IMG/VR virus record: IMGVR_UViG_3300020478_001251
Span: 19,278 to 83,277 of that record
Strand: one strand, 5' to 3'
Length of the DNA: 64,000 nt
DNA from: a virus
Both the position numbers and the translations under genes were made by a program. Under the pieces are notes generated by a model. That model ran no database searches and was not told where the DNA came from. It worked only from the letters and a program-made list of their open reading frames with translations. Below are positions 1 through 64,000 of this stretch, piece after piece (positions within the stretch are counted from its first letter, which is position 1; every line of letters starts with the position of its first letter).

Positions 1-463
1 CTTTATACATATCAGCCAATTTTACCATTTTTGGTTCATTATTAAAAGGTGTATTCTGATATTCGTATGAATTTAAATTATAAAATTTTTCCATCAATTC
101 AAACCACCAAAGAACTCTTGTCTTTAATGTAAGTTGAACTACAAGTTTATCATAGTTATATAAATTTTCATAAAGAACATCAAAAATATTTTCATTTGAA
201 TTACAAGATAGAGCAAGATTATCCACTTGACACTTTAATTTTTTACCAATTAATGTAGAAAATTTATGTTCATCTCTATATTGTTTATATAATATACCTC
301 TCTCCATAGATAAATCTTTTAAATCAATTTCTAAATTAGGATGGGTTGTTCTTATATTCCATTTCTCATCAATTAAGTTGTGTTTTAATGCATAAGTATT
401 CCATTCAAAAGAATCCAATCCACCACCCTCAGTAAAACTACAACCAAAAAATCCTATCTTCAT
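1..463 (-). CDS. SGNH/GDSL-type hydrolase-like protein, 3' part cut off by window edge
   Basis: Partial gene: the first 154 codons are present and the frame runs off the left edge. The start is ATG at 463, followed at once by the block I signature GFFGCSFTEGGG, where the Ser would be the catalytic nucleophile of an SGNH esterase or acyltransferase. The same GCSFT-like opening occurs in six other proteins of this island, so it is a paralogous family. The start overlaps the stop of the RmlC-like gene upstream as ATGA, so the two are probably translationally coupled. The C-terminal Asp-His block cannot be checked. Substrate unknown; esterase versus acyltransferase cannot be decided. Confidence 0.6.
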   Translation of the reverse strand, partial: MKIGFFGCSFTEGGGLDSFEWNTYALKHNLIDEKWNIRTTHPNLEIDLKDLSMERGILYKQYRDEHKFSTLIGKKLKCQVDNLALSCNSNENIFDVLYENLYNYDKLVVQLTLKTRVLWWFELMEKFYNLNSYEYQNTPFNNEPKMVKLADMYK

Positions 464-963
464 GAATCTCTCCTACTTAATATTGGATTAGTTACTGGCC
501 AATCTATTTTTAACATTGGGTCATTCCATTTAACTGATATTTGGTCTTTCCAATCTACATAATCATCTGGATAAGATTGTGTATAATGAAATAAACATTC
601 ATCACTTAAACATAAATGTCCATTTAAAAATCCTGGTGGAACTAAAACACTTTTATGATTTCTATCAGATATTAAAAAAGTATCATATTCTAAATAATTT
701 TCACTTTCTTCTCTAAAATCTACTACAACTAAATATATTTCTCCCCAAACACAACTAATATGTTTCCAAGTTACATCATCTCCATGCAAACCACGAAGAA
801 CATTTTTTCTTGAACGAGTAAACTTAGAAATTTTTTCTGTTGGTGTATCCATTGATTGTTCCCAAAATGTCCACATTTCACCTCTAAACTCATGGTGTGG
901 TTCAGGAACATAAACTTTTACTTCTGGTAAAGTTATTGAACTACTTTCTTTATATTTAAACAT
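460..963 (-). CDS. dTDP-4-dehydrorhamnose 3,5-epimerase-like (RmlC family) protein
   Basis: 167 residues, about the normal length of RmlC enzymes, which epimerise C3 and C5 of a dTDP-4-keto-6-deoxyhexose. Visible family features are NVLRGLHGDD (catalytic His of the cupin pocket), GEIYLVVVDFREES, the PPGFLNGHLCLS strand, the FHYTQSYPDDY segment and the KWNDPMLKIDWP tail. A GGGAG ribosome site lies just before the ATG at 963. It overlaps the glycosyltransferase-like gene upstream by a few bases. RmlA, RmlB and RmlD partners are not obvious here, so the nucleotide sugar may come from the host, or the enzyme may act on another keto-sugar. The family is clear; the exact substrate is not. Confidence 0.8.
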   Translation of the reverse strand: MFKYKESSSITLPEVKVYVPEPHHEFRGEMWTFWEQSMDTPTEKISKFTRSRKNVLRGLHGDDVTWKHISCVWGEIYLVVVDFREESENYLEYDTFLISDRNHKSVLVPPGFLNGHLCLSDECLFHYTQSYPDDYVDWKDQISVKWNDPMLKIDWPVTNPILSRRDS

Positions 964-2275
964 TTAAATTCTCCCTCATTTGTTTATATGTTTTTAAGGT
1001 AACTTTAGTATGAAAATCAACATACTCTTCTCCATACTTTAATATAAGTCTCTGATTATGAATTAGAATATCCATCATTTGATAATACCAATCATGCATA
1101 TCTTCCTCACTCATACTACAAATACGAATAACTTCATCCGTAAATTTTTGCATTCGTTTTCCATTATCAGATTCATCATCATAACTCTCATCTATATAAG
1201 GTTCAAAAGTTTTAAATCCTAATTTTCTTATTTCTTTTAAAGTTCCTTTAGAACCATGAACTATAAATGGATGAAAATGTAACATAGGTCTCCAAACCTT
1301 TTCAGAAGTCATTCCCATCTTTTCATTAAATGGTGTTTCCGTTACAATTGAAAAATAAGTATTTAAATATGGTTCTTTATTTTCACAACCAGGACCCATA
1401 ACATCTAATAAATTAGGAAAATCAACGGTCAATGGCGACATCTCCATTAAATCATTATAATAATTCATATAAGTTTCAATCAAATCATTATCTCTTCCCA
1501 TTGTATTAACCATCGTTGGTAAATCTGGAAAACCACTATGTCCTAAACAATTTAAATTAGGTATTTTTTCTATTGAGAAACTTATAAGATTATTTTTTAT
1601 CAAATTATTATGATGTAACATAGCCATAACTGCATATCGTGGTGGTCTAATTCTTCTATTAAAACATAAAAATTGATGTTTTCTTTTTTCTCTCCTAAGA
1701 ACATCTGTTCCTGTTACAAATGTTCCTTTACTAAATGCTAAATCTCCACCTTTCATATACATTTGTGAAAAACTATTTACAATTAAAATTGGTTTTTCTT
1801 TTTTTAAACTACACCATCTTTTATACTTTTTAATTTCTGTATAATTATGTCCTGTAATATAATTAACAACATCCGTTGGAACTTCAAATTTATTACACAA
1901 CTCGTGTAAATAAGTAAAAGTTCTAAAATCTACCCTACTTTCTTCAAAAGCAAGTATTGATATAATTCCCTGTTTCTTACGAATCTTATCTAAAGTTTTA
2001 GGTTTTATATGATGAAAAAAACAAAACTCTGCATATTTTTCATCCCTACCAATTAATTTTTCTACAGCACCATATTGATGTATAGGATATATAAAATCAG
2101 TATCAACTTTATCTGATTCTATAATTGGTGTGCTATACTCAAACATTTCATGAACAGTCGGTTCTTTTTTAAAATAATTAGTATATTCATCTACAGATTC
2201 AATATACTTAAAATTTCTTGGATAACCATTTGGTACTGGTTTACCATTTATTATTCTATCATAAGCAAAAATCAT
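956..2275 (-). CDS. Glycosyltransferase-like protein with SEK...GFKTFEPYIDESYD C-terminal motif
   Basis: 439 residues. The C-terminal third has TSEKVWRPMLHFHPFIVHGS followed by LKEIRKLGFKTFEPYIDESYD. This resembles the donor-binding half of GT10/exostosin-like GT-B enzymes (an E-K pair, then a PFI strand and a loop), and related proteins occur in large marine phages. The middle has FLCFNRRIRPPRYAVMAMLHH, also seen in such phage proteins. Three other genes here (10472-11551, 13229-14311, 14295-15497) share the (S/T)EK...P motif. The function is inferred from this weak similarity. It probably transfers a sugar in the cytoplasm as part of the glycan island. Confidence 0.5.
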   Translation of the reverse strand: MIFAYDRIINGKPVPNGYPRNFKYIESVDEYTNYFKKEPTVHEMFEYSTPIIESDKVDTDFIYPIHQYGAVEKLIGRDEKYAEFCFFHHIKPKTLDKIRKKQGIISILAFEESRVDFRTFTYLHELCNKFEVPTDVVNYITGHNYTEIKKYKRWCSLKKEKPILIVNSFSQMYMKGGDLAFSKGTFVTGTDVLRREKRKHQFLCFNRRIRPPRYAVMAMLHHNNLIKNNLISFSIEKIPNLNCLGHSGFPDLPTMVNTMGRDNDLIETYMNYYNDLMEMSPLTVDFPNLLDVMGPGCENKEPYLNTYFSIVTETPFNEKMGMTSEKVWRPMLHFHPFIVHGSKGTLKEIRKLGFKTFEPYIDESYDDESDNGKRMQKFTDEVIRICSMSEEDMHDWYYQMMDILIHNQRLILKYGEEYVDFHTKVTLKTYKQMRENLNV

Positions 2276-3241
2276 TTATACCTCATGTCCATAACTTAGT
2301 GGAAACGCATTTCTATAATGAGAACTCTCTTGTGGAACTATCATTTTATATGCTTTAATTAATTCCTGTATCCCATCATCTAAACTATAAGATGGTTTCC
2401 AACCCGTTGATTCTATTTTATCATTACTAACAATATAATCTCGTTTATCAGGGTCTTCAAAATAATCAGAATAAGTTACTGATATATTTGGGATATGATT
2501 CTGTATCCTTTCAACTAATTGTTGTTTATTAATATTAGTATCAGATAAACCTACATTAAATATTTGATTTTTATGTGTATCATAATGTGTAATCATCCAC
2601 TCAAAAACTGAAGCAACATCTTGTATATGAATAAAATTACGAACAAATTGTTTTTCAAAAATAGTGATATATTTATCAGTTAGTAATTTATATACAAACT
2701 CATTTACTAATAAATCTAATCTCATTCTACTTGATACACCAAAGACAGTAGCTAATCTAAATATTATACCATTACTAAATGACTTAATATAATTTTCAGC
2801 ATCACATTTAGTTTGACCATAATGTGAAATTGGTGTAAGTTTATTTTTTTCTGTAACCTCTCCACCAGTTCTACTTCCATATCCACTATTAGTATTTGGA
2901 AATAATAACTTTTGGTCTTTATCAAGATTATCTACTATATCTTTTATATGATGATAATTTATCGCAGTAGCTAATTGTTTATCATTTTCACACGCGGGAA
3001 ATCCCACTAAAGCTGCAAGTGGAATTATAACATCATGTTTATTAACTTGTTCTATCAATAACTTGTAATCACGAACATCACCATAAATAAAATTAAAATT
3101 TTTATTATTACTTAAATCTATTAATGATGTTTGATTATACATCAAGTTATCGATTATTGTTACTTGATTATTTTTTAATAATCTTCGTGTAAGTGCTGAA
3201 CCTAAATATCCAGCACCACCCGTAATCAATATTCTATTCAT
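2276..3241 (-). CDS. NAD-dependent epimerase/dehydratase (extended SDR)
   Basis: 321 residues. The N-terminus ILITGGAGYLGSALTRRLL is the Rossmann GxxGxxG NAD-binding loop. HYGQTKCDAENY supplies an intact YxxxK catalytic pair. The internal segments RLATVFG and FVRNFIHIQDVA are typical of nucleotide-sugar 4-epimerases and dehydratases. The start overlaps the end of the phytanoyl-dioxygenase-like gene by 8 nt, and the stop abuts the next gene. It probably interconverts a nucleotide sugar for the surrounding island. Of the three SDR genes here it is the only one with a canonical YxxxK. The substrate cannot be read from sequence. Confidence 0.8.
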   Translation of the reverse strand: MNRILITGGAGYLGSALTRRLLKNNQVTIIDNLMYNQTSLIDLSNNKNFNFIYGDVRDYKLLIEQVNKHDVIIPLAALVGFPACENDKQLATAINYHHIKDIVDNLDKDQKLLFPNTNSGYGSRTGGEVTEKNKLTPISHYGQTKCDAENYIKSFSNGIIFRLATVFGVSSRMRLDLLVNEFVYKLLTDKYITIFEKQFVRNFIHIQDVASVFEWMITHYDTHKNQIFNVGLSDTNINKQQLVERIQNHIPNISVTYSDYFEDPDKRDYIVSNDKIESTGWKPSYSLDDGIQELIKAYKMIVPQESSHYRNAFPLSYGHEV

Positions 3242-3998
3242 ACCAATGTTTTCCTTTTAACTTATATACATCAATTGCCTCTCGTTTCATATGATTACCT
3301 TTATTGAAGTGTGCACCTTTTTTCAAGTACCCACCAAGTAAAGCTCTTCTAAAACGAGTTTTTGATTTATTAGGTTCTGAACCATGAACACAATGAGAAT
3401 GTATGATTGTCATTTGTCCTTTTTTTCCATTACAATATTCCTTTTGAAAATTATGACCTTCAGGCATAACACAAGGTTTACCTCTTTCATTAGTCCAATT
3501 TTTAGGATTTGTTTTTGTTCTCTCTTTATCTACCTCGATAGGTAATAGTGGTAAAAAGTGTGAACCAGGATAACACCATACTGCACCATTCTCTTCATCA
3601 TGGTCTTCCAATGCTATTGAAGTATTTATAACTTCATTAAAATTACATCCAGTATAAAAAACATTCTGATGCATATCTCTTCCTAATTCTCCTGGTTTTT
3701 TAAAATACGCCCAATCTTGTAATCCAATAATTTCATCACACTCTAATAATACTTCTGCAACCTCAATTATTTTTGGATGTACAAAATACTTTTCCAATAA
3801 CTCTGATTCTTTATGTGGATAAGCATATGGTTCATATTCACTCCATTCTCCATTTTCATTTCTTTTTAATCTTAACTTATCAAGTTCATCATTAAGGATA
3901 TCACAAACATACTCATCAAGTATATCAACTTGAGTGAATCCTTTATACAACCAATCTGATTTGATTCGTTGTTTTTCCGTATCTGTTAAAAACGCCAT
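3234..3998 (-). CDS. Phytanoyl-CoA dioxygenase (PhyH)-like Fe(II)/2-oxoglutarate oxygenase
   Basis: 254 residues of the PhyH family, which hydroxylates small molecules using Fe(II) and 2-oxoglutarate. WAYFKKPGELGRDMHQNVFY holds the first metal-ligand region. Downstream are ENGAVWCYPGSHFLPL, typical of PhyH proteins, and IIHSHCVHGSEPNKSKTRFR with the distal His and the Arg that binds 2-oxoglutarate. The usual HxD motif reads HQN, so the acidic iron ligand is apparently Asn. An AAGGAG site precedes the ATG at 3998. In this setting it may hydroxylate a sugar or lipid intermediate. The family is fairly sure; activity is uncertain because of the Asn. Confidence 0.75.
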   Translation of the reverse strand: MAFLTDTEKQRIKSDWLYKGFTQVDILDEYVCDILNDELDKLRLKRNENGEWSEYEPYAYPHKESELLEKYFVHPKIIEVAEVLLECDEIIGLQDWAYFKKPGELGRDMHQNVFYTGCNFNEVINTSIALEDHDEENGAVWCYPGSHFLPLLPIEVDKERTKTNPKNWTNERGKPCVMPEGHNFQKEYCNGKKGQMTIIHSHCVHGSEPNKSKTRFRRALLGGYLKKGAHFNKGNHMKREAIDVYKLKGKHWYE

Positions 3999-4007
3999 TT
4001 TATCTCC

Positions 4008-4637
4008 TTAAAATACTACCCACTTACCTGTGCCATAATGTGGATAGACCCTCTCATACTGATAATATAAAACATCATCAGGTATAGGACTTCTTTTTTT
4101 CCAAGTTTCTAATGTAGGTGTATTTGTAGATATACCATTATCTTCTACTACAAACTTTATTGGTAAATCAAAGTTTTTAGAATATTTGTAAGCAAGATGA
4201 AAATCTCCTGTTTCAAATGCCATATCTCCAACAAAACACCACACCATCCTATCACTCTTTTTGTTCTTTAAAGATTGTGCAACTCCAACCGCTATAGGTA
4301 GAATACCACCAACGATTGCACTCGATACAAAATTATGAGAAGAATTTGTTAATGTTATACTCATTCCACTTAAAATATCAGATTCTAATTTATCTGGACT
4401 AACACCATGTAATAATGCATGATAATGACTTCTCCAAGTAGAGAATACCCAATCTTCTGGATTTACATATTGAAATATTTCAATAAGTTGTTTTTCATTA
4501 CCACCAGATAAATGAACTGGACCTGTAATTTTCCCATTCTCCCAAGAGTCTTTTATTTTAAGTTCGAATTCTTTTAAGAAATCTTCTGTAAGTGTGATTT
4601 CTCTTTGTTTTTTTAAATCTTTTATATTTTTCACCAT
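4008..4637 (-). CDS. Minimal ThDP-dependent dehydrogenase E1 alpha-like subunit (PP domain)
   Basis: 209 residues resembling the diphosphate-binding half of E1 alpha subunits of 2-oxoacid/acetoin dehydrogenases. STWRSHYHALLHGV (near 67-80) matches the conserved R-H-x-x-L-x-x-G stretch. The ThDP motif runs from VGDMAFETGDFH (GD at 137-138) to VVEDNGISTNTP (DN at 166-167). Typical E1 alpha proteins are about 320-370 residues; this one stops about 40 residues after the motif. The next gene starts 10 nt downstream, so no C-terminal coding is left over. The matching pyrimidine-domain partner is at 8033-8614. Together they could form a ThDP lyase or transferase that adds a two-carbon unit to a keto-sugar (inference). 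Confidence 0.75.
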   Translation of the reverse strand: MVKNIKDLKKQREITLTEDFLKEFELKIKDSWENGKITGPVHLSGGNEKQLIEIFQYVNPEDWVFSTWRSHYHALLHGVSPDKLESDILSGMSITLTNSSHNFVSSAIVGGILPIAVGVAQSLKNKKSDRMVWCFVGDMAFETGDFHLAYKYSKNFDLPIKFVVEDNGISTNTPTLETWKKRSPIPDDVLYYQYERVYPHYGTGKWVVF

Positions 4638-5311
4638 ATTTTCTCCAAAAACTTTGTTAAATCTTTTCCCAGTTTTTTATTATCTTCCTTATCTAAATGT
4701 GTAGGAAAATAATTTTCCTCAACACTTGATATATAATTTCTTAAGTCTGTTTCTTTTGTTAATCCAAATGTTAAATCATTTATAGGATGATTTTTTAATG
4801 TTTTACTAAAATGTGAATCTTGATTAGTATATAAAAAAGCACTAAAACAAAAATTAATTTTATAAAATGTTAATATCTGATATAACACAATAGGAAACCA
4901 AGCATTCATTTCAACTCCCCACCAATGAATTGTTTCTATATTATCAACTGATTTGAAATCAATTAAAGCTTTAATATCTGGTAAGTTAAGAACATTACCA
5001 GTTTTTAATTTATATGGATGTTGTATTCTACCTATACTTGATAAACCAATTATAACTTTATCATCTTTTTTTATTTCGTTATTTCGTATTAATTCATTCA
5101 ATTTTACTGAATGATAATACATACTACAACCAGCTTGTGAATGATTTTTTACTTCATCAAAACCTAAATTGTTCTTTACAATATTAATCCATTGATGTGA
5201 ATTATTATATTCCTCTGTTGGGTCAATTGTGTTTTTATCATCTTTGAAAGTAGTCCACCAATCAAAATCACAACAAAAACTATCACCAATTATATGTAAA
5301 GTTTTACTCAT
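4631..5311 (-). CDS. SGNH-like hydrolase family protein
   Basis: About 226 residues. It begins MSKTLHIIGDSFCCDFDWW, where GDSF is the SGNH block I with the nucleophile Ser. QAGCSMYY could supply block II, and the C-terminal HLDKEDNKKLGKDL could supply the His of block V. ATG at 5311 is preferred because MSKTLHIIGDS starts like the other family members; an ATG three codons upstream at 5320 is also possible, and neither has a strong ribosome site. The start lies inside the end of the upstream epimerase gene. It is the most divergent of the seven SGNH-like proteins. Acylhydrolase or acyltransferase function is inferred only. Confidence 0.55.
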   Translation of the reverse strand: MSKTLHIIGDSFCCDFDWWTTFKDDKNTIDPTEEYNNSHQWINIVKNNLGFDEVKNHSQAGCSMYYHSVKLNELIRNNEIKKDDKVIIGLSSIGRIQHPYKLKTGNVLNLPDIKALIDFKSVDNIETIHWWGVEMNAWFPIVLYQILTFYKINFCFSAFLYTNQDSHFSKTLKNHPINDLTFGLTKETDLRNYISSVEENYFPTHLDKEDNKKLGKDLTKFLEKIW

Positions 5312-6245
5312 AGAAATCATTATACCATTTTATAGTTTTTCGTATACCTTCTTCTAATGTTGTGTTTGCCTTCCATCCGTATTTTTGTAACATTTTATTA
5401 GAATTTATTTTTCTAATTGGAATCATAGATGGTTTGCCACTAATATGTTCAATTGGTGCTTCATAGTTTTCAACACTCATACAAATATCTAATATTTCAT
5501 TTACACTATAATCTGTACCTGAACCAATGTTTACTACTTCATGTTTCTCATTACAATTTTCCATAACATTTACTAAACCATCTACAAAATCATCAATATA
5601 AATCACATCTCTAATATCTTCACCATCACCCCAAACTTGAATTGGATTATGTTTATCAATCACTTTTCTAATTGTTGCAGGTGTAACATGACATCTATCA
5701 AACTCCCACTTATCATGTGGCCCATAACAATTTGCTGGACGAATCACTAAACAATCCATACTTGGTGATAAATGGTTTGCATATAAATCACACAACACCT
5801 CACCATATCTTTTCATCCAACCAACTGCGTGATAAACTGGATATGGTTCATCAAATATATTCCAAGTTTCATCTACTGATTTTTCATCACTTGGTGGATA
5901 GACCGTTGAACTACTAATGAACACATATCGTAATACTTTATTAAAATATGCAGCTTCAATTAATTGTGTGTTCACTATCACATTTGGTGTAACATGAACT
6001 AATGGTGATTTGACTGTGTCAACCGCATTAGATGTATTAGCTGAACAATTAATAACTACATCCATACCCTCTGTAATTTCCTTACAAAATTCCATATCTC
6101 GTAAATCACCATAAAAGTATTTTACACCATCTACTTCTTTTTTATTTTTATGTATTGTTCCATATACTTCATGTCCATCTTTTAATAATCTTTCCGCAAG
6201 ATTATATCCAATTAAACCTGAAGTACCTGTAATTAAAATTTTCAT
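5304..6245 (-). CDS. NAD-dependent epimerase/dehydratase (extended SDR)
   Basis: 313 residues. MKILITGTSGLIGYNLAERL is the Rossmann glycine loop; VIRPANCYGPHDKWEF and VWGDGEDIRDVIYIDD are typical of nucleotide-sugar epimerases such as GDP-fucose synthase and UDP-glucose 4-epimerase. The start is ATG at 6245, supported by an AGGAG ribosome site; a GTG 9 nt upstream is less likely. Its ATG overlaps the stop of the SGNH gene as TAATG. The catalytic region reads YHAVGWMKRYGE: the position four before the Lys is Val, so the canonical Tyr of YxxxK is absent there, with a Tyr three residues further upstream. It is probably still a sugar-nucleotide enzyme; activity needs testing. Confidence 0.75.
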   Translation of the reverse strand: MKILITGTSGLIGYNLAERLLKDGHEVYGTIHKNKKEVDGVKYFYGDLRDMEFCKEITEGMDVVINCSANTSNAVDTVKSPLVHVTPNVIVNTQLIEAAYFNKVLRYVFISSSTVYPPSDEKSVDETWNIFDEPYPVYHAVGWMKRYGEVLCDLYANHLSPSMDCLVIRPANCYGPHDKWEFDRCHVTPATIRKVIDKHNPIQVWGDGEDIRDVIYIDDFVDGLVNVMENCNEKHEVVNIGSGTDYSVNEILDICMSVENYEAPIEHISGKPSMIPIRKINSNKMLQKYGWKANTTLEEGIRKTIKWYNDFYE

Positions 6246-7132
6246 TAGTACCACTCCTGTATTTTTTCACTTAAATATTTTCCATAAACTTTATGTCCAT
6301 TATAACTTGGATGTGAATCTGAATAAGAATAAGGTTTCGTTCTTTCATTATCATAATATCCAGCTATAAGCCCATCTAAATCTTCTTTAATTATTAAGTT
6401 TTTTTCCTTACAAAAAGTTTTTGGATGTTTTATAAATTTAATATATTCCCATTCTTGTTTAAATAAACTTTTAAACTTTTTAATAAACTTTTTATCATTA
6501 CAAAATTCAAATATCCAACCTGTTTTATCAGGATTGTCATCCGTAAGTATTAATGGTATTTTATTATTTTCACAATGTAACATTATACCATACATTGAAA
6601 TTATTTCTTTTTTAAAATGTAAAACACAATCAGGATTAAATAAGTGTTTATAATAATTTTTTAATGGTTCATAAACAACATTCTTATCTTCATTAGATTT
6701 TAAAGTTTTATAATTTCTTTGACCTCCTGTATTTTCAAACGATTCTAAAATCATTTCTGTAGTCATGTTTGTATTTACTTTTATATAATCATTTAATTTT
6801 GTAGAAAAAAATTCATCTCGTAATCCACCTGGATATTCTAAAACAAATAAAGTATTTAATTCACTATTATTAGAAACATACTCCCAAAACATTCTAACAA
6901 TTCTATTCCAACTACCACCTTGTTGTGCTTTATTAATAACTTCTACATCTAATTCATCTGATACTCTTTGTGGATAAGCCACTTCTTTATGGTGTTTCCA
7001 ATAAACATCCATAATTTCTTTATAACCCTTTATCGGCCAAACTGCATATGAATCTTCTTCACTTGGTATTTCTAATCCACCACCAGCAGTATATGAACAT
7101 CCATTAAAATATATTTTATTGAATTGATTCAT
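6245..7132 (-). CDS. SGNH/GDSL-type hydrolase-like protein
   Basis: 295 residues. It opens with IYFNGCSYTAGGGLEIP (block I, GxSxT), has QQGGSWNRIVRM as a likely block II, and ends with DSHPSYNGHKVYGKYL. That is a textbook block V in which Asp and His complete the SGNH catalytic triad. It is the best-preserved member of the family in this window, so an esterase or O-acyltransferase activity on a glycan is credible. It overlaps both epimerase genes at its ends, so the three are probably co-translated. No signal peptide is seen, so it should act in the cytoplasm on a precursor. Confidence 0.75.
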   Translation of the reverse strand: MNQFNKIYFNGCSYTAGGGLEIPSEEDSYAVWPIKGYKEIMDVYWKHHKEVAYPQRVSDELDVEVINKAQQGGSWNRIVRMFWEYVSNNSELNTLFVLEYPGGLRDEFFSTKLNDYIKVNTNMTTEMILESFENTGGQRNYKTLKSNEDKNVVYEPLKNYYKHLFNPDCVLHFKKEIISMYGIMLHCENNKIPLILTDDNPDKTGWIFEFCNDKKFIKKFKSLFKQEWEYIKFIKHPKTFCKEKNLIIKEDLDGLIAGYYDNERTKPYSYSDSHPSYNGHKVYGKYLSEKIQEWY

Positions 7133-8033
7133 AATATTCTATTGTTTCCTTTATCCCAACTTCCAATGAATGACTTCTTCTGAATCCATATTCTTCCATC
7201 CTTGTGGTATCCATCTGTCTTCTCATATCACCATTTGGTTTTGTTGTATCATAATCTATTTCTTGATTATAATGATTTGCAATTATTTCTGCAATATCTG
7301 ATATTCTAACTTCCTCACCACTACCAAGATTTATTGTATCATTAATTTTATTTTGAACCATATATAACATACCACGAGCAACATCTTTTGAATAAATAAA
7401 ATCTCTTATAGGTGAACCATCTCCCCATACCTCTAATATATCATTGTTGTCGTGATATGCTTTTTTAATTAATGAAGCTATGACCGTAGATTCATCACCA
7501 AAATTATCATAAGGCCCGTAAATATTTGCGGGTCTAACAATGGATATATTTTTATAATCGTTTGTAATACTAATTGCTTCACAACTTAACTCTCCCATTC
7601 GTTTTATATATGCAGGAATTTTATCATTTGGACTTGGAACTTTATTCCATACATCATCTTCTTTATAATACTCACTTGGTGGATAAACACCAATCGAACT
7701 TGTATATAGAAACCAATCTGGTTTCCATTGTCCAACCGCCTGTATAACATTTGTATCAAATTGTAACATCGGTAAGTAATCAGCTGGTGATTCCTTTACT
7801 CTTAATGGTGAACCCTTTATTCCTGCTAAGTGATAAACATGATTATAATCTGCAACGATACTTGCATTAGTTTTAAAGGTCATATCACAAGGTTCATAAT
7901 CAACATTAGCTGGTAAATCTTGTGGAATACTATAACCTACATCTGCAACACAAACTTCATCATAAACTATGGAACACAACTCTGTAAGTTGTCTTCCAAC
8001 CATTCCTCTTCCACCTATTATTAACGCTTTCAT
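7116..8033 (-). CDS. NAD-dependent epimerase/dehydratase, GDP-fucose-synthase-like SDR
   Basis: 305 residues. KALIIGGRGMVGRQL is the NAD-binding loop; YHLAGIKGS, WFLYTSSIGVYPPS, VRPANIYGPYDNF and VWGDGSPIRDFIYSKDVA are landmarks of GDP-4-keto-6-deoxymannose epimerase-reductases and related SDRs. The SSIG/VYPPS strand, the PANIYGP motif and the C-terminal pattern are shared with the gene at 5304-6245, suggesting an old duplication. In PAYIKRMGEL the residue four before the Lys is Pro, so the Tyr is displaced relative to YxxxK. The ATG overlaps the stop of the E1 beta-like gene as TAATG. The product sugar is unknown. Confidence 0.75.
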   Translation of the reverse strand: MKALIIGGRGMVGRQLTELCSIVYDEVCVADVGYSIPQDLPANVDYEPCDMTFKTNASIVADYNHVYHLAGIKGSPLRVKESPADYLPMLQFDTNVIQAVGQWKPDWFLYTSSIGVYPPSEYYKEDDVWNKVPSPNDKIPAYIKRMGELSCEAISITNDYKNISIVRPANIYGPYDNFGDESTVIASLIKKAYHDNNDILEVWGDGSPIRDFIYSKDVARGMLYMVQNKINDTINLGSGEEVRISDIAEIIANHYNQEIDYDTTKPNGDMRRQMDTTRMEEYGFRRSHSLEVGIKETIEYYESIQ

Positions 8034-8614
8034 TAGTATCCGTACCTATCTACATATTCAACAAATATACTTGGTTTTGCATTTGGTTCTAAAAACTTTT
8101 TATAAGCAGGAATTATATCTTCAGGAGTTTTTAATTCTACAACATCAACATACTTTAACATTAACTTAAACGCTTCTGTATAATTTGATTTATGTTGTAT
8201 ACCAGGGTCTATCGGTGAACTTGTTGGAACTGCAACTCTAATACCAACTACTGGATTAAAATCACCTTGTGAATATTCTTTAAGTTTATCTAAATGTGTA
8301 CATAATTGATTTGCAGCTAAAATTAAGAAATCCCATCGTGGATAAAAAGATAATGGTCGATAACCATCTAATGCCAATCCATTACAAAACCCAAGTTGAA
8401 ATTCCTCTGCGACTGGCATTTCAATCATTTGTTTCTCTGTAACATTTTTTAATGTAGATGACATAGGATTACCTGGAAAAACTATTTGTTGACCGACAAA
8501 AATAACTCTTTCATCTTTTGATAAAAAAGTCATTGCATCAGTTAAATTATCTTTATAGGTTGATTTTGCATTACCAACTTGAATATTTTTCAAGTCATCT
8601 TTCTTGATGTCCAT
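8033..8614 (-). CDS. Minimal ThDP-dependent E1 beta-like subunit (transketolase pyrimidine-binding domain)
   Basis: 193 residues covering just the pyrimidine-binding domain of E1 beta/transketolase. EMPVAEEFQLGFCNGLALDG holds the invariant Glu (about 70-71) that activates the aminopyrimidine of ThDP, followed by YPRWDFLILAANQLC and HLDKL as in E1 beta proteins. The usual C-terminal transketolase domain (about 130 residues) is missing. It is the natural partner of the E1 alpha-like protein at 4008-4637; three other genes separate them. A GGAGG site 8 nt before the ATG at 8614 lies in a repeat that can pair with an upstream hairpin (see 8621-8658). Confidence 0.75.
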   Translation of the reverse strand: MDIKKDDLKNIQVGNAKSTYKDNLTDAMTFLSKDERVIFVGQQIVFPGNPMSSTLKNVTEKQMIEMPVAEEFQLGFCNGLALDGYRPLSFYPRWDFLILAANQLCTHLDKLKEYSQGDFNPVVGIRVAVPTSSPIDPGIQHKSNYTEAFKLMLKYVDVVELKTPEDIIPAYKKFLEPNAKPSIFVEYVDRYGY

Positions 8615-8620
8615 AACTAT

Positions 8621-8658
8621 TGCCTCCCATAGACGAAGGCATCTTTAAATGCCTCCCG
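8621..8658 (-). promoter_or_regulatory. Leader hairpin that can compete for the ribosome site of the E1 beta-like gene
   Basis: On the transcribed strand the octamer GGGAGGCA occurs twice, at 8658-8651 and 8628-8621, and the second copy contains the ribosome site of the gene starting at 8614. Between them ATGCCT (8642-8637) can pair with the first copy (AGGCAT, 6-bp stem, 6-nt loop) or, as TGCCT, with AGGCA of the second copy. The two structures exclude each other, so the leader could switch ribosome access. No T-run follows, so it is not a plain terminator. The function is inference. Confidence 0.4.
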
Positions 8659-8733
8659 TTATTTTTTATAGTCTAATAGTGGGTTAGGACTTTCAGGAAT
8701 CTCACCCGAGTTATCACTATATGACTCTTCATA

Positions 8734-8743
8734 TATAAATATC
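8734..8743 (-). promoter_or_regulatory. Recurrent intergenic motif, site 1
   Basis: TATAAATATC on the plus strand (GATATTTATA in the direction of transcription), 120 nt before the E1 beta-like start and just after the oxygenase stop. It is the same motif as at seven other gene gaps and probably marks the start of the transcription unit covering 1-8.6 kb. Whether it is a late-type promoter or a protein site is not known. Confidence 0.4.
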
Positions 8744-8756
8744 TATAATCTCAATT

Positions 8757-9443
8757 TTAATCAAGTTTTTTAATAAAACAAGTGAGCATAAACCTAAACC
8801 AATTTACTACTGGTGTAACTTCATGTGTTGCCTCTGAATTAAAATCTACTACTACCATATCACCCCTTTTTGGTCTGTATTCAAATATTGTTTGATATAC
8901 TGGAGTTTTAGTATAAGTCATATCTTCTTCAAATTTTATAGTGCGTTTTTTAGTTTTTTTTCTACCAACCAAAAGTCCACCACTAGCATTTTCTGGCATT
9001 GAATTTAATGGTATTAAAATTGCACAAATTTTATCGTCTTCATCATCATAACTTTTATCAGAATGAGCTTCTATATGTGAACCTGGTGGATAAATTTGAA
9101 TTTGAGTATGTGTTACACCTAATTTATCTTTAGGTATGTTATAATTTTTTGAAACCCAGGAGGTTATTTTTTCTTTTAATGGCCAATCTGAATTAAAAAA
9201 ATGTAAAGGACGAGTAAACCAAACCTGTGATATTGATTCAATTGTATCATTACGATATTGATATATATCATCAAATTTTATAGTATCAAATTCTTTACGG
9301 AACTGCATTGAGTATTCATTATCAACGAGATTAGCATTAAATGTAACTGAAAAATTATCGTGGTCACCTAAGTTTTCATTAAAAATTTTATCGAAATTAT
9401 CTTTCGTAATATAATTTTCTACTATATAAAAATCATTTTTCAT
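8757..9443 (-). CDS. Fe(II)/2-oxoglutarate oxygenase, prolyl-4-hydroxylase-like
   Basis: 228 residues. GSHIEAHSDKSYDDEDD provides the HxD iron ligands, ICAILIPLN and GGLLV form jelly-roll strands, and RPKRGDMVVVDFNSEATHEV with VVNWFRFMLTCFI provides the distal His and the Arg that contacts 2-oxoglutarate. All expected ligands are present, unlike the PhyH-like protein at 3234-3998. The start is taken as ATG at 9443 (MKNDFYIVENYI); a TTG two codons upstream is possible. It overlaps the end of the SGNH gene upstream. It is the last gene of its transcription group, followed by a gap of about 140 nt. The substrate may be a sugar or protein side chain. Confidence 0.75.
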   Translation of the reverse strand: MKNDFYIVENYITKDNFDKIFNENLGDHDNFSVTFNANLVDNEYSMQFRKEFDTIKFDDIYQYRNDTIESISQVWFTRPLHFFNSDWPLKEKITSWVSKNYNIPKDKLGVTHTQIQIYPPGSHIEAHSDKSYDDEDDKICAILIPLNSMPENASGGLLVGRKKTKKRTIKFEEDMTYTKTPVYQTIFEYRPKRGDMVVVDFNSEATHEVTPVVNWFRFMLTCFIKKLD

Positions 9444-10485
9444 ATCCAATTAAATCTAAAACAACTTCATTAACAAATTTTTTAGTTAATAAAGATGAAG
9501 TATGACCATACCAATTTTGTTCTAAATATCTCCTCTGTTGTGTTTCATCCATATCATTCAACTCTCTCCATAATACAACTGGTAAATCACTTTGTTGTGT
9601 TTCATCAAAGTTTCTAATACTCCATTCTATCATACCACCATATTGATGTATATCTTCTTCTTCAAAAAACCACCACTTATCAAAATCAATTCTATCAGCA
9701 TATGTTTTAACATATGGATTGTCATAAATAATTATATCATCGTTCCAAGTTTGTGCAACTCTTTTATCTTTAATTAATTGTTGATAAACATCTCCATCCC
9801 AAATGCCATCAGGTGGTGTTTTTCCTTGTAAAGCTGTTTTTGAAAAATTATTATTCATATTAAAACAATGAAATTTATCTATACCAATATTTTCTAACCA
9901 ACTTGTTAATCCAATATATGAATCAAACCATTCAATATATCGTTCTTCTTTAGTTAAAACATCTAAAAAATACTTTTCAGAATAATCATCAAGGTATTGT
10001 TCAGTTTTATTAAACCCACCAGTCATATAAAAATATCCATGTTCATAACAATGATGTTTATCACCAAATTTTAAATAATCTGTAGTGTGTGGTGGTGGTT
10101 GTTGATTTATCCCCTGTTGTTGTATATCTAATTTCTTAATTTCATTATATTTGTCTGGAGATACAAACCAAGAATTTCTTGTTAAGGTTGTCCATTGTGC
10201 AATAACAATAATATCTTTTGGATTAACTTTTTTATTAAAAATTAAATCACTTACTTTATAAAAAATACTACGACAAATGGTTTTATTATCATTTGTTATA
10301 GTTCCATAATTATAAAACTCATAATCATCTTCACCCAAAATATTCCATAACCAATGAAACCAAGTAAAATCTTTTATAGAATCATTTTTCCACCTATGTT
10401 CTCTTGAAGCCTTATCAACATTAACTTTATAATTATGTGTGAAAGAACATCCTGATGCAATTATATATTTTTTATTTTTCATCAA
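9433..10485 (-). CDS. SGNH-like protein, long form (paralogue of 15472-16503)
   Basis: 350 residues. IIASGCSFTHNYKVNV is block I; the body contains DIIVIAQWTTLTRNSWFVSP, YDNPYVKTYADRIDFDKWWF and a C-terminal WYGHTSSLLTKKFVNEV that may hold the catalytic His. The protein at 15472-16503 shows the same order of segments (DIIVLVQWSSWQRNS, YDNPYIQHLFDMIDFDKFWF, CFGHLSAMMNEKFVKEE), so the two are clear paralogues. Both sit next to a glycosyltransferase-like gene of the (S/T)EK type. The long insert between blocks I and V distinguishes them from the short SGNH members. The function is unproven. Confidence 0.6.
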   Translation of the reverse strand: MMKNKKYIIASGCSFTHNYKVNVDKASREHRWKNDSIKDFTWFHWLWNILGEDDYEFYNYGTITNDNKTICRSIFYKVSDLIFNKKVNPKDIIVIAQWTTLTRNSWFVSPDKYNEIKKLDIQQQGINQQPPPHTTDYLKFGDKHHCYEHGYFYMTGGFNKTEQYLDDYSEKYFLDVLTKEERYIEWFDSYIGLTSWLENIGIDKFHCFNMNNNFSKTALQGKTPPDGIWDGDVYQQLIKDKRVAQTWNDDIIIYDNPYVKTYADRIDFDKWWFFEEEDIHQYGGMIEWSIRNFDETQQSDLPVVLWRELNDMDETQQRRYLEQNWYGHTSSLLTKKFVNEVVLDLIGYEK

Positions 10486-11551
10486 ACAACTCCTCTATTG
10501 ATTTATATAATGTATTATCATCTATTTTTTTACATAACTCAAAATTGTGTTGTATCTCATCTTGTTTTGAATTAAAATAATTATCCCCCCAATCAGAATT
10601 TATTTTTTTTAAAATTTCTTTCCATTGTAAATAATATTCTTTATTAAGTTCCCAACTAACTTCAGGTTCTATTACATAACCACCTCTATTTTCATATAGT
10701 AAAGTTTTATCTACATCAAATCCATCGTAGATTTCATCAAAAGTATAAAACCCAAGTTGTTCTAAACATTTTCTATTTCTCATATCAGTAGCATATACTG
10801 GTATTCGTTTTGCAAGAAATGGTAAAATACTTTTTTCAGTTATAATTGGTCCAGAATCATAAGTTTCAAGTACTAAATTATATTTTGATTTAGTTTGTAA
10901 CTTTACAGCATCTGATAGTAATTTAGCATTATATTTATGATAATTATTTATTCGTTTTTTCCATGTTCCCATTTCTTGTTTCTCTGTAAAATATGGAAAC
11001 TCAATACCATTCCATTCATCAAAAAAACATTTTTCTACATTCTGCCATTTCCAATGATAATTCCAATAATTTATAAAAAAATTATTTTTATGTTCATAAG
11101 TTAATACAAAAAAATTCCACCTCTTTTCTGTTCCTCTTCTACCCAAGTAAGAACATTGATATTCTGGTTTAACATCAATATCATAAACTTCTGGATGTAG
11201 TATTGTAAGACTTTCAATATGACATTTTACTTGGAAATAAACATCCCAACGGCCATTAGAATAACCACAGGTTTGTCTATAAAATTTATCATTACCATAT
11301 ACAAATGGTGCTCTATCATCATTCCAAAATTCTGATGGAGCTAATCCAATAACTTTTTTATTTTCAAAAAGTTTTGAAACTTTGTTATCAATTTCTTCTA
11401 CTGGGTTTGCCCACTTATAATACTCTCTAATAATAGCATAATTATCATCTTCATACAAGAGAACATCTTCCCAAGTTAATGATACTCCATTTACATCATA
11501 CAAATCACGATAATATTTTTCATCTAATATCTGTAAATTATTCCAATCCAT
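10472..11551 (-). CDS. Glycosyltransferase-like protein of the (S/T)EK family
   Basis: 359 residues from ATG at 11551, which has a GAGGT site 5 nt upstream; a TTG further upstream lacks this support. The C-terminal half has IITEKSILPFLAKRIPVYAT followed by CLEQLGFYTFDEIYDGFD, the same layout as in the genes at 956, 13229 and 14295. An N-terminal segment KVIGLAPSEFWNDDR may belong to the acceptor side. It overlaps the SGNH genes on both sides by about 14 nt. The glycosyltransferase call rests on the conserved TEK...P pattern alone; no DXD metal motif is evident. Confidence 0.5.
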   Translation of the reverse strand: MDWNNLQILDEKYYRDLYDVNGVSLTWEDVLLYEDDNYAIIREYYKWANPVEEIDNKVSKLFENKKVIGLAPSEFWNDDRAPFVYGNDKFYRQTCGYSNGRWDVYFQVKCHIESLTILHPEVYDIDVKPEYQCSYLGRRGTEKRWNFFVLTYEHKNNFFINYWNYHWKWQNVEKCFFDEWNGIEFPYFTEKQEMGTWKKRINNYHKYNAKLLSDAVKLQTKSKYNLVLETYDSGPIITEKSILPFLAKRIPVYATDMRNRKCLEQLGFYTFDEIYDGFDVDKTLLYENRGGYVIEPEVSWELNKEYYLQWKEILKKINSDWGDNYFNSKQDEIQHNFELCKKIDDNTLYKSIEELFDEK

Positions 11552-12392
11552 TAATAACCTCAATCAAATGTTTACTCCACATTTCTGAACCTTCTTCGTT
11601 AGGATGTCCATCATTTCCTTTTGTATATTTATCACCAACACCACTTAATTGGTTATTGATTTTTCTATATAATACTTCATCATTATAATAATATTTGTGA
11701 TTTTTTAAATAATCAATTTCTGATTTTAAAATACCTGATGTTGAATCGTATTTTGAATAAAAATGTGTATCAGCTGCACCAGGTTCATTTTCATTTACCA
11801 TAACTTCAAATTTTTCATGATTTGGATTTGAACCCTCAAGATACCATTTACCATCTATTTTTATTGGAATATGTTGATTGATACCATCAAAAATTAAAAA
11901 CGGATAACCTTTACCTTCACAAAAATTTATAAAATTAATTATATGTTTGTGTGTATTATATAATCTTTCAGTAATATTAACAAATATTGGTGCTAAAGCA
12001 TATCGATTATCAAATACCCATTTATTGATTCTATCTTTCATATCCCAATTATCAAATTTTCTATCACCATAAACATCAAACATAAACTGATTTGGTGTAA
12101 AAACCATTGGAACACCTTTACTATCTAAATCTAAATCTAAAGATACATTATATCTTAAACATTCCGTTAATTGAATTACAAAAAAACTATTTTTTGCTAT
12201 TTCTGGATACTTCATTGCATACAAAATAGTATTTGGAATAATACTATCATTAGAACGACCACCTTTTCCTAAATTTATTAATTCTGATTTTAGTTTCTCA
12301 CTAAGTTTTGTTGCCCAACTTATAGGTTGAATTTTGTGTCCCTCAGTAAAAGAACAACCACTTGTAATTAAATAATCTTTATTTATTTTCAT
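11538..12392 (-). CDS. SGNH/GDSL-type hydrolase-like protein
   Basis: 284 residues. YLITSGCSFTEGHKIQPISW is block I, INLGKGGRSNDSIIP a plausible block II, and GNDGHPNEEGSEMWSKHL a good block V with the catalytic Asp and His. The three together support an SGNH fold. No export signal is present. It lies between a second SGNH gene (12379-13236) and a glycosyltransferase-like gene (10472-11551), overlapping both by about 14 nt, which suggests coupled translation and a shared pathway. An acyl esterase or O-acyltransferase on a glycan precursor is the simplest reading; the substrate is unknown. Confidence 0.7.
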   Translation of the reverse strand: MKINKDYLITSGCSFTEGHKIQPISWATKLSEKLKSELINLGKGGRSNDSIIPNTILYAMKYPEIAKNSFFVIQLTECLRYNVSLDLDLDSKGVPMVFTPNQFMFDVYGDRKFDNWDMKDRINKWVFDNRYALAPIFVNITERLYNTHKHIINFINFCEGKGYPFLIFDGINQHIPIKIDGKWYLEGSNPNHEKFEVMVNENEPGAADTHFYSKYDSTSGILKSEIDYLKNHKYYYNDEVLYRKINNQLSGVGDKYTKGNDGHPNEEGSEMWSKHLIEVINGLE

Positions 12393-13236
12393 TTTTAATC
12401 TTTAGTATTGAGTTATAAAGTGAGTTTGCAAAAAATTGATTACCTTCTATATTCATATGACCATCTTTTCTGTATTCTATAGGAAAAACTTCAGCAAATA
12501 CATCACTCCAACAATCTATTACTTTACCATCTGAAAATCGACCATTGTTTGGTAAGCGTGTATATATTGGTGGTGTTAATTTAGGACATTCTAATAAATT
12601 TTCCCAACCATTATGCCTATCTTTTAGAAGATAATAAATAGTTTCAGATTGCTCTATATTTTTTTTCTTTGATTCTTCTCTAAGATGGTTTTCATCTAAA
12701 CTATTTAAAACATCTTCAAGTAAATCTTTTGGTTCTAATAACCATTGATAAACTTCAGCACCAGTACTTTTTAGTAATTTATAAGCATGGGATTGTTTAA
12801 GATACCAATGTGCAAATAAAACTTGGTCACTTTTATAATTCATGTCAATCAAATCTTCTCGTTTATAATCCTTACCATAATTAGCTTTAAAGTGCTCCAT
12901 TATACTCGTATGCCAATTAACCCATCGTTTATCTTTAGTAGGTTTACTAACAAGTTCTGAAGATTGTATTCGTGTTGAATAAGAAGCATTAAAGATAACT
13001 ACATCATCAGGTTTAATTAAACCTAAATGAACCTTTGTCATAACATTTAAGAATATGATACCAATACCACAACCACCATCACCTTCAACTGGAACAGAAA
13101 AACCTCTATCAGCTACTCTAATTTGTTTTGGTAATCTTATACCCAATTTTTTTGCTAATATTGTAGCCCACCACTCATCATGTGAAACTCCACTTGGTGT
13201 AGTATGTGAACACCCAAATACCCATAGTTTACTCAT
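12379..13236 (-). CDS. SGNH/GDSL-type hydrolase-like protein
   Basis: 285 residues. The N-terminus KLWVFGCSHTTPSG has the block I Ser, GDGGCGIGIIFLNV resembles block II, and RKDGHMNIEGNQFFANSL is block V with Asp and His. Between them is a longer charged helical region (EESKKKNIEQSETIYYLLKD). The ATG at 13236 overlaps the stop of the glycosyltransferase-like gene upstream by 8 nt. This gene and its neighbour at 11538 are two SGNH genes in a row, unlike the single SGNH-glycosyltransferase alternation elsewhere in the island. The exact role is unknown. Confidence 0.65.
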   Translation of the reverse strand: MSKLWVFGCSHTTPSGVSHDEWWATILAKKLGIRLPKQIRVADRGFSVPVEGDGGCGIGIIFLNVMTKVHLGLIKPDDVVIFNASYSTRIQSSELVSKPTKDKRWVNWHTSIMEHFKANYGKDYKREDLIDMNYKSDQVLFAHWYLKQSHAYKLLKSTGAEVYQWLLEPKDLLEDVLNSLDENHLREESKKKNIEQSETIYYLLKDRHNGWENLLECPKLTPPIYTRLPNNGRFSDGKVIDCWSDVFAEVFPIEYRKDGHMNIEGNQFFANSLYNSILKIKNENK

Positions 13237-14311
13237 TAATATACTCCACTATTCTTTTTAAAGAACCTTTCCAAAATTCATTTATCAATATATCCCTATT
13301 TTGTTTAGTTTGAAGTTTGTATTGATATGAAAACTCCTTTAAATCCTCTCTACTATAAGTAAGTATTTTTTTCAATTGTTTTTCAATAGAATTTAATCTT
13401 TCTTCTGAATTAGTTATATCATCATAATCATGTGTCCAAATATCATATGAAAAATTAAATCCAAAGTTATCTTCTAATTTTTTTATAGTTTGTGGATAAT
13501 TTAACATTATAAAAGGCATACCACACAATATAGGTTTAAGTGTTTTTTCTGAAACATGGTGTATAAAATTATCATCATAAAAACAAGTTTCTCCCACAAT
13601 ATCAAAACAACTATTTAAATAAAATCCCCAATTGATTGTTATACCAATTGATACTAAATGGTGATTAGAAGTTTCATATTTATAATCAAGTTTTTTTGGT
13701 AAAAGTTTTATTACATCAAACGATAAATATTCATCATCTCTATCCTGAACATCATGAACCCATGTGATTCCTTTTGGTAAATCATAATCAATCTTTGAAC
13801 TTGTCCAATATAAACTATCCAATAAATTATTTAAATGTAAAAAATTAAGAATTTTTAATTTATGAAATCTTGGATGTCCTGCAAAAAACATTCCCTTTTT
13901 CTGTGGCAATAAATAATTTCTATTAAAATCCTTTTGTAAATCATCATAAGAATCAAGTATATCAACAAAATCTTTCATTCTAAACATTTGTTGGTCATAA
14001 TATAAATAATTTAATTCTTTAAAATCAAGTGATTTAGATATAACTTTAAAATCACGCTTTAATTTTTTATTTAATGATTTATAAACAGCCTTACCAATAC
14101 CATCATTGGATGAAGTATCAATCAATAGTTTTTTACATTTTATTTTATTTAAAAAATCAAAGTCATTATCTGTTAAATTACCCAAAACATCATATATAAA
14201 AACACCCTCACCATCACATTGACCATCTTTAACATCAGATTCTTTAATTAAATTATGATATATCAAATCTGAAATAAGAATACTATTTGTATTATTAGTG
14301 CACAAATTCAT
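13229..14311 (-). CDS. Glycosyltransferase-like protein of the (S/T)EK family
   Basis: 360 residues. The C-terminal half reads HHVSEKTLKPILCGMPFIML and then TIKKLEDNFGFNFSYDIW, matching the SEK...P-F-I pattern of the other three family members. The centre has KKGMFFAGHPRFHKLKILNF, comparable to the FLCFNRR segment of the gene at 956. It is very AT-rich (many Lys, Asn, Ile). No signal peptide or membrane segment is seen, so it probably acts in the cytoplasm. It overlaps the next gene in the chain at both ends. Its closest relation appears to be with the gene at 14295-15497; the donor and acceptor are unknown. Confidence 0.5.
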   Translation of the reverse strand: MNLCTNNTNSILISDLIYHNLIKESDVKDGQCDGEGVFIYDVLGNLTDNDFDFLNKIKCKKLLIDTSSNDGIGKAVYKSLNKKLKRDFKVISKSLDFKELNYLYYDQQMFRMKDFVDILDSYDDLQKDFNRNYLLPQKKGMFFAGHPRFHKLKILNFLHLNNLLDSLYWTSSKIDYDLPKGITWVHDVQDRDDEYLSFDVIKLLPKKLDYKYETSNHHLVSIGITINWGFYLNSCFDIVGETCFYDDNFIHHVSEKTLKPILCGMPFIMLNYPQTIKKLEDNFGFNFSYDIWTHDYDDITNSEERLNSIEKQLKKILTYSREDLKEFSYQYKLQTKQNRDILINEFWKGSLKRIVEYINE

Positions 14312-15497
14312 TTAACACCTCTAATACTTTGTTATCTCTATACCTTAATGTTAACCAATTTTTCCATAATTTAAAATTTTTATTTATCCTTGATTGTACA
14401 TCTTTTCTTTTATAAAACTTTTTAATTTGAATATAACTCCAAGAATTAATTTCATTAATAATTTCTAAAGTAGTATCTTGAGCAAATAAATCACTAAAAG
14501 TTTCTATACCAACTTCATTCAAATATTTATCAAAATCACTATGTGAGTTTGTAAAAATTACACATTTAGCTGCCAGTGGAATTATTGTTTTTTCTGTCAT
14601 ATGATATTGATTAAAATATTTTTTATCTTGGTTTTTACCTCTATGAAAATCTGGAAAACAAGTTTCATGTATAACTGCAAAATATGATTTTAAGTAATCT
14701 TCTACTAAAGGTTCATAATACATTTCTTCACGGTCTTGCATCAATTCATTTTCGAGATTTTCTGATGGTTCATTGTGTGGAAATAAATCATAGTAAGTTC
14801 GTTTACCAAATTTAGATGGTAAAGTACTATTGGCACAATAATCATAAAACCTAATTATATTATTATCATTAATTAAATCTGGATAATCTGTTAATAACTT
14901 TTCATAATAAGAACCTCTATAATGATTCCACTTACGAGCACTACTTATAATTTTTTTAGTTTTCTTTATGTTTATTCTATTTTCAAATATTGGTTTAGTT
15001 CCAAAATATCTTCCATCATCATCTGGATATAAATCATCTTGTAAAAAGTATTCTTTTTTACCAAAATAAACTTGTGGTATAAAATAATGTATTGGTGCGA
15101 GATAATTTGGTGCGTGTGTGAAATAAGAATATTCTACATCAGAATTTATATTTGGTGTAAATGCAATAATCTCTTTTTTTGTAAAAACATTATCTTCAAC
15201 TAATAACTTCATTACCTCATATAATTTATCATGTCCAATGTTTTGAACAATCTCATCTTTCCATACTAATAATATTTTTATATGTGGATATTCTAATTTT
15301 ACTTGTTTTACTTCTTGTGCAAAATCCTTTGGGTCTTCTGGATAATCACTTCTGTATGGAGCATTGAATGACATAAAATCTGCTTCACCAAAATCATTGG
15401 TTGTCATTCCTCTTCCTCTGGGTGTAGTTAATGTTTTACCAAATAAAAAATCTGGTGCATAAGAATATAAACTATCGTTCTTGTGATAAAATTTCAT
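14295..15497 (-). CDS. Glycosyltransferase-like protein of the (S/T)EK family
   Basis: 400 residues. YHMTEKTIIPLAAKCVIFTN followed by FDKYLNEVGIETFSDLFAQD is the family motif. YLKSYFAVIHETCFPDFHRG just before it parallels the TYFSIVTETPF segment of the gene at 956, which supports common descent. The N-terminal half (FLFGKTLTTPRGRGM, IKILLVWKDEIVQNIG) may form the first Rossmann domain. The start lies 26 nt inside the end of the upstream SGNH gene, with AGGAG about 10 nt ahead of it. The glycosyltransferase function is an inference from motif layout. Confidence 0.5.
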   Translation of the reverse strand: MKFYHKNDSLYSYAPDFLFGKTLTTPRGRGMTTNDFGEADFMSFNAPYRSDYPEDPKDFAQEVKQVKLEYPHIKILLVWKDEIVQNIGHDKLYEVMKLLVEDNVFTKKEIIAFTPNINSDVEYSYFTHAPNYLAPIHYFIPQVYFGKKEYFLQDDLYPDDDGRYFGTKPIFENRINIKKTKKIISSARKWNHYRGSYYEKLLTDYPDLINDNNIIRFYDYCANSTLPSKFGKRTYYDLFPHNEPSENLENELMQDREEMYYEPLVEDYLKSYFAVIHETCFPDFHRGKNQDKKYFNQYHMTEKTIIPLAAKCVIFTNSHSDFDKYLNEVGIETFSDLFAQDTTLEIINEINSWSYIQIKKFYKRKDVQSRINKNFKLWKNWLTLRYRDNKVLEVLNEFVH

Positions 15498-16503
15498 TTC
15501 CTAACAACTCCTCTTTTACAAATTTTTCATTCATCATTGCAGATAGATGCCCAAAACACCAATCATTTCTTTTTAATTTCTTTTTTAAATCATCTGGAGT
15601 TATACCAGCAAATTCATACCATAATCCATTTACATTTTTATCTGTTTCAATATCATAGTTTTTAACTGCCCACTCCATTAAACCACCATAAAGAGTATCT
15701 TCATTTTTTAAAAACCAAAATTTATCAAAATCAATCATATCAAATAAATGTTGTATATAAGGATTATCATAATTTAAATCTGTATCATCATCTATTGTTT
15801 TTGGTATAAACTTATCTATATAAATAGAATTATATGGTACTTCTTCATCATTTAATAATCCTGGAAATCCTTGTTTTACATAATAGTTAGAAAAATTATT
15901 TTGTAAATTAAAAGATAAATTTTTTATATCGTGAGATTTTAAATAACTTTGTAAAAATATAATATTTTCAAAAAATCTTATTTGAGATTCTTCTTCTGAA
16001 AAAAATTCATCTACATATGTATTAATTAATTTCTTTATTGGATAAGGAACATGGTCTATTGCAAAACCACCAGTTAACAGATAATAACCATATTGTCCAA
16101 TTTGACTTTTACCATTAATAAAATCGGATATATGTGAATATTCACCATGAACTCCCTTAAATTTATACAACAATGATTTACTTAATCGGGCACGGTCTCT
16201 TGATATATAAAATGAATTTCTTTGCCAACTACTCCATTGAACTAAAACAATAATATCTTTAGGTGATATTCCCTCTTTTAATAATTTATCAACTTTATAA
16301 ATAATAGATTTTCTAACTACTGAATTATCATTGGTTGGACTTCCTAAATTATAAATTTTACTATCATTTAAATTTTCTTTTAAAAAATGTGGCCATTTCC
16401 AAATCTTTTTATTATCTTTTAAATAATCTAAATCTGTACCATTGATATTATATCGATAATGGTCTCTTGTAAAAGAACACCCACAACAAACTATATGTTT
16501 CAT
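15472..16503 (-). CDS. SGNH-like protein, long form (paralogue of 9433-10485)
   Basis: 343 residues. HIVCCGCSFTRDHYRYNING is block I, YNLGSPTNDNSVVRKSIIY a likely block II. The conserved mid and C-terminal segments (DIIVLVQWSSWQRNS, DMIDFDKFWF, LYGGLMEWAVKNYD, CFGHLSAMMNEKFV) match the paralogue at 9433-10485 in order and spacing. In both, a GH pair near the C-terminus may be the catalytic His, but the Asp of the usual DxxH is not obvious, so activity is less sure than for the short forms. ATG at 16503 overlaps the stop of the LamG gene as ATGA. Confidence 0.6.
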   Translation of the reverse strand: MKHIVCCGCSFTRDHYRYNINGTDLDYLKDNKKIWKWPHFLKENLNDSKIYNLGSPTNDNSVVRKSIIYKVDKLLKEGISPKDIIVLVQWSSWQRNSFYISRDRARLSKSLLYKFKGVHGEYSHISDFINGKSQIGQYGYYLLTGGFAIDHVPYPIKKLINTYVDEFFSEEESQIRFFENIIFLQSYLKSHDIKNLSFNLQNNFSNYYVKQGFPGLLNDEEVPYNSIYIDKFIPKTIDDDTDLNYDNPYIQHLFDMIDFDKFWFLKNEDTLYGGLMEWAVKNYDIETDKNVNGLWYEFAGITPDDLKKKLKRNDWCFGHLSAMMNEKFVKEELLGNEILSQER

Positions 16504-17237
16504 GTGCCCAAATCCGTATTAACGGCTAAGAAATTACAATGTCCAGATAAATCCCAAACTTTATACAAGGTTCTATTATTAAAATTAAAATAAAAAACTA
16601 AATCTAATAAAGGATAATGTCCTTTTAACTCATCTTTATCATTTTTTGTTTTATCTATAAATTCTAAAAGTAAACCATCATCATATTCTACATTTTCTAT
16701 TAAACCACAATTGTATAAATTATAATCACCAAAGAAATAATGGTCATCTCCTACTTGTTTGAAATAATTACCACACCCAAAGTTATAAGGTGTTCCACTA
16801 AAGTCTTTTAGTTTTCCCTCATAAGTAGTTTCTCTTGTAATTAATTTTCCAACATCATCATAAACATGCATTGTAAATGCTTTATTTGCTTCAATATGTC
16901 TAATGATAACTAACCATTCTGTATCAAAAAGTGTTTTACCTTTAAATTCGTGATTTGTACATAATGTTGTCATACCAAATTCATCAGATTCACCATCTTG
17001 ATTATACCAAAATTCCCAATTTATCGAATCATGGTCTTGATTATAACATAAACCATAATGTAATCCTGGCCTCATCATTACAGAACAAGGAACTTTTGTT
17101 TTTATCTTTTTATTAACTTTAAATTTTGCCCAAAAAGTAAAATTACCTTGCATAGTTTGACTTGGTGGATGTGTTGTTAAATCATATCTTTGTGTTGGTA
17201 ACACATAATATAAATTATCTTTATTAATTTTAACCAT
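16500..17237 (-). CDS. LamG-like (concanavalin A-type) domain protein
   Basis: 245 residues that look like one LamG/jelly-roll domain: alternating strands such as GNFTFWAKFKVNKK, WLVIIRHIEANKAFTMHVYD, NFGCGNYFKQ and YNLYNCGLIENVEYDDGLLL, ending with LVFYFNFNNRTLYKVWDLSG. These are typical of sugar-binding LamG folds. It has no catalytic motif and no signal peptide. Similar domains are inserted in the two GT7-like proteins at 18665-21522 and a LamG-like stretch occurs in the structural protein at 58680-63512, so LamG parts recur in this genome. It may be a lectin for the glycan made here, or a small virion protein. Confidence 0.6.
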   Translation of the reverse strand: MVKINKDNLYYVLPTQRYDLTTHPPSQTMQGNFTFWAKFKVNKKIKTKVPCSVMMRPGLHYGLCYNQDHDSINWEFWYNQDGESDEFGMTTLCTNHEFKGKTLFDTEWLVIIRHIEANKAFTMHVYDDVGKLITRETTYEGKLKDFSGTPYNFGCGNYFKQVGDDHYFFGDYNLYNCGLIENVEYDDGLLLEFIDKTKNDKDELKGHYPLLDLVFYFNFNNRTLYKVWDLSGHCNFLAVNTDLGT

Positions 17238-18664
17238 TATCTATAACTTCTTTCTACCATAACTCTACATCTATTATAAAAATGTTCAAGTTCAGGAAAA
17301 GTTTTACAAAAGTCTGTTCCTCTTCTTTTATCATGTTCACTAAAGAATTTATAAAAATCTTTTCTATTTTGAATTCGTTCTTTTTTATCTGCAACCAACA
17401 TCCAATCATAAATTCTTTTTATTTTTTGAACTTCAATATCTGAGTATCCTATCAACCTTGTTTCAAAATTAGGTGTTGCCATATATTCACTTAATTGTGT
17501 TTGTTTGTAAATATTTTGTGCAAAACTCTTTGGTAAAATTTGAACAGATTGATGTAGTGGATATCGTAAATAACTTGAATCTAAAAATACTGCTGAATTC
17601 CAATATCTATCATCAGAACCATACATTCTTTTCATATCGTAAATACCATATAACAACTTATCATAATTTGGAACTGATAATGCATTGTATGTTGACATGA
17701 TTGTAAAATTAACACGATTACATTTAGTTAAAATTTTATTACAATTATCCCAAAAACGATTAAACTCTAAACCATTTCTAATATACTCCGCTTGTTCTCC
17801 CCAAGATTCTACAGAAGTAAATATAATCATTTCTCTAACTCTGCCCTCATCTTCAATTCGTTGTACCTTTTCAATTAACTTATCAATCAAATTATCTGGA
17901 ACACCCAAATTACTATTAATCGCCAATTGTAAATTTTTATTTGGATTTGGTTGTTCTATAATATAATCTAATACTCCCCAAGTATCTTTTGATAACAATG
18001 GTTCTCCACCTGTGATTCTAAATGTATGTAAATCCCTATATAGTTCTGGCCACCATTTCCAAAATGCTTCTGTATATGGATTGTGTTCTCGTTGTGGGAT
18101 TGGAATTTTATCCTCTGCAATTAAACCTCTTGGGTCATTAAATCCTGTTGATGTTGGGTAACCACCATATTTATCTATTTCTTCCATCCAAGTGGTAGAA
18201 TATGCCGGTCCACAATAACTACATTTGAAATTACAAGCATTTGAGAAAGCAACCTCTACATATCTTGGATTATAATCTGCTCTCCAATCTAAATTGGCAA
18301 TTTCATCTGCATGTGGCCAAGACCAACTTTCAGCTGATTTAAAAACTCTATCACTAAATCTATCTGAATTATCCTCTACATTCCAACAATAATCACATTC
18401 TTTTGGTCTTTGACCAGTCAACATTTCTTTTCGTTTTTCTTTCTTAAATTGTGTATTATGTAGAGCAGATGGATTTCTTTTAATCTCTTGTAAATTAATT
18501 TTATGTGTTTTTGGATGGTGACAGGAATGATTATGTCCTGACTGTAATTGTAGTGTTACTTGTGTCCATTTTGCTAAACAAAATCCACAACCTGTTTTAT
18601 CCAACTTATTCTTTGTTTTTTGAAATATTGGATTTTCTGCTACTTGGTCTTTATACCCTGCCAT
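17237..18664 (-). CDS. Radical SAM protein with twitch/SPASM-like auxiliary cluster region
   Basis: 475 residues. NACNFKCSYCGPAYSTTW (C144, C148, C151) is the CxxxCxxC motif that binds the SAM-cleaving 4Fe-4S cluster. ITGGEPLL and the later strands fit the radical SAM barrel. Upstream Cys residues (C26, C29, C48, C90, C93) may hold an auxiliary cluster, as in the twitch-type radical SAM proteins found in marine phages and metagenomes. The ATG follows the stop of the GT7-like gene directly (TAAATG), and its stop overlaps the LamG gene as TAATG. It could modify a sugar or a virion protein; the substrate is unknown. No peptide-maturase partner is seen. Confidence 0.75.
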   Translation of the reverse strand: MAGYKDQVAENPIFQKTKNKLDKTGCGFCLAKWTQVTLQLQSGHNHSCHHPKTHKINLQEIKRNPSALHNTQFKKEKRKEMLTGQRPKECDYCWNVEDNSDRFSDRVFKSAESWSWPHADEIANLDWRADYNPRYVEVAFSNACNFKCSYCGPAYSTTWMEEIDKYGGYPTSTGFNDPRGLIAEDKIPIPQREHNPYTEAFWKWWPELYRDLHTFRITGGEPLLSKDTWGVLDYIIEQPNPNKNLQLAINSNLGVPDNLIDKLIEKVQRIEDEGRVREMIIFTSVESWGEQAEYIRNGLEFNRFWDNCNKILTKCNRVNFTIMSTYNALSVPNYDKLLYGIYDMKRMYGSDDRYWNSAVFLDSSYLRYPLHQSVQILPKSFAQNIYKQTQLSEYMATPNFETRLIGYSDIEVQKIKRIYDWMLVADKKERIQNRKDFYKFFSEHDKRRGTDFCKTFPELEHFYNRCRVMVERSYR

Positions 18665-20089
18665 TTAAAACCTCACATTAATAATTTGATGTCTATTATA
18701 AATATCATCTTTACTATCTATTTCATATTTCATTTCTTTTAAACCATATTCATCGTTATCAATATCTATTTTACCTTTTTGCATATGTTTTCTATATATC
18801 AATTCATTTCTTGCTGTTGCTTTTATATCCCCTTGAAACTTTTCATCAACAATACCCTCATCTTCATGTGGCATACATTCCATAGTTCCGTATCTTCTAT
18901 CTGGTTCTAATGTATTTACCAAATCACCTATATGTTCTCTTGTAACTTTACCCTCATAAAGAAATAATTTACCATGATTATCACATCCACTTAAATCTAT
19001 AACTTTAGCTCCTTTATATGATTTATCAAAATCATAATGTAAGATTAATTTATTTTGATGATTCCATATTTTTATATAAGCTAAATCACCCTTGAAAAAA
19101 TTTCTAATATTTCCCCAAGAGTTTGGTGCATTCCTACCAATATAAAATGGTTTTGGTGGATATTTTTTTAATCTATCATCAAGTTTTAATTTAGATTTTT
19201 GTATTCCAAACCGAGAACCATACTCAACATCATTAATTGTTAATTTTCTAAACCTATTTCTAACATCAACTTCTAAATTAACTTTAGTCCACAAATTAGA
19301 GTATCGTTTTACCCAACTATACATATGTCTATTTTTCCAAGTCCATAATGATGTTGACCAAGCTCTTGCATTATTGTATGAAATATCAAAATCCCATCCT
19401 TGTTTACATAATAAAGGATATTTTATATATCTTGAATTATCGTTACCAATTAAATACTCTTCTTCATCACTTTTTACAACACCTCTTGTTAATGCCTCTA
19501 CTTTAAAAGATTTTTGTGGAACTTCATTTAAAGTATAACTTGGTGGTACTTCAATATATGTAGTAAATCCATCAAATTTCAAAATTCTTTTATTACCAGG
19601 TCCTGGAATTGTATCTGGTTTATAATAACCTTTTTGATAACATCTCCAAAACAAATCATCATCTTCCATACCCCAACCCCAATAGTTAGTGTGATAACCA
19701 TTTACATTTTCAAATTGTTCTATAGTGAACAACACCACTCCACCAAAGTATTCTACATCTCGTAGTGTGTAATCCCATTGTGATAGATATGTAGCAATCT
19801 GTTTTGGTGTTTCACCTGGATACGAATAATCAACATCCTCTGTTGGTAACATATCTACATCATGAAATGCTACATAATCACAACCATCTTCTTTTGCTGC
19901 AAGAAATGCTACATTCTTTGTTCCACTTCTGTTAAATTGTTTATCATCTACTTGATGTCCAATGTAAATTCTAAAATCAATATCTCGTTCACTAAAAAAT
20001 TTTTCTAAATGTGGAACTAATGAATCTAAATGTCCTTTCCTTACTCCATCACCCGTATCTCTGTATGGAATACAAATTCCTAATTTCAT
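18665..20089 (-). CDS. GT7 (beta-1,4-galactosyltransferase-like) glycosyltransferase with inserted LamG domain
   Basis: 474 residues. Residues 1-150 follow beta4GalT enzymes closely: GICIPYRD, QFNRSGTKNVAF, YVAFHDVDMLP (metal-binding DVD near 77-79), YFGGVVLFTIEQFENVNGY and YWGWGMEDDDLFWR (near 136-149). The chain then departs into a LamG-like domain (about 170-395; FDGFTTYIEVP, FYIGRNAPNSWG, AYIKIWNHQNKLILHYDF, VIDLSGCDNHG). It returns to a GT7-like end with MPHEDEG and DEYGLKEMKYEI, where beta4GalT has its metal His and a DGLNSL-type stretch. The LamG domain therefore appears inserted inside the catalytic domain. ATG overlaps the paralogue upstream as ATGA. Confidence 0.75.
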   Translation of the reverse strand: MKLGICIPYRDTGDGVRKGHLDSLVPHLEKFFSERDIDFRIYIGHQVDDKQFNRSGTKNVAFLAAKEDGCDYVAFHDVDMLPTEDVDYSYPGETPKQIATYLSQWDYTLRDVEYFGGVVLFTIEQFENVNGYHTNYWGWGMEDDDLFWRCYQKGYYKPDTIPGPGNKRILKFDGFTTYIEVPPSYTLNEVPQKSFKVEALTRGVVKSDEEEYLIGNDNSRYIKYPLLCKQGWDFDISYNNARAWSTSLWTWKNRHMYSWVKRYSNLWTKVNLEVDVRNRFRKLTINDVEYGSRFGIQKSKLKLDDRLKKYPPKPFYIGRNAPNSWGNIRNFFKGDLAYIKIWNHQNKLILHYDFDKSYKGAKVIDLSGCDNHGKLFLYEGKVTREHIGDLVNTLEPDRRYGTMECMPHEDEGIVDEKFQGDIKATARNELIYRKHMQKGKIDIDNDEYGLKEMKYEIDSKDDIYNRHQIINVRF

Positions 20090-21522
20090 AAAGTAACCTT
20101 TAGATGTAAATAATTTCTTACATTTTTTTCTTCAATAATCTCATAATGTAATGTAGTTAATCCATCTTCTAATAAATTACTTTTATTATTACGAATTTGG
20201 TCAAAAAATTTAATTTGATTTAATCTTGTTGATTCAGTTTTCCATCTACCTGCATTATATCCTGTAGGAGCATGTTTTAATAACTTAAATGTAGATGGTC
20301 TTCTAAATGGTTTATTTACTTTTATATCTTCATTTTCCATTTCTGTTCGTGGGATACAATTAAAAGTTTTTGGCCAAAATCTTTCTTCTTGATGATTTAC
20401 CAAATCAATTACTTTACCATGTTCATACTCCCATTGTCTTTCAAGTAGTAAATGTTTAAAATCATAGTAAATTTTTAAATTTTCACAACTACTATATTGT
20501 CCTGTATTTGTTAAATAATTTACTCCATGATTTTCATGTAATTCCATTACTTCATTTCCACTCAACCCTACATTCCAATATGCAAAATCTTTTACGAGTC
20601 CTCTATAACCTTTAATATCACCTTTTCTTCTTGGCACACCAGTTCCAATATAGAAAAATTGAGTATCTGTATTTAGAAGTTTTCTTGGAATAACTTTTCT
20701 ACCAACTTCTTCACCATCTTGATACATAACCAAAACTCGTGTACTTCTATCATAAGTGACAGTTATTCTTGTAAGTTTTGGTGGTGAATGCTCTGATGTT
20801 ATCGAGTAACATTCTTTTTCAGTATCCCAACATTCAAATTTATAACGATTAAATGAACTATAACTGATTGTTGTATCCCAACCTGGTAAAGACCAAACAC
20901 AATATTCATCAAATGGTTTATTGTATTCTGGAATAATTTCATCAGGTTTAAAAGTACAATGTATAGTGAAACTATTTTCAATATCAATTGTATTGTAACA
21001 TTGAATATAACTTTCATCACCATGTATATACAAGCCTGAATTATATTCTTTTTCAGATTTATGAACTGAAAAATCTGTTCCTATTTGTTGTTCAGTTAAT
21101 CGTAAAAGTAAATCATCATCCTCAAATCCCCAACCCCAATATTCATTGGAATAACCATTTACTTTTTTAAATGAATCAATTGGAAAGATTGTAACGCCAC
21201 CGAAATATGTATCCCATACTTCTTGTTTACCACCTTCAAAATTTGTAGCCAAATGTATTGGAACATCTGAGGCGGAATAATCTACATCAACTGGTAACAT
21301 ATCAATATCATGAAATACTACATACTCACACCTTTTCTTTAGTGCTTGTTCAAATCCTATATTGAGTAGTTTACCTCGATTAAATGGTAAATTATCATTT
21401 TGTTCAACAATAATTAAATGATACGAGATATCCTTATCATTAAAGTATGTTTCTATGTATTCTTTAAATTTTCGTAAATGTGTTGGTCTAGCACGATAAG
21501 GAACAATAATTCCTAATTTCAT
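20086..21522 (-). CDS. GT7 (beta-1,4-galactosyltransferase-like) glycosyltransferase with inserted LamG domain
   Basis: 478 residues, paralogue of the next gene and the better match to GT7. Landmarks: GIIVPYRAR, LPFNRGKLLNIGFEQA, VVFHDIDMLPVDVDY (DID near 72-74), VNGYSNEYWGWGFEDDDLLL (near 121-140). A LamG-like domain follows (about 158-375; GLYIHGDESYIQCYN, FYIGTGVPRRKGDIKGYRG, KDFAYWNVGLSGNEV). The C-terminus returns to GT7: FKLLKHAPTG with the likely metal His, then LLEDGLTTLHYEI, close to the DGLNSLxY of animal beta4GalT. The ATG overlaps the small gene upstream as TAATG. It probably transfers galactose or a related sugar; the LamG part may hold the acceptor. Confidence 0.8.
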   Translation of the reverse strand: MKLGIIVPYRARPTHLRKFKEYIETYFNDKDISYHLIIVEQNDNLPFNRGKLLNIGFEQALKKRCEYVVFHDIDMLPVDVDYSASDVPIHLATNFEGGKQEVWDTYFGGVTIFPIDSFKKVNGYSNEYWGWGFEDDDLLLRLTEQQIGTDFSVHKSEKEYNSGLYIHGDESYIQCYNTIDIENSFTIHCTFKPDEIIPEYNKPFDEYCVWSLPGWDTTISYSSFNRYKFECWDTEKECYSITSEHSPPKLTRITVTYDRSTRVLVMYQDGEEVGRKVIPRKLLNTDTQFFYIGTGVPRRKGDIKGYRGLVKDFAYWNVGLSGNEVMELHENHGVNYLTNTGQYSSCENLKIYYDFKHLLLERQWEYEHGKVIDLVNHQEERFWPKTFNCIPRTEMENEDIKVNKPFRRPSTFKLLKHAPTGYNAGRWKTESTRLNQIKFFDQIRNNKSNLLEDGLTTLHYEIIEEKNVRNYLHLKVTL

Positions 21523-21725
21523 TACTTATCTTTTTCTGGTTTAGTACCAACAAACTTATCGTGGAATTCAAATAAATACCATTGGAGTCTCTCACTCCAT
21601 TCTGCTTTATCTACATCTTCAAACCATATTGTAAGTGCATCTAAAACATTAGCAATCTTTTCTAATGCTTTTACTTTTCTTTCTTCCAATATTAGTTGTT
21701 CGTTTGTTTTTGCTGTATTAGCCAT
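21522..21725 (-). CDS. Small helical protein of unknown function
   Basis: 67 residues from ATG at 21725, with a GAGG site 8 nt ahead; an ATG four codons upstream overlaps that site and is less likely. The sequence is predicted to be mostly helical (EERKVKALEKIANVLDALTI, then ERLQWYLFEFHDKFVG). There is no membrane segment or known motif. It is the first gene after the intergenic motif at 21764-21773 and overlaps the GT7-like gene as TAATG, so it may be a small partner of the glycosyltransferases. Confidence 0.6.
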   Translation of the reverse strand: MANTAKTNEQLILEERKVKALEKIANVLDALTIWFEDVDKAEWSERLQWYLFEFHDKFVGTKPEKDK

Positions 21726-21763
21726 ATAAAACCTCATGAGTTTAGTTTAAGTGTTATAACAAT

Positions 21764-21773
21764 AATAAATATA
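21764..21773 (-). promoter_or_regulatory. Recurrent intergenic motif, site 2 (variant)
   Basis: AATAAATATA on the plus strand, 39 nt before the start at 21725. It differs from the common TATAAATAT(C/A) at the first base. It lies in the only gap between 8.8 and 23.3 kb and probably begins the transcription unit that runs through the glycosyltransferase, radical SAM and SGNH genes down to 8.8 kb. Confidence 0.3.
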
Positions 21774-21774
21774 A

Positions 21775-22635
21775 TTATAAGTTTGAAATATTCAATATTT
21801 TTTTAGTTAATATATTCCATTTCCTATAATGATTATAGTTTGGAACATCTACCCTTTCAAACATATAATTTCTTTCATTTAAATCTAATTTATAGTCCAA
21901 ATATTCAATTGCAGATAACATTTTCTTATATTCATGTGCAAATGCCTCTACTGCGGTTGAATTACTTACTTGTTTCAACCTTTCTAATACTGAATAATCC
22001 CATTTAAAATGGTGAACTTGTGTAAAATTCTTTTCTACTGGATATCTTAATGGATGTGATTTACCCCAAGATGTTTTTCCATCTTCAAATTGTATAAAAT
22101 GTTGACCAGGTACAACATTATGTTTTCCTTTTAATAATGTAACTTTATTTGCTTCTGCTCTACTTAATGGATATCTAAAGAATCCTGCATTTGGCATTTC
22201 TTTCCACACATCACTTTCCAATGTTATCTTTGGAAAACAACCATCTTCTCCTATTCTATCAATAAATCCACCTGTTACAAATTCATAACCATATTCTTCA
22301 CACTCCTCAATAATCTGATATGTTGGTTTAGAATATAATTGTAATTCATCATCATCTGCTACTATCCACCACTCATCTGGTTTTAATGATGTGGTTTCAT
22401 TATAAAGTTCTGTAACACGATTCCAATTGAATGGTTCTTCTATTGCAATCTTATGTGGTTTTAAATTAAATTTATCTAATATTTCCAATCCTTGTTCAAT
22501 AACAGGGTCATCTTTATGATGTGCATATAAAACTACAAAAATTTCCTTGACATTGTATTGATAATGTTGTAACATATGGTATAACATTGTTGTGTTATGT
22601 CCACAAACTGTCACTAAATTTTCTTTTGGTTTCAT
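21775..22635 (-). CDS. GT2-like (GT-A fold) glycosyltransferase
   Basis: 286 residues from ATG at 22635, which overlaps the methyltransferase stop as ATGA and has GAGG upstream; an in-frame extension further upstream lacks such a site. NLVTVCGHNTTMLYHMLQ and EIFVVLYAHHKDDP give a GT-A nucleotide-binding start, and WWIVADDDELQLYS holds the acidic DDDE metal motif. EFVTGGFIDRIGEDG and VHHFKWDYSVLERLKQ are typical of GT2/GT92-like proteins that handle core glycans. There is no membrane segment. It probably works with the adjacent methyltransferase on a sugar chain. Confidence 0.7.
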   Translation of the reverse strand: MKPKENLVTVCGHNTTMLYHMLQHYQYNVKEIFVVLYAHHKDDPVIEQGLEILDKFNLKPHKIAIEEPFNWNRVTELYNETTSLKPDEWWIVADDDELQLYSKPTYQIIEECEEYGYEFVTGGFIDRIGEDGCFPKITLESDVWKEMPNAGFFRYPLSRAEANKVTLLKGKHNVVPGQHFIQFEDGKTSWGKSHPLRYPVEKNFTQVHHFKWDYSVLERLKQVSNSTAVEAFAHEYKKMLSAIEYLDYKLDLNERNYMFERVDVPNYNHYRKWNILTKKILNISNL

Positions 22636-23354
22636 TTTTTCCTCACTATTGTTAATCCTGTTGAACTTGGTTTCCAAGATACTTTATTATGATTAAAGAA
22701 GTTAAATACTTCAAATTTTCTTTTATCTATTGTTTTAACAAACTCAGAAGGACCTGTTAAATCATCACCTTTATGACCTTCTAATTCTACAAAATTTTCT
22801 ACATACTCTTTATCAGTATCATGTATTGTAATTAAACCACCTTTATTCATTATCTGTGAATACAATTCAAAATCTTTTTTAACACCCTCAAAAGTATGGT
22901 CTGCATCTATATGTAATAAATCTATTTTAATATCTTGTTTCACAAAGAAATCATAATATGCCTTTTCCGTTGTTTCTTTTATAAACTTTGGATGAAAATG
23001 TCTACGAAAAACACTATCCTCTTCTACCCAATCTACATTACCATTAAAACCATTACAAGCATCTACAACATAAGTACTTCCATTATCTCCCCACTCCATA
23101 CAAACTTCTTTATAAAATCCTTGTTCAGATAAATCATATCTTGCTTGTGTCATTATTCTTGGTATAAATCCACCACCACTTCCTAAACAAACTAATGTTT
23201 TAAATTTAAAGAACTGAACTAAGGTGTAAATAATTAAACCATCACCGAGATGCATATCATCTGCACCATGACTCCAACGATAAGGAACTTCTTCTCCTTC
23301 ATTCGTTGTGATATAATTCATTATATAATCATAATTTAATATTGAATTTTTCAT
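22632..23354 (-). CDS. Class I SAM-dependent methyltransferase (Methyltransf_24/CmcI-like)
   Basis: 240 residues. TLVCLGSGGGFIPRIM is the SAM-binding glycine loop, and IDLLHIDADHTFEGVKKDFE with GGLITIHDTD is the signature of the Methyltransf_24 group of sugar and small-molecule O-methyltransferases, in which Asp and His bind a metal. It overlaps the following glycosyltransferase gene by 4 nt. Upstream is a short AT-rich gap of 17 nt with an AAAGG site. It may O-methylate the sugar handled by the neighbours. No signal peptide. Confidence 0.75.
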   Translation of the reverse strand: MKNSILNYDYIMNYITTNEGEEVPYRWSHGADDMHLGDGLIIYTLVQFFKFKTLVCLGSGGGFIPRIMTQARYDLSEQGFYKEVCMEWGDNGSTYVVDACNGFNGNVDWVEEDSVFRRHFHPKFIKETTEKAYYDFFVKQDIKIDLLHIDADHTFEGVKKDFELYSQIMNKGGLITIHDTDKEYVENFVELEGHKGDDLTGPSEFVKTIDKRKFEVFNFFNHNKVSWKPSSTGLTIVRKK

Positions 23355-23371
23355 AAAACCTTTTTTAAATA

Positions 23372-24412
23372 TTAATCAAATGGATTATCGTTACTTCCCT
23401 TATTGTGTACCAAGAATGTTTTACCAAAATATACATCCAATGGTTCTACATCAATCTGAACTACTTCGAATCCATCTTCACTTTGAACCTTTTCTAAACT
23501 TGTAATTAAAACTTCATTTCCATTCTTATCCATTAAATGTCCACCAGTCAACATATTTGGAACTAAATTCCACATCCAAGTATTTTCACCAACTGGTTTA
23601 TATAACATTTCATGTTCACCTGTAATTCTCTCTTCTCCGTTATTTATATTCCAATAACTTTGAACAAAATCAAAATTAATATCTTGAATACTGGCCGAAT
23701 GTATTGTAAATGATTCTGTTTTTTCATCTGGAAACCTACAACTTCTCCAATCATCATTATCTTCATCTAACTGACCTGGCATTTCCATTGATTTTATCCA
23801 CTCTCCAATATTCAACTCTTCAACCTTTTTATATGAACCATCTGCCATTTCTATTTTTGTTCCCTCTAATAAACAACTTGGTGAACCACCATAACTATCA
23901 ACAATAGTTACAGCCTTTGTTCTTGAAGTATTATAATTAGTTGCATGGTCATTATACCCATCAGTTTGTCCATCTTCTTTAAACTTAACACTAACATTCA
24001 TACTAATATTATTTGTTCCTGCGGGAAACCAATCACTATCATCACCTGTGCCAGTATTTGCATTTGATATTGCAGCGGCTGCAAACGAACCTGTAGCTCC
24101 TTGATTGGTAAGTGTTGCACCAGAAGTACTTAAACTCCATTCAAAGTTACTTGTTCCTTTTCCAATCTTATCATTAAACTTAGAACCTTTACCAGTAAAA
24201 CCTAACACATAAGTTTCTGTAGTACTTTCCCAAACATAATTATACCCAGTCAAACTATCAACTGATGTGATTGAAAAATCACTCATTTTAGTTGTAGTTG
24301 GACTTCCACCAGCTTCAGATAATGAAGTTCGTGTGGTATAATTAGAACGAGAACCACTCACGGCTCTTCCTAATTTTCCTAATGATAATATTTGTGCTGC
24401 TGTTGTTGCCAT
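23372..24412 (-). CDS. Virion-type protein with C-terminal Hint (hedgehog/intein) domain
   Basis: 346 residues. The first 175 residues are Gly/Ser/Thr-rich (MATTAAQILSLGKLGRAVSG and later strands), like a phage tail or fibre accessory protein. From about 179 comes a Hint domain: SCLLEGTKIEMADGSYKKVE (the Cys would be the N-terminal nucleophile), ITGEHEMLYKP (block B-like His), and the end YFGKTFLVHNKGSND with the terminal His-Asn. After Asn the next residue is Lys, not Cys/Ser/Thr, as in bacterial intein-like domains, so cleavage or cross-linking is more likely than full splicing. It is adjacent to a glycosyltransferase and the fibre genes. Confidence 0.7.
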   Translation of the reverse strand: MATTAAQILSLGKLGRAVSGSRSNYTTRTSLSEAGGSPTTTKMSDFSITSVDSLTGYNYVWESTTETYVLGFTGKGSKFNDKIGKGTSNFEWSLSTSGATLTNQGATGSFAAAAISNANTGTGDDSDWFPAGTNNISMNVSVKFKEDGQTDGYNDHATNYNTSRTKAVTIVDSYGGSPSCLLEGTKIEMADGSYKKVEELNIGEWIKSMEMPGQLDEDNDDWRSCRFPDEKTESFTIHSASIQDINFDFVQSYWNINNGEERITGEHEMLYKPVGENTWMWNLVPNMLTGGHLMDKNGNEVLITSLEKVQSEDGFEVVQIDVEPLDVYFGKTFLVHNKGSNDNPFD

Positions 24413-24432
24413 AATATTTCCTATGTTACACT

Positions 24433-24442
24433 TATAAATATC
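24433..24442 (-). promoter_or_regulatory. Recurrent intergenic motif, site 3
   Basis: TATAAATATC on the plus strand, 21 nt upstream of the Hint-protein start at 24412 and touching the stop codon of the glycosyltransferase gene. It probably starts the unit that begins with the Hint gene. Confidence 0.4.
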
Positions 24443-25595
24443 ACTCGTTATACATTCTTAACATTTTTTCAACCCACTCTTCTTTATTTCCATAATGTTT
24501 ATCTAAATACTCTCGTAATGGAAAAACATAATCTCTTCTACCATCAATTGATAAATCACAAATCTTTTTATGTTGTTCATGAAATTCTTCAAGTGTTCCT
24601 GCTCTAAATGGATAATCATAACTTGGTATCCAATCGTGAGCTAATATTGGTATTTTACCATAATCTAATGCCTGAAATATACTATACCCAAATGGTTCAT
24701 AAATATGTGCTGAATGTGATATTCCCCAATCTCTTTTCATAAATTTATCTTGATTATCATAATTAAAATTATAAACTTTCCAACCATCTCGATTTAAATC
24801 ACAATTTCTTTGCCACCACAAAATATCTTTTCCCTTAGTGTGTAATATAGAATCTAATCCTTGCATAAAATGTGGACATTTTCTTGTTTCCATTCTTGAA
24901 GCAAATCCAACTTGATTACTATCATTTACATCAAGATTATTTTTAAACTCATAAAAATTTGGAATATGTTCTACAGGATGTTTTAATTCTCTTTCGTTAA
25001 CACCAATCCAAAATGGATGTTTAGCAAGTTTACATAAATCATCTTCCCACTTCTGTTCCATATAAAAATGAAAAGAATTTCTTAAATCAAGAATCATTCC
25101 TGATTTTAATACATCGGCAACTGAAACATGAATTGCATTACTATGTATTTTATGTTTATTTTCTACAATATATTTATGTGGTGCATAATAACCATGTAAA
25201 ATATTTATTCTTCGAGCATTACCCAATAATTCTTTAAATTTTGTTGTATCATCACCTTGCCAATGATGTTCCAAATCATCTTTTAATATTTGTCTATAAT
25301 CTTTTTTAGGTTTATCTTTTGTTTTTTCAACTACTTTATTAAATGTTTTTTCAATTTTTTTCTGTACTTGTCTACCAGTATTTCCACCTCTACCAACTTT
25401 TACACTATTCTCAAAAGTTTTCTTTTGTTCCTCTGTTTGTGGTTTACTCGGTTTATTTCTATGTATAAGTAACTTAGGTTTTACATCTAACTTTGGTGCA
25501 ATTTCTTCTATCCAATGGTTAACCCAAACATCAGCTCCACCACCAACCATACCAGCACCACCTGTTGAATAATAAACATCATATTCTTCTGACAT
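24441..25595 (-). CDS. GT-B glycosyltransferase (GT4-like)
   Basis: 384 residues. VYYSTGGAGMVGGGADVWVN is a typical first-domain glycine-rich start. The second half has VGFASRMETRKCPHFMQGLD, SAHIYEPFGYSIFQALDYGK and IPILAHDW, the E-x7-E type donor-binding region of GT4/GT1 enzymes. A lysine-rich segment (about 70-105) separates the two. Clear ribosome site AAAGGAG before ATG at 25595. It sits between the 1750-residue fibre protein and the small Hint protein, which suggests it may glycosylate a fibre, though this is inference. Confidence 0.7.
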   Translation of the reverse strand: MSEEYDVYYSTGGAGMVGGGADVWVNHWIEEIAPKLDVKPKLLIHRNKPSKPQTEEQKKTFENSVKVGRGGNTGRQVQKKIEKTFNKVVEKTKDKPKKDYRQILKDDLEHHWQGDDTTKFKELLGNARRINILHGYYAPHKYIVENKHKIHSNAIHVSVADVLKSGMILDLRNSFHFYMEQKWEDDLCKLAKHPFWIGVNERELKHPVEHIPNFYEFKNNLDVNDSNQVGFASRMETRKCPHFMQGLDSILHTKGKDILWWQRNCDLNRDGWKVYNFNYDNQDKFMKRDWGISHSAHIYEPFGYSIFQALDYGKIPILAHDWIPSYDYPFRAGTLEEFHEQHKKICDLSIDGRRDYVFPLREYLDKHYGNKEEWVEKMLRMYNE

Positions 25596-25609
25596 TATAA
25601 CTCCTTTAA

Positions 25610-25619
25610 TATAAATATA
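25610..25619 (-). promoter_or_regulatory. Recurrent intergenic motif, site 4
   Basis: TATAAATATA on the plus strand, 15 nt before the glycosyltransferase start at 25595 and just ahead of its AAAGGAG ribosome site, so any transcript from it would have a very short leader. Confidence 0.35.
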
Positions 25620-25649
25620 AAATTAAATCCTCTTAATGTTAATTATTTA

Positions 25650-28600
25650 TTAAGGTGCTTTTCCTGCATTATGAACAGCAATAGCATTATCACCAAGTTT
25701 TACAAAATAAGTATTATTATCCTCAACATCTAACTTAACAAACAACGCTTCAGATTCAGTATAATTTATCGTTTTAATACTCACAAGTTCTTTATTTGAA
25801 TTAACTAATTTATCAGTATATTTATCTAACGACTTAGCCCTTACCCAACAATATTTAGGTGTAGCTTCTGTAATATTTCCATCATTATTTAATGATAAAT
25901 CTCTATACACTAAGAATGGATGTTCATATGTTGATTTTATACTATTATCATTTTCATCAATTATTTCATAATGGTCATAATAATAATCTTGTCCATTAAA
26001 TACTGCATCTGAATCTGTTATTGATGCACCCGCAATTGAACCTGTTGACCAAAAACCATAATCACCAAAATTATCACTATTTGGTAAACCATCAATATTC
26101 ATAGATTTTAATGAATCTGTTAATGTTACATCTTCAATATTTTTCCAAGTTCCATCATTCATCCATACTTTAGTTCCTAATGCAAAACAAGTTGTACCAG
26201 TACCACCTGATTCATCAAATACATTAACATTTACTTTCACTGCTTTCTTATTCAATCCAGCAGTTTCAGAGTTGTAAAATGCTTTAATAACATAATTCTC
26301 TTCAATAGTACCTTCAGCAGTAATTCCTGTCTCCATACCCAAAGCAACAAAAGCTTTTGAATTATCATCGGTCATATCACCACCAACCCAAAGTTTAATT
26401 GTATCTAATGCAGATACTTCATTTGAAATGGCACCTGAGAATCCACTATATGCTTCTGTAGTTGCAGTTTGATTTTGTAATTTAACTCTTAAAGTTGTTG
26501 TACCATCCGTACTAACTGCACCAGCCGAACCTGTTCTTCCAATATTCAAATGCATTTTCATACCAGAACCAGCAGTTCCTGGGAAATTATTATTACTTGT
26601 ATCATTAATGTGAAAATATACTTCGACATCATCTGTTCCAGAAAGTTCACCCGATTCCACACTCGTTCCACCTATCCACCAAATTTCATCACCTTGTCCT
26701 TGATATCCTGAAATGTTAACATCATATGGATATGTTAATGGTGTTCCAGGAACTCTCCATACCAACGCATCATTTGCACTGACAGTGAATGAATGATTAT
26801 TTGCAAGATTTCCACTTGTTGAACTTGGATAACCACCATATTTACAATAAATTGTCCAACTACCAGGTTCTAATGATACAGAACTAAATGTAAATGGTCC
26901 TGTTCCTGTGGTAGTTCCTAAGTTTTTCCAACTTGAACCATTATAAGCTCCAAAATAAAGTGTGGCATCATTATTGACTGTAATAGTTCCACTATTTACA
27001 GCTCCACCAAATTGATTTACACCATTTCTTGAATTCCTAACATTCGCTCCATTAGTATAACTACCATTTGTTACTGAAGTTACAGATTTTCCAGTTGAAT
27101 TTGCCGCTAATGCAGAATATCCACCATTATTCCATTCAAACCCAACTGCATCATTAATAGAACTATTTCTTGTCCAAGTAAACGCTACAGTCTTTGTTGT
27201 TGCTTTACCGGTTATTGTAACCGACCTATCATTATTTGCACCATATGTATAATCAGCTAAATCACCTATGGAACTAACCGAGGCACCCGTTGTAGTTTGT
27301 GAAGAAGCTAAACTTGATATTGCATCTGGTGGTATTGCCAGTTCATCGTAATATTCATCAATCCCACCATCTGCACCTATTTTCATCACATCATTATTAT
27401 ATGCACTCAAACCACTATTCCATTGATAGTTATGATAATATTGATTAGCACCATCTGTAATAGCAACTGACCCATCTGCCATAAGTTTATAAACTTCAGT
27501 TCCATCACCAACAGGGTCATTAAGGTCTCCATAAATTCTACAATCACTTCCAGCTGCACCACCTCCTGTTGTATCATTAAATGCACCTTCTGGTGTAGAA
27601 TAACCACCAGACCATTTTCCTGTAGAACTATTACAGGATTGATAAGTAGTCAATGTGTTTGGATGGTTTAAACTAACAGAAGTGGTAAATAAAACTGGTG
27701 AAACAGTCGGGTCATTAGTTGTATCATGATTTTGAAATGTAAAACGAACTTTAGCTGTTGTTGTTCCAGTTCCTACAGCGGCATCTACATATCCTAAATT
27801 TATAACCTCATCAACAATTTCACGCTCAGTTGTATGACTATCATCTATATTAGAAAGTGTAACTGATGTTGTATTACCAGTCGAAGTAGAATAACCGACT
27901 GTATTACTACCATCAGATAAATCTATCACTACATTCATGGCAGAAGCACCAAGTTGTCTAAATCCTTGATATGTAAAATCCTCGACCACTAATTGGTCTG
28001 ATTCTACACCAACTTTTAAACTTGTTTTGTTTAAACTCATCGCACTTATCGCAGGATAATGATACAATGCAATTCCAACTGCTGTTGCAGATGTTGTATC
28101 AGAATCAGAACCACCCTCACAAGTAATATCAAGTGTTACTGTCCCAGTTCCTGCAGTTCCTGTTGCCGTTAATAATGCCGTAGATGTAGATGCATCACTA
28201 ATTGACCAAACGGCAGTATTATCACTATAAGCATAAGTAACAACATTATCTGTTGCATTTGTTGGTGAATTAAAATGTAATGTTGTATCTGTACTATTAT
28301 TTAAAGTAGTTCTAAATATTGTGGCTGGTGCACTAATTACATTTTTACTATTAGTTGCATCTGGATAAAGTTGATATCGAGCTGATGCATTTGCAGTTCC
28401 AGATTCATCCGAAGTAGATGCACCACCATTATCATCAACATAAGAATTATCATTATATGGCACCATTCTATAATAATAATTTGTAGTGTTTGTAGAATGA
28501 CCATCAAGTGTAATAGAAGTACCTGTAGTTGTTTTACCACTAACATTTCCCCAAGTGACATCATCGGAAGACCTTTGTAGTTGGTAATATGCCGCATATG

Positions 28601-30902
28601 TACTTGCATTAAAACTTACAGATTTACCAGCAACATATCCACTTCCCTCGGCCGTAGTCCAAGCACCAGTAGTAGTTGGAGCTTTATCAATTATTGTAAT
28701 ATCTTGTAAAGCGGAAGTTCTTGTTTGTGGTAGATTATTTGGTGCCGAACCTTCAAAATCAAAAACCATAATATCATATAAACCACACTTAGCTGCAGAT
28801 AATGCAGGTGTGGTGATTGCATAGTTATTATCAGTATCCGTATTATCAGAAGTCATTGCCACAGTCGCAAGTTTTGTTGTATCACTATGGTCGTAAAAAT
28901 CTTCATCATCGACAGATGCAAATCCTAAACATATATCTCCCTTTGCTACATTCTTAGATTGCCAATCTATTCTAAGTGTATTTGATGCACCTCTTCTCAC
29001 AACACGACTACTTACCCATCCACCACCACCAACCGATGTTGATAGTGCTCCAAAAGATTGTGCCCCAAGTAATGTTACATTAATTGCGACTGTGGCTTGT
29101 GTTGATGTTGTACCATTTCCACTTGCTGTTACACCAAATGTTTTTGAACCAGCAGTTGTTCCTGAAAAATTTCCAGCCAAAGTATTATCCGTTTCACTTG
29201 AATCTGAAAATCCAGATGGTATTGTCCATGTAAATCCATTTGTTGAAATTGTATCACCCGCGGCAGTTGCAGTAAATGATAATGAAGTGGCACTAATTCC
29301 TGTTGGTGTAAGTCCAGTACTATATGTATTTGCAAACCCTACCGCCGATGTTAACGAACTATCTTCAACTAAACTTACAGTCGGTCTGACTGTTAATGTA
29401 TCTGTTTGGTTGTTTGTTTGTGAATAATTCGATGTTCCAGCAAAACTAATTGTATAAACTCCATTTGCAGAACCTGGTGTCATTGTGGCACTATTCGTTC
29501 CACTGCCAATATTTGGACTTGAAGTAATAGCAACACTTGCACCATTTCCAGCCGAAACTGATGCCACAAAAGCTTGAGTATTATTTATATCAATTGTTGT
29601 ATTTCCTGTAGTTGAATAAGTTAAAGTTGGTGCAACTGAAATACCAGAACCTGCAGTTAAATTTTGGTCTCCACCAGTAAGATAATACGCTTTTGGATAA
29701 TATGTAGTAAGACCTGTACCTGTAGCAGTTAATGATGTAGATGTATTACTCCAAGTAGATGCTGAATATAATGAATTAACGAGTCCTGCAGTATAATCTG
29801 TAAAGGTTGTATTAGAATTAGATGTTCCCCAACCAACTCTTAGAGCGACAGAACCACCACTATTATCAGCACCTTTAGAAACTGCATTCATTGTTACTGA
29901 ATCACCAGCATTAAATGTTCCATCACCAATTGCAGCAACATCATCCCACGACCTTGTATAAGGAACATCTACAATTGCCGTACTCGTTGTTGTATTTCTT
30001 GTATTTGGATTATTAACATCTCCACTATCTGGATATCCATAATGTGTAGTTGTAAATGTCATTTTACCTGGAGTATTTAAAACTTGTATTCCACCCTCTA
30101 CCAAATTTAAATGATATATATTACCACCATCTCCGTTCACATTAATAGCCCTTGAAACAGATGATGAAAATTGTGTACCCGTTGTTACGGCCGTGGCATA
30201 ACTTAATGTTCCATTACCTGATGGCCCAATATATTGGTCTGATTCTGAAACAAATGTTTGATATGTTGCTCCAGCACCCGCCGATTGAATATTAGTAGTT
30301 CCATGTCCAGATATAGAATCACGATATCTGAATTTAGTATCTGCAAAATTTGAATTATAACTCGAATCATCATCAGCAACTTTAAATTTTAGTGTTGCAC
30401 CATCTTGTGTTCCTGGAGTAATTCCTAAAGATACACCTACATATGCCGTTCCACTACCATCTGTATCATCTGCATCAGTATGAGCAGGTGAAACAGAAGA
30501 ACCCGCATCAGTAACAACTTCAAATTCAGCTGTATTTACTATACCTGAATTATCAATTGCTAACATCACAAGAGTTTCACCCTCTACCATTGTAGAGTTA
30601 GCATCATTGGCCGCATTACCATCTAATTGATTTGAACCAACACTACCTCGATATAATACAAAACTTTCAAATGTACCTGGATAATCCGCACTATAAAAAT
30701 GTGATATCCTATCTTCATCCGCACCTAATAATGTTCTTAAAGTTGATGAAGCTGTTGGTGAATTACTTAAAACGGCAGCATTTGCAAATGCATCTGAAAA
30801 ACTATCTAATGACATATCAGAACCAGAAGTTACTGATGATGTTTCGTTCTGGTTCTTATATAAATCCGAAAATTTTATCTCACCACTACTTGTTATTGCC
30901 AT
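25650..30902 (-). CDS. Large tail-fibre/adhesin-like protein with C-terminal Hint domain
   Basis: 1750 residues. The N-terminus MAITSSGEIKFSDLYKNQNE resembles phage tail proteins that start with a short attachment helix. The body is a long run of Gly/Ser/Thr-rich beta segments like Ig or cadherin-like repeats (for example SVTMNAVSKGADNSGGSVAL, YYRMVPYNDNSY). The last 180 residues form a Hint domain: TTCFALGTKVWMNDGTWKN (Cys near 1571), KSTYEHPFLVYRD (block B His), and the end NTYFVKLGDNAIAVHN followed by AGKAP. Only five residues follow the terminal Asn, so cleavage there would leave almost nothing. It overlaps the 3' end of the giant fibre gene by 17 nt. Confidence 0.75.
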   Translation of the reverse strand: MAITSSGEIKFSDLYKNQNETSSVTSGSDMSLDSFSDAFANAAVLSNSPTASSTLRTLLGADEDRISHFYSADYPGTFESFVLYRGSVGSNQLDGNAANDANSTMVEGETLVMLAIDNSGIVNTAEFEVVTDAGSSVSPAHTDADDTDGSGTAYVGVSLGITPGTQDGATLKFKVADDDSSYNSNFADTKFRYRDSISGHGTTNIQSAGAGATYQTFVSESDQYIGPSGNGTLSYATAVTTGTQFSSSVSRAINVNGDGGNIYHLNLVEGGIQVLNTPGKMTFTTTHYGYPDSGDVNNPNTRNTTTSTAIVDVPYTRSWDDVAAIGDGTFNAGDSVTMNAVSKGADNSGGSVALRVGWGTSNSNTTFTDYTAGLVNSLYSASTWSNTSTSLTATGTGLTTYYPKAYYLTGGDQNLTAGSGISVAPTLTYSTTGNTTIDINNTQAFVASVSAGNGASVAITSSPNIGSGTNSATMTPGSANGVYTISFAGTSNYSQTNNQTDTLTVRPTVSLVEDSSLTSAVGFANTYSTGLTPTGISATSLSFTATAAGDTISTNGFTWTIPSGFSDSSETDNTLAGNFSGTTAGSKTFGVTASGNGTTSTQATVAINVTLLGAQSFGALSTSVGGGGWVSSRVVRRGASNTLRIDWQSKNVAKGDICLGFASVDDEDFYDHSDTTKLATVAMTSDNTDTDNNYAITTPALSAAKCGLYDIMVFDFEGSAPNNLPQTRTSALQDITIIDKAPTTTGAWTTAEGSGYVAGKSVSFNASTYAAYYQLQRSSDDVTWGNVSGKTTTGTSITLDGHSTNTTNYYYRMVPYNDNSYVDDNGGASTSDESGTANASARYQLYPDATNSKNVISAPATIFRTTLNNSTDTTLHFNSPTNATDNVVTYAYSDNTAVWSISDASTSTALLTATGTAGTGTVTLDITCEGGSDSDTTSATAVGIALYHYPAISAMSLNKTSLKVGVESDQLVVEDFTYQGFRQLGASAMNVVIDLSDGSNTVGYSTSTGNTTSVTLSNIDDSHTTEREIVDEVINLGYVDAAVGTGTTTAKVRFTFQNHDTTNDPTVSPVLFTTSVSLNHPNTLTTYQSCNSSTGKWSGGYSTPEGAFNDTTGGGAAGSDCRIYGDLNDPVGDGTEVYKLMADGSVAITDGANQYYHNYQWNSGLSAYNNDVMKIGADGGIDEYYDELAIPPDAISSLASSQTTTGASVSSIGDLADYTYGANNDRSVTITGKATTKTVAFTWTRNSSINDAVGFEWNNGGYSALAANSTGKSVTSVTNGSYTNGANVRNSRNGVNQFGGAVNSGTITVNNDATLYFGAYNGSSWKNLGTTTGTGPFTFSSVSLEPGSWTIYCKYGGYPSSTSGNLANNHSFTVSANDALVWRVPGTPLTYPYDVNISGYQGQGDEIWWIGGTSVESGELSGTDDVEVYFHINDTSNNNFPGTAGSGMKMHLNIGRTGSAGAVSTDGTTTLRVKLQNQTATTEAYSGFSGAISNEVSALDTIKLWVGGDMTDDNSKAFVALGMETGITAEGTIEENYVIKAFYNSETAGLNKKAVKVNVNVFDESGGTGTTCFALGTKVWMNDGTWKNIEDVTLTDSLKSMNIDGLPNSDNFGDYGFWSTGSIAGASITDSDAVFNGQDYYYDHYEIIDENDNSIKSTYEHPFLVYRDLSLNNDGNITEATPKYCWVRAKSLDKYTDKLVNSNKELVSIKTINYTESEALFVKLDVEDNNTYFVKLGDNAIAVHNAGKAP

Positions 30903-33900
30903 CTAACTTCTCCACTTTAGATTGCAATTCCTTAATTTGAATTTGTTGTTCTTTAATGGCCTCTACTAATAGTGGTACAACCTTTTCATAATAAACTCTT
31001 TTACCAGTTAATTCCTCATCATCATCATTAAGTAGATATCCCTCTTTGACCAACACTTCCAATCCATCAACTTTTTCTACCTCTTGTGCAATAAACCCAA
31101 CATCATGACCTCTTTCATTAAAATCGTCTTTCCAATCAAACTCAACACCTCTTAATTTTTGAACTTTAAGTAATGCATTTTCTATAGGTCTAACATTTTC
31201 TTTAAATTTTATATCTGATATTGTCGATGAATATCCAATAATATCACCATCTGCATGAAAATCTCCAGAATCTGTCATTGCAAAATCAACTGCTCCAGCA
31301 GTATAGAATCTCATACCACCAGCTCCAGTTCCTATAGATTGAATTGAATCATTACCAGTACCATAATTACCAGTATGGTCTAACATTACCGCACCAAAAT
31401 TTCCAGTATAAGCTTTGACTTTTCCAGTACCAGAGTAATCCAATGTTATATCACTACCAATGACCGTTTTCTTACTCATCGAACCAAGTTCTGATATTGA
31501 AATAGAACCAGTTGTATGAACTGCTCCCATAATATCAACCGTCTTATCTTCATCAGGAGTCATACGGAAATATTTATTATCCGAATTTTCCAAAGTAGCA
31601 TTTGTTAAGAATACTGCCTGTATTCCTTTTGGTGTAACCTCTACTTTTTTATTACTTGGTGAATGAGCCATTGTTTCGATTTTAGAATATTGCTCTGTAA
31701 CAGATAAACCTGCAGAAGCATTTTTTCCAGTACTTGAATGTTGATATTCTTCTCTCAAATTATTATTAGTAAATACAATATCATAAATTACCCAAGTATA
31801 ATCATCTAAATCATTTGCGACAGTATGGTTATAACTTCTTGTAATAGTTCTTTTAAATGTATTAGCATAATACGGGCCTCCACCACTACCTGTAAAATCA
31901 TCAGGTATAAAATCTGTAAAGAAATTACCACTATGTGATTCAATCGAATCTGAAATAACTGCCCAAGCACCACCACTTACTGATTTATATAAAGCAGTTT
32001 TACAAGTATAACTAACATCACCCAAACTCATCCAGTTTGTAGTAGTGGTATCTAATACATTCATAGATTTTATTTGACACCATAATGCCCAACCAGCCTC
32101 ACTCTTATAAACTGCATCTGTTAAATCTGCAGAGTATGTTCCAAAATTTGTTGTAGATGGTGAATTTCCAACCGAACTTTCAACATTGGCATAAACACTA
32201 CTTTCTCCAGTATGTCCTGTAAATCCACCTGCAATCCAAGATTTACTACTTGAATCACCATTATCTAAATCTGGAGTTTGTGTTTGTGTTTGTGTTCCAG
32301 TCCATCCTTGTGTAACACTATTATATGCCAAACCACCAGCCTTCAATATAGAAGCTGCCGCTGTGAATGATGGAACAATTTCAGCTATATAGTTTCCATC
32401 CTTTAATGTGATATTTGGACTTGCACCACCATCAATTACAATTGAACTATCTGCATCTCTTATTTTACTACCATCAATATTCCAACCTGAACCTGTACTT
32501 TGACCAAAGAAACCTGAAGTTGCTGATATATCTCCTGCAAAAACCGCATCTTCAGCCGTCATAATACCACCATCTCGTAGTGAGAATTTTGGTGTAGCTA
32601 TACCAAGTTGGAAATTATCACCTGTACTACCAATATTTTTCTTCTGCATAAATCTTACATATTCCGAACCACTTCTCATAGAAAATTCACCACTACCACT
32701 AATGAATACTCCCTCAATATCTGCCATTGAAGTTCTATTACCACCTGGACCTACTGATATATAACCACTATCAGCAGATGATGCTGTAAATGTTGCTGTA
32801 TTTATAGCTAAATTATCTGTTACGATATTAATACTTGATGGTGTTCCAGAAATATAATTAGTACTTCCACCCCATTTAAACGCCGAAGTAGAATCTATAT
32901 AAGCATAATTGTTTGAATCAACATATAATCCATCATTATTACCACTAACATTAATACCAAATTTACTACTACCTGCAGTGACTGTTCCATCTGGAATTGT
33001 TAATCCATCTGAATTCATACGAACTCGGACAGTAGTACCATCCATCAATCTCATACCTAAAGCATCTATCTGAATATGTTCCGTTGCAGTTGGACCAAAT
33101 GAAGATGTTGTAGCAGTAATACTTACGGCTGTGTTACTTGCATCACCAGCATGAATTGCAAAACCAGTACTTGATTGATTTGTAAAAAATGTATTAGTAT
33201 TACCATAAGATTTAACACCACTTGAACTAATAACGACTGTATTTGTATCATCACTATCAGCACCACCTAATGTTAAAACACCATTCTTTTGTTCACTTAT
33301 TATAGTTCCATCTTCATCATAATATCGAGTTGAAGTAGAATCAATAATAATTCTATCCCTTGTATTATCATTAAAAGATACAGTCCCACCATAAATTGTA
33401 GAATTTGCACCAAAGGTTGATAAAACTGAACTTGCGTTTTTTATATCAATTGAATCGGTATCAATGTGGACATGTTGACCAGAAGTTGGACCAAGTGTAA
33501 TTAAATTATCTGCAAATGAAGCTGAAATTTGTGTTCCTCTTCTAAGTTGAATACCAGCATCAGAATCAACATACACATTACGATTTGTAGATGTAGTTTG
33601 TCCAATCGTCATATCAGTACCATAACTTGCTAATGTTGCATTACCAGCGGCATTCTTCAAATCCATACCAGCAGAAGATAATACAACTTGTGTTTGCATT
33701 GATTGTGAAAATTGATTTAAATATGAACCACTAATACTACCACTAATATCTGCATCCGTTGGTATTCCTGTTCCACCAGTTATATTAATTGTTCCCTCAA
33801 CTTCTAATGTACTTCCATTCCATTTAATATGGTCACCACTTGAATTACCTAATAGGAATTTACCACTACCATCTACAAAGAAACCATTACCAGCAGTATA

Positions 33901-36900
33901 ATCAGTAGGTGGTGTACTACCAAGTGCAATACTACCACTTCCACCTGCGGCTGAATCTATATCAAGATTACTTGTATCAAGTTTAAACACACCTGTTTTA
34001 ATATCTAAATCACTACCATCAAAATGTAAATAAGAATCACCACTTGTTGCAGTTCCAACTCTGAACTTACCAGTACCATCCATATACACACCTGTATTAG
34101 CAGTTTCGGTAATATCTTTTGCAGATGAACCTAATTTAATAGCACCACTACTTAGTGAACTACTAACGATTATTGTTCCTGCATCTAATCCAAAGTTTTG
34201 TGATTTTAAATCAAAACCACTTGATGTATTCCTTATATAATTACCTATTCCTGCTTGAAGATTAAAGTATCCACTACCACTTATGATAATTCCATTTGAA
34301 GAAAAATTCGTTGGTGGTGATGCACCCATAGAAAGTCTTGTTGCACTACCTGATGCAACTATATCCATCGTTGTGGTATCAATATTTAAGTTACTTGTTT
34401 TTACTTGTAATTCTTCGGATGTTGGATTATATCTTACAAATGAATTACCACTTGTTGCAGTTCCAACTCTAAAGTTTCCACCACCATCAAGATAAGCACC
34501 CTCACCAGCCGTTACAGAAGTTGCACTTCCAAGTTTTAAGAAGTTAGATGTGCCAGTTCCACTCGTTCCACTAATATCAAAACCTTCTGTTACAACTCTA
34601 AATGATACTGTCCTTAAATCAAAATCTGTTCCATCAAATACTAAGGAAGAAGAAGCATGATTATAAACTTTTAATTTTGAAGTTCCACTATCACTACCAA
34701 TTATAATTCCACCTTCTGTTCCCGTAAATGTTTGTGAACCAATTTGTAAATAATTATCACTTGTAGTACTTGATAGTAACATCTTAGCACTTCCTTTTGG
34801 TCCGAAATGTATCTTTGATGGGCTTCCACCTGTAAATGTTACTCCTGCATTTGAATTAGTATCATAACCCAAACTCATTGATGGGACTGTAGATTCTATT
34901 TCAAAATCAGTTGCATCTACAGATATAGTTCCTGTTGTAATATCAACATTGGATGCCGTTACTTCAATATCATCACTTGCTATTTGTAAATTACCACTTG
35001 TACTATCAAATTTTATATATTGTGTAGAAGTTCCAATGTTCATTTGTTGAACTGAATTACTATTTGCAATCCAAATACCAGTAGTAGTATCTGCAAAAGA
35101 TGTTTTACCACTTGATAATGAACCAAAAGTTTGTGAACCACTCAAAATCAGAGCTTTACTTACATTTCTACCAACTCTTAAATAAGCACTATCATCAGAT
35201 GCTTGCATTAAAATATCATTATTTTTTAATGACATCGAGGCTTGTGTAGATGATATTCTTAAATCTGTATATCCATTTAATGCTGTTCCAGCCTTTAACT
35301 CAAAAGTTTTTGGTTGAATTGCAATATTTCCACTTGAATCATTTGATAAATAATAATTTGAACTACCAACTTTAAATGCGGCATTAGTGTACCAATAATT
35401 GTTGTTATTTATATAGATACCATCATTACTTCCATTTACATCAATACCCATTTTTATCTGTTCAGAATCGGAAGTATTGATATGAACGATACCAGTAAAC
35501 GAACCTGTCGTTGCGGTTATGGCTCCTGTTAAAAATATATTTTCTGTAAATAAACCAAATCCAGGATTTGTGTTTCCATAAAGTAATCCACTACTTAATC
35601 CACTTAAATCACCAAGTCTTGCTTTTAAATTTACATCATAAATTGCAGAACCAGTTCTTTCAACAATATCCATATAAGGTGTTGTTTCATCATTTGGATT
35701 AGCATTTAATCTAATGTAACCAGTATTAATCTTACCAGTCGAAACTATTACTTGTGAACCACTATAAGCTTGTGCAGTTCCTGGAGTTTCTCCTAATGAA
35801 CCACTATCACCACTTATTCCACTTCCATAAGAACGAGTTACAAATAACTGACCTGAAAAGTTTGTTTCACTATCAGGATAATCTCTCGAAGCACTTTGAA
35901 CTAAAACATACTCTGTTCCAAATCCTGTTGTACTTACTTTCTTTAAAGATAAAACTTCATTAGCAGTAAATCCTGTAACATTAACAACTGACATTGTATT
36001 TTGTGTTGAAGCATGAACTCCACTTGGATTAAATGCACTTGATGTTAAGACAGTCGAATTGGCAACATATAATTGTCCACCAACGGCATTTACACTTTCT
36101 TTTTCAAATACGGCAGTTGCCAATGTTCCACGAATTTTAGCATTTTCTACTTCTAAGAAACCACCTTGTGCGGCAGTTAATCTAAATCCACTACCAGCAA
36201 CATTACTTGCAAATCCACTTGATTCAATAGTACCATCTTTTCTAATAACCATAGCACCACCAGTTAAAGTTTCATTTGCAATAGTCCAACCTGCTATCTC
36301 GTTACCTTCACCACCAAGTTTTAATAATGTATCACTTGAACCCGTTCCTGCACCATCGTAAACTTTTAATCCATATAAATCTGAAGCACTATCTGATATT
36401 TCTCCAAATCTAATAACTTCATCACCCTCTCCATCATATACTTGTATTCTACTTGTGGATGAATCAATATCTAATCTATCAGTATCTAATCTAAAATTAG
36501 GTGTTTTAATATCAATACCACTATTTTGTGCTCTGAAGTAATTATTATTACCACTACCAACTGTCATATCAAATTTGGCTTCTCCATTATCCATACCCAT
36601 AATGAAACCAGCCGTTGTAGTTTGAGCAAAATCTGTTTTACTACCAAATTTTATAAATCTATCATTACCAGCACTTTGAATTACTATTGGATTACTTCCA
36701 CCTGGACCTATACTCATACTCGTATGTGCTGATGAAATTTCAATACCTGTAGTTTGAACTTCTAAAGTAGAAGTTTTAATATCTACACCAGTATCAAATA
36801 GGAAATGTCCAGCACTACCACTAAACGAAACTCGTGGTCTTGATTGTGCATTTACATATCCAAGAAATACTCCAGGATTTGAATATGCTTTTGTAGATTG

Positions 36901-39900
36901 TCCAATACTCAAATATGGACTTGCCCCATTACCATTTGCATACCATTGTTCATTTGTTCCTAAAGACATTGAAGCATCAGTAGATGATAATTTAAATCCT
37001 GCGGCAGTAATGTTTAAATCTGTTACTTGTATATCAACATCAGAACCAGTTATACTAAAATTACCACTATTAAATGAAACATTACCATCATCATCACCAA
37101 ATTTAAAATTACCAGCTCCATCCATATAAATACCACTACCTGTGGTCATACTGATAAATGATGCATCTGTTCCTATTGCAACTTTTGGTGTTCCACTTCC
37201 TTGTAATATAATTCTACCTTGTGGATAACTTACACTATGTCCTAAACTCATAGAAGATTCGGTAGTAGATACCTCAAATGTTGAAGCATCTATTTCAAGT
37301 TTTTGTGATTGTATATCTAAATTTCCACCATCAAATTTTATAAAATCTGTTGAGTTACCTACATGAAATTCAGGGTCTGTATTATTATTTGCTAACCAAA
37401 ATCCTGCGGTTGTTGATGTTGCAGATGTTTTACCTGTTGCAATATATCCTTGTGTTGATGAACCAACTATCTCTACTTGTTTACTTGTAGTTGCACCAAC
37501 TTTAATTTTACTATTATCACCATCGAGTATAATATTACCCTCACCCAATGACATACTTGCATTTGTAGAACTTATTTCTACATTACTTGCATCTAATTCT
37601 AATGAACCAACTTGGACTGTAAAGTTACTACCATCAAATTGGATTCTATCTCCACTTCCACTACCAATTAATAATTTACCAGTACCATCTACATAAAATC
37701 CATTTCCACTATTATAAGCAGTTGGTGGTGTTCCACCAAGTGCAATTTTACCCTCATTCGTTCCACTATCCATAATAAGTGAAGTTGCATCTAAATCAAA
37801 GTTTTGTGCCTTAATATCAATACTACCACCAGCAGAAACTTTAAGATAATCATTATTACTAACATTACCTTTTATTAAAACATTACCACTTGAATCTGCA
37901 AAGAAACCACTATTGGTTGTTGCGACTGTAGTAGCATCGGATAATCCACCAACTTCTATTGAACCTGCAGAATTTAATGTTACTACTCCACCAGTTAATG
38001 TAGTATCAGTTAAAGTCCATCCACCAATCTTACCACCAGTAAATAATACTTGTGAACCTGTTATTTCTCCTGAACCACTAAGAATTAAACTATTATCAGT
38101 AGAATGAATAGCAACTGGAGTAATACTGAAACCTGATATCTTTTGTTCACTTTTACCAATATACATAATATTGGAATAATTGTTATCTGAATCCTTTTTT
38201 ATTACTTGTAAACCATAATCATCATTGTGGTGTAAAGTGGTAGTATTACTTAATCCACCAACTCTAACTATCTTTACATGACCATCGGTTGTATCATCAT
38301 CATCTCTGTATATATGTAAACCTTGTTGAATATTTTGAGCTTGATTATCAGCCTCAACTGATAAGTAAATTCTGGATGTAGCAGTTGTAGAATGACCACC
38401 AAGTGCCTTAGAAATATATTGTGGATTCATTTCCCATCCAGCAATAGAACCTGAAACAAACTTTGCATGTCCTTGTGCAGTTATAGATGATGAGGCATTT
38501 GCCACTGTCGCTGGTGAACCACCAATTGTTGCAGGTGTTAATATAGAGTTAGCAGCAACTGTCCCAAGTATTGTAACTCCATCTGTAATTGTTCCACCCT
38601 CTAATAAGAAACTACTACCTGTTACATCTCCATTTTGTTTTACATTAAACTTCGATGTACTGATAAACATATATTTATCTTGATTAATTCCACCTGCAGT
38701 TGGCGAACCAGAAATAAAAATATTGTTACTTGAAAAGGCATGGTCATCAGAAGTAAATCCACCAATCAAACCAGCACTTGCAGTTATAGTACCCTGGAAT
38801 GTAGCCCCACTTGCAAATAAAATACCATCCTTATCAACACCAAAATTTGGCCCCATCTTAATATAATAACCAGAACGATAATTATTTACTTTATCTACAC
38901 TTTCGGATGGTTGAAAATCTATATAATATTCATCTCTTAATTGTTCAAAAGCTGCTCCTGTATCAGAACCTGGACCAGCATCTGTTTTATATATTTGAGA
39001 ACGAGTAGCATTCATCGTGATATTACTACCACTAATTTGTCCATCTACAATTTGAAAATCACCAATATTACCAGCAGTTGCTGTAATAGTACCTGACATA
39101 ATAACATCACCATCAGGTTGTATTTCAAAATTACTCGAACTTATATGTAAGTTTCCATTTGAACCACTAACAAAAGTAGATGTTGATTGTCCTAAAAAGA
39201 ACTCATCAGTAACAACTTGAAATGTACTTGGATTTGTTCTAAACTTTAAATATCTATCTGTTGAACTATGTGCATCTACAATTTCTAAACCAACACCATT
39301 GTAAGTTTCTGCTGAACCTATTTGGTCTGTAACAGAACCACTAAACATCATAAATCCACCACTACTACTTGCTATAGTTTTATCAAACCCATCATATCCT
39401 ATTGAACGAATAAATGCAGAACCACCATGCATTTCAATACCACTACCCTCAACATTTCCAAGATACATTGAACCACTTAATAAGTTTCCATCTCCATCTA
39501 TATTAAATGATGCCCCAAGAAAATCAGCATCTTCTGCGATTGCAACAGTCTCCGCGATATTATTATTTACATCATAAAATTCAACTAAGAAATCATACTT
39601 ATCTGGTTTCTTAGGCATTGGATGTGGCATTGGAACAATTGCCCTAAAGAAATCTGGATTAAAATTTGTTTCACTATAAGGCCCAACTTCTACATCAGAA
39701 ATTATTGCTCTACCAGAATTAATTTCAAACTTTAATTTTAATTTAGGGTCTACTGTCGCACCACTCGGTGTTATAAATGTATTGAATACTGAAGGTATTG
39801 AACCTTGTTCTTCTGTTGCATCTTGAACTCTTCCTAATGGATACCATTTATCAGTAGCAAGTGATGTTCCATCGATTGCAGATTGGTGAACATATACTTG

Positions 39901-41520
39901 CATATCAAAATCTTGTGAACCCGTTCCATTGGCATTTATTTTATTACCTTGATAATAATGTGTATTAAATCTTAATGTATGTGTTACATTTTTTTCTAAA
40001 TCAAAACTTGCAGAAGTTTCAAAAGTTAATTTTGTTCCATGAGCTTCATTAGAACCACTAATTAAAATACCATCTATAAATTGTGAATCATCTCGTGTAA
40101 CAACGGCATTTGATGAACTAACCCAATAATTATCTACTATACTTGAAGAATAAAAATATCCCTCATTAACAAATCCTGTTTTACTAAATGGGTCAATCAA
40201 TAATGTTGGTGATTCAATTGTAGATTCATACATTGGTTCAAAATCACCAAGTGTTCCTTTACTCTTTGCATAAATTTTTGCTTTATAAACATCACCACTA
40301 AAAGTTCTTAAATTTGCAATTGTAATATCAGCAAAAGAACGATAGTGTGTATTACTTAATGTAACATTTGGTGTTGGTGTATATGACATTGTAACATTTG
40401 GTGTTCCACCCGTATTATGAACAATATCAGCTACAACCTTTTCACCAGTATCTTTTCTTGTTATTATAAAATCATCAAGTGGAACAAGAGTATTTTGATT
40501 TTTTACTTTCTTAATTGAAGTAGTATATGTTGATGGAATTGTATAATCCTCTGATGGATATTTTGTATCATCAACCGCTGGACTATTAATTGTTAATGTT
40601 CCACCAACTAAAGCACTTGAAGCTTGATTTGAACTATTCTCATCTGAACTTTCAAGGTCATTAATTGTAATTGTAAATCTATCTTCCTCTGGAGAAGCTC
40701 TTCTAACCAATCTACCACGAGAAGAAAATGATGTATTTCTCAATGGTTCTATTTTAGATTGTCTTCTATCTTTGTATAATGATAATTGTTGACCAACATT
40801 ATCTATTCCTGAAACATCAGTACTATCAAACTCTGATTGTCCTGTAGGTCCTGTTTGATTGGCTGTTATATTTGGTGCTTTATTTACATCAACACTTCCA
40901 GTTATTTCTATTGATGCAGATGGTCTTGTTTCTTCAACGAATGGTTTTACTATTTCTGATAATGAAATTGTTGGTTGTTTATAGAAAAATATTGGTTGTG
41001 TATTTGGTAGTGTAGCATTAATAAAAACAGGTCTGATATATCTAACATTATATACACCTTGAAATTCTGGTGGTATATCATCCGTTAAATTACCACCACC
41101 TACTTCTTCTAACAAATCTTGTGGGTCTATTTCACCAGAAGTAATCTCATCTTGATTTTCATTTAAAGCAGCTATACTTTGATAATTAGGTTTTAGTTCC
41201 CCAACTATATACATAAAACCATCACCAGGAACTACATCATCATATACCTCTACTGATACACGACGAGAACCACCCTCAAGATAATTAGTTACAGCTTCCG
41301 TATAGATTGTGTTTCCACCAGCATCTAAAATCTCAACTTTTAATTCTACATTGTTTTTAAGATATGGTGAACCTGCTATAAGAAAGGAAGATTTACCTTG
41401 TGGTATCTGGTCTGGAAAGTCGTAAACATTAAAATATTGTGAAGTTAATCCCTGTTCTTCAACCAGTATATCAATGTCTTTTAATCCTTGATATTTATTA
41501 ATTCTTTTGAGAATTGCCAT
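30886..41520 (-). CDS. Giant tail-fibre protein with C-terminal peptidase S74 chaperone domain
   Basis: 3544 residues. The N-terminal 150 residues (GLTSQYFNVYDFPDQIPQGK, GGSRRVSVEVYDDVVPGDGF) resemble other marine myovirus fibre proteins. Residues about 1150-2750 are built from a repeated beta unit with the motif SMSLG and variants at six or more places (about 1325-2215), each with a GTPPT-Y-GNGF or G-FYVDG-GKLLIG segment. The end (about 3430-3544; STISDIKFKENVRP, GHDVGFIAQEVEKV, LLVEAIKEQQIQIKELQSKV) is a peptidase S74 intramolecular chaperone that trimerises and self-cleaves at Ser in SDIK. It probably forms a long receptor-binding fibre. Confidence 0.85.
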   Translation of the reverse strand: MAILKRINKYQGLKDIDILVEEQGLTSQYFNVYDFPDQIPQGKSSFLIAGSPYLKNNVELKVEILDAGGNTIYTEAVTNYLEGGSRRVSVEVYDDVVPGDGFMYIVGELKPNYQSIAALNENQDEITSGEIDPQDLLEEVGGGNLTDDIPPEFQGVYNVRYIRPVFINATLPNTQPIFFYKQPTISLSEIVKPFVEETRPSASIEITGSVDVNKAPNITANQTGPTGQSEFDSTDVSGIDNVGQQLSLYKDRRQSKIEPLRNTSFSSRGRLVRRASPEEDRFTITINDLESSDENSSNQASSALVGGTLTINSPAVDDTKYPSEDYTIPSTYTTSIKKVKNQNTLVPLDDFIITRKDTGEKVVADIVHNTGGTPNVTMSYTPTPNVTLSNTHYRSFADITIANLRTFSGDVYKAKIYAKSKGTLGDFEPMYESTIESPTLLIDPFSKTGFVNEGYFYSSSIVDNYWVSSSNAVVTRDDSQFIDGILISGSNEAHGTKLTFETSASFDLEKNVTHTLRFNTHYYQGNKINANGTGSQDFDMQVYVHQSAIDGTSLATDKWYPLGRVQDATEEQGSIPSVFNTFITPSGATVDPKLKLKFEINSGRAIISDVEVGPYSETNFNPDFFRAIVPMPHPMPKKPDKYDFLVEFYDVNNNIAETVAIAEDADFLGASFNIDGDGNLLSGSMYLGNVEGSGIEMHGGSAFIRSIGYDGFDKTIASSSGGFMMFSGSVTDQIGSAETYNGVGLEIVDAHSSTDRYLKFRTNPSTFQVVTDEFFLGQSTSTFVSGSNGNLHISSSNFEIQPDGDVIMSGTITATAGNIGDFQIVDGQISGSNITMNATRSQIYKTDAGPGSDTGAAFEQLRDEYYIDFQPSESVDKVNNYRSGYYIKMGPNFGVDKDGILFASGATFQGTITASAGLIGGFTSDDHAFSSNNIFISGSPTAGGINQDKYMFISTSKFNVKQNGDVTGSSFLLEGGTITDGVTILGTVAANSILTPATIGGSPATVANASSSITAQGHAKFVSGSIAGWEMNPQYISKALGGHSTTATSRIYLSVEADNQAQNIQQGLHIYRDDDDTTDGHVKIVRVGGLSNTTTLHHNDDYGLQVIKKDSDNNYSNIMYIGKSEQKISGFSITPVAIHSTDNSLILSGSGEITGSQVLFTGGKIGGWTLTDTTLTGGVVTLNSAGSIEVGGLSDATTVATTNSGFFADSSGNVLIKGNVSNNDYLKVSAGGSIDIKAQNFDLDATSLIMDSGTNEGKIALGGTPPTAYNSGNGFYVDGTGKLLIGSGSGDRIQFDGSNFTVQVGSLELDASNVEISSTNASMSLGEGNIILDGDNSKIKVGATTSKQVEIVGSSTQGYIATGKTSATSTTAGFWLANNNTDPEFHVGNSTDFIKFDGGNLDIQSQKLEIDASTFEVSTTESSMSLGHSVSYPQGRIILQGSGTPKVAIGTDASFISMTTGSGIYMDGAGNFKFGDDDGNVSFNSGNFSITGSDVDIQVTDLNITAAGFKLSSTDASMSLGTNEQWYANGNGASPYLSIGQSTKAYSNPGVFLGYVNAQSRPRVSFSGSAGHFLFDTGVDIKTSTLEVQTTGIEISSAHTSMSIGPGGSNPIVIQSAGNDRFIKFGSKTDFAQTTTAGFIMGMDNGEAKFDMTVGSGNNNYFRAQNSGIDIKTPNFRLDTDRLDIDSSTSRIQVYDGEGDEVIRFGEISDSASDLYGLKVYDGAGTGSSDTLLKLGGEGNEIAGWTIANETLTGGAMVIRKDGTIESSGFASNVAGSGFRLTAAQGGFLEVENAKIRGTLATAVFEKESVNAVGGQLYVANSTVLTSSAFNPSGVHASTQNTMSVVNVTGFTANEVLSLKKVSTTGFGTEYVLVQSASRDYPDSETNFSGQLFVTRSYGSGISGDSGSLGETPGTAQAYSGSQVIVSTGKINTGYIRLNANPNDETTPYMDIVERTGSAIYDVNLKARLGDLSGLSSGLLYGNTNPGFGLFTENIFLTGAITATTGSFTGIVHINTSDSEQIKMGIDVNGSNDGIYINNNNYWYTNAAFKVGSSNYYLSNDSSGNIAIQPKTFELKAGTALNGYTDLRISSTQASMSLKNNDILMQASDDSAYLRVGRNVSKALILSGSQTFGSLSSGKTSFADTTTGIWIANSNSVQQMNIGTSTQYIKFDSTSGNLQIASDDIEVTASNVDITTGTISVDATDFEIESTVPSMSLGYDTNSNAGVTFTGGSPSKIHFGPKGSAKMLLSSTTSDNYLQIGSQTFTGTEGGIIIGSDSGTSKLKVYNHASSSLVFDGTDFDLRTVSFRVVTEGFDISGTSGTGTSNFLKLGSATSVTAGEGAYLDGGGNFRVGTATSGNSFVRYNPTSEELQVKTSNLNIDTTTMDIVASGSATRLSMGASPPTNFSSNGIIISGSGYFNLQAGIGNYIRNTSSGFDLKSQNFGLDAGTIIVSSSLSSGAIKLGSSAKDITETANTGVYMDGTGKFRVGTATSGDSYLHFDGSDLDIKTGVFKLDTSNLDIDSAAGGSGSIALGSTPPTDYTAGNGFFVDGSGKFLLGNSSGDHIKWNGSTLEVEGTINITGGTGIPTDADISGSISGSYLNQFSQSMQTQVVLSSAGMDLKNAAGNATLASYGTDMTIGQTTSTNRNVYVDSDAGIQLRRGTQISASFADNLITLGPTSGQHVHIDTDSIDIKNASSVLSTFGANSTIYGGTVSFNDNTRDRIIIDSTSTRYYDEDGTIISEQKNGVLTLGGADSDDTNTVVISSSGVKSYGNTNTFFTNQSSTGFAIHAGDASNTAVSITATTSSFGPTATEHIQIDALGMRLMDGTTVRVRMNSDGLTIPDGTVTAGSSKFGINVSGNNDGLYVDSNNYAYIDSTSAFKWGGSTNYISGTPSSINIVTDNLAINTATFTASSADSGYISVGPGGNRTSMADIEGVFISGSGEFSMRSGSEYVRFMQKKNIGSTGDNFQLGIATPKFSLRDGGIMTAEDAVFAGDISATSGFFGQSTGSGWNIDGSKIRDADSSIVIDGGASPNITLKDGNYIAEIVPSFTAAASILKAGGLAYNSVTQGWTGTQTQTQTPDLDNGDSSSKSWIAGGFTGHTGESSVYANVESSVGNSPSTTNFGTYSADLTDAVYKSEAGWALWCQIKSMNVLDTTTTNWMSLGDVSYTCKTALYKSVSGGAWAVISDSIESHSGNFFTDFIPDDFTGSGGGPYYANTFKRTITRSYNHTVANDLDDYTWVIYDIVFTNNNLREEYQHSSTGKNASAGLSVTEQYSKIETMAHSPSNKKVEVTPKGIQAVFLTNATLENSDNKYFRMTPDEDKTVDIMGAVHTTGSISISELGSMSKKTVIGSDITLDYSGTGKVKAYTGNFGAVMLDHTGNYGTGNDSIQSIGTGAGGMRFYTAGAVDFAMTDSGDFHADGDIIGYSSTISDIKFKENVRPIENALLKVQKLRGVEFDWKDDFNERGHDVGFIAQEVEKVDGLEVLVKEGYLLNDDDEELTGKRVYYEKVVPLLVEAIKEQQIQIKELQSKVEKLDGNNK
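33700..38100 (-). repeat. Repeated beta-unit region inside the giant fibre gene
   Basis: Degenerate repeat units of roughly 70-100 residues, with recurring SSTxASMSLG, DGxGKLLIG and FDGSNFTVQ-like elements. At nucleotide level similar runs recur on the plus strand (for example accaccatcaagataa). The pattern suggests growth by unit duplication in a receptor-binding fibre. No exact long copies are seen, so the units are old. Confidence 0.6.
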
Positions 41521-41548
41521 CTATAAAATACTCCATTCGGGGTTCTAT

Positions 41549-41558
41549 TATAAATATC
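41549..41558. promoter_or_regulatory. Recurrent intergenic motif, site 5, between divergent genes
   Basis: TATAAATATC on the plus strand, 29 nt before the giant fibre start (41520) and about 60 nt before the plus-strand ribbon-helix-helix gene (41618). It is the one site where the motif, in its TATAAATA orientation, points toward a downstream gene. It may serve both directions or be an operator. Confidence 0.4.
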
Positions 41559-41617
41559 AAAATTTTAAAATTTACTATTTATTAATATATATAAAGTGTG
41601 TATAAGGTGAGTATAAT

Positions 41618-41791
41618 ATGAAAAAAAGATATAATTTCACATTAGATGAAGATGTTATGGAATGGTTAAAATATTATTGTAAAGAGAATAGAACTAATTG
41701 TTCTTCTTTTATAAATCAAACATTAGCAAAGATGAAAGGTGCTTCTCAACCCAAAGTTAAGATGTCATCAATCTCTAGCAAATCTAACTGA
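41618..41791 (+). CDS. Ribbon-helix-helix (Arc/MetJ-type) DNA-binding protein
   Basis: 57 residues, the only plus-strand gene in the window. The ATG at 41618 has AAGGTGAG 6 nt upstream. MKKRYNFTLDEDVMEWLKYY is a beta strand (RYNFTL) followed by helix A, and NCSSFINQTLAKMKG is helix B with the typical S-x-F-I-N. The Lys/Ser-rich tail KVKMSSISSKSN is probably flexible. The size and pattern fit Arc/MetJ-type repressors, which bind DNA as dimers through the strand. It converges with and overlaps the 3' end of the SbcD-SbcC fusion gene by 24 nt and diverges from the giant fibre gene across a 97-nt gap. Confidence 0.7.
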   Translation: MKKRYNFTLDEDVMEWLKYYCKENRTNCSSFINQTLAKMKGASQPKVKMSSISSKSN

Positions 41792-44700
41792 TGAACTTCC
41801 ACTAACTTTTTTAATTTCTAATAGTGTATCAACAAAATCTCTCATAGATTCAATATGAGAAACAACCAATGAGAACTGAAATTGAGTTTTCAGATATTGA
41901 AACAATTGGTGTACAGAATTTAGATTCTCTGAATCCATTGTTCCCCAACCTTCGTCAATAGCAAGGAAGTTACTTCTTGGTAAATTACTTACATTCATTA
42001 AACCAACACGAATAGCCAGTGATGAAACAAACCTTTCCATTCCACTTGATAACTCAAGAGGCCATACTCTATCATCATCATATACGATATGAGTATCGAT
42101 TTGTTTTCCATCCATATTAAACACAATACTAAAATCAACTATTTGTGCCAAGATATCATTTACTGCACCCTCGACAGTTGGTAATGATTTACTGATTAAA
42201 TCATAAGGAACACCATCTCGTTTTATTGCCTCTAATAGATATTGATATGCCTGATGTGAATCTTCAAGTTCTTCTACTTTATTAATGTTATCATTAATTT
42301 GTTTTTCTTTGGTTTTCAATACTTGGATATCACCATGTAATGAAGTTAATTTTGAACCAACTACATCTAATTGATAATCTAAATCATCACTTTCATTTTG
42401 TAATTTATCAATCTCTATTTCTACCTGTGAATTAAACATTACATCTTGTTCTTGTGATTTTGCTCTTTCCATATCACTCTTAATAAGATTAAATTGTGTT
42501 CCGATATTCTTTTGTTTTTCTTTAGTAAGATTTATATTAGATACAATGTTATCTTGGTATCGTTGTTTTTCACTTAATTTAGTTTCTAACTCATCTAAAT
42601 CTTTTTTGAATGCACGAACCTTAAATTGTTTTTGTATCTCATCTTCCATAGTTTGTTTCTTTTGAACATATTCTTGTGCAAGAAGTTTATCTTTGTTTAA
42701 ATTCTTTTTAGTTTCTATCGCATCTAATGTAAATGGATTACTCATACAATGGTCACAATCATCATCATAAGTTAAATCACCAAGTTTCTCAATCTTATCT
42801 AATTTACTACGAACTTCTATTTTCAATTTATCAATTTCTACTTGAAATAAATCTCTTTCCTCTTCTAACTTCTCTAATTGATAATACTTCTCTTCTACAC
42901 CATCTTGTTGATAGATAACAATCTTATTCTCAATCTCTTTTACTGCCTTATCAAAATCATATTGTTCTGTTTCATATTCTGAAAGTTTTTGCTTGACATT
43001 CTCAGATAAAGTTTGTAACTTAGAGTGTTCTCCTTCGAGTACTTCTATACTTTTCAAACTATCATCTACTGGTTTTAATCTTTTAGTTTGTTCTTTTATT
43101 TTTGATAATAACTCTTTGTTTGATTTCTTTAAATCTCGTTCATCTTTCTTGAAATCTTTTTGTTTAGATTCAAGTAAAATCAAATCATCAGTTATACTTG
43201 CCAATTCACTATCGTAATCAGCCTTTTTAAAATCAGTTAAAAGTGTATTAACTTCTTTAATATCTTCTGCCGCCTGTGTATATAATTTATCAAATATCTT
43301 TAATCCCATAAATTGTGATAATAACTCTTTTCGTTCTTTTTGAGTTTTATCTATAAAGACTGTAGAATTGTTTTGTGAACTCATTGATGTAAGAATGAAA
43401 TCTTCATAATTACCAATAACCTTTTTAATGTTATTTTGTGTAGTTCTTCTTTGGTCTCCATTTAATGATATACTTTCACCTGTTTCATCTACCATCCAAA
43501 AATCTATATCAACCTTAACATGACCAGTTCTTAAATTCTTTTTACCTTTTTTCTCTATATAATAATCTATACCATCTATTTCAAAATTAACTTTACAATA
43601 TAAATTAGATTTTGCCTTATTAATAATATTATCTGCCTTATATGCTCTTGAACTTATATCAAATAAACAAAATGATAAAGCATCTAATAATGCAGATTTA
43701 CCTGTTGCGTTTGGAGCAAATAATCCAACAATACCATTTAGTTTTGTGAAATCAACTACATTGTTTTCTCCATAACTAAACATATTATCAAACTCAAATC
43801 TTTTTATTTTCCAACTTACATTTCTTTGTATATCTGCTTCTGGTATTACTCCATTTAAATCTTTTAATATATCCTTGATTTTAATCATAGTATCATCATC
43901 AACAATATAATTGTTTTTCAAATACTCACTAACTAAATCATATTGATAATCTACATTATTAACATCACCAATATTAATTTTCTTATCACGAATTTTTTCT
44001 GTTGATAATCCATCTACTCGTGTGATAACTGATTCTTGAATTTTTGCCATCTTCTGAACCTTAGTCATCAATCGTTTTAATTGTGCTGGTTTTGTATTAC
44101 TTACTCTAACACGAACTCTTGGTTTATTTGGTAAATCACTTAAATCTGGTAACTTACCATTATCAATATTAATAGTATAATAACCAAAATCATTATGTAT
44201 TTCTATATATTTAGATTTTCTCTTTGGAACATCCCATAACAAATAACCTTTACCAATATCTTCACCATGATTTTGTTGAACCAATGAACCACAATAAGAA
44301 ATAGTTTCTTCTTTATTCAAATGTTGTCGTTTGTGAATATCTCCAAGTAATCCTAAATCATATCCTTTAAACATACTCATCTTTACTTTACTTGGTAACT
44401 TGAATCCTAAATCAGTTTCACTTCTATCGACTGTTCCATGAAACAATACAACTTTAGTTCTATCACCTGGAACATCTTTTGCTTTAATATAATCTTTCTC
44501 TTTATCCCAAACATCCCATACGATAAAATCCGTATCAGCACAAGTGTAAATACCAGTTCTCTTTAGATAGTGTAAATTAGGATGATTTAAATTTTCTACA
44601 ATTGGTGATAAACAATCTAATCTATTTAAATTATTTAAATTACAATCGTGATTTCCAGCTATAATAATTGTAGGAACAATATCAGATAAGTTTTTGAATA

Positions 44701-44929
44701 ACCTTGATAACTGGTCAATTAATTCTGGTGACATTTCAGTTTTAGAATGGGCGATATCACCACCGATATATGCAACTGCATTATCTGGGTTCTTTTTTAC
44801 TGCCTCATACAATCCCTCGAATACCTCTTCGTATTCTCTATGCCGTTTTAAATTTCGGATTTGTATGTCTGATATGTGATGTATATGTTTTAACTTACGA
44901 AACGGAACTTTTATTTTCTCTTGTATCAA
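41768..44929 (-). CDS. Fused Mre11-Rad50-like (SbcD-SbcC; gp47-gp46-like) recombination nuclease
   Basis: 1053 residues joining both subunits of the DNA-end processing complex. Residues 1-330 are the nuclease: motif I (SDIQ at 20-23), YIGGDIAHS, AGNHDCN (91-97), VLFHGTVD, GLLGDIHKRQ. From about 385 comes the ATPase: FAPNATGKSALLDALSF is Walker A, a long coiled coil carries the zinc-hook CDHC (about 727-730), and LELSSGMERFVSSL is the ABC signature, with FLAIDEGWGTMD as Walker B. The first codon is TTG at 44929, chosen because AAGGAG lies 5 nt upstream and the next Met would lose motif I. Motif I has Gln in place of the usual metal-binding His. Confidence 0.85.
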   Translation of the reverse strand: MIQEKIKVPFRKLKHIHHISDIQIRNLKRHREYEEVFEGLYEAVKKNPDNAVAYIGGDIAHSKTEMSPELIDQLSRLFKNLSDIVPTIIIAGNHDCNLNNLNRLDCLSPIVENLNHPNLHYLKRTGIYTCADTDFIVWDVWDKEKDYIKAKDVPGDRTKVVLFHGTVDRSETDLGFKLPSKVKMSMFKGYDLGLLGDIHKRQHLNKEETISYCGSLVQQNHGEDIGKGYLLWDVPKRKSKYIEIHNDFGYYTINIDNGKLPDLSDLPNKPRVRVRVSNTKPAQLKRLMTKVQKMAKIQESVITRVDGLSTEKIRDKKINIGDVNNVDYQYDLVSEYLKNNYIVDDDTMIKIKDILKDLNGVIPEADIQRNVSWKIKRFEFDNMFSYGENNVVDFTKLNGIVGLFAPNATGKSALLDALSFCLFDISSRAYKADNIINKAKSNLYCKVNFEIDGIDYYIEKKGKKNLRTGHVKVDIDFWMVDETGESISLNGDQRRTTQNNIKKVIGNYEDFILTSMSSQNNSTVFIDKTQKERKELLSQFMGLKIFDKLYTQAAEDIKEVNTLLTDFKKADYDSELASITDDLILLESKQKDFKKDERDLKKSNKELLSKIKEQTKRLKPVDDSLKSIEVLEGEHSKLQTLSENVKQKLSEYETEQYDFDKAVKEIENKIVIYQQDGVEEKYYQLEKLEEERDLFQVEIDKLKIEVRSKLDKIEKLGDLTYDDDCDHCMSNPFTLDAIETKKNLNKDKLLAQEYVQKKQTMEDEIQKQFKVRAFKKDLDELETKLSEKQRYQDNIVSNINLTKEKQKNIGTQFNLIKSDMERAKSQEQDVMFNSQVEIEIDKLQNESDDLDYQLDVVGSKLTSLHGDIQVLKTKEKQINDNINKVEELEDSHQAYQYLLEAIKRDGVPYDLISKSLPTVEGAVNDILAQIVDFSIVFNMDGKQIDTHIVYDDDRVWPLELSSGMERFVSSLAIRVGLMNVSNLPRSNFLAIDEGWGTMDSENLNSVHQLFQYLKTQFQFSLVVSHIESMRDFVDTLLEIKKVSGSSSVRFARD

Positions 44930-45141
44930 GTAAACTCCTTGAGTATTTTTTTAATTTTTGGTAATTTCTTATCTTCACAAGTAACATCCCAAGCGTAAAC
45001 TTCCCCATCTTTCTTATAATAACTATCTCTGTTTATTCCCAAAAAAGATTTTATTTTATCATATGCTTCTGAATTAGTTATATACACTTTATGATATCCC
45101 TCACCAAATTTCCATATACTATAATTATCTTTGGTTTCCAT
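44926..45141 (-). CDS. Small protein of unknown function
   Basis: 71 residues, no recognised domain. Segments such as YSIWKFGEGYHKVYI and AYDKIKSFLGINR suggest a small mixed alpha/beta fold; Lys and acidic residues are frequent. Its stop overlaps the TTG start of the SbcD-SbcC gene and its start overlaps the primase gene by 17 nt, so it is co-translated with the replication and recombination genes and may be a small accessory of one of them. No signal peptide or membrane segment. Confidence 0.5.
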   Translation of the reverse strand: METKDNYSIWKFGEGYHKVYITNSEAYDKIKSFLGINRDSYYKKDGEVYAWDVTCEDKKLPKIKKILKEFT

Positions 45142-46054
45142 AGATTTTCATCCTCATTAGTTCTTTAAAATTAACTTCTTTGGATGATAACACTTGATGA
45201 ATCATTTTTTTATAGCCAAGTTCACTTGGGTCTTTACCTTTCATATTAACAAAGTTTACCGAAATTCCCATCTCATGAAACCTACTTATCAAAGTTAACG
45301 AATCTTTATAAGCATCTTCATCCAACGCTATAATTATATGTTTAACTCTTTTTTCGGTTATTTTACTATATAGTTTAGGTAATAAAGTTTTGCCAAATAA
45401 TGGAATTGCATTACTTTTAATAGCGATGGCATCAAACACTCCCTCACAAAGAACAATCGGTTCATTCCAATTTATATATAAATCGAATCCGATAATATCT
45501 TTAGGAACGGGTGGGTTTTTGTATTTCATCCCACCTTTATAAAAATCTCTTCCAACGAAGTAATTTAATTGTCCATCACCATCATAACTTGGTACTATAA
45601 TTCTATTTTGATATGTTCCACTTAAACAATATCCTATATTATATCTTAATATATCTTCTTCAGTTACTCCCCTATTATACAAAAAGTTTAATGCATGTTG
45701 TTTTTGAACTGAATCACCACCATTCCATAGTGGTTTAAAATCTTTTGGTAATGATAATATTTGTTTATTATCCTTATTGGTTTTCTCTGAAGAGAAAAAT
45801 GAACCGCCAATACTATCACTTAATTCTTTATATAAACTTCTATCCGCATTTACTTGTTTAAGTAATTGAAAGAGATTATGTCCACCTTGATTACTTACCC
45901 AACAATGCCATTTACCAGTCTGAATATTAACTTGAAGTTTTTGTTTATGATGTTGAACAAATGGACTCCACCACATATATTCATTTGTTTTCTTTAATTT
46001 TCTACCCTTAGATTTAAGAGCTTTATCTAAAATATTAACTACTAATTGACTCAT
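45125..46054 (-). CDS. DnaG-type primase with TOPRIM domain and degenerate zinc-binding region
   Basis: 309 residues. The region 28-62 has the layout of a CHC2 zinc finger (WSPFVQHHKQKLQV, KWHCWVSNQGGHNLF) but only one Cys. The TOPRIM domain has the catalytic Glu in PIVLCEGVFDAIAI (about 204) and the acidic pair in IIIALDEDAYKD (245-247). Between them are RIIVPSYDGDGQLNYFVGR, usual for DnaG-type primases. It lies between a nucleotidyltransferase and the small gene upstream of the SbcD-SbcC fusion. It probably makes primers for phage DNA replication; the helicase is outside the window. Confidence 0.75.
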   Translation of the reverse strand: MSQLVVNILDKALKSKGRKLKKTNEYMWWSPFVQHHKQKLQVNIQTGKWHCWVSNQGGHNLFQLLKQVNADRSLYKELSDSIGGSFFSSEKTNKDNKQILSLPKDFKPLWNGGDSVQKQHALNFLYNRGVTEEDILRYNIGYCLSGTYQNRIIVPSYDGDGQLNYFVGRDFYKGGMKYKNPPVPKDIIGFDLYINWNEPIVLCEGVFDAIAIKSNAIPLFGKTLLPKLYSKITEKRVKHIIIALDEDAYKDSLTLISRFHEMGISVNFVNMKGKDPSELGYKKMIHQVLSSKEVNFKELMRMKIYGNQR

Positions 46055-46461
46055 TCGATACCTGTATAATTTCTACTACTACGAATTTTCTCACCTAAAC
46101 CAGTTACTACTTCAACATTATATTTTTTAGCAACCTCTGCTTCTGCACCTATATCACCATCACCACCATTACAAAAAAGATATTCCGCACTATAACCCCA
46201 CTCTAATATTTCTATTAATGATTTACAAACTGTCTTATCTGTATCAATACTCTTCCACACTTTATCTACAACTTTAAGTGAATCAATAATTCTACATCTA
46301 TCATCTTCATTCATAAAGGATTTACCTTTTTTAAGTTTTGCTTGTTTATCATTATTAACAATAACAAATAACATATCTGCAAGTTCTTTAGATTGTTCTA
46401 AATAATCTAAATGTCCAATATGTAATGGGTCGAAGTATCCACTAACTATGGCTATTTTCAT
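46051..46461 (-). CDS. Cytidylyltransferase-like nucleotidyltransferase
   Basis: 136 residues. IVSGYFDPLHIGHLDYLEQS carries the HxGH nucleotide-binding motif, FMNEDDRCRIIDSLKVVD is the following helix, and GEKIRSSRNY fits the RSS-like signature of the TagD/RfaE-type family. These enzymes join CTP or ATP to a phosphorylated small substrate. It overlaps the primase start as ATGA. The substrate is not clear: it could supply an activated precursor for a glycan or lipid, or a nucleotide-type cofactor. Its position among replication genes is unusual. Confidence 0.7.
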   Translation of the reverse strand: MKIAIVSGYFDPLHIGHLDYLEQSKELADMLFVIVNNDKQAKLKKGKSFMNEDDRCRIIDSLKVVDKVWKSIDTDKTVCKSLIEILEWGYSAEYLFCNGGDGDIGAEAEVAKKYNVEVVTGLGEKIRSSRNYTGIE

Positions 46462-46801
46462 TCTTATCCTTAATCAAATCAACAAAATCATTTAATTCTA
46501 AAACCGCATAAGTTTTACTTCTATTCCTTTTAAACACCAATACTGGTTTTCCCTTTTCACTATTGGATTCTGCCTGTTCTAATGAACTCCATATGTTTAA
46601 TTTTTCTTGATTTTTACATTCGAATGCGTATGGAATGAGTTTACGGGCTGCTGGTGATAATTGAATATCCTCACCACTTTCTCCCATTGTAGTAGATTTA
46701 ACATCATCCTCTTCTAATTGTTCTTTGAATGTTTCGAGTAGTAAATCTCTTAATGAATTTTGAAGGCGTTTACCTTTATTTTTCGCTGAGCGGGTTTTCA
46801 T
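46442..46801 (-). CDS. PD-(D/E)xK-type nuclease, Holliday-junction-resolvase-like
   Basis: 119 residues. KNKGKRLQNSLRDLLLETF is a basic helix; GESGEDIQLSPAARK and FECKNQEKLNIWSSLEQAE supply the acidic and E-x-K metal motif; GKPVLVFKRNRSKTYAVLEL is the final strand. The layout resembles small archaeal-type Hjc resolvases and phage endonucleases. It has no export signal. Only 8 nt separate its ATG from intergenic motif site 6 and no ribosome site is seen, so it might be translated from a very short leader. A role in recombination or packaging is likely. Confidence 0.65.
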   Translation of the reverse strand: MKTRSAKNKGKRLQNSLRDLLLETFKEQLEEDDVKSTTMGESGEDIQLSPAARKLIPYAFECKNQEKLNIWSSLEQAESNSEKGKPVLVFKRNRSKTYAVLELNDFVDLIKDKNENSHS

Positions 46802-46808
46802 AACTACT

Positions 46809-46818
46809 TATAAATATA
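46809..46818 (-). promoter_or_regulatory. Recurrent intergenic motif, site 6
   Basis: TATAAATATA on the plus strand, 8 nt from the start at 46801 and 19 nt from the stop of the zincin gene. It separates the envelope block from the recombination block and probably begins the latter. If it is a minus-10-like element, the transcript would be nearly leaderless. Confidence 0.4.
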
Positions 46819-46836
46819 ACCTAAAATTCCCAAAAT

Positions 46837-47229
46837 TTAAAATTTATTTTTCCATCTTCTATTATATTCGTGGTGGGCCCAATTTTCGGCTCTAATTTCC
46901 CATTTATTCTTATCATATCTATCAAAACCATCCCAAACTGCCATATCACCAGCTTGAATATATTTCTTTAAAAACTTCTTTTTACCATACATCTTAACTT
47001 GTTTCGCATGATGTATTTCATGTAATACTGATACGATAAAATCCTTGACATTTGGATAACTTTTTCGTAATTTAATTATATCATTATCAAAATCATAATC
47101 TGCCTTATTCTTAGGTATGGACATAAATCTTATTTTACTTCTCAATCCATAATACTTTACTAATTGAGATGCAATATATTGAAAATCTGCTCTCTCATTT
47201 AATTGGTGGATTTCTTTAAGTGATATCAT
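46837..47229 (-). CDS. Zinc metalloprotease-like protein with HExxH motif
   Basis: 130 residues. SVLHEIHHAKQVKMYGKKK is a zincin HExxH helix, and WEIRAENWAHHEYNRRW further on supplies a likely third metal ligand (Glu or His). No signal peptide is seen, and no further family can be named with confidence (SprT- or ImmA-like are possible). The gene overlaps the PAP2 gene at its start and is the last of the envelope block. It may cut host or virion proteins; substrate unknown. Confidence 0.55.
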   Translation of the reverse strand: MISLKEIHQLNERADFQYIASQLVKYYGLRSKIRFMSIPKNKADYDFDNDIIKLRKSYPNVKDFIVSVLHEIHHAKQVKMYGKKKFLKKYIQAGDMAVWDGFDRYDKNKWEIRAENWAHHEYNRRWKNKF

Positions 47230-47864
47230 TTAACTTTTAATCCTTGAAATAATACCTTAGCAACTTTCTTACCAAAGTTTTTATCACTTGGATAATGAGC
47301 TTTAGCATTTATTCTTGATTCAGCTACCATTTCACCTACTGAATGATATACTCTTGAATTTCTTGGGTCTGCAAATGAGAATAACTCTGCAATTAAATAT
47401 CCTTGAACTGCATGTCCACTTGGATAACTTGGTGTTTTCATACTATCTAATTGAGTACCATTTAAATCAATATCATGTATCTTAGCAACTTGATATGGTC
47501 TTGGTCTATTATAATGATATTTCATTTTCATAATAAATTTTGCACTTTCTTTAATAACTTGTTTTACAAAAGTTTCTGATAAAGGGATTTGATACTCCTC
47601 AATTAATGGTAAGAAACTTCCTTTAACATCATCACCTTTCTCTACGAATTCTTTATTAGTTTTTAATGAACTAAGATATTTTATTTCTCGTAAAGTAGTA
47701 TTTGAATCGTTATCTGGTTTTAATGTAAATCCTAAACTATATGGTAATTGTAAATCTTCTTTAAACACAGTCAAAGGCATATTCATCCTATTCCTATGTT
47801 TAGGTTTTATATCTTCTGAATAAACCATACTCTTTAGGTTTATCAGTTCTTTTAATTTAATCAT
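47226..47864 (-). CDS. PAP2-type (class A acid phosphatase-like) phosphatase
   Basis: 212 residues with the three phosphatase motifs: KMKYHYNRPRPYQVA (K...RP), TPSYPSGHAVQGYLI (PSGH) and ESRINAKAHYPSDKNFGKKV (SR...H...D). These line up as in PAP2/vanadium haloperoxidase-type enzymes. No signal peptide or multiple membrane segments are seen, so it is soluble rather than a lipid phosphatase. TAAATG joins its start to a small basic gene upstream. It may dephosphorylate an envelope or nucleotide-sugar substrate. Confidence 0.75.
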   Translation of the reverse strand: MIKLKELINLKSMVYSEDIKPKHRNRMNMPLTVFKEDLQLPYSLGFTLKPDNDSNTTLREIKYLSSLKTNKEFVEKGDDVKGSFLPLIEEYQIPLSETFVKQVIKESAKFIMKMKYHYNRPRPYQVAKIHDIDLNGTQLDSMKTPSYPSGHAVQGYLIAELFSFADPRNSRVYHSVGEMVAESRINAKAHYPSDKNFGKKVAKVLFQGLKVK

Positions 47865-48008
47865 TTATCTACCCCATTGTGGTCTTTGATTAGTAGGATT
47901 TTTTGCTTTCCACTTTTTATGTTGGTTAGCTGTCCTACCCTCTTTTTTCCACTTTGCGTTCAATTTCTGTTTTAATTGTTTTCTGCTCTTTGCTGCTCTA
48001 TTTGGCAT
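47865..48008 (-). CDS. Small basic protein
   Basis: 47 residues, strongly basic: MPNRAAKSRKQLKQKLNAKW followed by KKEGRTANQHKKWKAKNPTN. No Cys and three Trp. The ATG at 48008 follows GGGAAGA, and its stop touches the PAP2 start (TAAATG). It overlaps the holin-like gene by 11 nt. No family is recognised; the charge suggests nucleic acid or membrane binding. Confidence 0.5.
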   Translation of the reverse strand: MPNRAAKSRKQLKQKLNAKWKKEGRTANQHKKWKAKNPTNQRPQWGR

Positions 48009-48243
48009 TCTTCCCTTTCAAAAAGTTCAAATCGTCTGTAATACGATTAACTTGTTCCAATAATTGTTCGTGTCTTCTATCCATTACCTCGTCTGCTCGA
48101 TTCCAACGGTCAATCAACTTTATACAAATTGCTTCAACTTCATGCAATTTTGAAGTTAACGATGATTGTAAAAATTTAATCATACCTATGAACAATGCTA
48201 TAATTACACCGACTGCCCCATACTCTATGTATGATTCTATCAT
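47998..48243 (-). CDS. Holin-like small membrane protein
   Basis: 81 residues: a short N-terminal segment, one membrane helix (IEYGAVGVIIALFIGMIKFL), then a charged helical tail (EVEAICIKLIDRWNRAD, EQLLEQVNRITDDLNFLKG). This single-TM plus coiled tail layout resembles small phage holins, but holins are too varied to call by sequence. It is followed within the same unit by the basic protein and PAP2 gene, and preceded by another TM plus coiled-coil protein, so a lysis role is plausible. Confidence 0.45.
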   Translation of the reverse strand: MIESYIEYGAVGVIIALFIGMIKFLQSSLTSKLHEVEAICIKLIDRWNRADEVMDRRHEQLLEQVNRITDDLNFLKGKNAK

Positions 48244-48252
48244 GTATTTCTC

Positions 48253-48969
48253 CTATTTCCAATCTACAATTTTAAATAAATTGTAAGATATTCCAAAACC
48301 AATAACTGGTTCAGTTAAACCAGTTTGTTGATTATAAACAATGCCCCCAAATGGCCCAATACTAAGTTGATTTCGTGGAGCTTTTATTTTCATTGGATTT
48401 CCAGTTCTTCCTCTTAATCTTATTCCGTTAAAATCACTCTCAGGAATTAATGGATAATATTCACCTTTGATTTCACCCTCAACTATTTCTGGCATAGGTA
48501 ATTCTAAACTACCATTAAATGCTAAATCTGTTTCATAGTCTACAATAGAATCTCCAACAATTCGAATACCACTTCTACCAAAAATTCTCAGATAGTTACT
48601 TTGAGTGCCAAATTCTTTTTCAAATGGCACTATTCCAGTCGAACCACCATTAGTATTACTATATTGATAAATATCGATACTATCAAGTTTTGAGTTTACT
48701 TCCAGTAATTCCCTTTGTAGATTCTGAATTTCTTGTGTCAATTCAGATATCTTATTATATTGGTCTACATCTAATTGTGCTATTTCATTTATGTTTGTTC
48801 TATTAGTATCGATATCATTAGTATTTTCTATAATTAATTCATCTTGTCTTTTTGAATCATCTTTTAGAAAATCCATTTCTTGTTTAGCATAATAATATCT
48901 TGTTCCAACTATGACACAAATAAAAATCCCATTTAATAGTAACCCTAATATTAACTCTCTTTTATTCAT
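48253..48969 (-). CDS. Membrane-anchored coiled-coil protein, spanin-like
   Basis: 238 residues. An N-terminal membrane helix (ELILGLLLNGIFICVIVGT) is followed by a predicted coiled coil (residues about 30-100). The C-terminal region has NQLSIGPFGGIVY and VIGFGISYNLFKIVDWK, a pattern seen in outer-membrane-directed proteins. An inner-membrane anchor plus a periplasmic coil and outer-membrane-like end would suit a one-piece spanin, but this is only a shape argument. It is between a holin-like gene and a CsgG-like gene. Confidence 0.4.
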   Translation of the reverse strand: MNKRELILGLLLNGIFICVIVGTRYYYAKQEMDFLKDDSKRQDELIIENTNDIDTNRTNINEIAQLDVDQYNKISELTQEIQNLQRELLEVNSKLDSIDIYQYSNTNGGSTGIVPFEKEFGTQSNYLRIFGRSGIRIVGDSIVDYETDLAFNGSLELPMPEIVEGEIKGEYYPLIPESDFNGIRLRGRTGNPMKIKAPRNQLSIGPFGGIVYNQQTGLTEPVIGFGISYNLFKIVDWK

Positions 48970-48973
48970 ATAA

Positions 48974-49492
48974 TTACTTTATTTTAACTATCGCATCATC
49001 AATGGCTTTTCTAACAGCACCACCCAATTCACTTTGACCGAATTGAGCTTCATCCTCAATTTGTAATCCAGCCGCTGTAATTTGTGTTTCTATTTCACCA
49101 CTTCCACGATAAGCTCTTGTAACTCCTTCTTTATTATCAATCATATTAATCACCAAATTTATTTGTGTTGATTGTTTTCTACGATTAAATAAACCAACAA
49201 TACTAAACGCCTCGTTTGGTTTACCAATATAAAGAACTTCTACATTTGCAGTAAAATCAGCATTATCATCTTCAGTTAATTGATACCTTGTTTCTAAAAA
49301 TTGTTCTTCTAACAATTGACGAATACCCAAAGTAACTTTGTTATCTTCAATTCCAACTGATTCATCTACTTTAACGAATTGTGATATTTTTAATGTAGGC
49401 CAAGATACATCTTCACCAACTACAACTGGTGTAGGTAGAGATTGTGTATATCCAAATCCCATCATTAATAACATCAAAATTAGTTTTTTCAT
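48974..49492 (-). CDS. CsgG-like periplasmic protein with signal peptide
   Basis: 172 residues from ATG at 49492, with AAGGAGA upstream; an upstream in-frame extension overlaps the preceding gene and lacks the signal-peptide start. The signal peptide MKKLILMLLMMGFGYTQ would be cut before SLP. The mature part resembles CsgG-type assembly proteins: VTLGIRQLLEEQF, ADFTANVEVLYIG, STQINLVINMIDNKEG, and a C-terminal ELGGAVRKAIDDAIVKIK. It has no lipobox Cys. The second CsgG-like gene (50495-51136) is a lipoprotein. It may assist secretion or outer-membrane assembly. Confidence 0.5.
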   Translation of the reverse strand: MKKLILMLLMMGFGYTQSLPTPVVVGEDVSWPTLKISQFVKVDESVGIEDNKVTLGIRQLLEEQFLETRYQLTEDDNADFTANVEVLYIGKPNEAFSIVGLFNRRKQSTQINLVINMIDNKEGVTRAYRGSGEIETQITAAGLQIEDEAQFGQSELGGAVRKAIDDAIVKIK

Positions 49493-49502
49493 TTTCTTCT
49501 CC

Positions 49503-50489
49503 TTAAAAGTATGTCCCAAATAATAGGTTAAAAGTTTTACTTCTTTCACCATAATCATTTACGACAGTGTTATATCCCATACTCACACCTAAATTGAATG
49601 TGAACGCTTGTCCAAGTTTCCAATCAACAGCAAGTGTTGGAAATAACATTATTGGACTTCTTAATAATAAATATGATGAATCGCGATTTAAACCACCATA
49701 ATATCTAAGTAATGTGTAAGATACATAATTACTCAATGTTACATTAACACTACGAAATTTAATAGGTATTCTCATACCATATAATACATTTAAATTTCCA
49801 AAAGTATTATCACTAACACTACCAAAACTCGCCGTCAATACAATAACTTCAGCTTGTTCCTTTACTAACGATTTTGCATAAGATGTTGATGCTAACCAAT
49901 CCCATCCTGTAAATGTTTTAAAAGTTACTCCTGTGGCACTTATTACTCTATTCTGTTTTTTAGCAAGAAAATTAACTCCTTGTCCATAAGTTCCACTAAA
50001 TCTTTTAAAATCATTAGTAAAATTTACATTACCATCATATCTACTTTTCCCATCAAAACTTGTTCTTGTGTAAACACTATTAAATGATGTTACCCAAGTA
50101 GTATCCTTTTGTGGTGAACTTCTAATAGCATAATTAACCTGTGTTGGTTCATTACTAATATCACTTTTACTAAATTGTTCTGTAGCATTACTTGCTAATG
50201 CTGAAGCAAGAATCTCTTCCGCAACTCTAACTGCACAAGGGAATAAATCTTCGAAATCATTGTAAACTCCCTCTGCCCAAGATTCTAACTCTCCATTCAG
50301 AACTTGTTCTAATGTAAAAAATTTTGTTCGATTATAATAAGTGACTCTAAAACCTTCGCCATCTTGAGTTACACTATAAGAATGTCCTTGTATTAAATTT
50401 TTATCACAAGGGTCTATGTAACTATAAAAAAAGCCTTGGGCAGAGAGACTACTGCATAATAATATTATGTATAAAACCCTCTGCCACAT
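49503..50489 (-). CDS. Outer-membrane beta-barrel protein with signal peptide
   Basis: 328 residues. Signal peptide MWQRVLYIILLCSSLSAQ, then a soluble N-terminal part with two Cys (FFYSYIDPCDKNLI, EDLFPCAVRVAEEIL), then alternating aromatic/hydrophobic strands typical of a barrel, and an end NLLFGTYF with terminal Phe as in outer-membrane proteins. It lies directly between the two CsgG-like genes, in the place of an outer-membrane partner. No specific family is recognised. ATG at 50489 follows the CsgG-like lipoprotein stop by 5 nt. Confidence 0.6.
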   Translation of the reverse strand: MWQRVLYIILLCSSLSAQGFFYSYIDPCDKNLIQGHSYSVTQDGEGFRVTYYNRTKFFTLEQVLNGELESWAEGVYNDFEDLFPCAVRVAEEILASALASNATEQFSKSDISNEPTQVNYAIRSSPQKDTTWVTSFNSVYTRTSFDGKSRYDGNVNFTNDFKRFSGTYGQGVNFLAKKQNRVISATGVTFKTFTGWDWLASTSYAKSLVKEQAEVIVLTASFGSVSDNTFGNLNVLYGMRIPIKFRSVNVTLSNYVSYTLLRYYGGLNRDSSYLLLRSPIMLFPTLAVDWKLGQAFTFNLGVSMGYNTVVNDYGERSKTFNLLFGTYF

Positions 50490-50494
50490 TCATT

Positions 50495-51136
50495 TTACCA
50501 ACCTCTTCGGTCAATTGCTTTAATAACATTGACTACGGCTGTTTCCATAGCTTTGTTTGAAGCAGAACTTAAAGAACTTTGATTCCAACTCATATCAGGA
50601 TTTATTAAAAATCCTTTACCTATGGTTGAAGCTCTTCCTTGTCCACTACCAACTACATATTGTGTATTTTCGAGATTAACAAGTTTTACTTGAATACCAA
50701 CTATGGTTTCATTACTTGTTACAACTTTACCACCCTTGATATCTTCTTTCAAGTTTACGGCAAAATCATAAATGGTTACATATCCCCAATATTTAGCTTT
50801 ATCGATTTTTGCATTGTTGGCCTTTAAATCATTTAACATCGCTAACTGATTATCTCTATCAGCCTCAATCAAATTAAACCTACCAACATAAGATACTACA
50901 TTCTGTAGTTCTTGTGTTAGTCCAAACGCAACTCTCTTTTCAGCTAATTCAGGATATTGTTCTTCAACTTCTTTGTTGAACTTTACCTCTACAATTTTTA
51001 ATCCGTCAACTTTAGTGATTTCCACTTCATCAAGTGATTTCTGTTTCTCGTATTCACCAACATATTGTTCGGTTGATACTGATGCGGCACATCCTATAAA
51101 AACCATTGCAAACAACATTGAGAATAGTTTGTTCAT
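50495..51136 (-). CDS. CsgG-like outer-membrane lipoprotein
   Basis: 213 residues. The signal peptide ends in a lipobox (MVFIGCAAS), so the mature protein is probably a lipoprotein. The domain shows CsgG-family features: ELQNVVSYVGRFNLIEADRD, VTIYDFAVN, VGIQVKLVNLENTQYV and NKAMETAVVNVIKAI. CsgG forms the curli export pore in Enterobacteria. No curlin subunit or CsgE/F is obvious here. CsgG-like genes have been reported in some marine myoviruses (general recollection, not checked). It overlaps the preceding gene by 4 nt. Confidence 0.65.
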   Translation of the reverse strand: MNKLFSMLFAMVFIGCAASVSTEQYVGEYEKQKSLDEVEITKVDGLKIVEVKFNKEVEEQYPELAEKRVAFGLTQELQNVVSYVGRFNLIEADRDNQLAMLNDLKANNAKIDKAKYWGYVTIYDFAVNLKEDIKGGKVVTSNETIVGIQVKLVNLENTQYVVGSGQGRASTIGKGFLINPDMSWNQSSLSSASNKAMETAVVNVIKAIDRRGW

Positions 51137-51531
51137 TTTTTATCTCCTCTTGTTTCCCATCCATAAGGTCGTTTTTTATTATGTCCCTTATGATGAGATT
51201 TTTTAGCGTATTCGTGTCCTATCCAAAAAGAAATTCCACCAACAACTACATAACTTAAAACTCTATGTTTTTTTGTTGGTTTTTTAACTTCATATCTTTT
51301 ATGGTCTAATGCTCTCATGTGAGCTCTTTTATGTGCTGCTTCGAATTTTCTCCATTCAGCATCTTGAGCTCCCATCCACACCTTTTGTCCCCAAGAAAGT
51401 TTATTCATCTTTTCTTGAGCAAGATTTTGTCTCATTTCTCTTTGTTCTTGTTTAGTAATTTCTTTATCGGTTTCTGTTTGTTGTCCAAATAAAGGAACCA
51501 TTAAACATATCATAAATACTATCTTTTTCAT
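51133..51531 (-). CDS. Exported or membrane basic protein
   Basis: 132 residues. N-terminal signal peptide (MKKIVFMICLMVPLFGQ) cut before QTE, a basic helical body with Trp (SWGQKVWMGAQDAEWRKFE, HKRAHMRALDHKR), one hydrophobic segment (LSYVVVGGISFWIGHE) and a His/Lys-rich tail. No family recognised. The combination suggests a periplasmic or membrane protein. It overlaps the CsgG-like lipoprotein gene by 4 nt. Confidence 0.5.
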   Translation of the reverse strand: MKKIVFMICLMVPLFGQQTETDKEITKQEQREMRQNLAQEKMNKLSWGQKVWMGAQDAEWRKFEAAHKRAHMRALDHKRYEVKKPTKKHRVLSYVVVGGISFWIGHEYAKKSHHKGHNKKRPYGWETRGDKK

Positions 51532-51544
51532 AGTACTCCTTTCC

Positions 51545-51925
51545 CTATCTGAAATCAGATAGTGGGTCTTTTAATAATTTCTCCAATCGTTTAATCTCAT
51601 CTTGTAATTTATCAATCTCATTTTCAAGTTTGATAATATCACCATCATAAGATTTAACTTTTGGTGTTTTTAATCCATCAACTTTCTCACGAAGATATTT
51701 AAAATCTTCATCATACTTATTGAATTTTTCTGTTACAATTTCTATATCAGAGGCTTCTGCAAATCCTTGAACTACTTCTTCCAACCCATCAATACGGCCA
51801 GTAAAACTATACCAACCAGCAATGACGGTAGAAAGAAAAGTAACAATAGCAATAATATTATTAATTGATACTTTGAATCCTTTTGATTTAACTTCTTCAA
51901 TTGCTTGTTCTATATCCTTTGCCAT
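51545..51925 (-). CDS. Single-TM coiled-coil protein, holin- or anchor-like
   Basis: 126 residues from ATG at 51925 (GGAG seven bases ahead); another ATG five codons upstream is less likely. One membrane helix (NNIIAIVTFLSTVIAGWYSF) is followed by a long charged coiled coil (SDIEIVTEKFNKYDEDFKYL, ENEIDKLQDEIKRLEKLLKD). It lies just after the PorV/PorQ-like gene and before the basic exported protein. It has the same TM-plus-coil form as 47998-48243 and could be a second holin-like or a scaffold protein. Confidence 0.45.
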   Translation of the reverse strand: MAKDIEQAIEEVKSKGFKVSINNIIAIVTFLSTVIAGWYSFTGRIDGLEEVVQGFAEASDIEIVTEKFNKYDEDFKYLREKVDGLKTPKVKSYDGDIIKLENEIDKLQDEIKRLEKLLKDPLSDFR

Positions 51926-51926
51926 C

Positions 51927-52793
51927 TTATATCTCCACATTTATTGTTAATAATAGAGTATTTTTTAGTGGATGTGTTTCATCACCTTGTAACATACCCA
52001 ACCCTATTTTATATCTGTCATATTTTATATCAAGACCTACTGATGGATAATTCAATTGATTATCAATATCATTGAAATATCCTGCCTTAAACCAAAGCAT
52101 ATCTTTATAATTATAAGATATTCCTTGACCATGTGTATAATATCCATCATATAAGTTCCATTGATTATAAATATCCCATTCTTTAATTGGAATTTGTATT
52201 CCCACATTAAAACTTGTTGGTATTTCCAAACTATAACCATTCATCTTTGTCATTAAACCAAAGTTTTGAACAGCAAAATCTACATTAACTCTACCATATA
52301 ATTTTTCAAGATGTATTCCAGCATCAAATAACATTCCATTTGTTTTTTCTAAATGTAAATCATGAAATACTACCTTTCCTCTAAATCCAATAGATACACT
52401 ATCCATCTTCTCACCTTTATACTTTAATGGTGTTCCCCAACCTACAGCAGCTGCCATAGAATTAGGTGAAAAGTGTCCATTTACCAATCCATCTACATCG
52501 GTATATTTTTGTTCACCATAATCAAAATATAGTAAACTAAAATCAAAAGTTTTCCAATTGGCTTGAACATAATTATATCCCATATCGTCAACAATATTAC
52601 CCAACCATTTTACATTAGTAAAACTTAAATCCGTTGTAGTATCAGTATTGAATGAATTCATTGCTGGATTTCTAAACGCTAACGATTGATTACCAAGTAT
52701 TGTTTCTCCTGTTGTTGGTGAAATTGTTAATATACGATTAACTTGTCCAAACAAGGAAGTTATCAAAAGTAATCCTAATAATACATTTTTCAT
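51927..52793 (-). CDS. PorV/PorQ-like outer-membrane beta-barrel with signal peptide
   Basis: 288 residues from ATG at 52793 (an upstream GTG lies inside the TM gene). Signal peptide MKNVLLGLLLITSLFGQ. The mature start (TGETILGNQSLAFRNPAMNS) and barrel strands (VKWLGNIVDDMGYNYVQANW, SVSIGFRGKVVFHDL, VNVDFAVQNFGL, PTSFNVGIQIP, KIGLGML) resemble PorV/PorQ proteins of FCB bacteria, which carry T9SS cargo at the outer membrane. The cargo-like protein at 52897-55557 is two genes upstream. No single diagnostic motif exists, so this is a fold and context call. Confidence 0.6.
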   Translation of the reverse strand: MKNVLLGLLLITSLFGQVNRILTISPTTGETILGNQSLAFRNPAMNSFNTDTTTDLSFTNVKWLGNIVDDMGYNYVQANWKTFDFSLLYFDYGEQKYTDVDGLVNGHFSPNSMAAAVGWGTPLKYKGEKMDSVSIGFRGKVVFHDLHLEKTNGMLFDAGIHLEKLYGRVNVDFAVQNFGLMTKMNGYSLEIPTSFNVGIQIPIKEWDIYNQWNLYDGYYTHGQGISYNYKDMLWFKAGYFNDIDNQLNYPSVGLDIKYDRYKIGLGMLQGDETHPLKNTLLLTINVEI

Positions 52794-52897
52794 TTCTCTA
52801 TTCTCTCCTGTGTCCACATAATAAATTTAAACAACCCATAAAAGATTGTTAATCCTATTGGTATTCCTATTATAAAAAGTGTTTGTTCATAATTCAT
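52790..52897 (-). CDS. Small single-TM protein
   Basis: 35 residues: MNYEQTLFIIGIPIGLTIFY and then GLFKFIMWTQERIEK. It is mostly one membrane helix with a basic/charged end. The ATG at 52897 overlaps the stop of the T9SS-cargo-like gene as TAATG, and the stop overlaps the PorV/PorQ-like start as ATGA, so it is coupled to both. No family recognised. Confidence 0.55.
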   Translation of the reverse strand: MNYEQTLFIIGIPIGLTIFYGLFKFIMWTQERIEK

Positions 52898-55557
52898 TAT
52901 TTGACGACCGTAAATTTATTTGCTTTAATTCTTTTATCTGTTTGTAGAACAAAAATATAAACACCTGGTTCTAATGGTTGGTGTTCTTGGTAAACACTAA
53001 CTTCTGGTAACCAAACACTTGGTTGGTTATTAAAATCAAATGTGTGAATTCCTGATTCCACTTCTTCATCTAACAAAGTTCCCATATATTGTCCATTAGA
53101 GTTTAATATGTAAAGTTTTACATTCTCTCTTTTATCCAAATAGAACTGAAATCTTGTAGTTTCTTTAAATGGATTTGGATAGTTATAAGTTATATCATCA
53201 TCTTGTGGTTCTCCACCACCAAATGCCCAATACTTATTCCATACTAATACCATACCATCACTTCTTTCCATTATTAAATCATCACCACTTGGATTACCTG
53301 CCGCGTGTTTTCCAGTAAACCTTACAGGTGCTTCTGTCCATTCTGCATCTGGGAAATCTGCTTTGAACAATAATTTTAATCCTGTAATTGGTTCATTAAT
53401 CCAATAAGTTTCAGGTGCATTACCTGGTGAATAATCCATACCACCAAATGAAACTTTTTGCCATCCATCTTCAGGTTCATGTGTGTTTATAAATGTGAAC
53501 CATGGTCCTGGTAAATTACCAGTTTTCATATCAATAAATTCTAATTCATTTGCTTTAAATTCTACTTCAAATTCAAATCCAGCAACATTAATATTTTTCA
53601 TCTGGTCTGGAGTAATTGTTAAAGGAACTTCAATTACATCACCACTACGAACTCGGACAGTTGAATCAGCTGGTAATGTTAAAAATACATCAGGAGTAGT
53701 AGTATTCACTGCCATTTTATTTGCCCAAGTATTAGGTGCATTACCATTACCCCATCGATAAAATGTATCACCATTTACATTAATGTATCCATCCGCACCA
53801 TTACCTGGTTCTTGAACTTTTGTTCCTGTGGTATTAATATCTCCTGTAAAGAAATACCCTAAACTATCAATTGTGTAATCTGGATTAGCATCACTTGTAT
53901 AGTTAGATGAACCTGCACCTATATTAATTTGCATAGTATCTAATCCAGTTTGAATTGTATTCATTAATGGATTTGTTATTTCAATTTGTCCAAAATTTAA
54001 ATCTTCAGATTGGTCAAAATCATCATCCTCAAAGACAGTAAATTCATATTTCTGATTTCCCCAATCTTCATACCAAACATAAGGAAATGGTTGATTGTTT
54101 TCTCTTAATGTATCAATGGTTGCCCAATTCTCATAACTTGTTCCATTTAAGTGTGTGTAGTTATCAAATATCTGTGATACATATGCCCATAAGAAATATG
54201 AATCATTTAATTGAAACACATCATCACCATCCACATCTCCAATAAAGTATTCTACAGCGTTTAGTGTATCAACACCTGCTACTGATTTAAACTTATTAGA
54301 TTGAAAATTAAATGAAGCAATAGCATCATTAATATTAGTAATTGCGTATCTATCAAGTGTGTATGATGTATGACTTTCGATATCATCATCCGCATCTGGT
54401 GGATAGAAAGACATACGATATTTTTGGTTTCTCGGTAATTGTATATTCCAATACCCTTTATCATCTGTAAAAGTCGAATCATAATAACTTACTCCTAAGA
54501 ATCCCTCACCTGGTAAAGTTTGGGCTGCTGTTGTTCCCTTTTTATCATAATAAAATGTTGATGAATGGTCACCAATAACATCATCAGAATTATCTTCATC
54601 AGTATTACTTGATGTATTAGTAACTGTCTCTATATTATACCAATTATTATATTCACCTGGATTACTTTGGTCTAACTCAAATCTTATCTTCCAATAAGGA
54701 TAAGTGTTTTCGGTTACATCTAAATTATTCCCTTGAACATATCTAAAATATCCCTCAACATCAACAAGTTTTGGATGTAATGTAATATCACCTCTTGCTC
54801 CACCATCATATGTTGATTCTGTTCCCCAGTTTCCATCGATATAAACTTTATAATCTAATAGATAATCATCCGAGGCATATGTGTAATATCCACTTCCACC
54901 ATTATACAATGTTGGAACTCTAAAAGATTGTGGTTGGAAATTATCTACCACATCTTCTATTTTAAAATATAATTTTAATAATTGTTTTTGTGTTCCATTT
55001 CCACCACCAAAAGTAAAGTCTGGTTCACCATCATCATCGTCATCCACACCATGTGATACCATAGTGATTCTTAACCAATCATAACGATTATTTGCTTGTG
55101 ATATTTCACCATCAGCAGTTTGTAATGAATCAATATATCCAACATTTGAATAGTGAACAACTTCATAAGAGTAATCTGCTCCTGCAGTTGAATCACCCTC
55201 TGTTGATGCGGCTAAATGTGAACCCTTTAATACTTCTGTATCATCGTGGTCCCAATCAATTAAATCATTATCAAATACTAAATCTAATCTAAACGCCGTA
55301 ATATCTGCATCATTATCATCTAAGGTAACTTCCATTACCATAACTGAATCTCTCCAGGCATCAAAATTATTATTATAGAGAGCAGGGTTATTTATATCAT
55401 CAGCCAAATAAGTTTGTAACTGATGCGTAACCGACTCTCTCCACCAAGTAGTTGGTGTATCGTAAGTTCCCAATTGTTTGATTCTAATTATCGGTTCCTG
55501 TGCCCACGATAATGAGAGAAGCAACACAAGTGAGAACGCTTTAAGCAACTTAAACAT
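52897..55557 (-). CDS. T9SS-cargo-like surface protein with cohesin/dockerin-like regions
   Basis: 886 residues. Signal peptide MFKLLKAFSLVLLLSLSWAQ. The N-terminal part (VMEVTLDDNDADITAFRLDL) and a part near 620-770 (VFLTLPADSTVRVRSGD, EVPLTITPDQMKNINVAGFE) look like cohesin folds. Near 440 FIGDVDGDDVFQLNDSYF looks like a dockerin calcium loop. The last 90 residues (ITYNYPNPFKETTRFQFYL, VKLYILNSNGQYMGTLL, GVYIFVLQTDKRIKANKFTV) form a YPNPF-type T9SS C-terminal sorting domain. Together they suggest a secreted, surface-displayed protein. GGAG lies 7 nt before the ATG, after a structured leader of about 200 nt. Confidence 0.75.
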   Translation of the reverse strand: MFKLLKAFSLVLLLSLSWAQEPIIRIKQLGTYDTPTTWWRESVTHQLQTYLADDINNPALYNNNFDAWRDSVMVMEVTLDDNDADITAFRLDLVFDNDLIDWDHDDTEVLKGSHLAASTEGDSTAGADYSYEVVHYSNVGYIDSLQTADGEISQANNRYDWLRITMVSHGVDDDDDGEPDFTFGGGNGTQKQLLKLYFKIEDVVDNFQPQSFRVPTLYNGGSGYYTYASDDYLLDYKVYIDGNWGTESTYDGGARGDITLHPKLVDVEGYFRYVQGNNLDVTENTYPYWKIRFELDQSNPGEYNNWYNIETVTNTSSNTDEDNSDDVIGDHSSTFYYDKKGTTAAQTLPGEGFLGVSYYDSTFTDDKGYWNIQLPRNQKYRMSFYPPDADDDIESHTSYTLDRYAITNINDAIASFNFQSNKFKSVAGVDTLNAVEYFIGDVDGDDVFQLNDSYFLWAYVSQIFDNYTHLNGTSYENWATIDTLRENNQPFPYVWYEDWGNQKYEFTVFEDDDFDQSEDLNFGQIEITNPLMNTIQTGLDTMQINIGAGSSNYTSDANPDYTIDSLGYFFTGDINTTGTKVQEPGNGADGYINVNGDTFYRWGNGNAPNTWANKMAVNTTTPDVFLTLPADSTVRVRSGDVIEVPLTITPDQMKNINVAGFEFEVEFKANELEFIDMKTGNLPGPWFTFINTHEPEDGWQKVSFGGMDYSPGNAPETYWINEPITGLKLLFKADFPDAEWTEAPVRFTGKHAAGNPSGDDLIMERSDGMVLVWNKYWAFGGGEPQDDDITYNYPNPFKETTRFQFYLDKRENVKLYILNSNGQYMGTLLDEEVESGIHTFDFNNQPSVWLPEVSVYQEHQPLEPGVYIFVLQTDKRIKANKFTVVK

Positions 55558-55761
55558 TCTTTAACTCCAGTAGTGTTATATATCTATATGTTAACCATCT
55601 CACTTGCGGGTCTGCTAAGTGAGTTTCCACTTTTATTCAAGAGTCTGTGTGACTCATATTACCAATAATAACTATAATATATATTCGAAATAATATGCAT
55701 TGCACATATTATTTGTGTTATAAATCAAATACTATATATATAAATATAAATTTAAGAAAAA
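55558..55761 (-). promoter_or_regulatory. Structured leader with three hairpins before the envelope block
   Basis: About 200 nt without a gene, holding motif site 7 (55739-55748) and three perfect stems: AATAATATG with CATATTATT (55689-55697 and 55705-55713, 9 bp), GAGTC with GACTC (55641-55645 and 55651-55655), and CTCACTT with AAGTGAG (55599-55605 and 55617-55623, 7 bp). No T-run follows, so plain termination is unlikely. It may be a regulatory or stability element; no known riboswitch was recognised. Confidence 0.45.
55739..55748 (-). promoter_or_regulatory. Recurrent intergenic motif, site 7
   Basis: TATAAATATA on the plus strand, at the far upstream end of the structured leader and 182 nt from the 886-residue protein's ATG. 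The transcript from here would include all three hairpins. Confidence 0.4.
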
Positions 55762-56772
55762 TTATACATCAAATCGAACAACTATCGATGTTTGTGTTTC
55801 ATTATTTAATTTTAATGGTTTTGATAATTTACCTATTACTAACAACTCATTACTATCATTATATAATCCAATTGTTGTTGTATAAGGTTTAAATTCTGAA
55901 TGTGTTACAAATCCCTCATATTTTTCTGCCTGATTATAAAAGGATTTATAACTACCTGTTCCCTCTCCTGTTGGTTGGTCTGAAATAGGTAAGAAATTTG
56001 ACATTGAAACTGTCCCCTCGGCAAGAGTAATACTACCACTCTTTTCGAATGTAGAACTTATATTAGTTGTTAAATTATATTCATTCGGTTCACACTTTAC
56101 AATATATTCATATTCATAAATTGTTTGTGTAGATTTATATTCTAATGAATAACCAGTTCCTACTCCTACATCAGAATAAGAACCTGTATCTGTAATTACA
56201 ATTGTTCCATGTGAATAAAAAACATTTCCAATTTGTGAACCACTTCCGTTTGCTAATACACCTTGTTTTTGATTAAATGAACTTGATTTAAATGCTGAGA
56301 AACTTGCAGAATGAGCAAAATCATATAAGTTACCATCTCCATCATCTCTAATATCCCAAGTTTGTCCTTTTGATGTATCACTTATTACTACACTACCAGG
56401 TTTTATTTCCTCACCAATTAAATCTCTTGGAACAGAAAATATTCTAGCATTACCATCTAAATCTCTATTACACTTGTTATTATTATTACTACCAAATGTT
56501 CTATATGGTTCATCATTTTCATAATATAAATTTTTAATCAAATACCAATTTGGTATATCATAAAATGTACCATATCTGTATCTACTCGCTGATGGAATAT
56601 AATCCCCAAAAGATTGAGATGCGGCAGAACCTGTATTGAAGTTGAAATAAGAACCACTTTCAGCCTTTAAAACAAAATGTCCACTAGCACTATCATTTTG
56701 TGTTAATAGAAACTTTTTAAAGGCCTTAAAAGGTTTTATTGACTTATCTGATGGGTCAATGTTTTTTAACAT
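55762..56772 (-). CDS. Virion structural protein (paralogue of 56785-57798)
   Basis: 336 residues. Gly/Ser-rich with beta-strand segments. The C-terminal part (THSEFKPYTTTIGLYNDSNE, LLVIGKLSKPLKLNN, TSIVVRFDV) matches the end of the neighbour (KVYITQVGLYNDDNE, LLAIAKLSKPVLKSY, IIKVKLDF), so the two are duplicated. Similar proteins occur beside baseplate or neck genes of marine myoviruses (general recollection). There is no signal peptide. The role in the virion is unknown. Confidence 0.6.
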   Translation of the reverse strand: MLKNIDPSDKSIKPFKAFKKFLLTQNDSASGHFVLKAESGSYFNFNTGSAASQSFGDYIPSASRYRYGTFYDIPNWYLIKNLYYENDEPYRTFGSNNNNKCNRDLDGNARIFSVPRDLIGEEIKPGSVVISDTSKGQTWDIRDDGDGNLYDFAHSASFSAFKSSSFNQKQGVLANGSGSQIGNVFYSHGTIVITDTGSYSDVGVGTGYSLEYKSTQTIYEYEYIVKCEPNEYNLTTNISSTFEKSGSITLAEGTVSMSNFLPISDQPTGEGTGSYKSFYNQAEKYEGFVTHSEFKPYTTTIGLYNDSNELLVIGKLSKPLKLNNETQTSIVVRFDV

Positions 56773-56784
56773 TATTAGTTTCCC

Positions 56785-57798
56785 TTAGAAGTCAAGTTTT
56801 ACTTTTATAATAGCTTCTCTTGAATAAGATTTTAATACTGGTTTACTTAGTTTTGCAATTGCTAAAAGTTCATTATCATCGTTATACAACCCAACTTGTG
56901 TTATATAAACTTTAGGGTCTTTGTAGAAAGTTGTTTGTGTAAACGCACCATCTGAACCTGTGAAGAATGTTGGGTTAGCACTGAAGTTATACTTCTTGTT
57001 GTTTACCCTACAAAAATAATTAGTTGAACTAATTTCTTCTTCTCTACGAACTTGAACCTTAGCACCATCTGCTAATTTTTGAAATAACTTTTTACCATTA
57101 TCATCAAATGCATCTGAAGATGAACCCGCAGTTAAACTTGCTATAGAATTCATTTTAAGTGGATTCAATAATATCACTCCTAAATCAGGATAGAATGAAC
57201 CACATGCCCCATTAGTTCCTTCTGAAGCAGCTGCTGTTTTAATAACACCTACACCAGTTTCTAATGAACCACTAACCACATTAAATACTCTTCCACCCTC
57301 ATTGACTGTTGCAGAATTTGTTGCTCCACTATCATCAATGAATTTGAAATTACCAAGTTTTATTTCCCAATTACCTGGGTCAATCTTTTCTCTCATACGA
57401 GCTCGATTGAATACTATAAAATAAAACTGATTAGTTTCTGCAGAAGCACCTGTAAAAGTGAACTTCTCTGTATTAGGTGCTAATAAAACATTTGCAAATT
57501 GTCGATAATTTCCAGCAGTTTCTCTACCACCTGTTGTTAATTTAGTTGTGTTACCAGCACTACCACTTCCAAAATAGTGAGCATATCCAATATCGAATTG
57601 AACCTCAGCTGTTGAAGGTGAAGATGCTGGATTTTGATGATAAACCGAATAATAAGAACCTGTAGCGGTTTGTGTTGAACTCGTATAGAAGGCAGTTAGG
57701 GTCCCTGAGCCACCACTAAAGATACCACTCGATACCTTATTTCGTTGATTTTCTACTACATCATTCTCAAAGTCGAATCTTGTAAATACTGACATCAT
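56785..57798 (-). CDS. Virion structural protein (paralogue of 55762-56772)
   Basis: 337 residues. MMSVFTRFDFENDVVENQRN at the start, Gly/Ser-rich strands in the middle, and the GLYNDDNELLAIAKLSKP end shared with the next gene. KLGNFKFIDDSGATNSATVN and PDLGVILLNPLKMNSIASLT recall phage head or tail decoration proteins but prove no family. It follows the polybasic gene by 7 nt. Structural role inferred from context and duplication. Confidence 0.6.
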   Translation of the reverse strand: MMSVFTRFDFENDVVENQRNKVSSGIFSGGSGTLTAFYTSSTQTATGSYYSVYHQNPASSPSTAEVQFDIGYAHYFGSGSAGNTTKLTTGGRETAGNYRQFANVLLAPNTEKFTFTGASAETNQFYFIVFNRARMREKIDPGNWEIKLGNFKFIDDSGATNSATVNEGGRVFNVVSGSLETGVGVIKTAAASEGTNGACGSFYPDLGVILLNPLKMNSIASLTAGSSSDAFDDNGKKLFQKLADGAKVQVRREEEISSTNYFCRVNNKKYNFSANPTFFTGSDGAFTQTTFYKDPKVYITQVGLYNDDNELLAIAKLSKPVLKSYSREAIIKVKLDF

Positions 57799-57805
57799 TC
57801 ACTCC

Positions 57806-58606
57806 TTATAATTTACTTGGGTCTGCCTTAACTGTCACTGCAACATTATATGTAGCACCAGTTGACAACCCAATAATTGTTACATTGGTTGAAGTTTCAG
57901 TAGTTATAGAACGAGATACAACATTTACCGATTTACCTGTAATTGTTATGGAACGCTTTCTTTCTTCTTCATTCAAGAATACTGGAGTTGTTGCTCCTGT
58001 ATTAACTTGTAAATCTGCAATCTCTTGTTCCATATCTAATTCTAACTCTTTAAGAACACCAAGTCCTGCGGCAACTTCTCCACGAGCCATAGATGCTGCT
58101 CCTGCACCACCGAAAGCAAAAGGATTGAATCTTCTACCCTTTTTCTTTTTCTTCTTTCTCTTCTTCTTACTTTGAATTACGACTGGTGTTAAATTAGCAA
58201 TCGTAGCATCGTGTAATACGAAACTATATCCTGCTTCCGCATCACTACCATTTCTTGTATTCGGTGTAATGGTTTGGGTAATCCCTGGACCATTAAACGA
58301 TAATGATGGTGATGGTACTTCCAAGATTGGAAGTTTTGCTGTATTCTTTGGTAGAGATACCAATTTATATCTCATTACTTGATTCTCATCTACAAATGCT
58401 TCTAATAGTGGCATATTCTCAATAACTGCTCCGTAGTAATTAGAACCATTAGGATGAGCGGTATCCCATAAACGATAATCTACTTCATCATCTGCTAAAG
58501 CAAATTTCGTTATTTTGAACTCGTCTTGGCCTCTTGCCAATAATTCTCGACCTTTTTTGGTAAGAACGGCATCGACGGTTACGCTTGTATTATTTAAAAA
58601 TCCCAT
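57806..58606 (-). CDS. Virion structural protein with an internal polybasic run
   Basis: 266 residues. SVTVDAVLTKKGRELLARGQ and DEFKITKFALADDEVDYRLW match an N-terminal segment common in marine phage structural proteins. Near 142-158 there is SKKKRKKKKKKGRRFNPF, a strongly basic stretch followed by a small-residue patch (AFGGAGAASMARGEVA). The final 70 residues (RSITITGKSVNVVSRSITTE) look like beta strands. The basic run may contact DNA or a membrane, or be a processing site. Confidence 0.6.
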   Translation of the reverse strand: MGFLNNTSVTVDAVLTKKGRELLARGQDEFKITKFALADDEVDYRLWDTAHPNGSNYYGAVIENMPLLEAFVDENQVMRYKLVSLPKNTAKLPILEVPSPSLSFNGPGITQTITPNTRNGSDAEAGYSFVLHDATIANLTPVVIQSKKKRKKKKKKGRRFNPFAFGGAGAASMARGEVAAGLGVLKELELDMEQEIADLQVNTGATTPVFLNEEERKRSITITGKSVNVVSRSITTETSTNVTIIGLSTGATYNVAVTVKADPSKL

Positions 58607-58654
58607 TGTTTTTATCTCCTAACTGATTTCGAACTATAGATAGATATGTTCATA

Positions 58655-58664
58655 TATAAATATC
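58655..58664 (-). promoter_or_regulatory. Recurrent intergenic motif, site 8
   Basis: TATAAATATC on the plus strand, 49 nt before the structural gene starting at 58606 and 16 nt past the stop of the 1610-residue gene. Same form as the other sites. Confidence 0.4.
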
Positions 58665-58679
58665 GTTTAATTAAGTTTT

Positions 58680-61600
58680 CTATTCAACTTTTAACTTAGA
58701 ATCACCAGGTTCTTGTGTTACAAGTTTTGTTGGTGTAGTAACGATAACTTCTACTGGTTCTTTTCCATCTATAGTATTCTTTTTTGTTAATAATTGTCCT
58801 TTGTAAAATAATCTAAACAAACTTGATTCATAAGCCATACTCTGAAACTCCGCTGGTTCAAATGATGAACTAAATGGTGTATCAGTATATGCATCTAATG
58901 AACTTGTATAAATCTTATTCTTAATTTCATTGTGTTCTGATAACCTTGATTGACTTATGAATGGTTGTAATGTTTCTGTAAATTCTGTTGTTGTTCCACC
59001 AAATGTTACACTAGCAGTTGCATATAAACTACCATAATCACTTCTTGCATCTATTTGATTAAGTCTAACTAATGATGGTAGTCCAAGTGTTCCAAGTGAA
59101 CTTGATTCCATATTATGTACATTTATTAATCCATCATAATTTGGAACTTCTCCCTCAAGCACAATACTTCTATCTGTAGAACCACTTACAAAATTACTTA
59201 AGCTTAATCCTCTTACAAACTCACCTGCATTTTCAAAATAATTATTGTCAAATTCAGGAGCCTTACCTACTATTTCTTTACTTCTCTCTAATATGTGTGG
59301 TTCTATTAAAACACCAAGTGTAGCATTTGCCCTTGCTGGTATAAATTTTTCTAATTGTTTCCATATACTTCCATCGTAAAAATCTATAATTCTTAAATAA
59401 TCCCAAAAGTTATTTGTTCTTGAATATTTTTTAAAATAATCACGATTAAGTTTATCTAATCCACGATAACTTAATCTATATTGGTCTCTTGGGTCTCCTA
59501 TCTCATTATCCACATTTAAACCAGCAACACTATATGCAATGTCCTCATTTAAAATATCTACAGGAGAAAAATAAATACCAAGTTTATTACTATCTACAGG
59601 AGCTAAATCAAATGCTGAAGCTTCACTTCTTACATTATGTGTTAATGAACTAATTAGTCTTGTAGGTTCAATTCTTATCTTGGTTGCATTTCTACGATTT
59701 GGACCAATATTTGGAATTTTCATTTCTTCAATATCTGTTAAACTTCTATATGCATTTCCAGTAAATAAATTTGTAGTTCCATTATGTTTATAAGTTTCAG
59801 GATATGCTCTGTTAACAATTGATGAAGTAGTTGCGTAAGTTACATTATTATCCAATGGATATCTCAATATCATATTATCATAATAAGAAGATGTTGTATT
59901 ACCATTATAAGTTTTTGGTGCTCTAACATGATTTTCAAATGCACTTTGTGATAATGGTTCACTCCATAATCTGAATTCCATTAATGAACCACTAAATTTA
60001 GTAGATACAAATTTACTTCCACTACCACCAATATATAAATTACCATTCGATTGGAATTTATCATTCCAACTTGTTTGTGCCGCGACCGTTCCATCAACAT
60101 TTAAACTTTCTGATGTTTGGTATAAAATTTTATTTCTTCCAGCATCATATTGTTTAGCACTTAACTCGTATTTAATTTTTTGTGAAGTAGTATCTGCAGT
60201 TAAATCAGTACCACTCTGTGATACTCTTGTTAACATTACACTCCACATATCATCATTATAAAATGGTTGTAAAGATGAACTCACCAAACCAACGGATGAT
60301 GAACCACTAATTGCAAAATCTAAATATCCATATGCATCTGTTTCACCATTATCTCTCAATTGTATTGCCCAATCTCCATCCTTTTGAACAATAACTTGGT
60401 CTTTTGATATTGGACTTCTAAATCTAAACTCAATAGTTTCTGGTTTTATTCCACTTGTTGTATCATCAGCCCATGATGTTTTAACATATTCACTTGATTT
60501 AAAATCTAATGCATATGTAAACTTTCTTTTTATTTCATAACTTACTCTATCATTTAAATCTGGACCACCATATTCACGAACTCTCAACATAGAACTTGGA
60601 ATACCATAACAATTTAATAATCCCTTAACTGCTCTAATGTTACCTTTGTTTCTCAAAAAGAAAGGTAAGTTATTTAAAATTCTTTTCCATATTTCTTCTG
60701 TTACTTCTTCTTGTGGTGATTCATATTTATCTGAACCATCAGGATTTTTACCCAATAAATATTCTGGTAAAATAACTAAATCATTTCCATTATCAACTTG
60801 AAAACCAAATCCTTTTGCCACTTCACGAACAATATCTTTTGAAATACCATCAGATAATTTATTTGAATGGTCATTGATATCTGTAAAGTGTTTTAGATAA
60901 GTCCAAATTTCATCAAATTGTTGTCCTGTCATATCAACGAAATCTAAAAATACATTATTATCTCTATCATTCCCAACATGCTGTGGTATATTATTTACTA
61001 ACCTATTTTGATTCTGAATATCATATGTTTTTGCATAATCTCTCCAAGTATCAAACCAAGTTGTTGAATCTGAATGACTTGTATGATTATTTACATATGG
61101 TGTTGAACTATTATCCTTAGGCCATGTTGCATTATAATATTCACCAACTGAAGATGAAACATAAGAACCAGATTCATAATACAAATATTTTTCATATGGG
61201 TCAAAACTATTTAAAACATTATTCTTTTTATTATCAATTTCTGTTCTCGTTCCCAAAGAACCTGTTACATTATTTAATGCTAAACTTTGTGATGTATATT
61301 TTTCTACTAACTCTAATTTACTTTTAAAGTTTTCAATTCGTTTTACAGCACTACCAAAATGTACAAAATTACCAAACCCATAATCACTTGTTCCAGGTTG
61401 TGGTTCATCATCATTTTGTAGTGCATTCGTTCTTTGAGAATAATCTATATTTAATTTAACATCTAATATACTTGATGATAGTATTTGATTTTCAATATCT
61501 TGTATGACCGTTGAATCAGTTCCTACTAAATCACCATGTTTTTTAAATGGTGTTCCTCTAAATGTAATTGGATTATTAACTGAATTTAAATCTGGTACTC

Positions 61601-63512
61601 TTAAAAATAAAAACTCTTCATCATCCGTTTCAAATGGAACTATGGTAACAACATCTTCATATGGCTCCATTTTTTCTTCTACAAAATAACATAAATCATT
61701 TTCTTCAATATCATCTTCAAGTGTTTCATATAATCTAAAATATCTTGAATCTTTATCCCCTGCATCCATAAGTGGTCCAAGTTCTGTAGGTGATTTTGCA
61801 TCTGCTATATTTGTAACTAAATTATATCCACTCTTAGTAACAAGGTAAGTATTTAATCTGTAGATATCACTTTTTGTAAAATTAACAACCCAACTATCAA
61901 ATATTTTTCTTGAATTATCTTCACCACTATGTCCAGCTTGTGTAGCACCAGCTTCATAACTTAAACTAACTTTAATTCTATCTCTATCAAGAACTTCAAT
62001 AATTCTAGCTTTATAATCAACTGGAACTTGTGTATAAGTTGTCATCACTTCTGGTGTAGCATTAGTATTAAAAGTTCCTGTATCATCTACAAGATTTTCT
62101 TCAAATAAACTTTGTTCTATAATTTCTCGTGTAACTGCAGTAAATGGTTCATCAACAATAGTTTCATCTTCTGAATCATACTGATTAGCCCTATAAGAAT
62201 TCTCTATATCACCACCATCATCGGATTCATCCAATCCTCTTAACATATCAATTCTTCTATTTCTTGATTCAAGAAAACGCTCACTCCAATGTGAAGATGG
62301 TGTTGAACTCCACTTACCAAGAGTTGCACTAACTATATTATTAGCATATATTGTATGATGTTTATCTAATACTAAATTCCAAACATCCAATGGTTTAGAT
62401 ATAAACTCCTTACCAATCTCATTTGCCATATACCACTTACCACGATATTTTATTGGATGGTGGTCTGTAGTTATAAGTTTTTTAAACTGAACTAATTTAT
62501 CACCAAATCCTCTATTATCTTTAACTACCTTTAATACTCTTGCGTAACCCTGTTCTGTTTTAACTTTCATACCAGGTTTCATCATCTTGATTGGTATGGT
62601 ACGATTGTTACTTAATTTTACTTTTGTATCACCAACAAAACAAACACTACCATAAACATCCTCATCTCTAAATCTCTCGTAATCTGCTGTAGGTTGTTCT
62701 AAATTTTCAGTATCTACTCTCGGGTCTGTTGGTTCTCCTGTACTGAGTGTTTCAAAAACTTGTGCTCTTTGTGCAGCACCCATAGCCGCTGGTGGTGTTC
62801 TTGGTTGTAGTTGTTCAGCCTTTGTATATCGATACATACCTTTAATAATAATATCACCACCTACATGAGCATCTATAAATCCTCTATCATTATCTGCTAA
62901 AGTTGCAACTAATATTTGTGGGTCTGTTAAATCAAATCTTATTTTACCACCACCATTACTTCTTTTTGGATTATAAACAATTGGTCGATTTATTTTTTGA
63001 AAATTCTTTTTATATTGAATATTATTTATTGTTTGTGTTCCAACTTTAACTTCTTTTTTATTAGCGGAAATTTCTTTAATAGTATATTTTAATTCTCTTG
63101 GATATAACTCTGTTAAGTTTGTTTTATCTCCACTTGTGTTATTTACAAAATATTGAGTTTTACCACCTACAACTCTTGTTTGTGCTTTTCCAACATGAAC
63201 AAAACCTCTTTCATCTGTTAGTAAAGTTTGTTCTTTACCAGCCACAGTCCTTAAAAATAAATACTTTACTTTATAACTACCCTCATCAAATCCAGCTTGT
63301 CTGACATGTGTTCCAACATCAACATCCATAACACCTTCAGTTTCAAAATTAAATTCGGTAATAGGTAAAACTTCATTACTTAATAAATTATCTTCTAAAT
63401 CATAGATATATAAATGGACATAATCGTTACTATCCAACCCAAAAGAACTATATAGTTTTCTTGGATTTTCTAATTGTATCTTATCCTTTTGTGTTAAACC
63501 TTTTACTTGCAT
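58680..63512 (-). CDS. Large virion structural protein with internal Hint domain and LamG-like region
   Basis: 1610 residues. Near 291 begins a Hint domain: SVCFVGDTKVKLSNNRTIP, then LITTDHHPIKYRG (block B) and HHTIYANNIVSATLG at its end (about 400), where Asn-Asn replaces the usual His-Asn. Near 1015-1200 is a LamG-like stretch (ETIEFRFRSPISKDQ, GNLYIGGSGSKFVSTKF, SGSLMEFRLWSEPLS). NLPFFLRNKGNIRAVKGLLN and SSMLRVREYGGPDLNDRVSY are typical of a large marine phage structural family. The Hint domain lies well inside the chain, so it would split or cross-link the protein if active. Possibly a baseplate or tail protein. Confidence 0.65.
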   Translation of the reverse strand: MQVKGLTQKDKIQLENPRKLYSSFGLDSNDYVHLYIYDLEDNLLSNEVLPITEFNFETEGVMDVDVGTHVRQAGFDEGSYKVKYLFLRTVAGKEQTLLTDERGFVHVGKAQTRVVGGKTQYFVNNTSGDKTNLTELYPRELKYTIKEISANKKEVKVGTQTINNIQYKKNFQKINRPIVYNPKRSNGGGKIRFDLTDPQILVATLADNDRGFIDAHVGGDIIIKGMYRYTKAEQLQPRTPPAAMGAAQRAQVFETLSTGEPTDPRVDTENLEQPTADYERFRDEDVYGSVCFVGDTKVKLSNNRTIPIKMMKPGMKVKTEQGYARVLKVVKDNRGFGDKLVQFKKLITTDHHPIKYRGKWYMANEIGKEFISKPLDVWNLVLDKHHTIYANNIVSATLGKWSSTPSSHWSERFLESRNRRIDMLRGLDESDDGGDIENSYRANQYDSEDETIVDEPFTAVTREIIEQSLFEENLVDDTGTFNTNATPEVMTTYTQVPVDYKARIIEVLDRDRIKVSLSYEAGATQAGHSGEDNSRKIFDSWVVNFTKSDIYRLNTYLVTKSGYNLVTNIADAKSPTELGPLMDAGDKDSRYFRLYETLEDDIEENDLCYFVEEKMEPYEDVVTIVPFETDDEEFLFLRVPDLNSVNNPITFRGTPFKKHGDLVGTDSTVIQDIENQILSSSILDVKLNIDYSQRTNALQNDDEPQPGTSDYGFGNFVHFGSAVKRIENFKSKLELVEKYTSQSLALNNVTGSLGTRTEIDNKKNNVLNSFDPYEKYLYYESGSYVSSSVGEYYNATWPKDNSSTPYVNNHTSHSDSTTWFDTWRDYAKTYDIQNQNRLVNNIPQHVGNDRDNNVFLDFVDMTGQQFDEIWTYLKHFTDINDHSNKLSDGISKDIVREVAKGFGFQVDNGNDLVILPEYLLGKNPDGSDKYESPQEEVTEEIWKRILNNLPFFLRNKGNIRAVKGLLNCYGIPSSMLRVREYGGPDLNDRVSYEIKRKFTYALDFKSSEYVKTSWADDTTSGIKPETIEFRFRSPISKDQVIVQKDGDWAIQLRDNGETDAYGYLDFAISGSSSVGLVSSSLQPFYNDDMWSVMLTRVSQSGTDLTADTTSQKIKYELSAKQYDAGRNKILYQTSESLNVDGTVAAQTSWNDKFQSNGNLYIGGSGSKFVSTKFSGSLMEFRLWSEPLSQSAFENHVRAPKTYNGNTTSSYYDNMILRYPLDNNVTYATTSSIVNRAYPETYKHNGTTNLFTGNAYRSLTDIEEMKIPNIGPNRRNATKIRIEPTRLISSLTHNVRSEASAFDLAPVDSNKLGIYFSPVDILNEDIAYSVAGLNVDNEIGDPRDQYRLSYRGLDKLNRDYFKKYSRTNNFWDYLRIIDFYDGSIWKQLEKFIPARANATLGVLIEPHILERSKEIVGKAPEFDNNYFENAGEFVRGLSLSNFVSGSTDRSIVLEGEVPNYDGLINVHNMESSSLGTLGLPSLVRLNQIDARSDYGSLYATASVTFGGTTTEFTETLQPFISQSRLSEHNEIKNKIYTSSLDAYTDTPFSSSFEPAEFQSMAYESSLFRLFYKGQLLTKKNTIDGKEPVEVIVTTPTKLVTQEPGDSKLKVE

Positions 63513-63513
63513 T

Positions 63514-63978
63514 TTACATTTCCGCTATTTTTGTATTTAATTCTTCTATTGCAATTTCTAACGCCTCATTTAGTTCATCAGTTGCGGCAACCTTGGCATT
63601 TAGTTCAGCTTCTTTTGCTACTAAATCTGTATCATCAGTAGTAGGTTCATCAATAGATGTTGGTAATATTTCTTCGAATTGCATTTTTTTACCATAATGT
63701 TTAACAACATTCAAAACAGTCGCTGATTTTTGATAGATTGGTAATCTTACATATTGATATGGTTCTTCAAGTGAAGTTCCTGGTTTATCTGGACTTTCAT
63801 ATGATATTAAAAATCCATTATCATCTCTAAGTGGATTTGTAGCATTAGCATCAGAACCACTTATCGCCATTCTTTGTAAATTTTCTTGAACTGATTTTAA
63901 TTGTTTTTGTTTATCAGCATCAATTTGATTTTGATAAGAAGTACTTTTTTTACGAGCCTGTTTTATTGTATATGGCAT
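63514..63978 (-). CDS. Small virion-type protein with C-terminal coiled coil
   Basis: 154 residues. The N-terminal half (MPYTIKQARKKSTSYQNQID, LQRMAISGSDANATNPLRDD) is basic; the end (KEAELNAKVAATDELNEALE) is a coiled coil. GGGAG precedes the ATG at 63978. It comes just before the 1610-residue protein (2 nt apart) and near the window edge, so its upstream context is unknown. It could be a chaperone or a small structural part. Confidence 0.5.
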   Translation of the reverse strand: MPYTIKQARKKSTSYQNQIDADKQKQLKSVQENLQRMAISGSDANATNPLRDDNGFLISYESPDKPGTSLEEPYQYVRLPIYQKSATVLNVVKHYGKKMQFEEILPTSIDEPTTDDTDLVAKEAELNAKVAATDELNEALEIAIEELNTKIAEM

Positions 63979-64000
63979 TAATTCAACTCCCTACCGAAAA

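What the first reader, a model, noticed from the sequence alone, without database searches (positions are those of the whole stretch)
51927..55557. Phage-borne T9SS-cargo-like protein together with a PorV/PorQ-like outer-membrane carrier
The 886-residue protein has a signal peptide and a YPNPF-type T9SS C-terminal sorting domain, and a PorV/PorQ-like barrel lies two genes away in the same unit, coupled by stop/start overlaps. In FCB bacteria PorV carries sorting-domain cargo through T9SS. A phage that encodes both cargo and carrier would be using the host secretion system to display a protein during infection, for example to block other phages or remodel the surface. I know of no described case.
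Basis: partly seen in the sequence, partly recalled or inferred. Interest (0 to 1): 0.75.

Follow-up and report, generated by a model that had tools for sequence, protein, structure and literature searches.

The report
Phage cassette: T9SS cargo plus shuttle
A marine phage carries, as a conserved pair of neighbouring genes, a protein tagged for its host's type IX secretion system and a member of the barrel family (PorV) that receives such proteins at the cell surface, so it probably coats or rebuilds the surface of the infected cell using the host's own export machine.

Summary
The 886-aa protein (52897-55557, -) has a Sec signal peptide, a cohesin domain and a C-terminal T9SS type A sorting domain above the curated cut-off (TIGR04183, aa 793-884). 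All 37 aligned phage relatives match that model. The next gene (51927-52793) is a PorV/PorQ-family barrel above the family cut-off; its family profile finds only Flavobacterium PorV in the PDB. In 52 of 52 viral loci with enough sequence, PorV directly follows the cargo. The record holds terminase, portal and prohead protease. The pair heads a conserved envelope cassette (TM protein, CsgG-fold lipoprotein, outer-membrane barrel, second lipoprotein). The same cassette without PorV is in the cultured Flavobacterium phage immuto and relatives, whose cargo also has cohesin plus sorting domain. A phage carrying both cargo and shuttle was not found in the literature searched. Host phylum is unresolved (Bacteroidota or Neomarinimicrobiota). 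Surface display is a strong inference; its purpose is open.

The parts
52897..55557 (-). T9SS-type cargo protein, 886 aa
   Evidence: TIGR04183 and Pfam cohesin above cut-off; 37/37 phage homologues match TIGR04183
55501..55557 (-). Sec signal peptide of the cargo (aa 1-19, cleavage before Q20)
   Evidence: read from sequence; Q20 nearly invariant in alignment A2
54175..54246 (-). dockerin-like calcium loop GDVDGDD....LND (aa 438-461)
   Evidence: invariant residues D441, D443, G444, D445, D446, L450, N451, D452; sub-threshold Pfam dockerin hits only in the immuto-lineage cargo
53446..53658 (-). cohesin domain (aa 634-704)
   Evidence: PF00963 26.7 bits, cut-off 24.1; 35/37 homologues
52906..53181 (-). 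T9SS type A C-terminal sorting domain (aa 793-884)
   Evidence: TIGR04183 25.6 bits, cut-off 23
51927..52793 (-). PorV/PorQ-family outer-membrane barrel, 288 aa (ATG start; a GTG start at 52817 gives 296 aa)
   Evidence: NF033709 94.2 bits, cut-off 90; profile hits only PorV in the PDB
51545..51940 (-). small TM/coiled-coil protein, 131 aa, overlaps the PorV end by 14 nt
   Evidence: conserved position in relatives, identity mostly 67-98%
51133..51531 (-). small secreted protein, 132 aa, present only in some relatives
50495..51136 (-). CsgG-fold lipoprotein, 213 aa (lipobox ...FIGC)
   Evidence: AF2 model pLDDT 59.5; the first 7 Foldseek hits are CsgG chains, E 6e-7, TM about 0.5; homologue in immuto
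49503..50489 (-). secreted outer-membrane barrel, 328 aa
   Evidence: AF2 model pLDDT 60: helix plus about 11 strands; weak Foldseek similarity to FapF
48974..49558 (-). second secreted, CsgG-related protein (true start probably 49492)
   Evidence: homologues in relatives are picked up by the CsgG-fold profile A3 at E 1e-7 to 1e-11; sub-threshold Pfam Lipoprotein_16 and DUF4136
48253..48969 (-). TM/coiled-coil protein, 238 aa, closes the syntenic block
   Evidence: conserved position in relatives

Best explanation
This is a phage surface-display cassette that uses the host's type IX secretion system. The cargo is exported to the periplasm by Sec (inferred from its signal peptide). The host translocon SprA recognises its C-terminal sorting domain (inferred from the domain). 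The phage's own PorV-family barrel then acts as a dedicated shuttle or anchor that takes the sorting domain out of SprA and holds the cargo on the outer membrane (inferred from family membership and strict linkage; not shown). There the cohesin and dockerin-like modules would mediate calcium-dependent protein-protein assembly, with the co-encoded CsgG-fold lipoprotein and barrel forming an accompanying outer-membrane complex. Most likely use: changing the infected cell's surface, with superinfection exclusion the leading guess (about 0.3 on its own). Shown here: domains, gene order, conservation, phage origin.
For: Sorting domain in 37/37 homologues and in 7/7 cargos of a second phage lineage and in immuto gp015; exactly one such protein per phage record where a match exists. 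PorV family by NCBIfam and PDB profile. Strict adjacency 52/52 and 63/64. Purifying selection, dN/dS 0.05-0.34 in the closest pairs. Phage PorVs form one old clade. Candidate host lineages have SprA and sorting-domain proteins; the phages have no SprA. Precedents: type A sorting domain bound by PorV inside SprA (PMC10994853); type B cargos genetically linked to cognate shuttle barrels (PMC12618676).
Against: The window's own sorting domain scores only just above the NCBIfam cut-off and below Pfam's. PorV fails the equivalog cut-offs, and PorV-family proteins include barrels with other roles (BamG matched 3 of 32, weakly). The host is unknown. No transport was tested. The immuto lineage manages without a phage PorV.
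Confidence: 0.6

Rival explanations
1. The cassette is mainly an egress or lysis device: the CsgG-fold pore, the barrel and the TM/coiled-coil proteins permeabilise or restructure the outer membrane late in infection, and the cargo with its PorV marks or clears sites at the surface.
For: A pinholin- or secretin-like role in lysis timing was proposed for CsgG of methylophage Melnitz (PMC9004378). In the window the block lies next to structural genes and small TM proteins; weak PHROG spanin hits to two cassette proteins.
Against: In immuto the block sits among nucleotide and replication genes, away from the endolysin. An 886-aa sorting-domain cargo has no obvious part in lysis. The spanin hits are weak and driven by coiled coils or lipoprotein signals.
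Confidence: 0.15
2. The PorV-family barrel is not a T9SS shuttle but another kind of PorV/FadL-like barrel (BamG-like assembly factor, or uptake channel); the cargo uses the host PorV.
For: Equivalog cut-offs for PorV and PorQ not met; BamG model hits 3 of 32 members; the immuto lineage has the sorting-domain cargo without PorV; the phage PorV is about 100 aa shorter than F. johnsoniae PorV.
Against: The PorV models score far above BamG (best E 4e-36 against 4e-6); PorV is the only PDB hit; always paired with the cargo.
Confidence: 0.15
3. The cargo is a virion protein (fibre or decoration) and the sorting domain is a vestige.
For: In the window it sits directly downstream of structural genes, and phage virion proteins often carry Ig-like domains.
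Against: Signal peptide and sorting domain are conserved in all members; the neighbours downstream also carry signal peptides; in immuto the block is outside the structural module.
Confidence: 0.07
4. Mis-joined host contig or recent host pick-up.
For: None found; T9SS genes are normally cellular.
Against: More than 60 separately assembled viral contigs share the locus and its flanking genes; no GC break; the cargo scan of one genome for each of 84,980 species found no cellular relative; the one close PorV match there lies on a 9-kb contig of the same phage type; homologous block in a cultured phage.
Confidence: 0.01

Closest known systems
Cryophage T9SS-tagged genes (Bellas et al. 2020, PMC7468147)
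   Same: Phage genes with T9SS type A sorting domains, proposed to use the host system for secretion and perhaps superinfection exclusion.
   Different: There: hypervariable accessory genes (endoglucanase, GH39, PA14 protein) and no PorV mentioned. Here: one conserved cohesin cargo with its own PorV-family gene inside a fixed cassette.
Flavobacterium phage vB_FspM_immuto (NC_055915) gp013-gp019
   Same: Homologous cassette: sorting-domain cohesin protein (gp015), TM protein (gp016), CsgG-fold (gp017), barrel (gp018), lipoprotein (gp019); terminase 54% identical.
   Different: No PorV; cargo split into gp014 and gp015; a C-type lectin gene precedes it. GenBank names gp015 'cohesin domain-containing protein' and the CsgG-fold and barrel genes hypothetical.
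Curli pore genes csgG/csgF of pelagimyophages and methylophage Melnitz (PMC7029224, PMC9004378)
   Same: Marine phages that encode a CsgG-fold outer-membrane lipoprotein with other envelope proteins.
   Different: Those phages infect Proteobacteria without T9SS. Here the CsgG-fold protein has no sequence-level CsgG match and is tied to a T9SS cargo.
Type A T9SS cargo with PorV shuttle (F. johnsoniae, P. gingivalis)
   Same: Signal peptide plus type A sorting domain; PorV-family barrel as partner.
   Different: Cellular type A cargos share one PorV; here the pair is encoded together on a phage.
Type B cargos with linked PorP/SprF shuttles (PMC12618676)
   Same: Cargo gene adjacent to the gene of a dedicated shuttle barrel.
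   Different: Here the sorting domain is type A and the barrel is PorV-family.

Membership tests
T9SS type A cargo | C-terminal sorting domain above curated cut-off | tested here: met
   TIGR04183 25.6 against 23; 37/37 homologues match. Pfam PF18962 below its cut-off in the window protein.
T9SS type A cargo | Sec signal peptide | tested here: met
   Read from sequence and alignment; no predictor was run.
T9SS type A cargo | Host with T9SS translocon | tested here: inconclusive
   Candidate lineages have SprA, but the host of the window phage is unknown.
T9SS type A cargo | T9SS-dependent secretion | not testable with these tools
   Needs an experiment.
PorV/PorQ family (NF033709) | Family model above cut-off | tested here: met
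   94.2 against 90; 31 of 32 homologues match.
PorV equivalog (NF033710) | Equivalog cut-off | tested here: not met
   48.7 against 250; it groups outside cellular PorV in the tree.
PorQ equivalog (NF033711) | Equivalog cut-off | tested here: not met
   54.5 against 220.
PorV shuttle function | Binds the SprA lateral opening and the cargo sorting domain | not testable with these tools
   Needs binding or structural data; the PorV structure was not predicted here.
CsgG (curli pore) | Sequence family match (Pfam, NCBIfam, PDB) | tested here: not met
   No CsgG family hit.
CsgG (curli pore) | CsgG-like fold | tested here: inconclusive
   The first seven Foldseek hits are CsgG, E 6e-7, but the model is of low confidence, pLDDT 59.5.
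CsgG (curli pore) | Nonameric outer-membrane pore that secretes curlin | not testable with these tools
   No curlin gene was looked for or recognised; oligomer not modelled.

The most novel reading that the evidence does not exclude
Phages of T9SS bacteria carry their own T9SS client-and-shuttle pair: a type A cargo with a private PorV-family carrier, built into a CsgG-fold envelope cassette. It would rebuild the host's outer surface during infection, be the first viral component of a T9SS, and be a type A cargo with a dedicated carrier.
Probability: 0.5. Interest if true: 0.82.

Novelty: new variant of a known kind. Interest (0 to 1): 0.72.

Why it matters
Phages are not known to bring parts of a secretion system as elaborate as T9SS. 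A conserved pair of cargo and carrier in dozens of marine viruses would show that phages reprogram the surface of T9SS bacteria in a dedicated way. It links two isolated observations (T9SS-tagged phage genes; CsgG genes in marine phages) into one cassette. Because the core of the cassette also sits in a cultured Flavobacterium phage, the question can be tested at the bench.

Tried and rejected
Host assignment by PorV score: first per-piece scores suggested small-genome Neomarinimicrobiota, but whole-protein scores of Pontibacter PorV are equal and the tree puts phage PorVs outside both, so it was dropped. The Flavobacteriales MAG that holds a contig of this phage type (L075) is only a binning hint. 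That the roughly 850-aa sorting-domain protein of small Neomarinimicrobiota is the parent of the phage cargo was rejected: the phage cargo profile does not match it. Mis-joined contig rejected. Direct hhalign of the window cargo profile with immuto gp014 was not significant, and with a full immuto-lineage cargo only weak (prob 7%, E 0.005); the relations shown are window cargo to gp015 and gp014+gp015 to the immuto-lineage cargo. SprA was sought in phage records and not found. The promoter scan equalled shuffled sequence. A full-length PorU sortase is not above cut-off in the small Neomarinimicrobiota.

Full report
What the window is. The window is bases 19278-83277 of an 83,277-bp IMG/VR virus record. 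The rest of the record (L002) encodes a prohead protease (PHROG E 8e-52), portal (8e-70) and terminase large subunit (6.5e-51). GC is about 30% and does not break across the locus. The terminase is 54-55% identical to those of the cultured Flavobacterium phage immuto and of Microcystis phage Mel-JY01.

The observation. The 886-aa product of 52897-55557(-) carries a signal peptide, a Pfam cohesin domain (26.7 bits, cut-off 24.1) and, at aa 793-884, the NCBI T9SS type A sorting domain TIGR04183 (25.6 bits, cut-off 23); Pfam's sorting-domain model scores 15.6, below its cut-off. The next gene, 51927-52793(-), is a PorV/PorQ-family protein (NF033709, 94.2 bits, cut-off 90) that does not reach the PorV or PorQ equivalog cut-offs. 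A profile of its phage homologues hits exactly one sequence in the PDB even at E 10: F. johnsoniae PorV from the SprA-PorV translocon (6h3i_F, E 7e-15).

Conservation. A scan of viral contigs found 68 loci with the cargo family. All 37 aligned members match TIGR04183 and 35 match cohesin. The C-terminal motifs YPNPF, PG(V/I)Y and KFT are invariant or nearly so. Of 52 loci that hold the cargo end and at least 950 nt after it, 52 have the PorV gene next. Starting instead from PorV, 63 of 64 loci have a sorting-domain cargo upstream and 38 of 38 have the CsgG-fold gene downstream. The closest pairs have dN/dS of 0.05-0.34. A maximum-likelihood tree puts all phage PorVs in one clade (98/96), outside cellular PorVs of Bacteroidota and PorV-family proteins of Neomarinimicrobiota: an old phage gene, not a recent pick-up or assembly error.

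The cassette. The pair heads a syntenic block: 131-aa TM/coiled-coil protein, a variable 132-aa secreted protein, a 213-aa lipoprotein, a 328-aa barrel, a second lipoprotein-like protein and a TM/coiled-coil protein. The 213-aa lipoprotein has no meaningful sequence match in Pfam or the PDB. Its AF2 model (pLDDT 59.5) returns CsgG chains as the first seven structural hits (E 6e-7, TM about 0.5). The 328-aa protein is modelled as a helix plus an outer-membrane barrel (pLDDT 60), with the amyloid porin FapF as the nearest but weak match.

A second lineage and a cultured relative. The CsgG-fold protein has a 30%-identical, full-length homologue in Flavobacterium phage immuto, and no other significant one in 50,697 GenBank phage records. 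Beside it immuto encodes gp015, a cohesin protein with a strong sorting domain (44.8 bits) that aligns with the C-terminal third of the window cargo (hhalign prob 96%, E 6e-9). It also has homologues of the barrel (gp018, E 6e-14) and a second CsgG-like lipoprotein (gp019, E 1e-6), but no PorV. Immuto-like contigs carry, in the same gene order, a 640-aa cargo; seven of seven tested pass the TIGR04183 cut-off, and cohesin scores around or above its cut-off in the five scanned with Pfam. That cargo aligns over 95% of its length with immuto gp014 and gp015 in series (E 6e-45), so the immuto cargo is split over two genes. The sorting-domain cohesin cargo with the CsgG-fold and barrel genes is therefore the core, and the PorV is an addition of the marine lineage (or a loss in the other). 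In immuto the block lies among nucleotide and replication genes, so it is not tied to the virion module.

Hosts. T9SS is available in both candidate lineages. SprA and 2-4 sorting-domain proteins are present in all eleven small (0.8-1.0 Mb) Neomarinimicrobiota genomes examined; SprA, the PorU sortase and dozens of sorting-domain proteins are present in a Flavobacteriales MAG that contains a contig of this phage type. PorV does not decide between them. Immuto infects a Flavobacterium. No SprA was found in the phage records tested, so the translocon must be the host's.

How it most likely works. Shown: domains, linkage, conservation, phage origin. Inferred: Sec export, passage through host SprA, hand-over of the sorting domain to the phage PorV, display at the surface. 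This follows the mechanism seen by cryo-EM for type A cargo (PMC10994853) and the precedent of shuttle genes linked to their cargo genes for type B cargo (PMC12618676). Cohesin together with a dockerin-like calcium loop in one chain suggests assembly of the displayed protein, alone or with others; no enzymatic domain was found. The purpose is open: superinfection exclusion (already suggested for Cryophage cargo, PMC7468147), adhesion or aggregation ('sibling capture', suggested for pelagimyophage curli genes, PMC7029224), or egress (suggested for Melnitz CsgG, PMC9004378).

Comparison and novelty. Phage-encoded T9SS type A cargo (Cryophage) and phage-encoded CsgG are each published. A phage PorV-family carrier, its strict pairing with a cargo, and the joint cassette were not found in the papers searched or in annotated GenBank phages. 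Three unannotated faecal 'Bacteriophage sp.' records of 8-15 kb encode PorV-like proteins, one 43% identical to Pontibacter PorV; they may be chromosomal fragments. I rate it a new variant of a known kind.

Limits. No structure of the PorV or cargo was predicted (both jobs went to the other cassette genes); the two models made are of low confidence; the host is unidentified; the literature library excludes most subscription journals and all preprints.

Noticed in passing
window 23372-24412, 25650-30902 and 58680-63512 (-): Large structural-looking proteins carry Hint/intein-like stretches (C-terminal in the first two, internal 'CFVGDTKVKL...' in the third); Pfam Hint hits to the first two are sub-threshold. 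The third was not scanned with Pfam.
   Followed up: partly
window 460-22677 (-): About 20 genes that look like surface-sugar biosynthesis and host-takeover genes: NAD-dependent epimerases, SGNH-hydrolase-like proteins, transketolase-like halves, glycosyltransferases, a radical-SAM-like protein (read by eye).
   Followed up: no
L192 10527-11525 (immuto gp013): A secreted C-type lectin protein with a dockerin-like tail precedes the immuto cargo genes; with gp014/gp015 it looks like a small cohesin-dockerin surface scaffold.
   Followed up: partly
GenBank MT836897, MT836010, MT835954: Short unannotated faecal 'Bacteriophage sp.' records encode PorV-like proteins (up to 43% to Pontibacter PorV); possibly bacterial chromosome fragments filed as phage.
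   Followed up: no
L193 (Microcystis phage Mel-JY01, PP395634): A phage filed under a cyanobacterial host shares a 55%-identical terminase with the window phage but has no sorting-domain, PorV or CsgG-fold gene.
   Followed up: partly
L323: The only PorV-bearing viral contig with upstream sequence but no sorting-domain cargo detected; a 4.2-kb fragment with PorV at its end.
   Followed up: no
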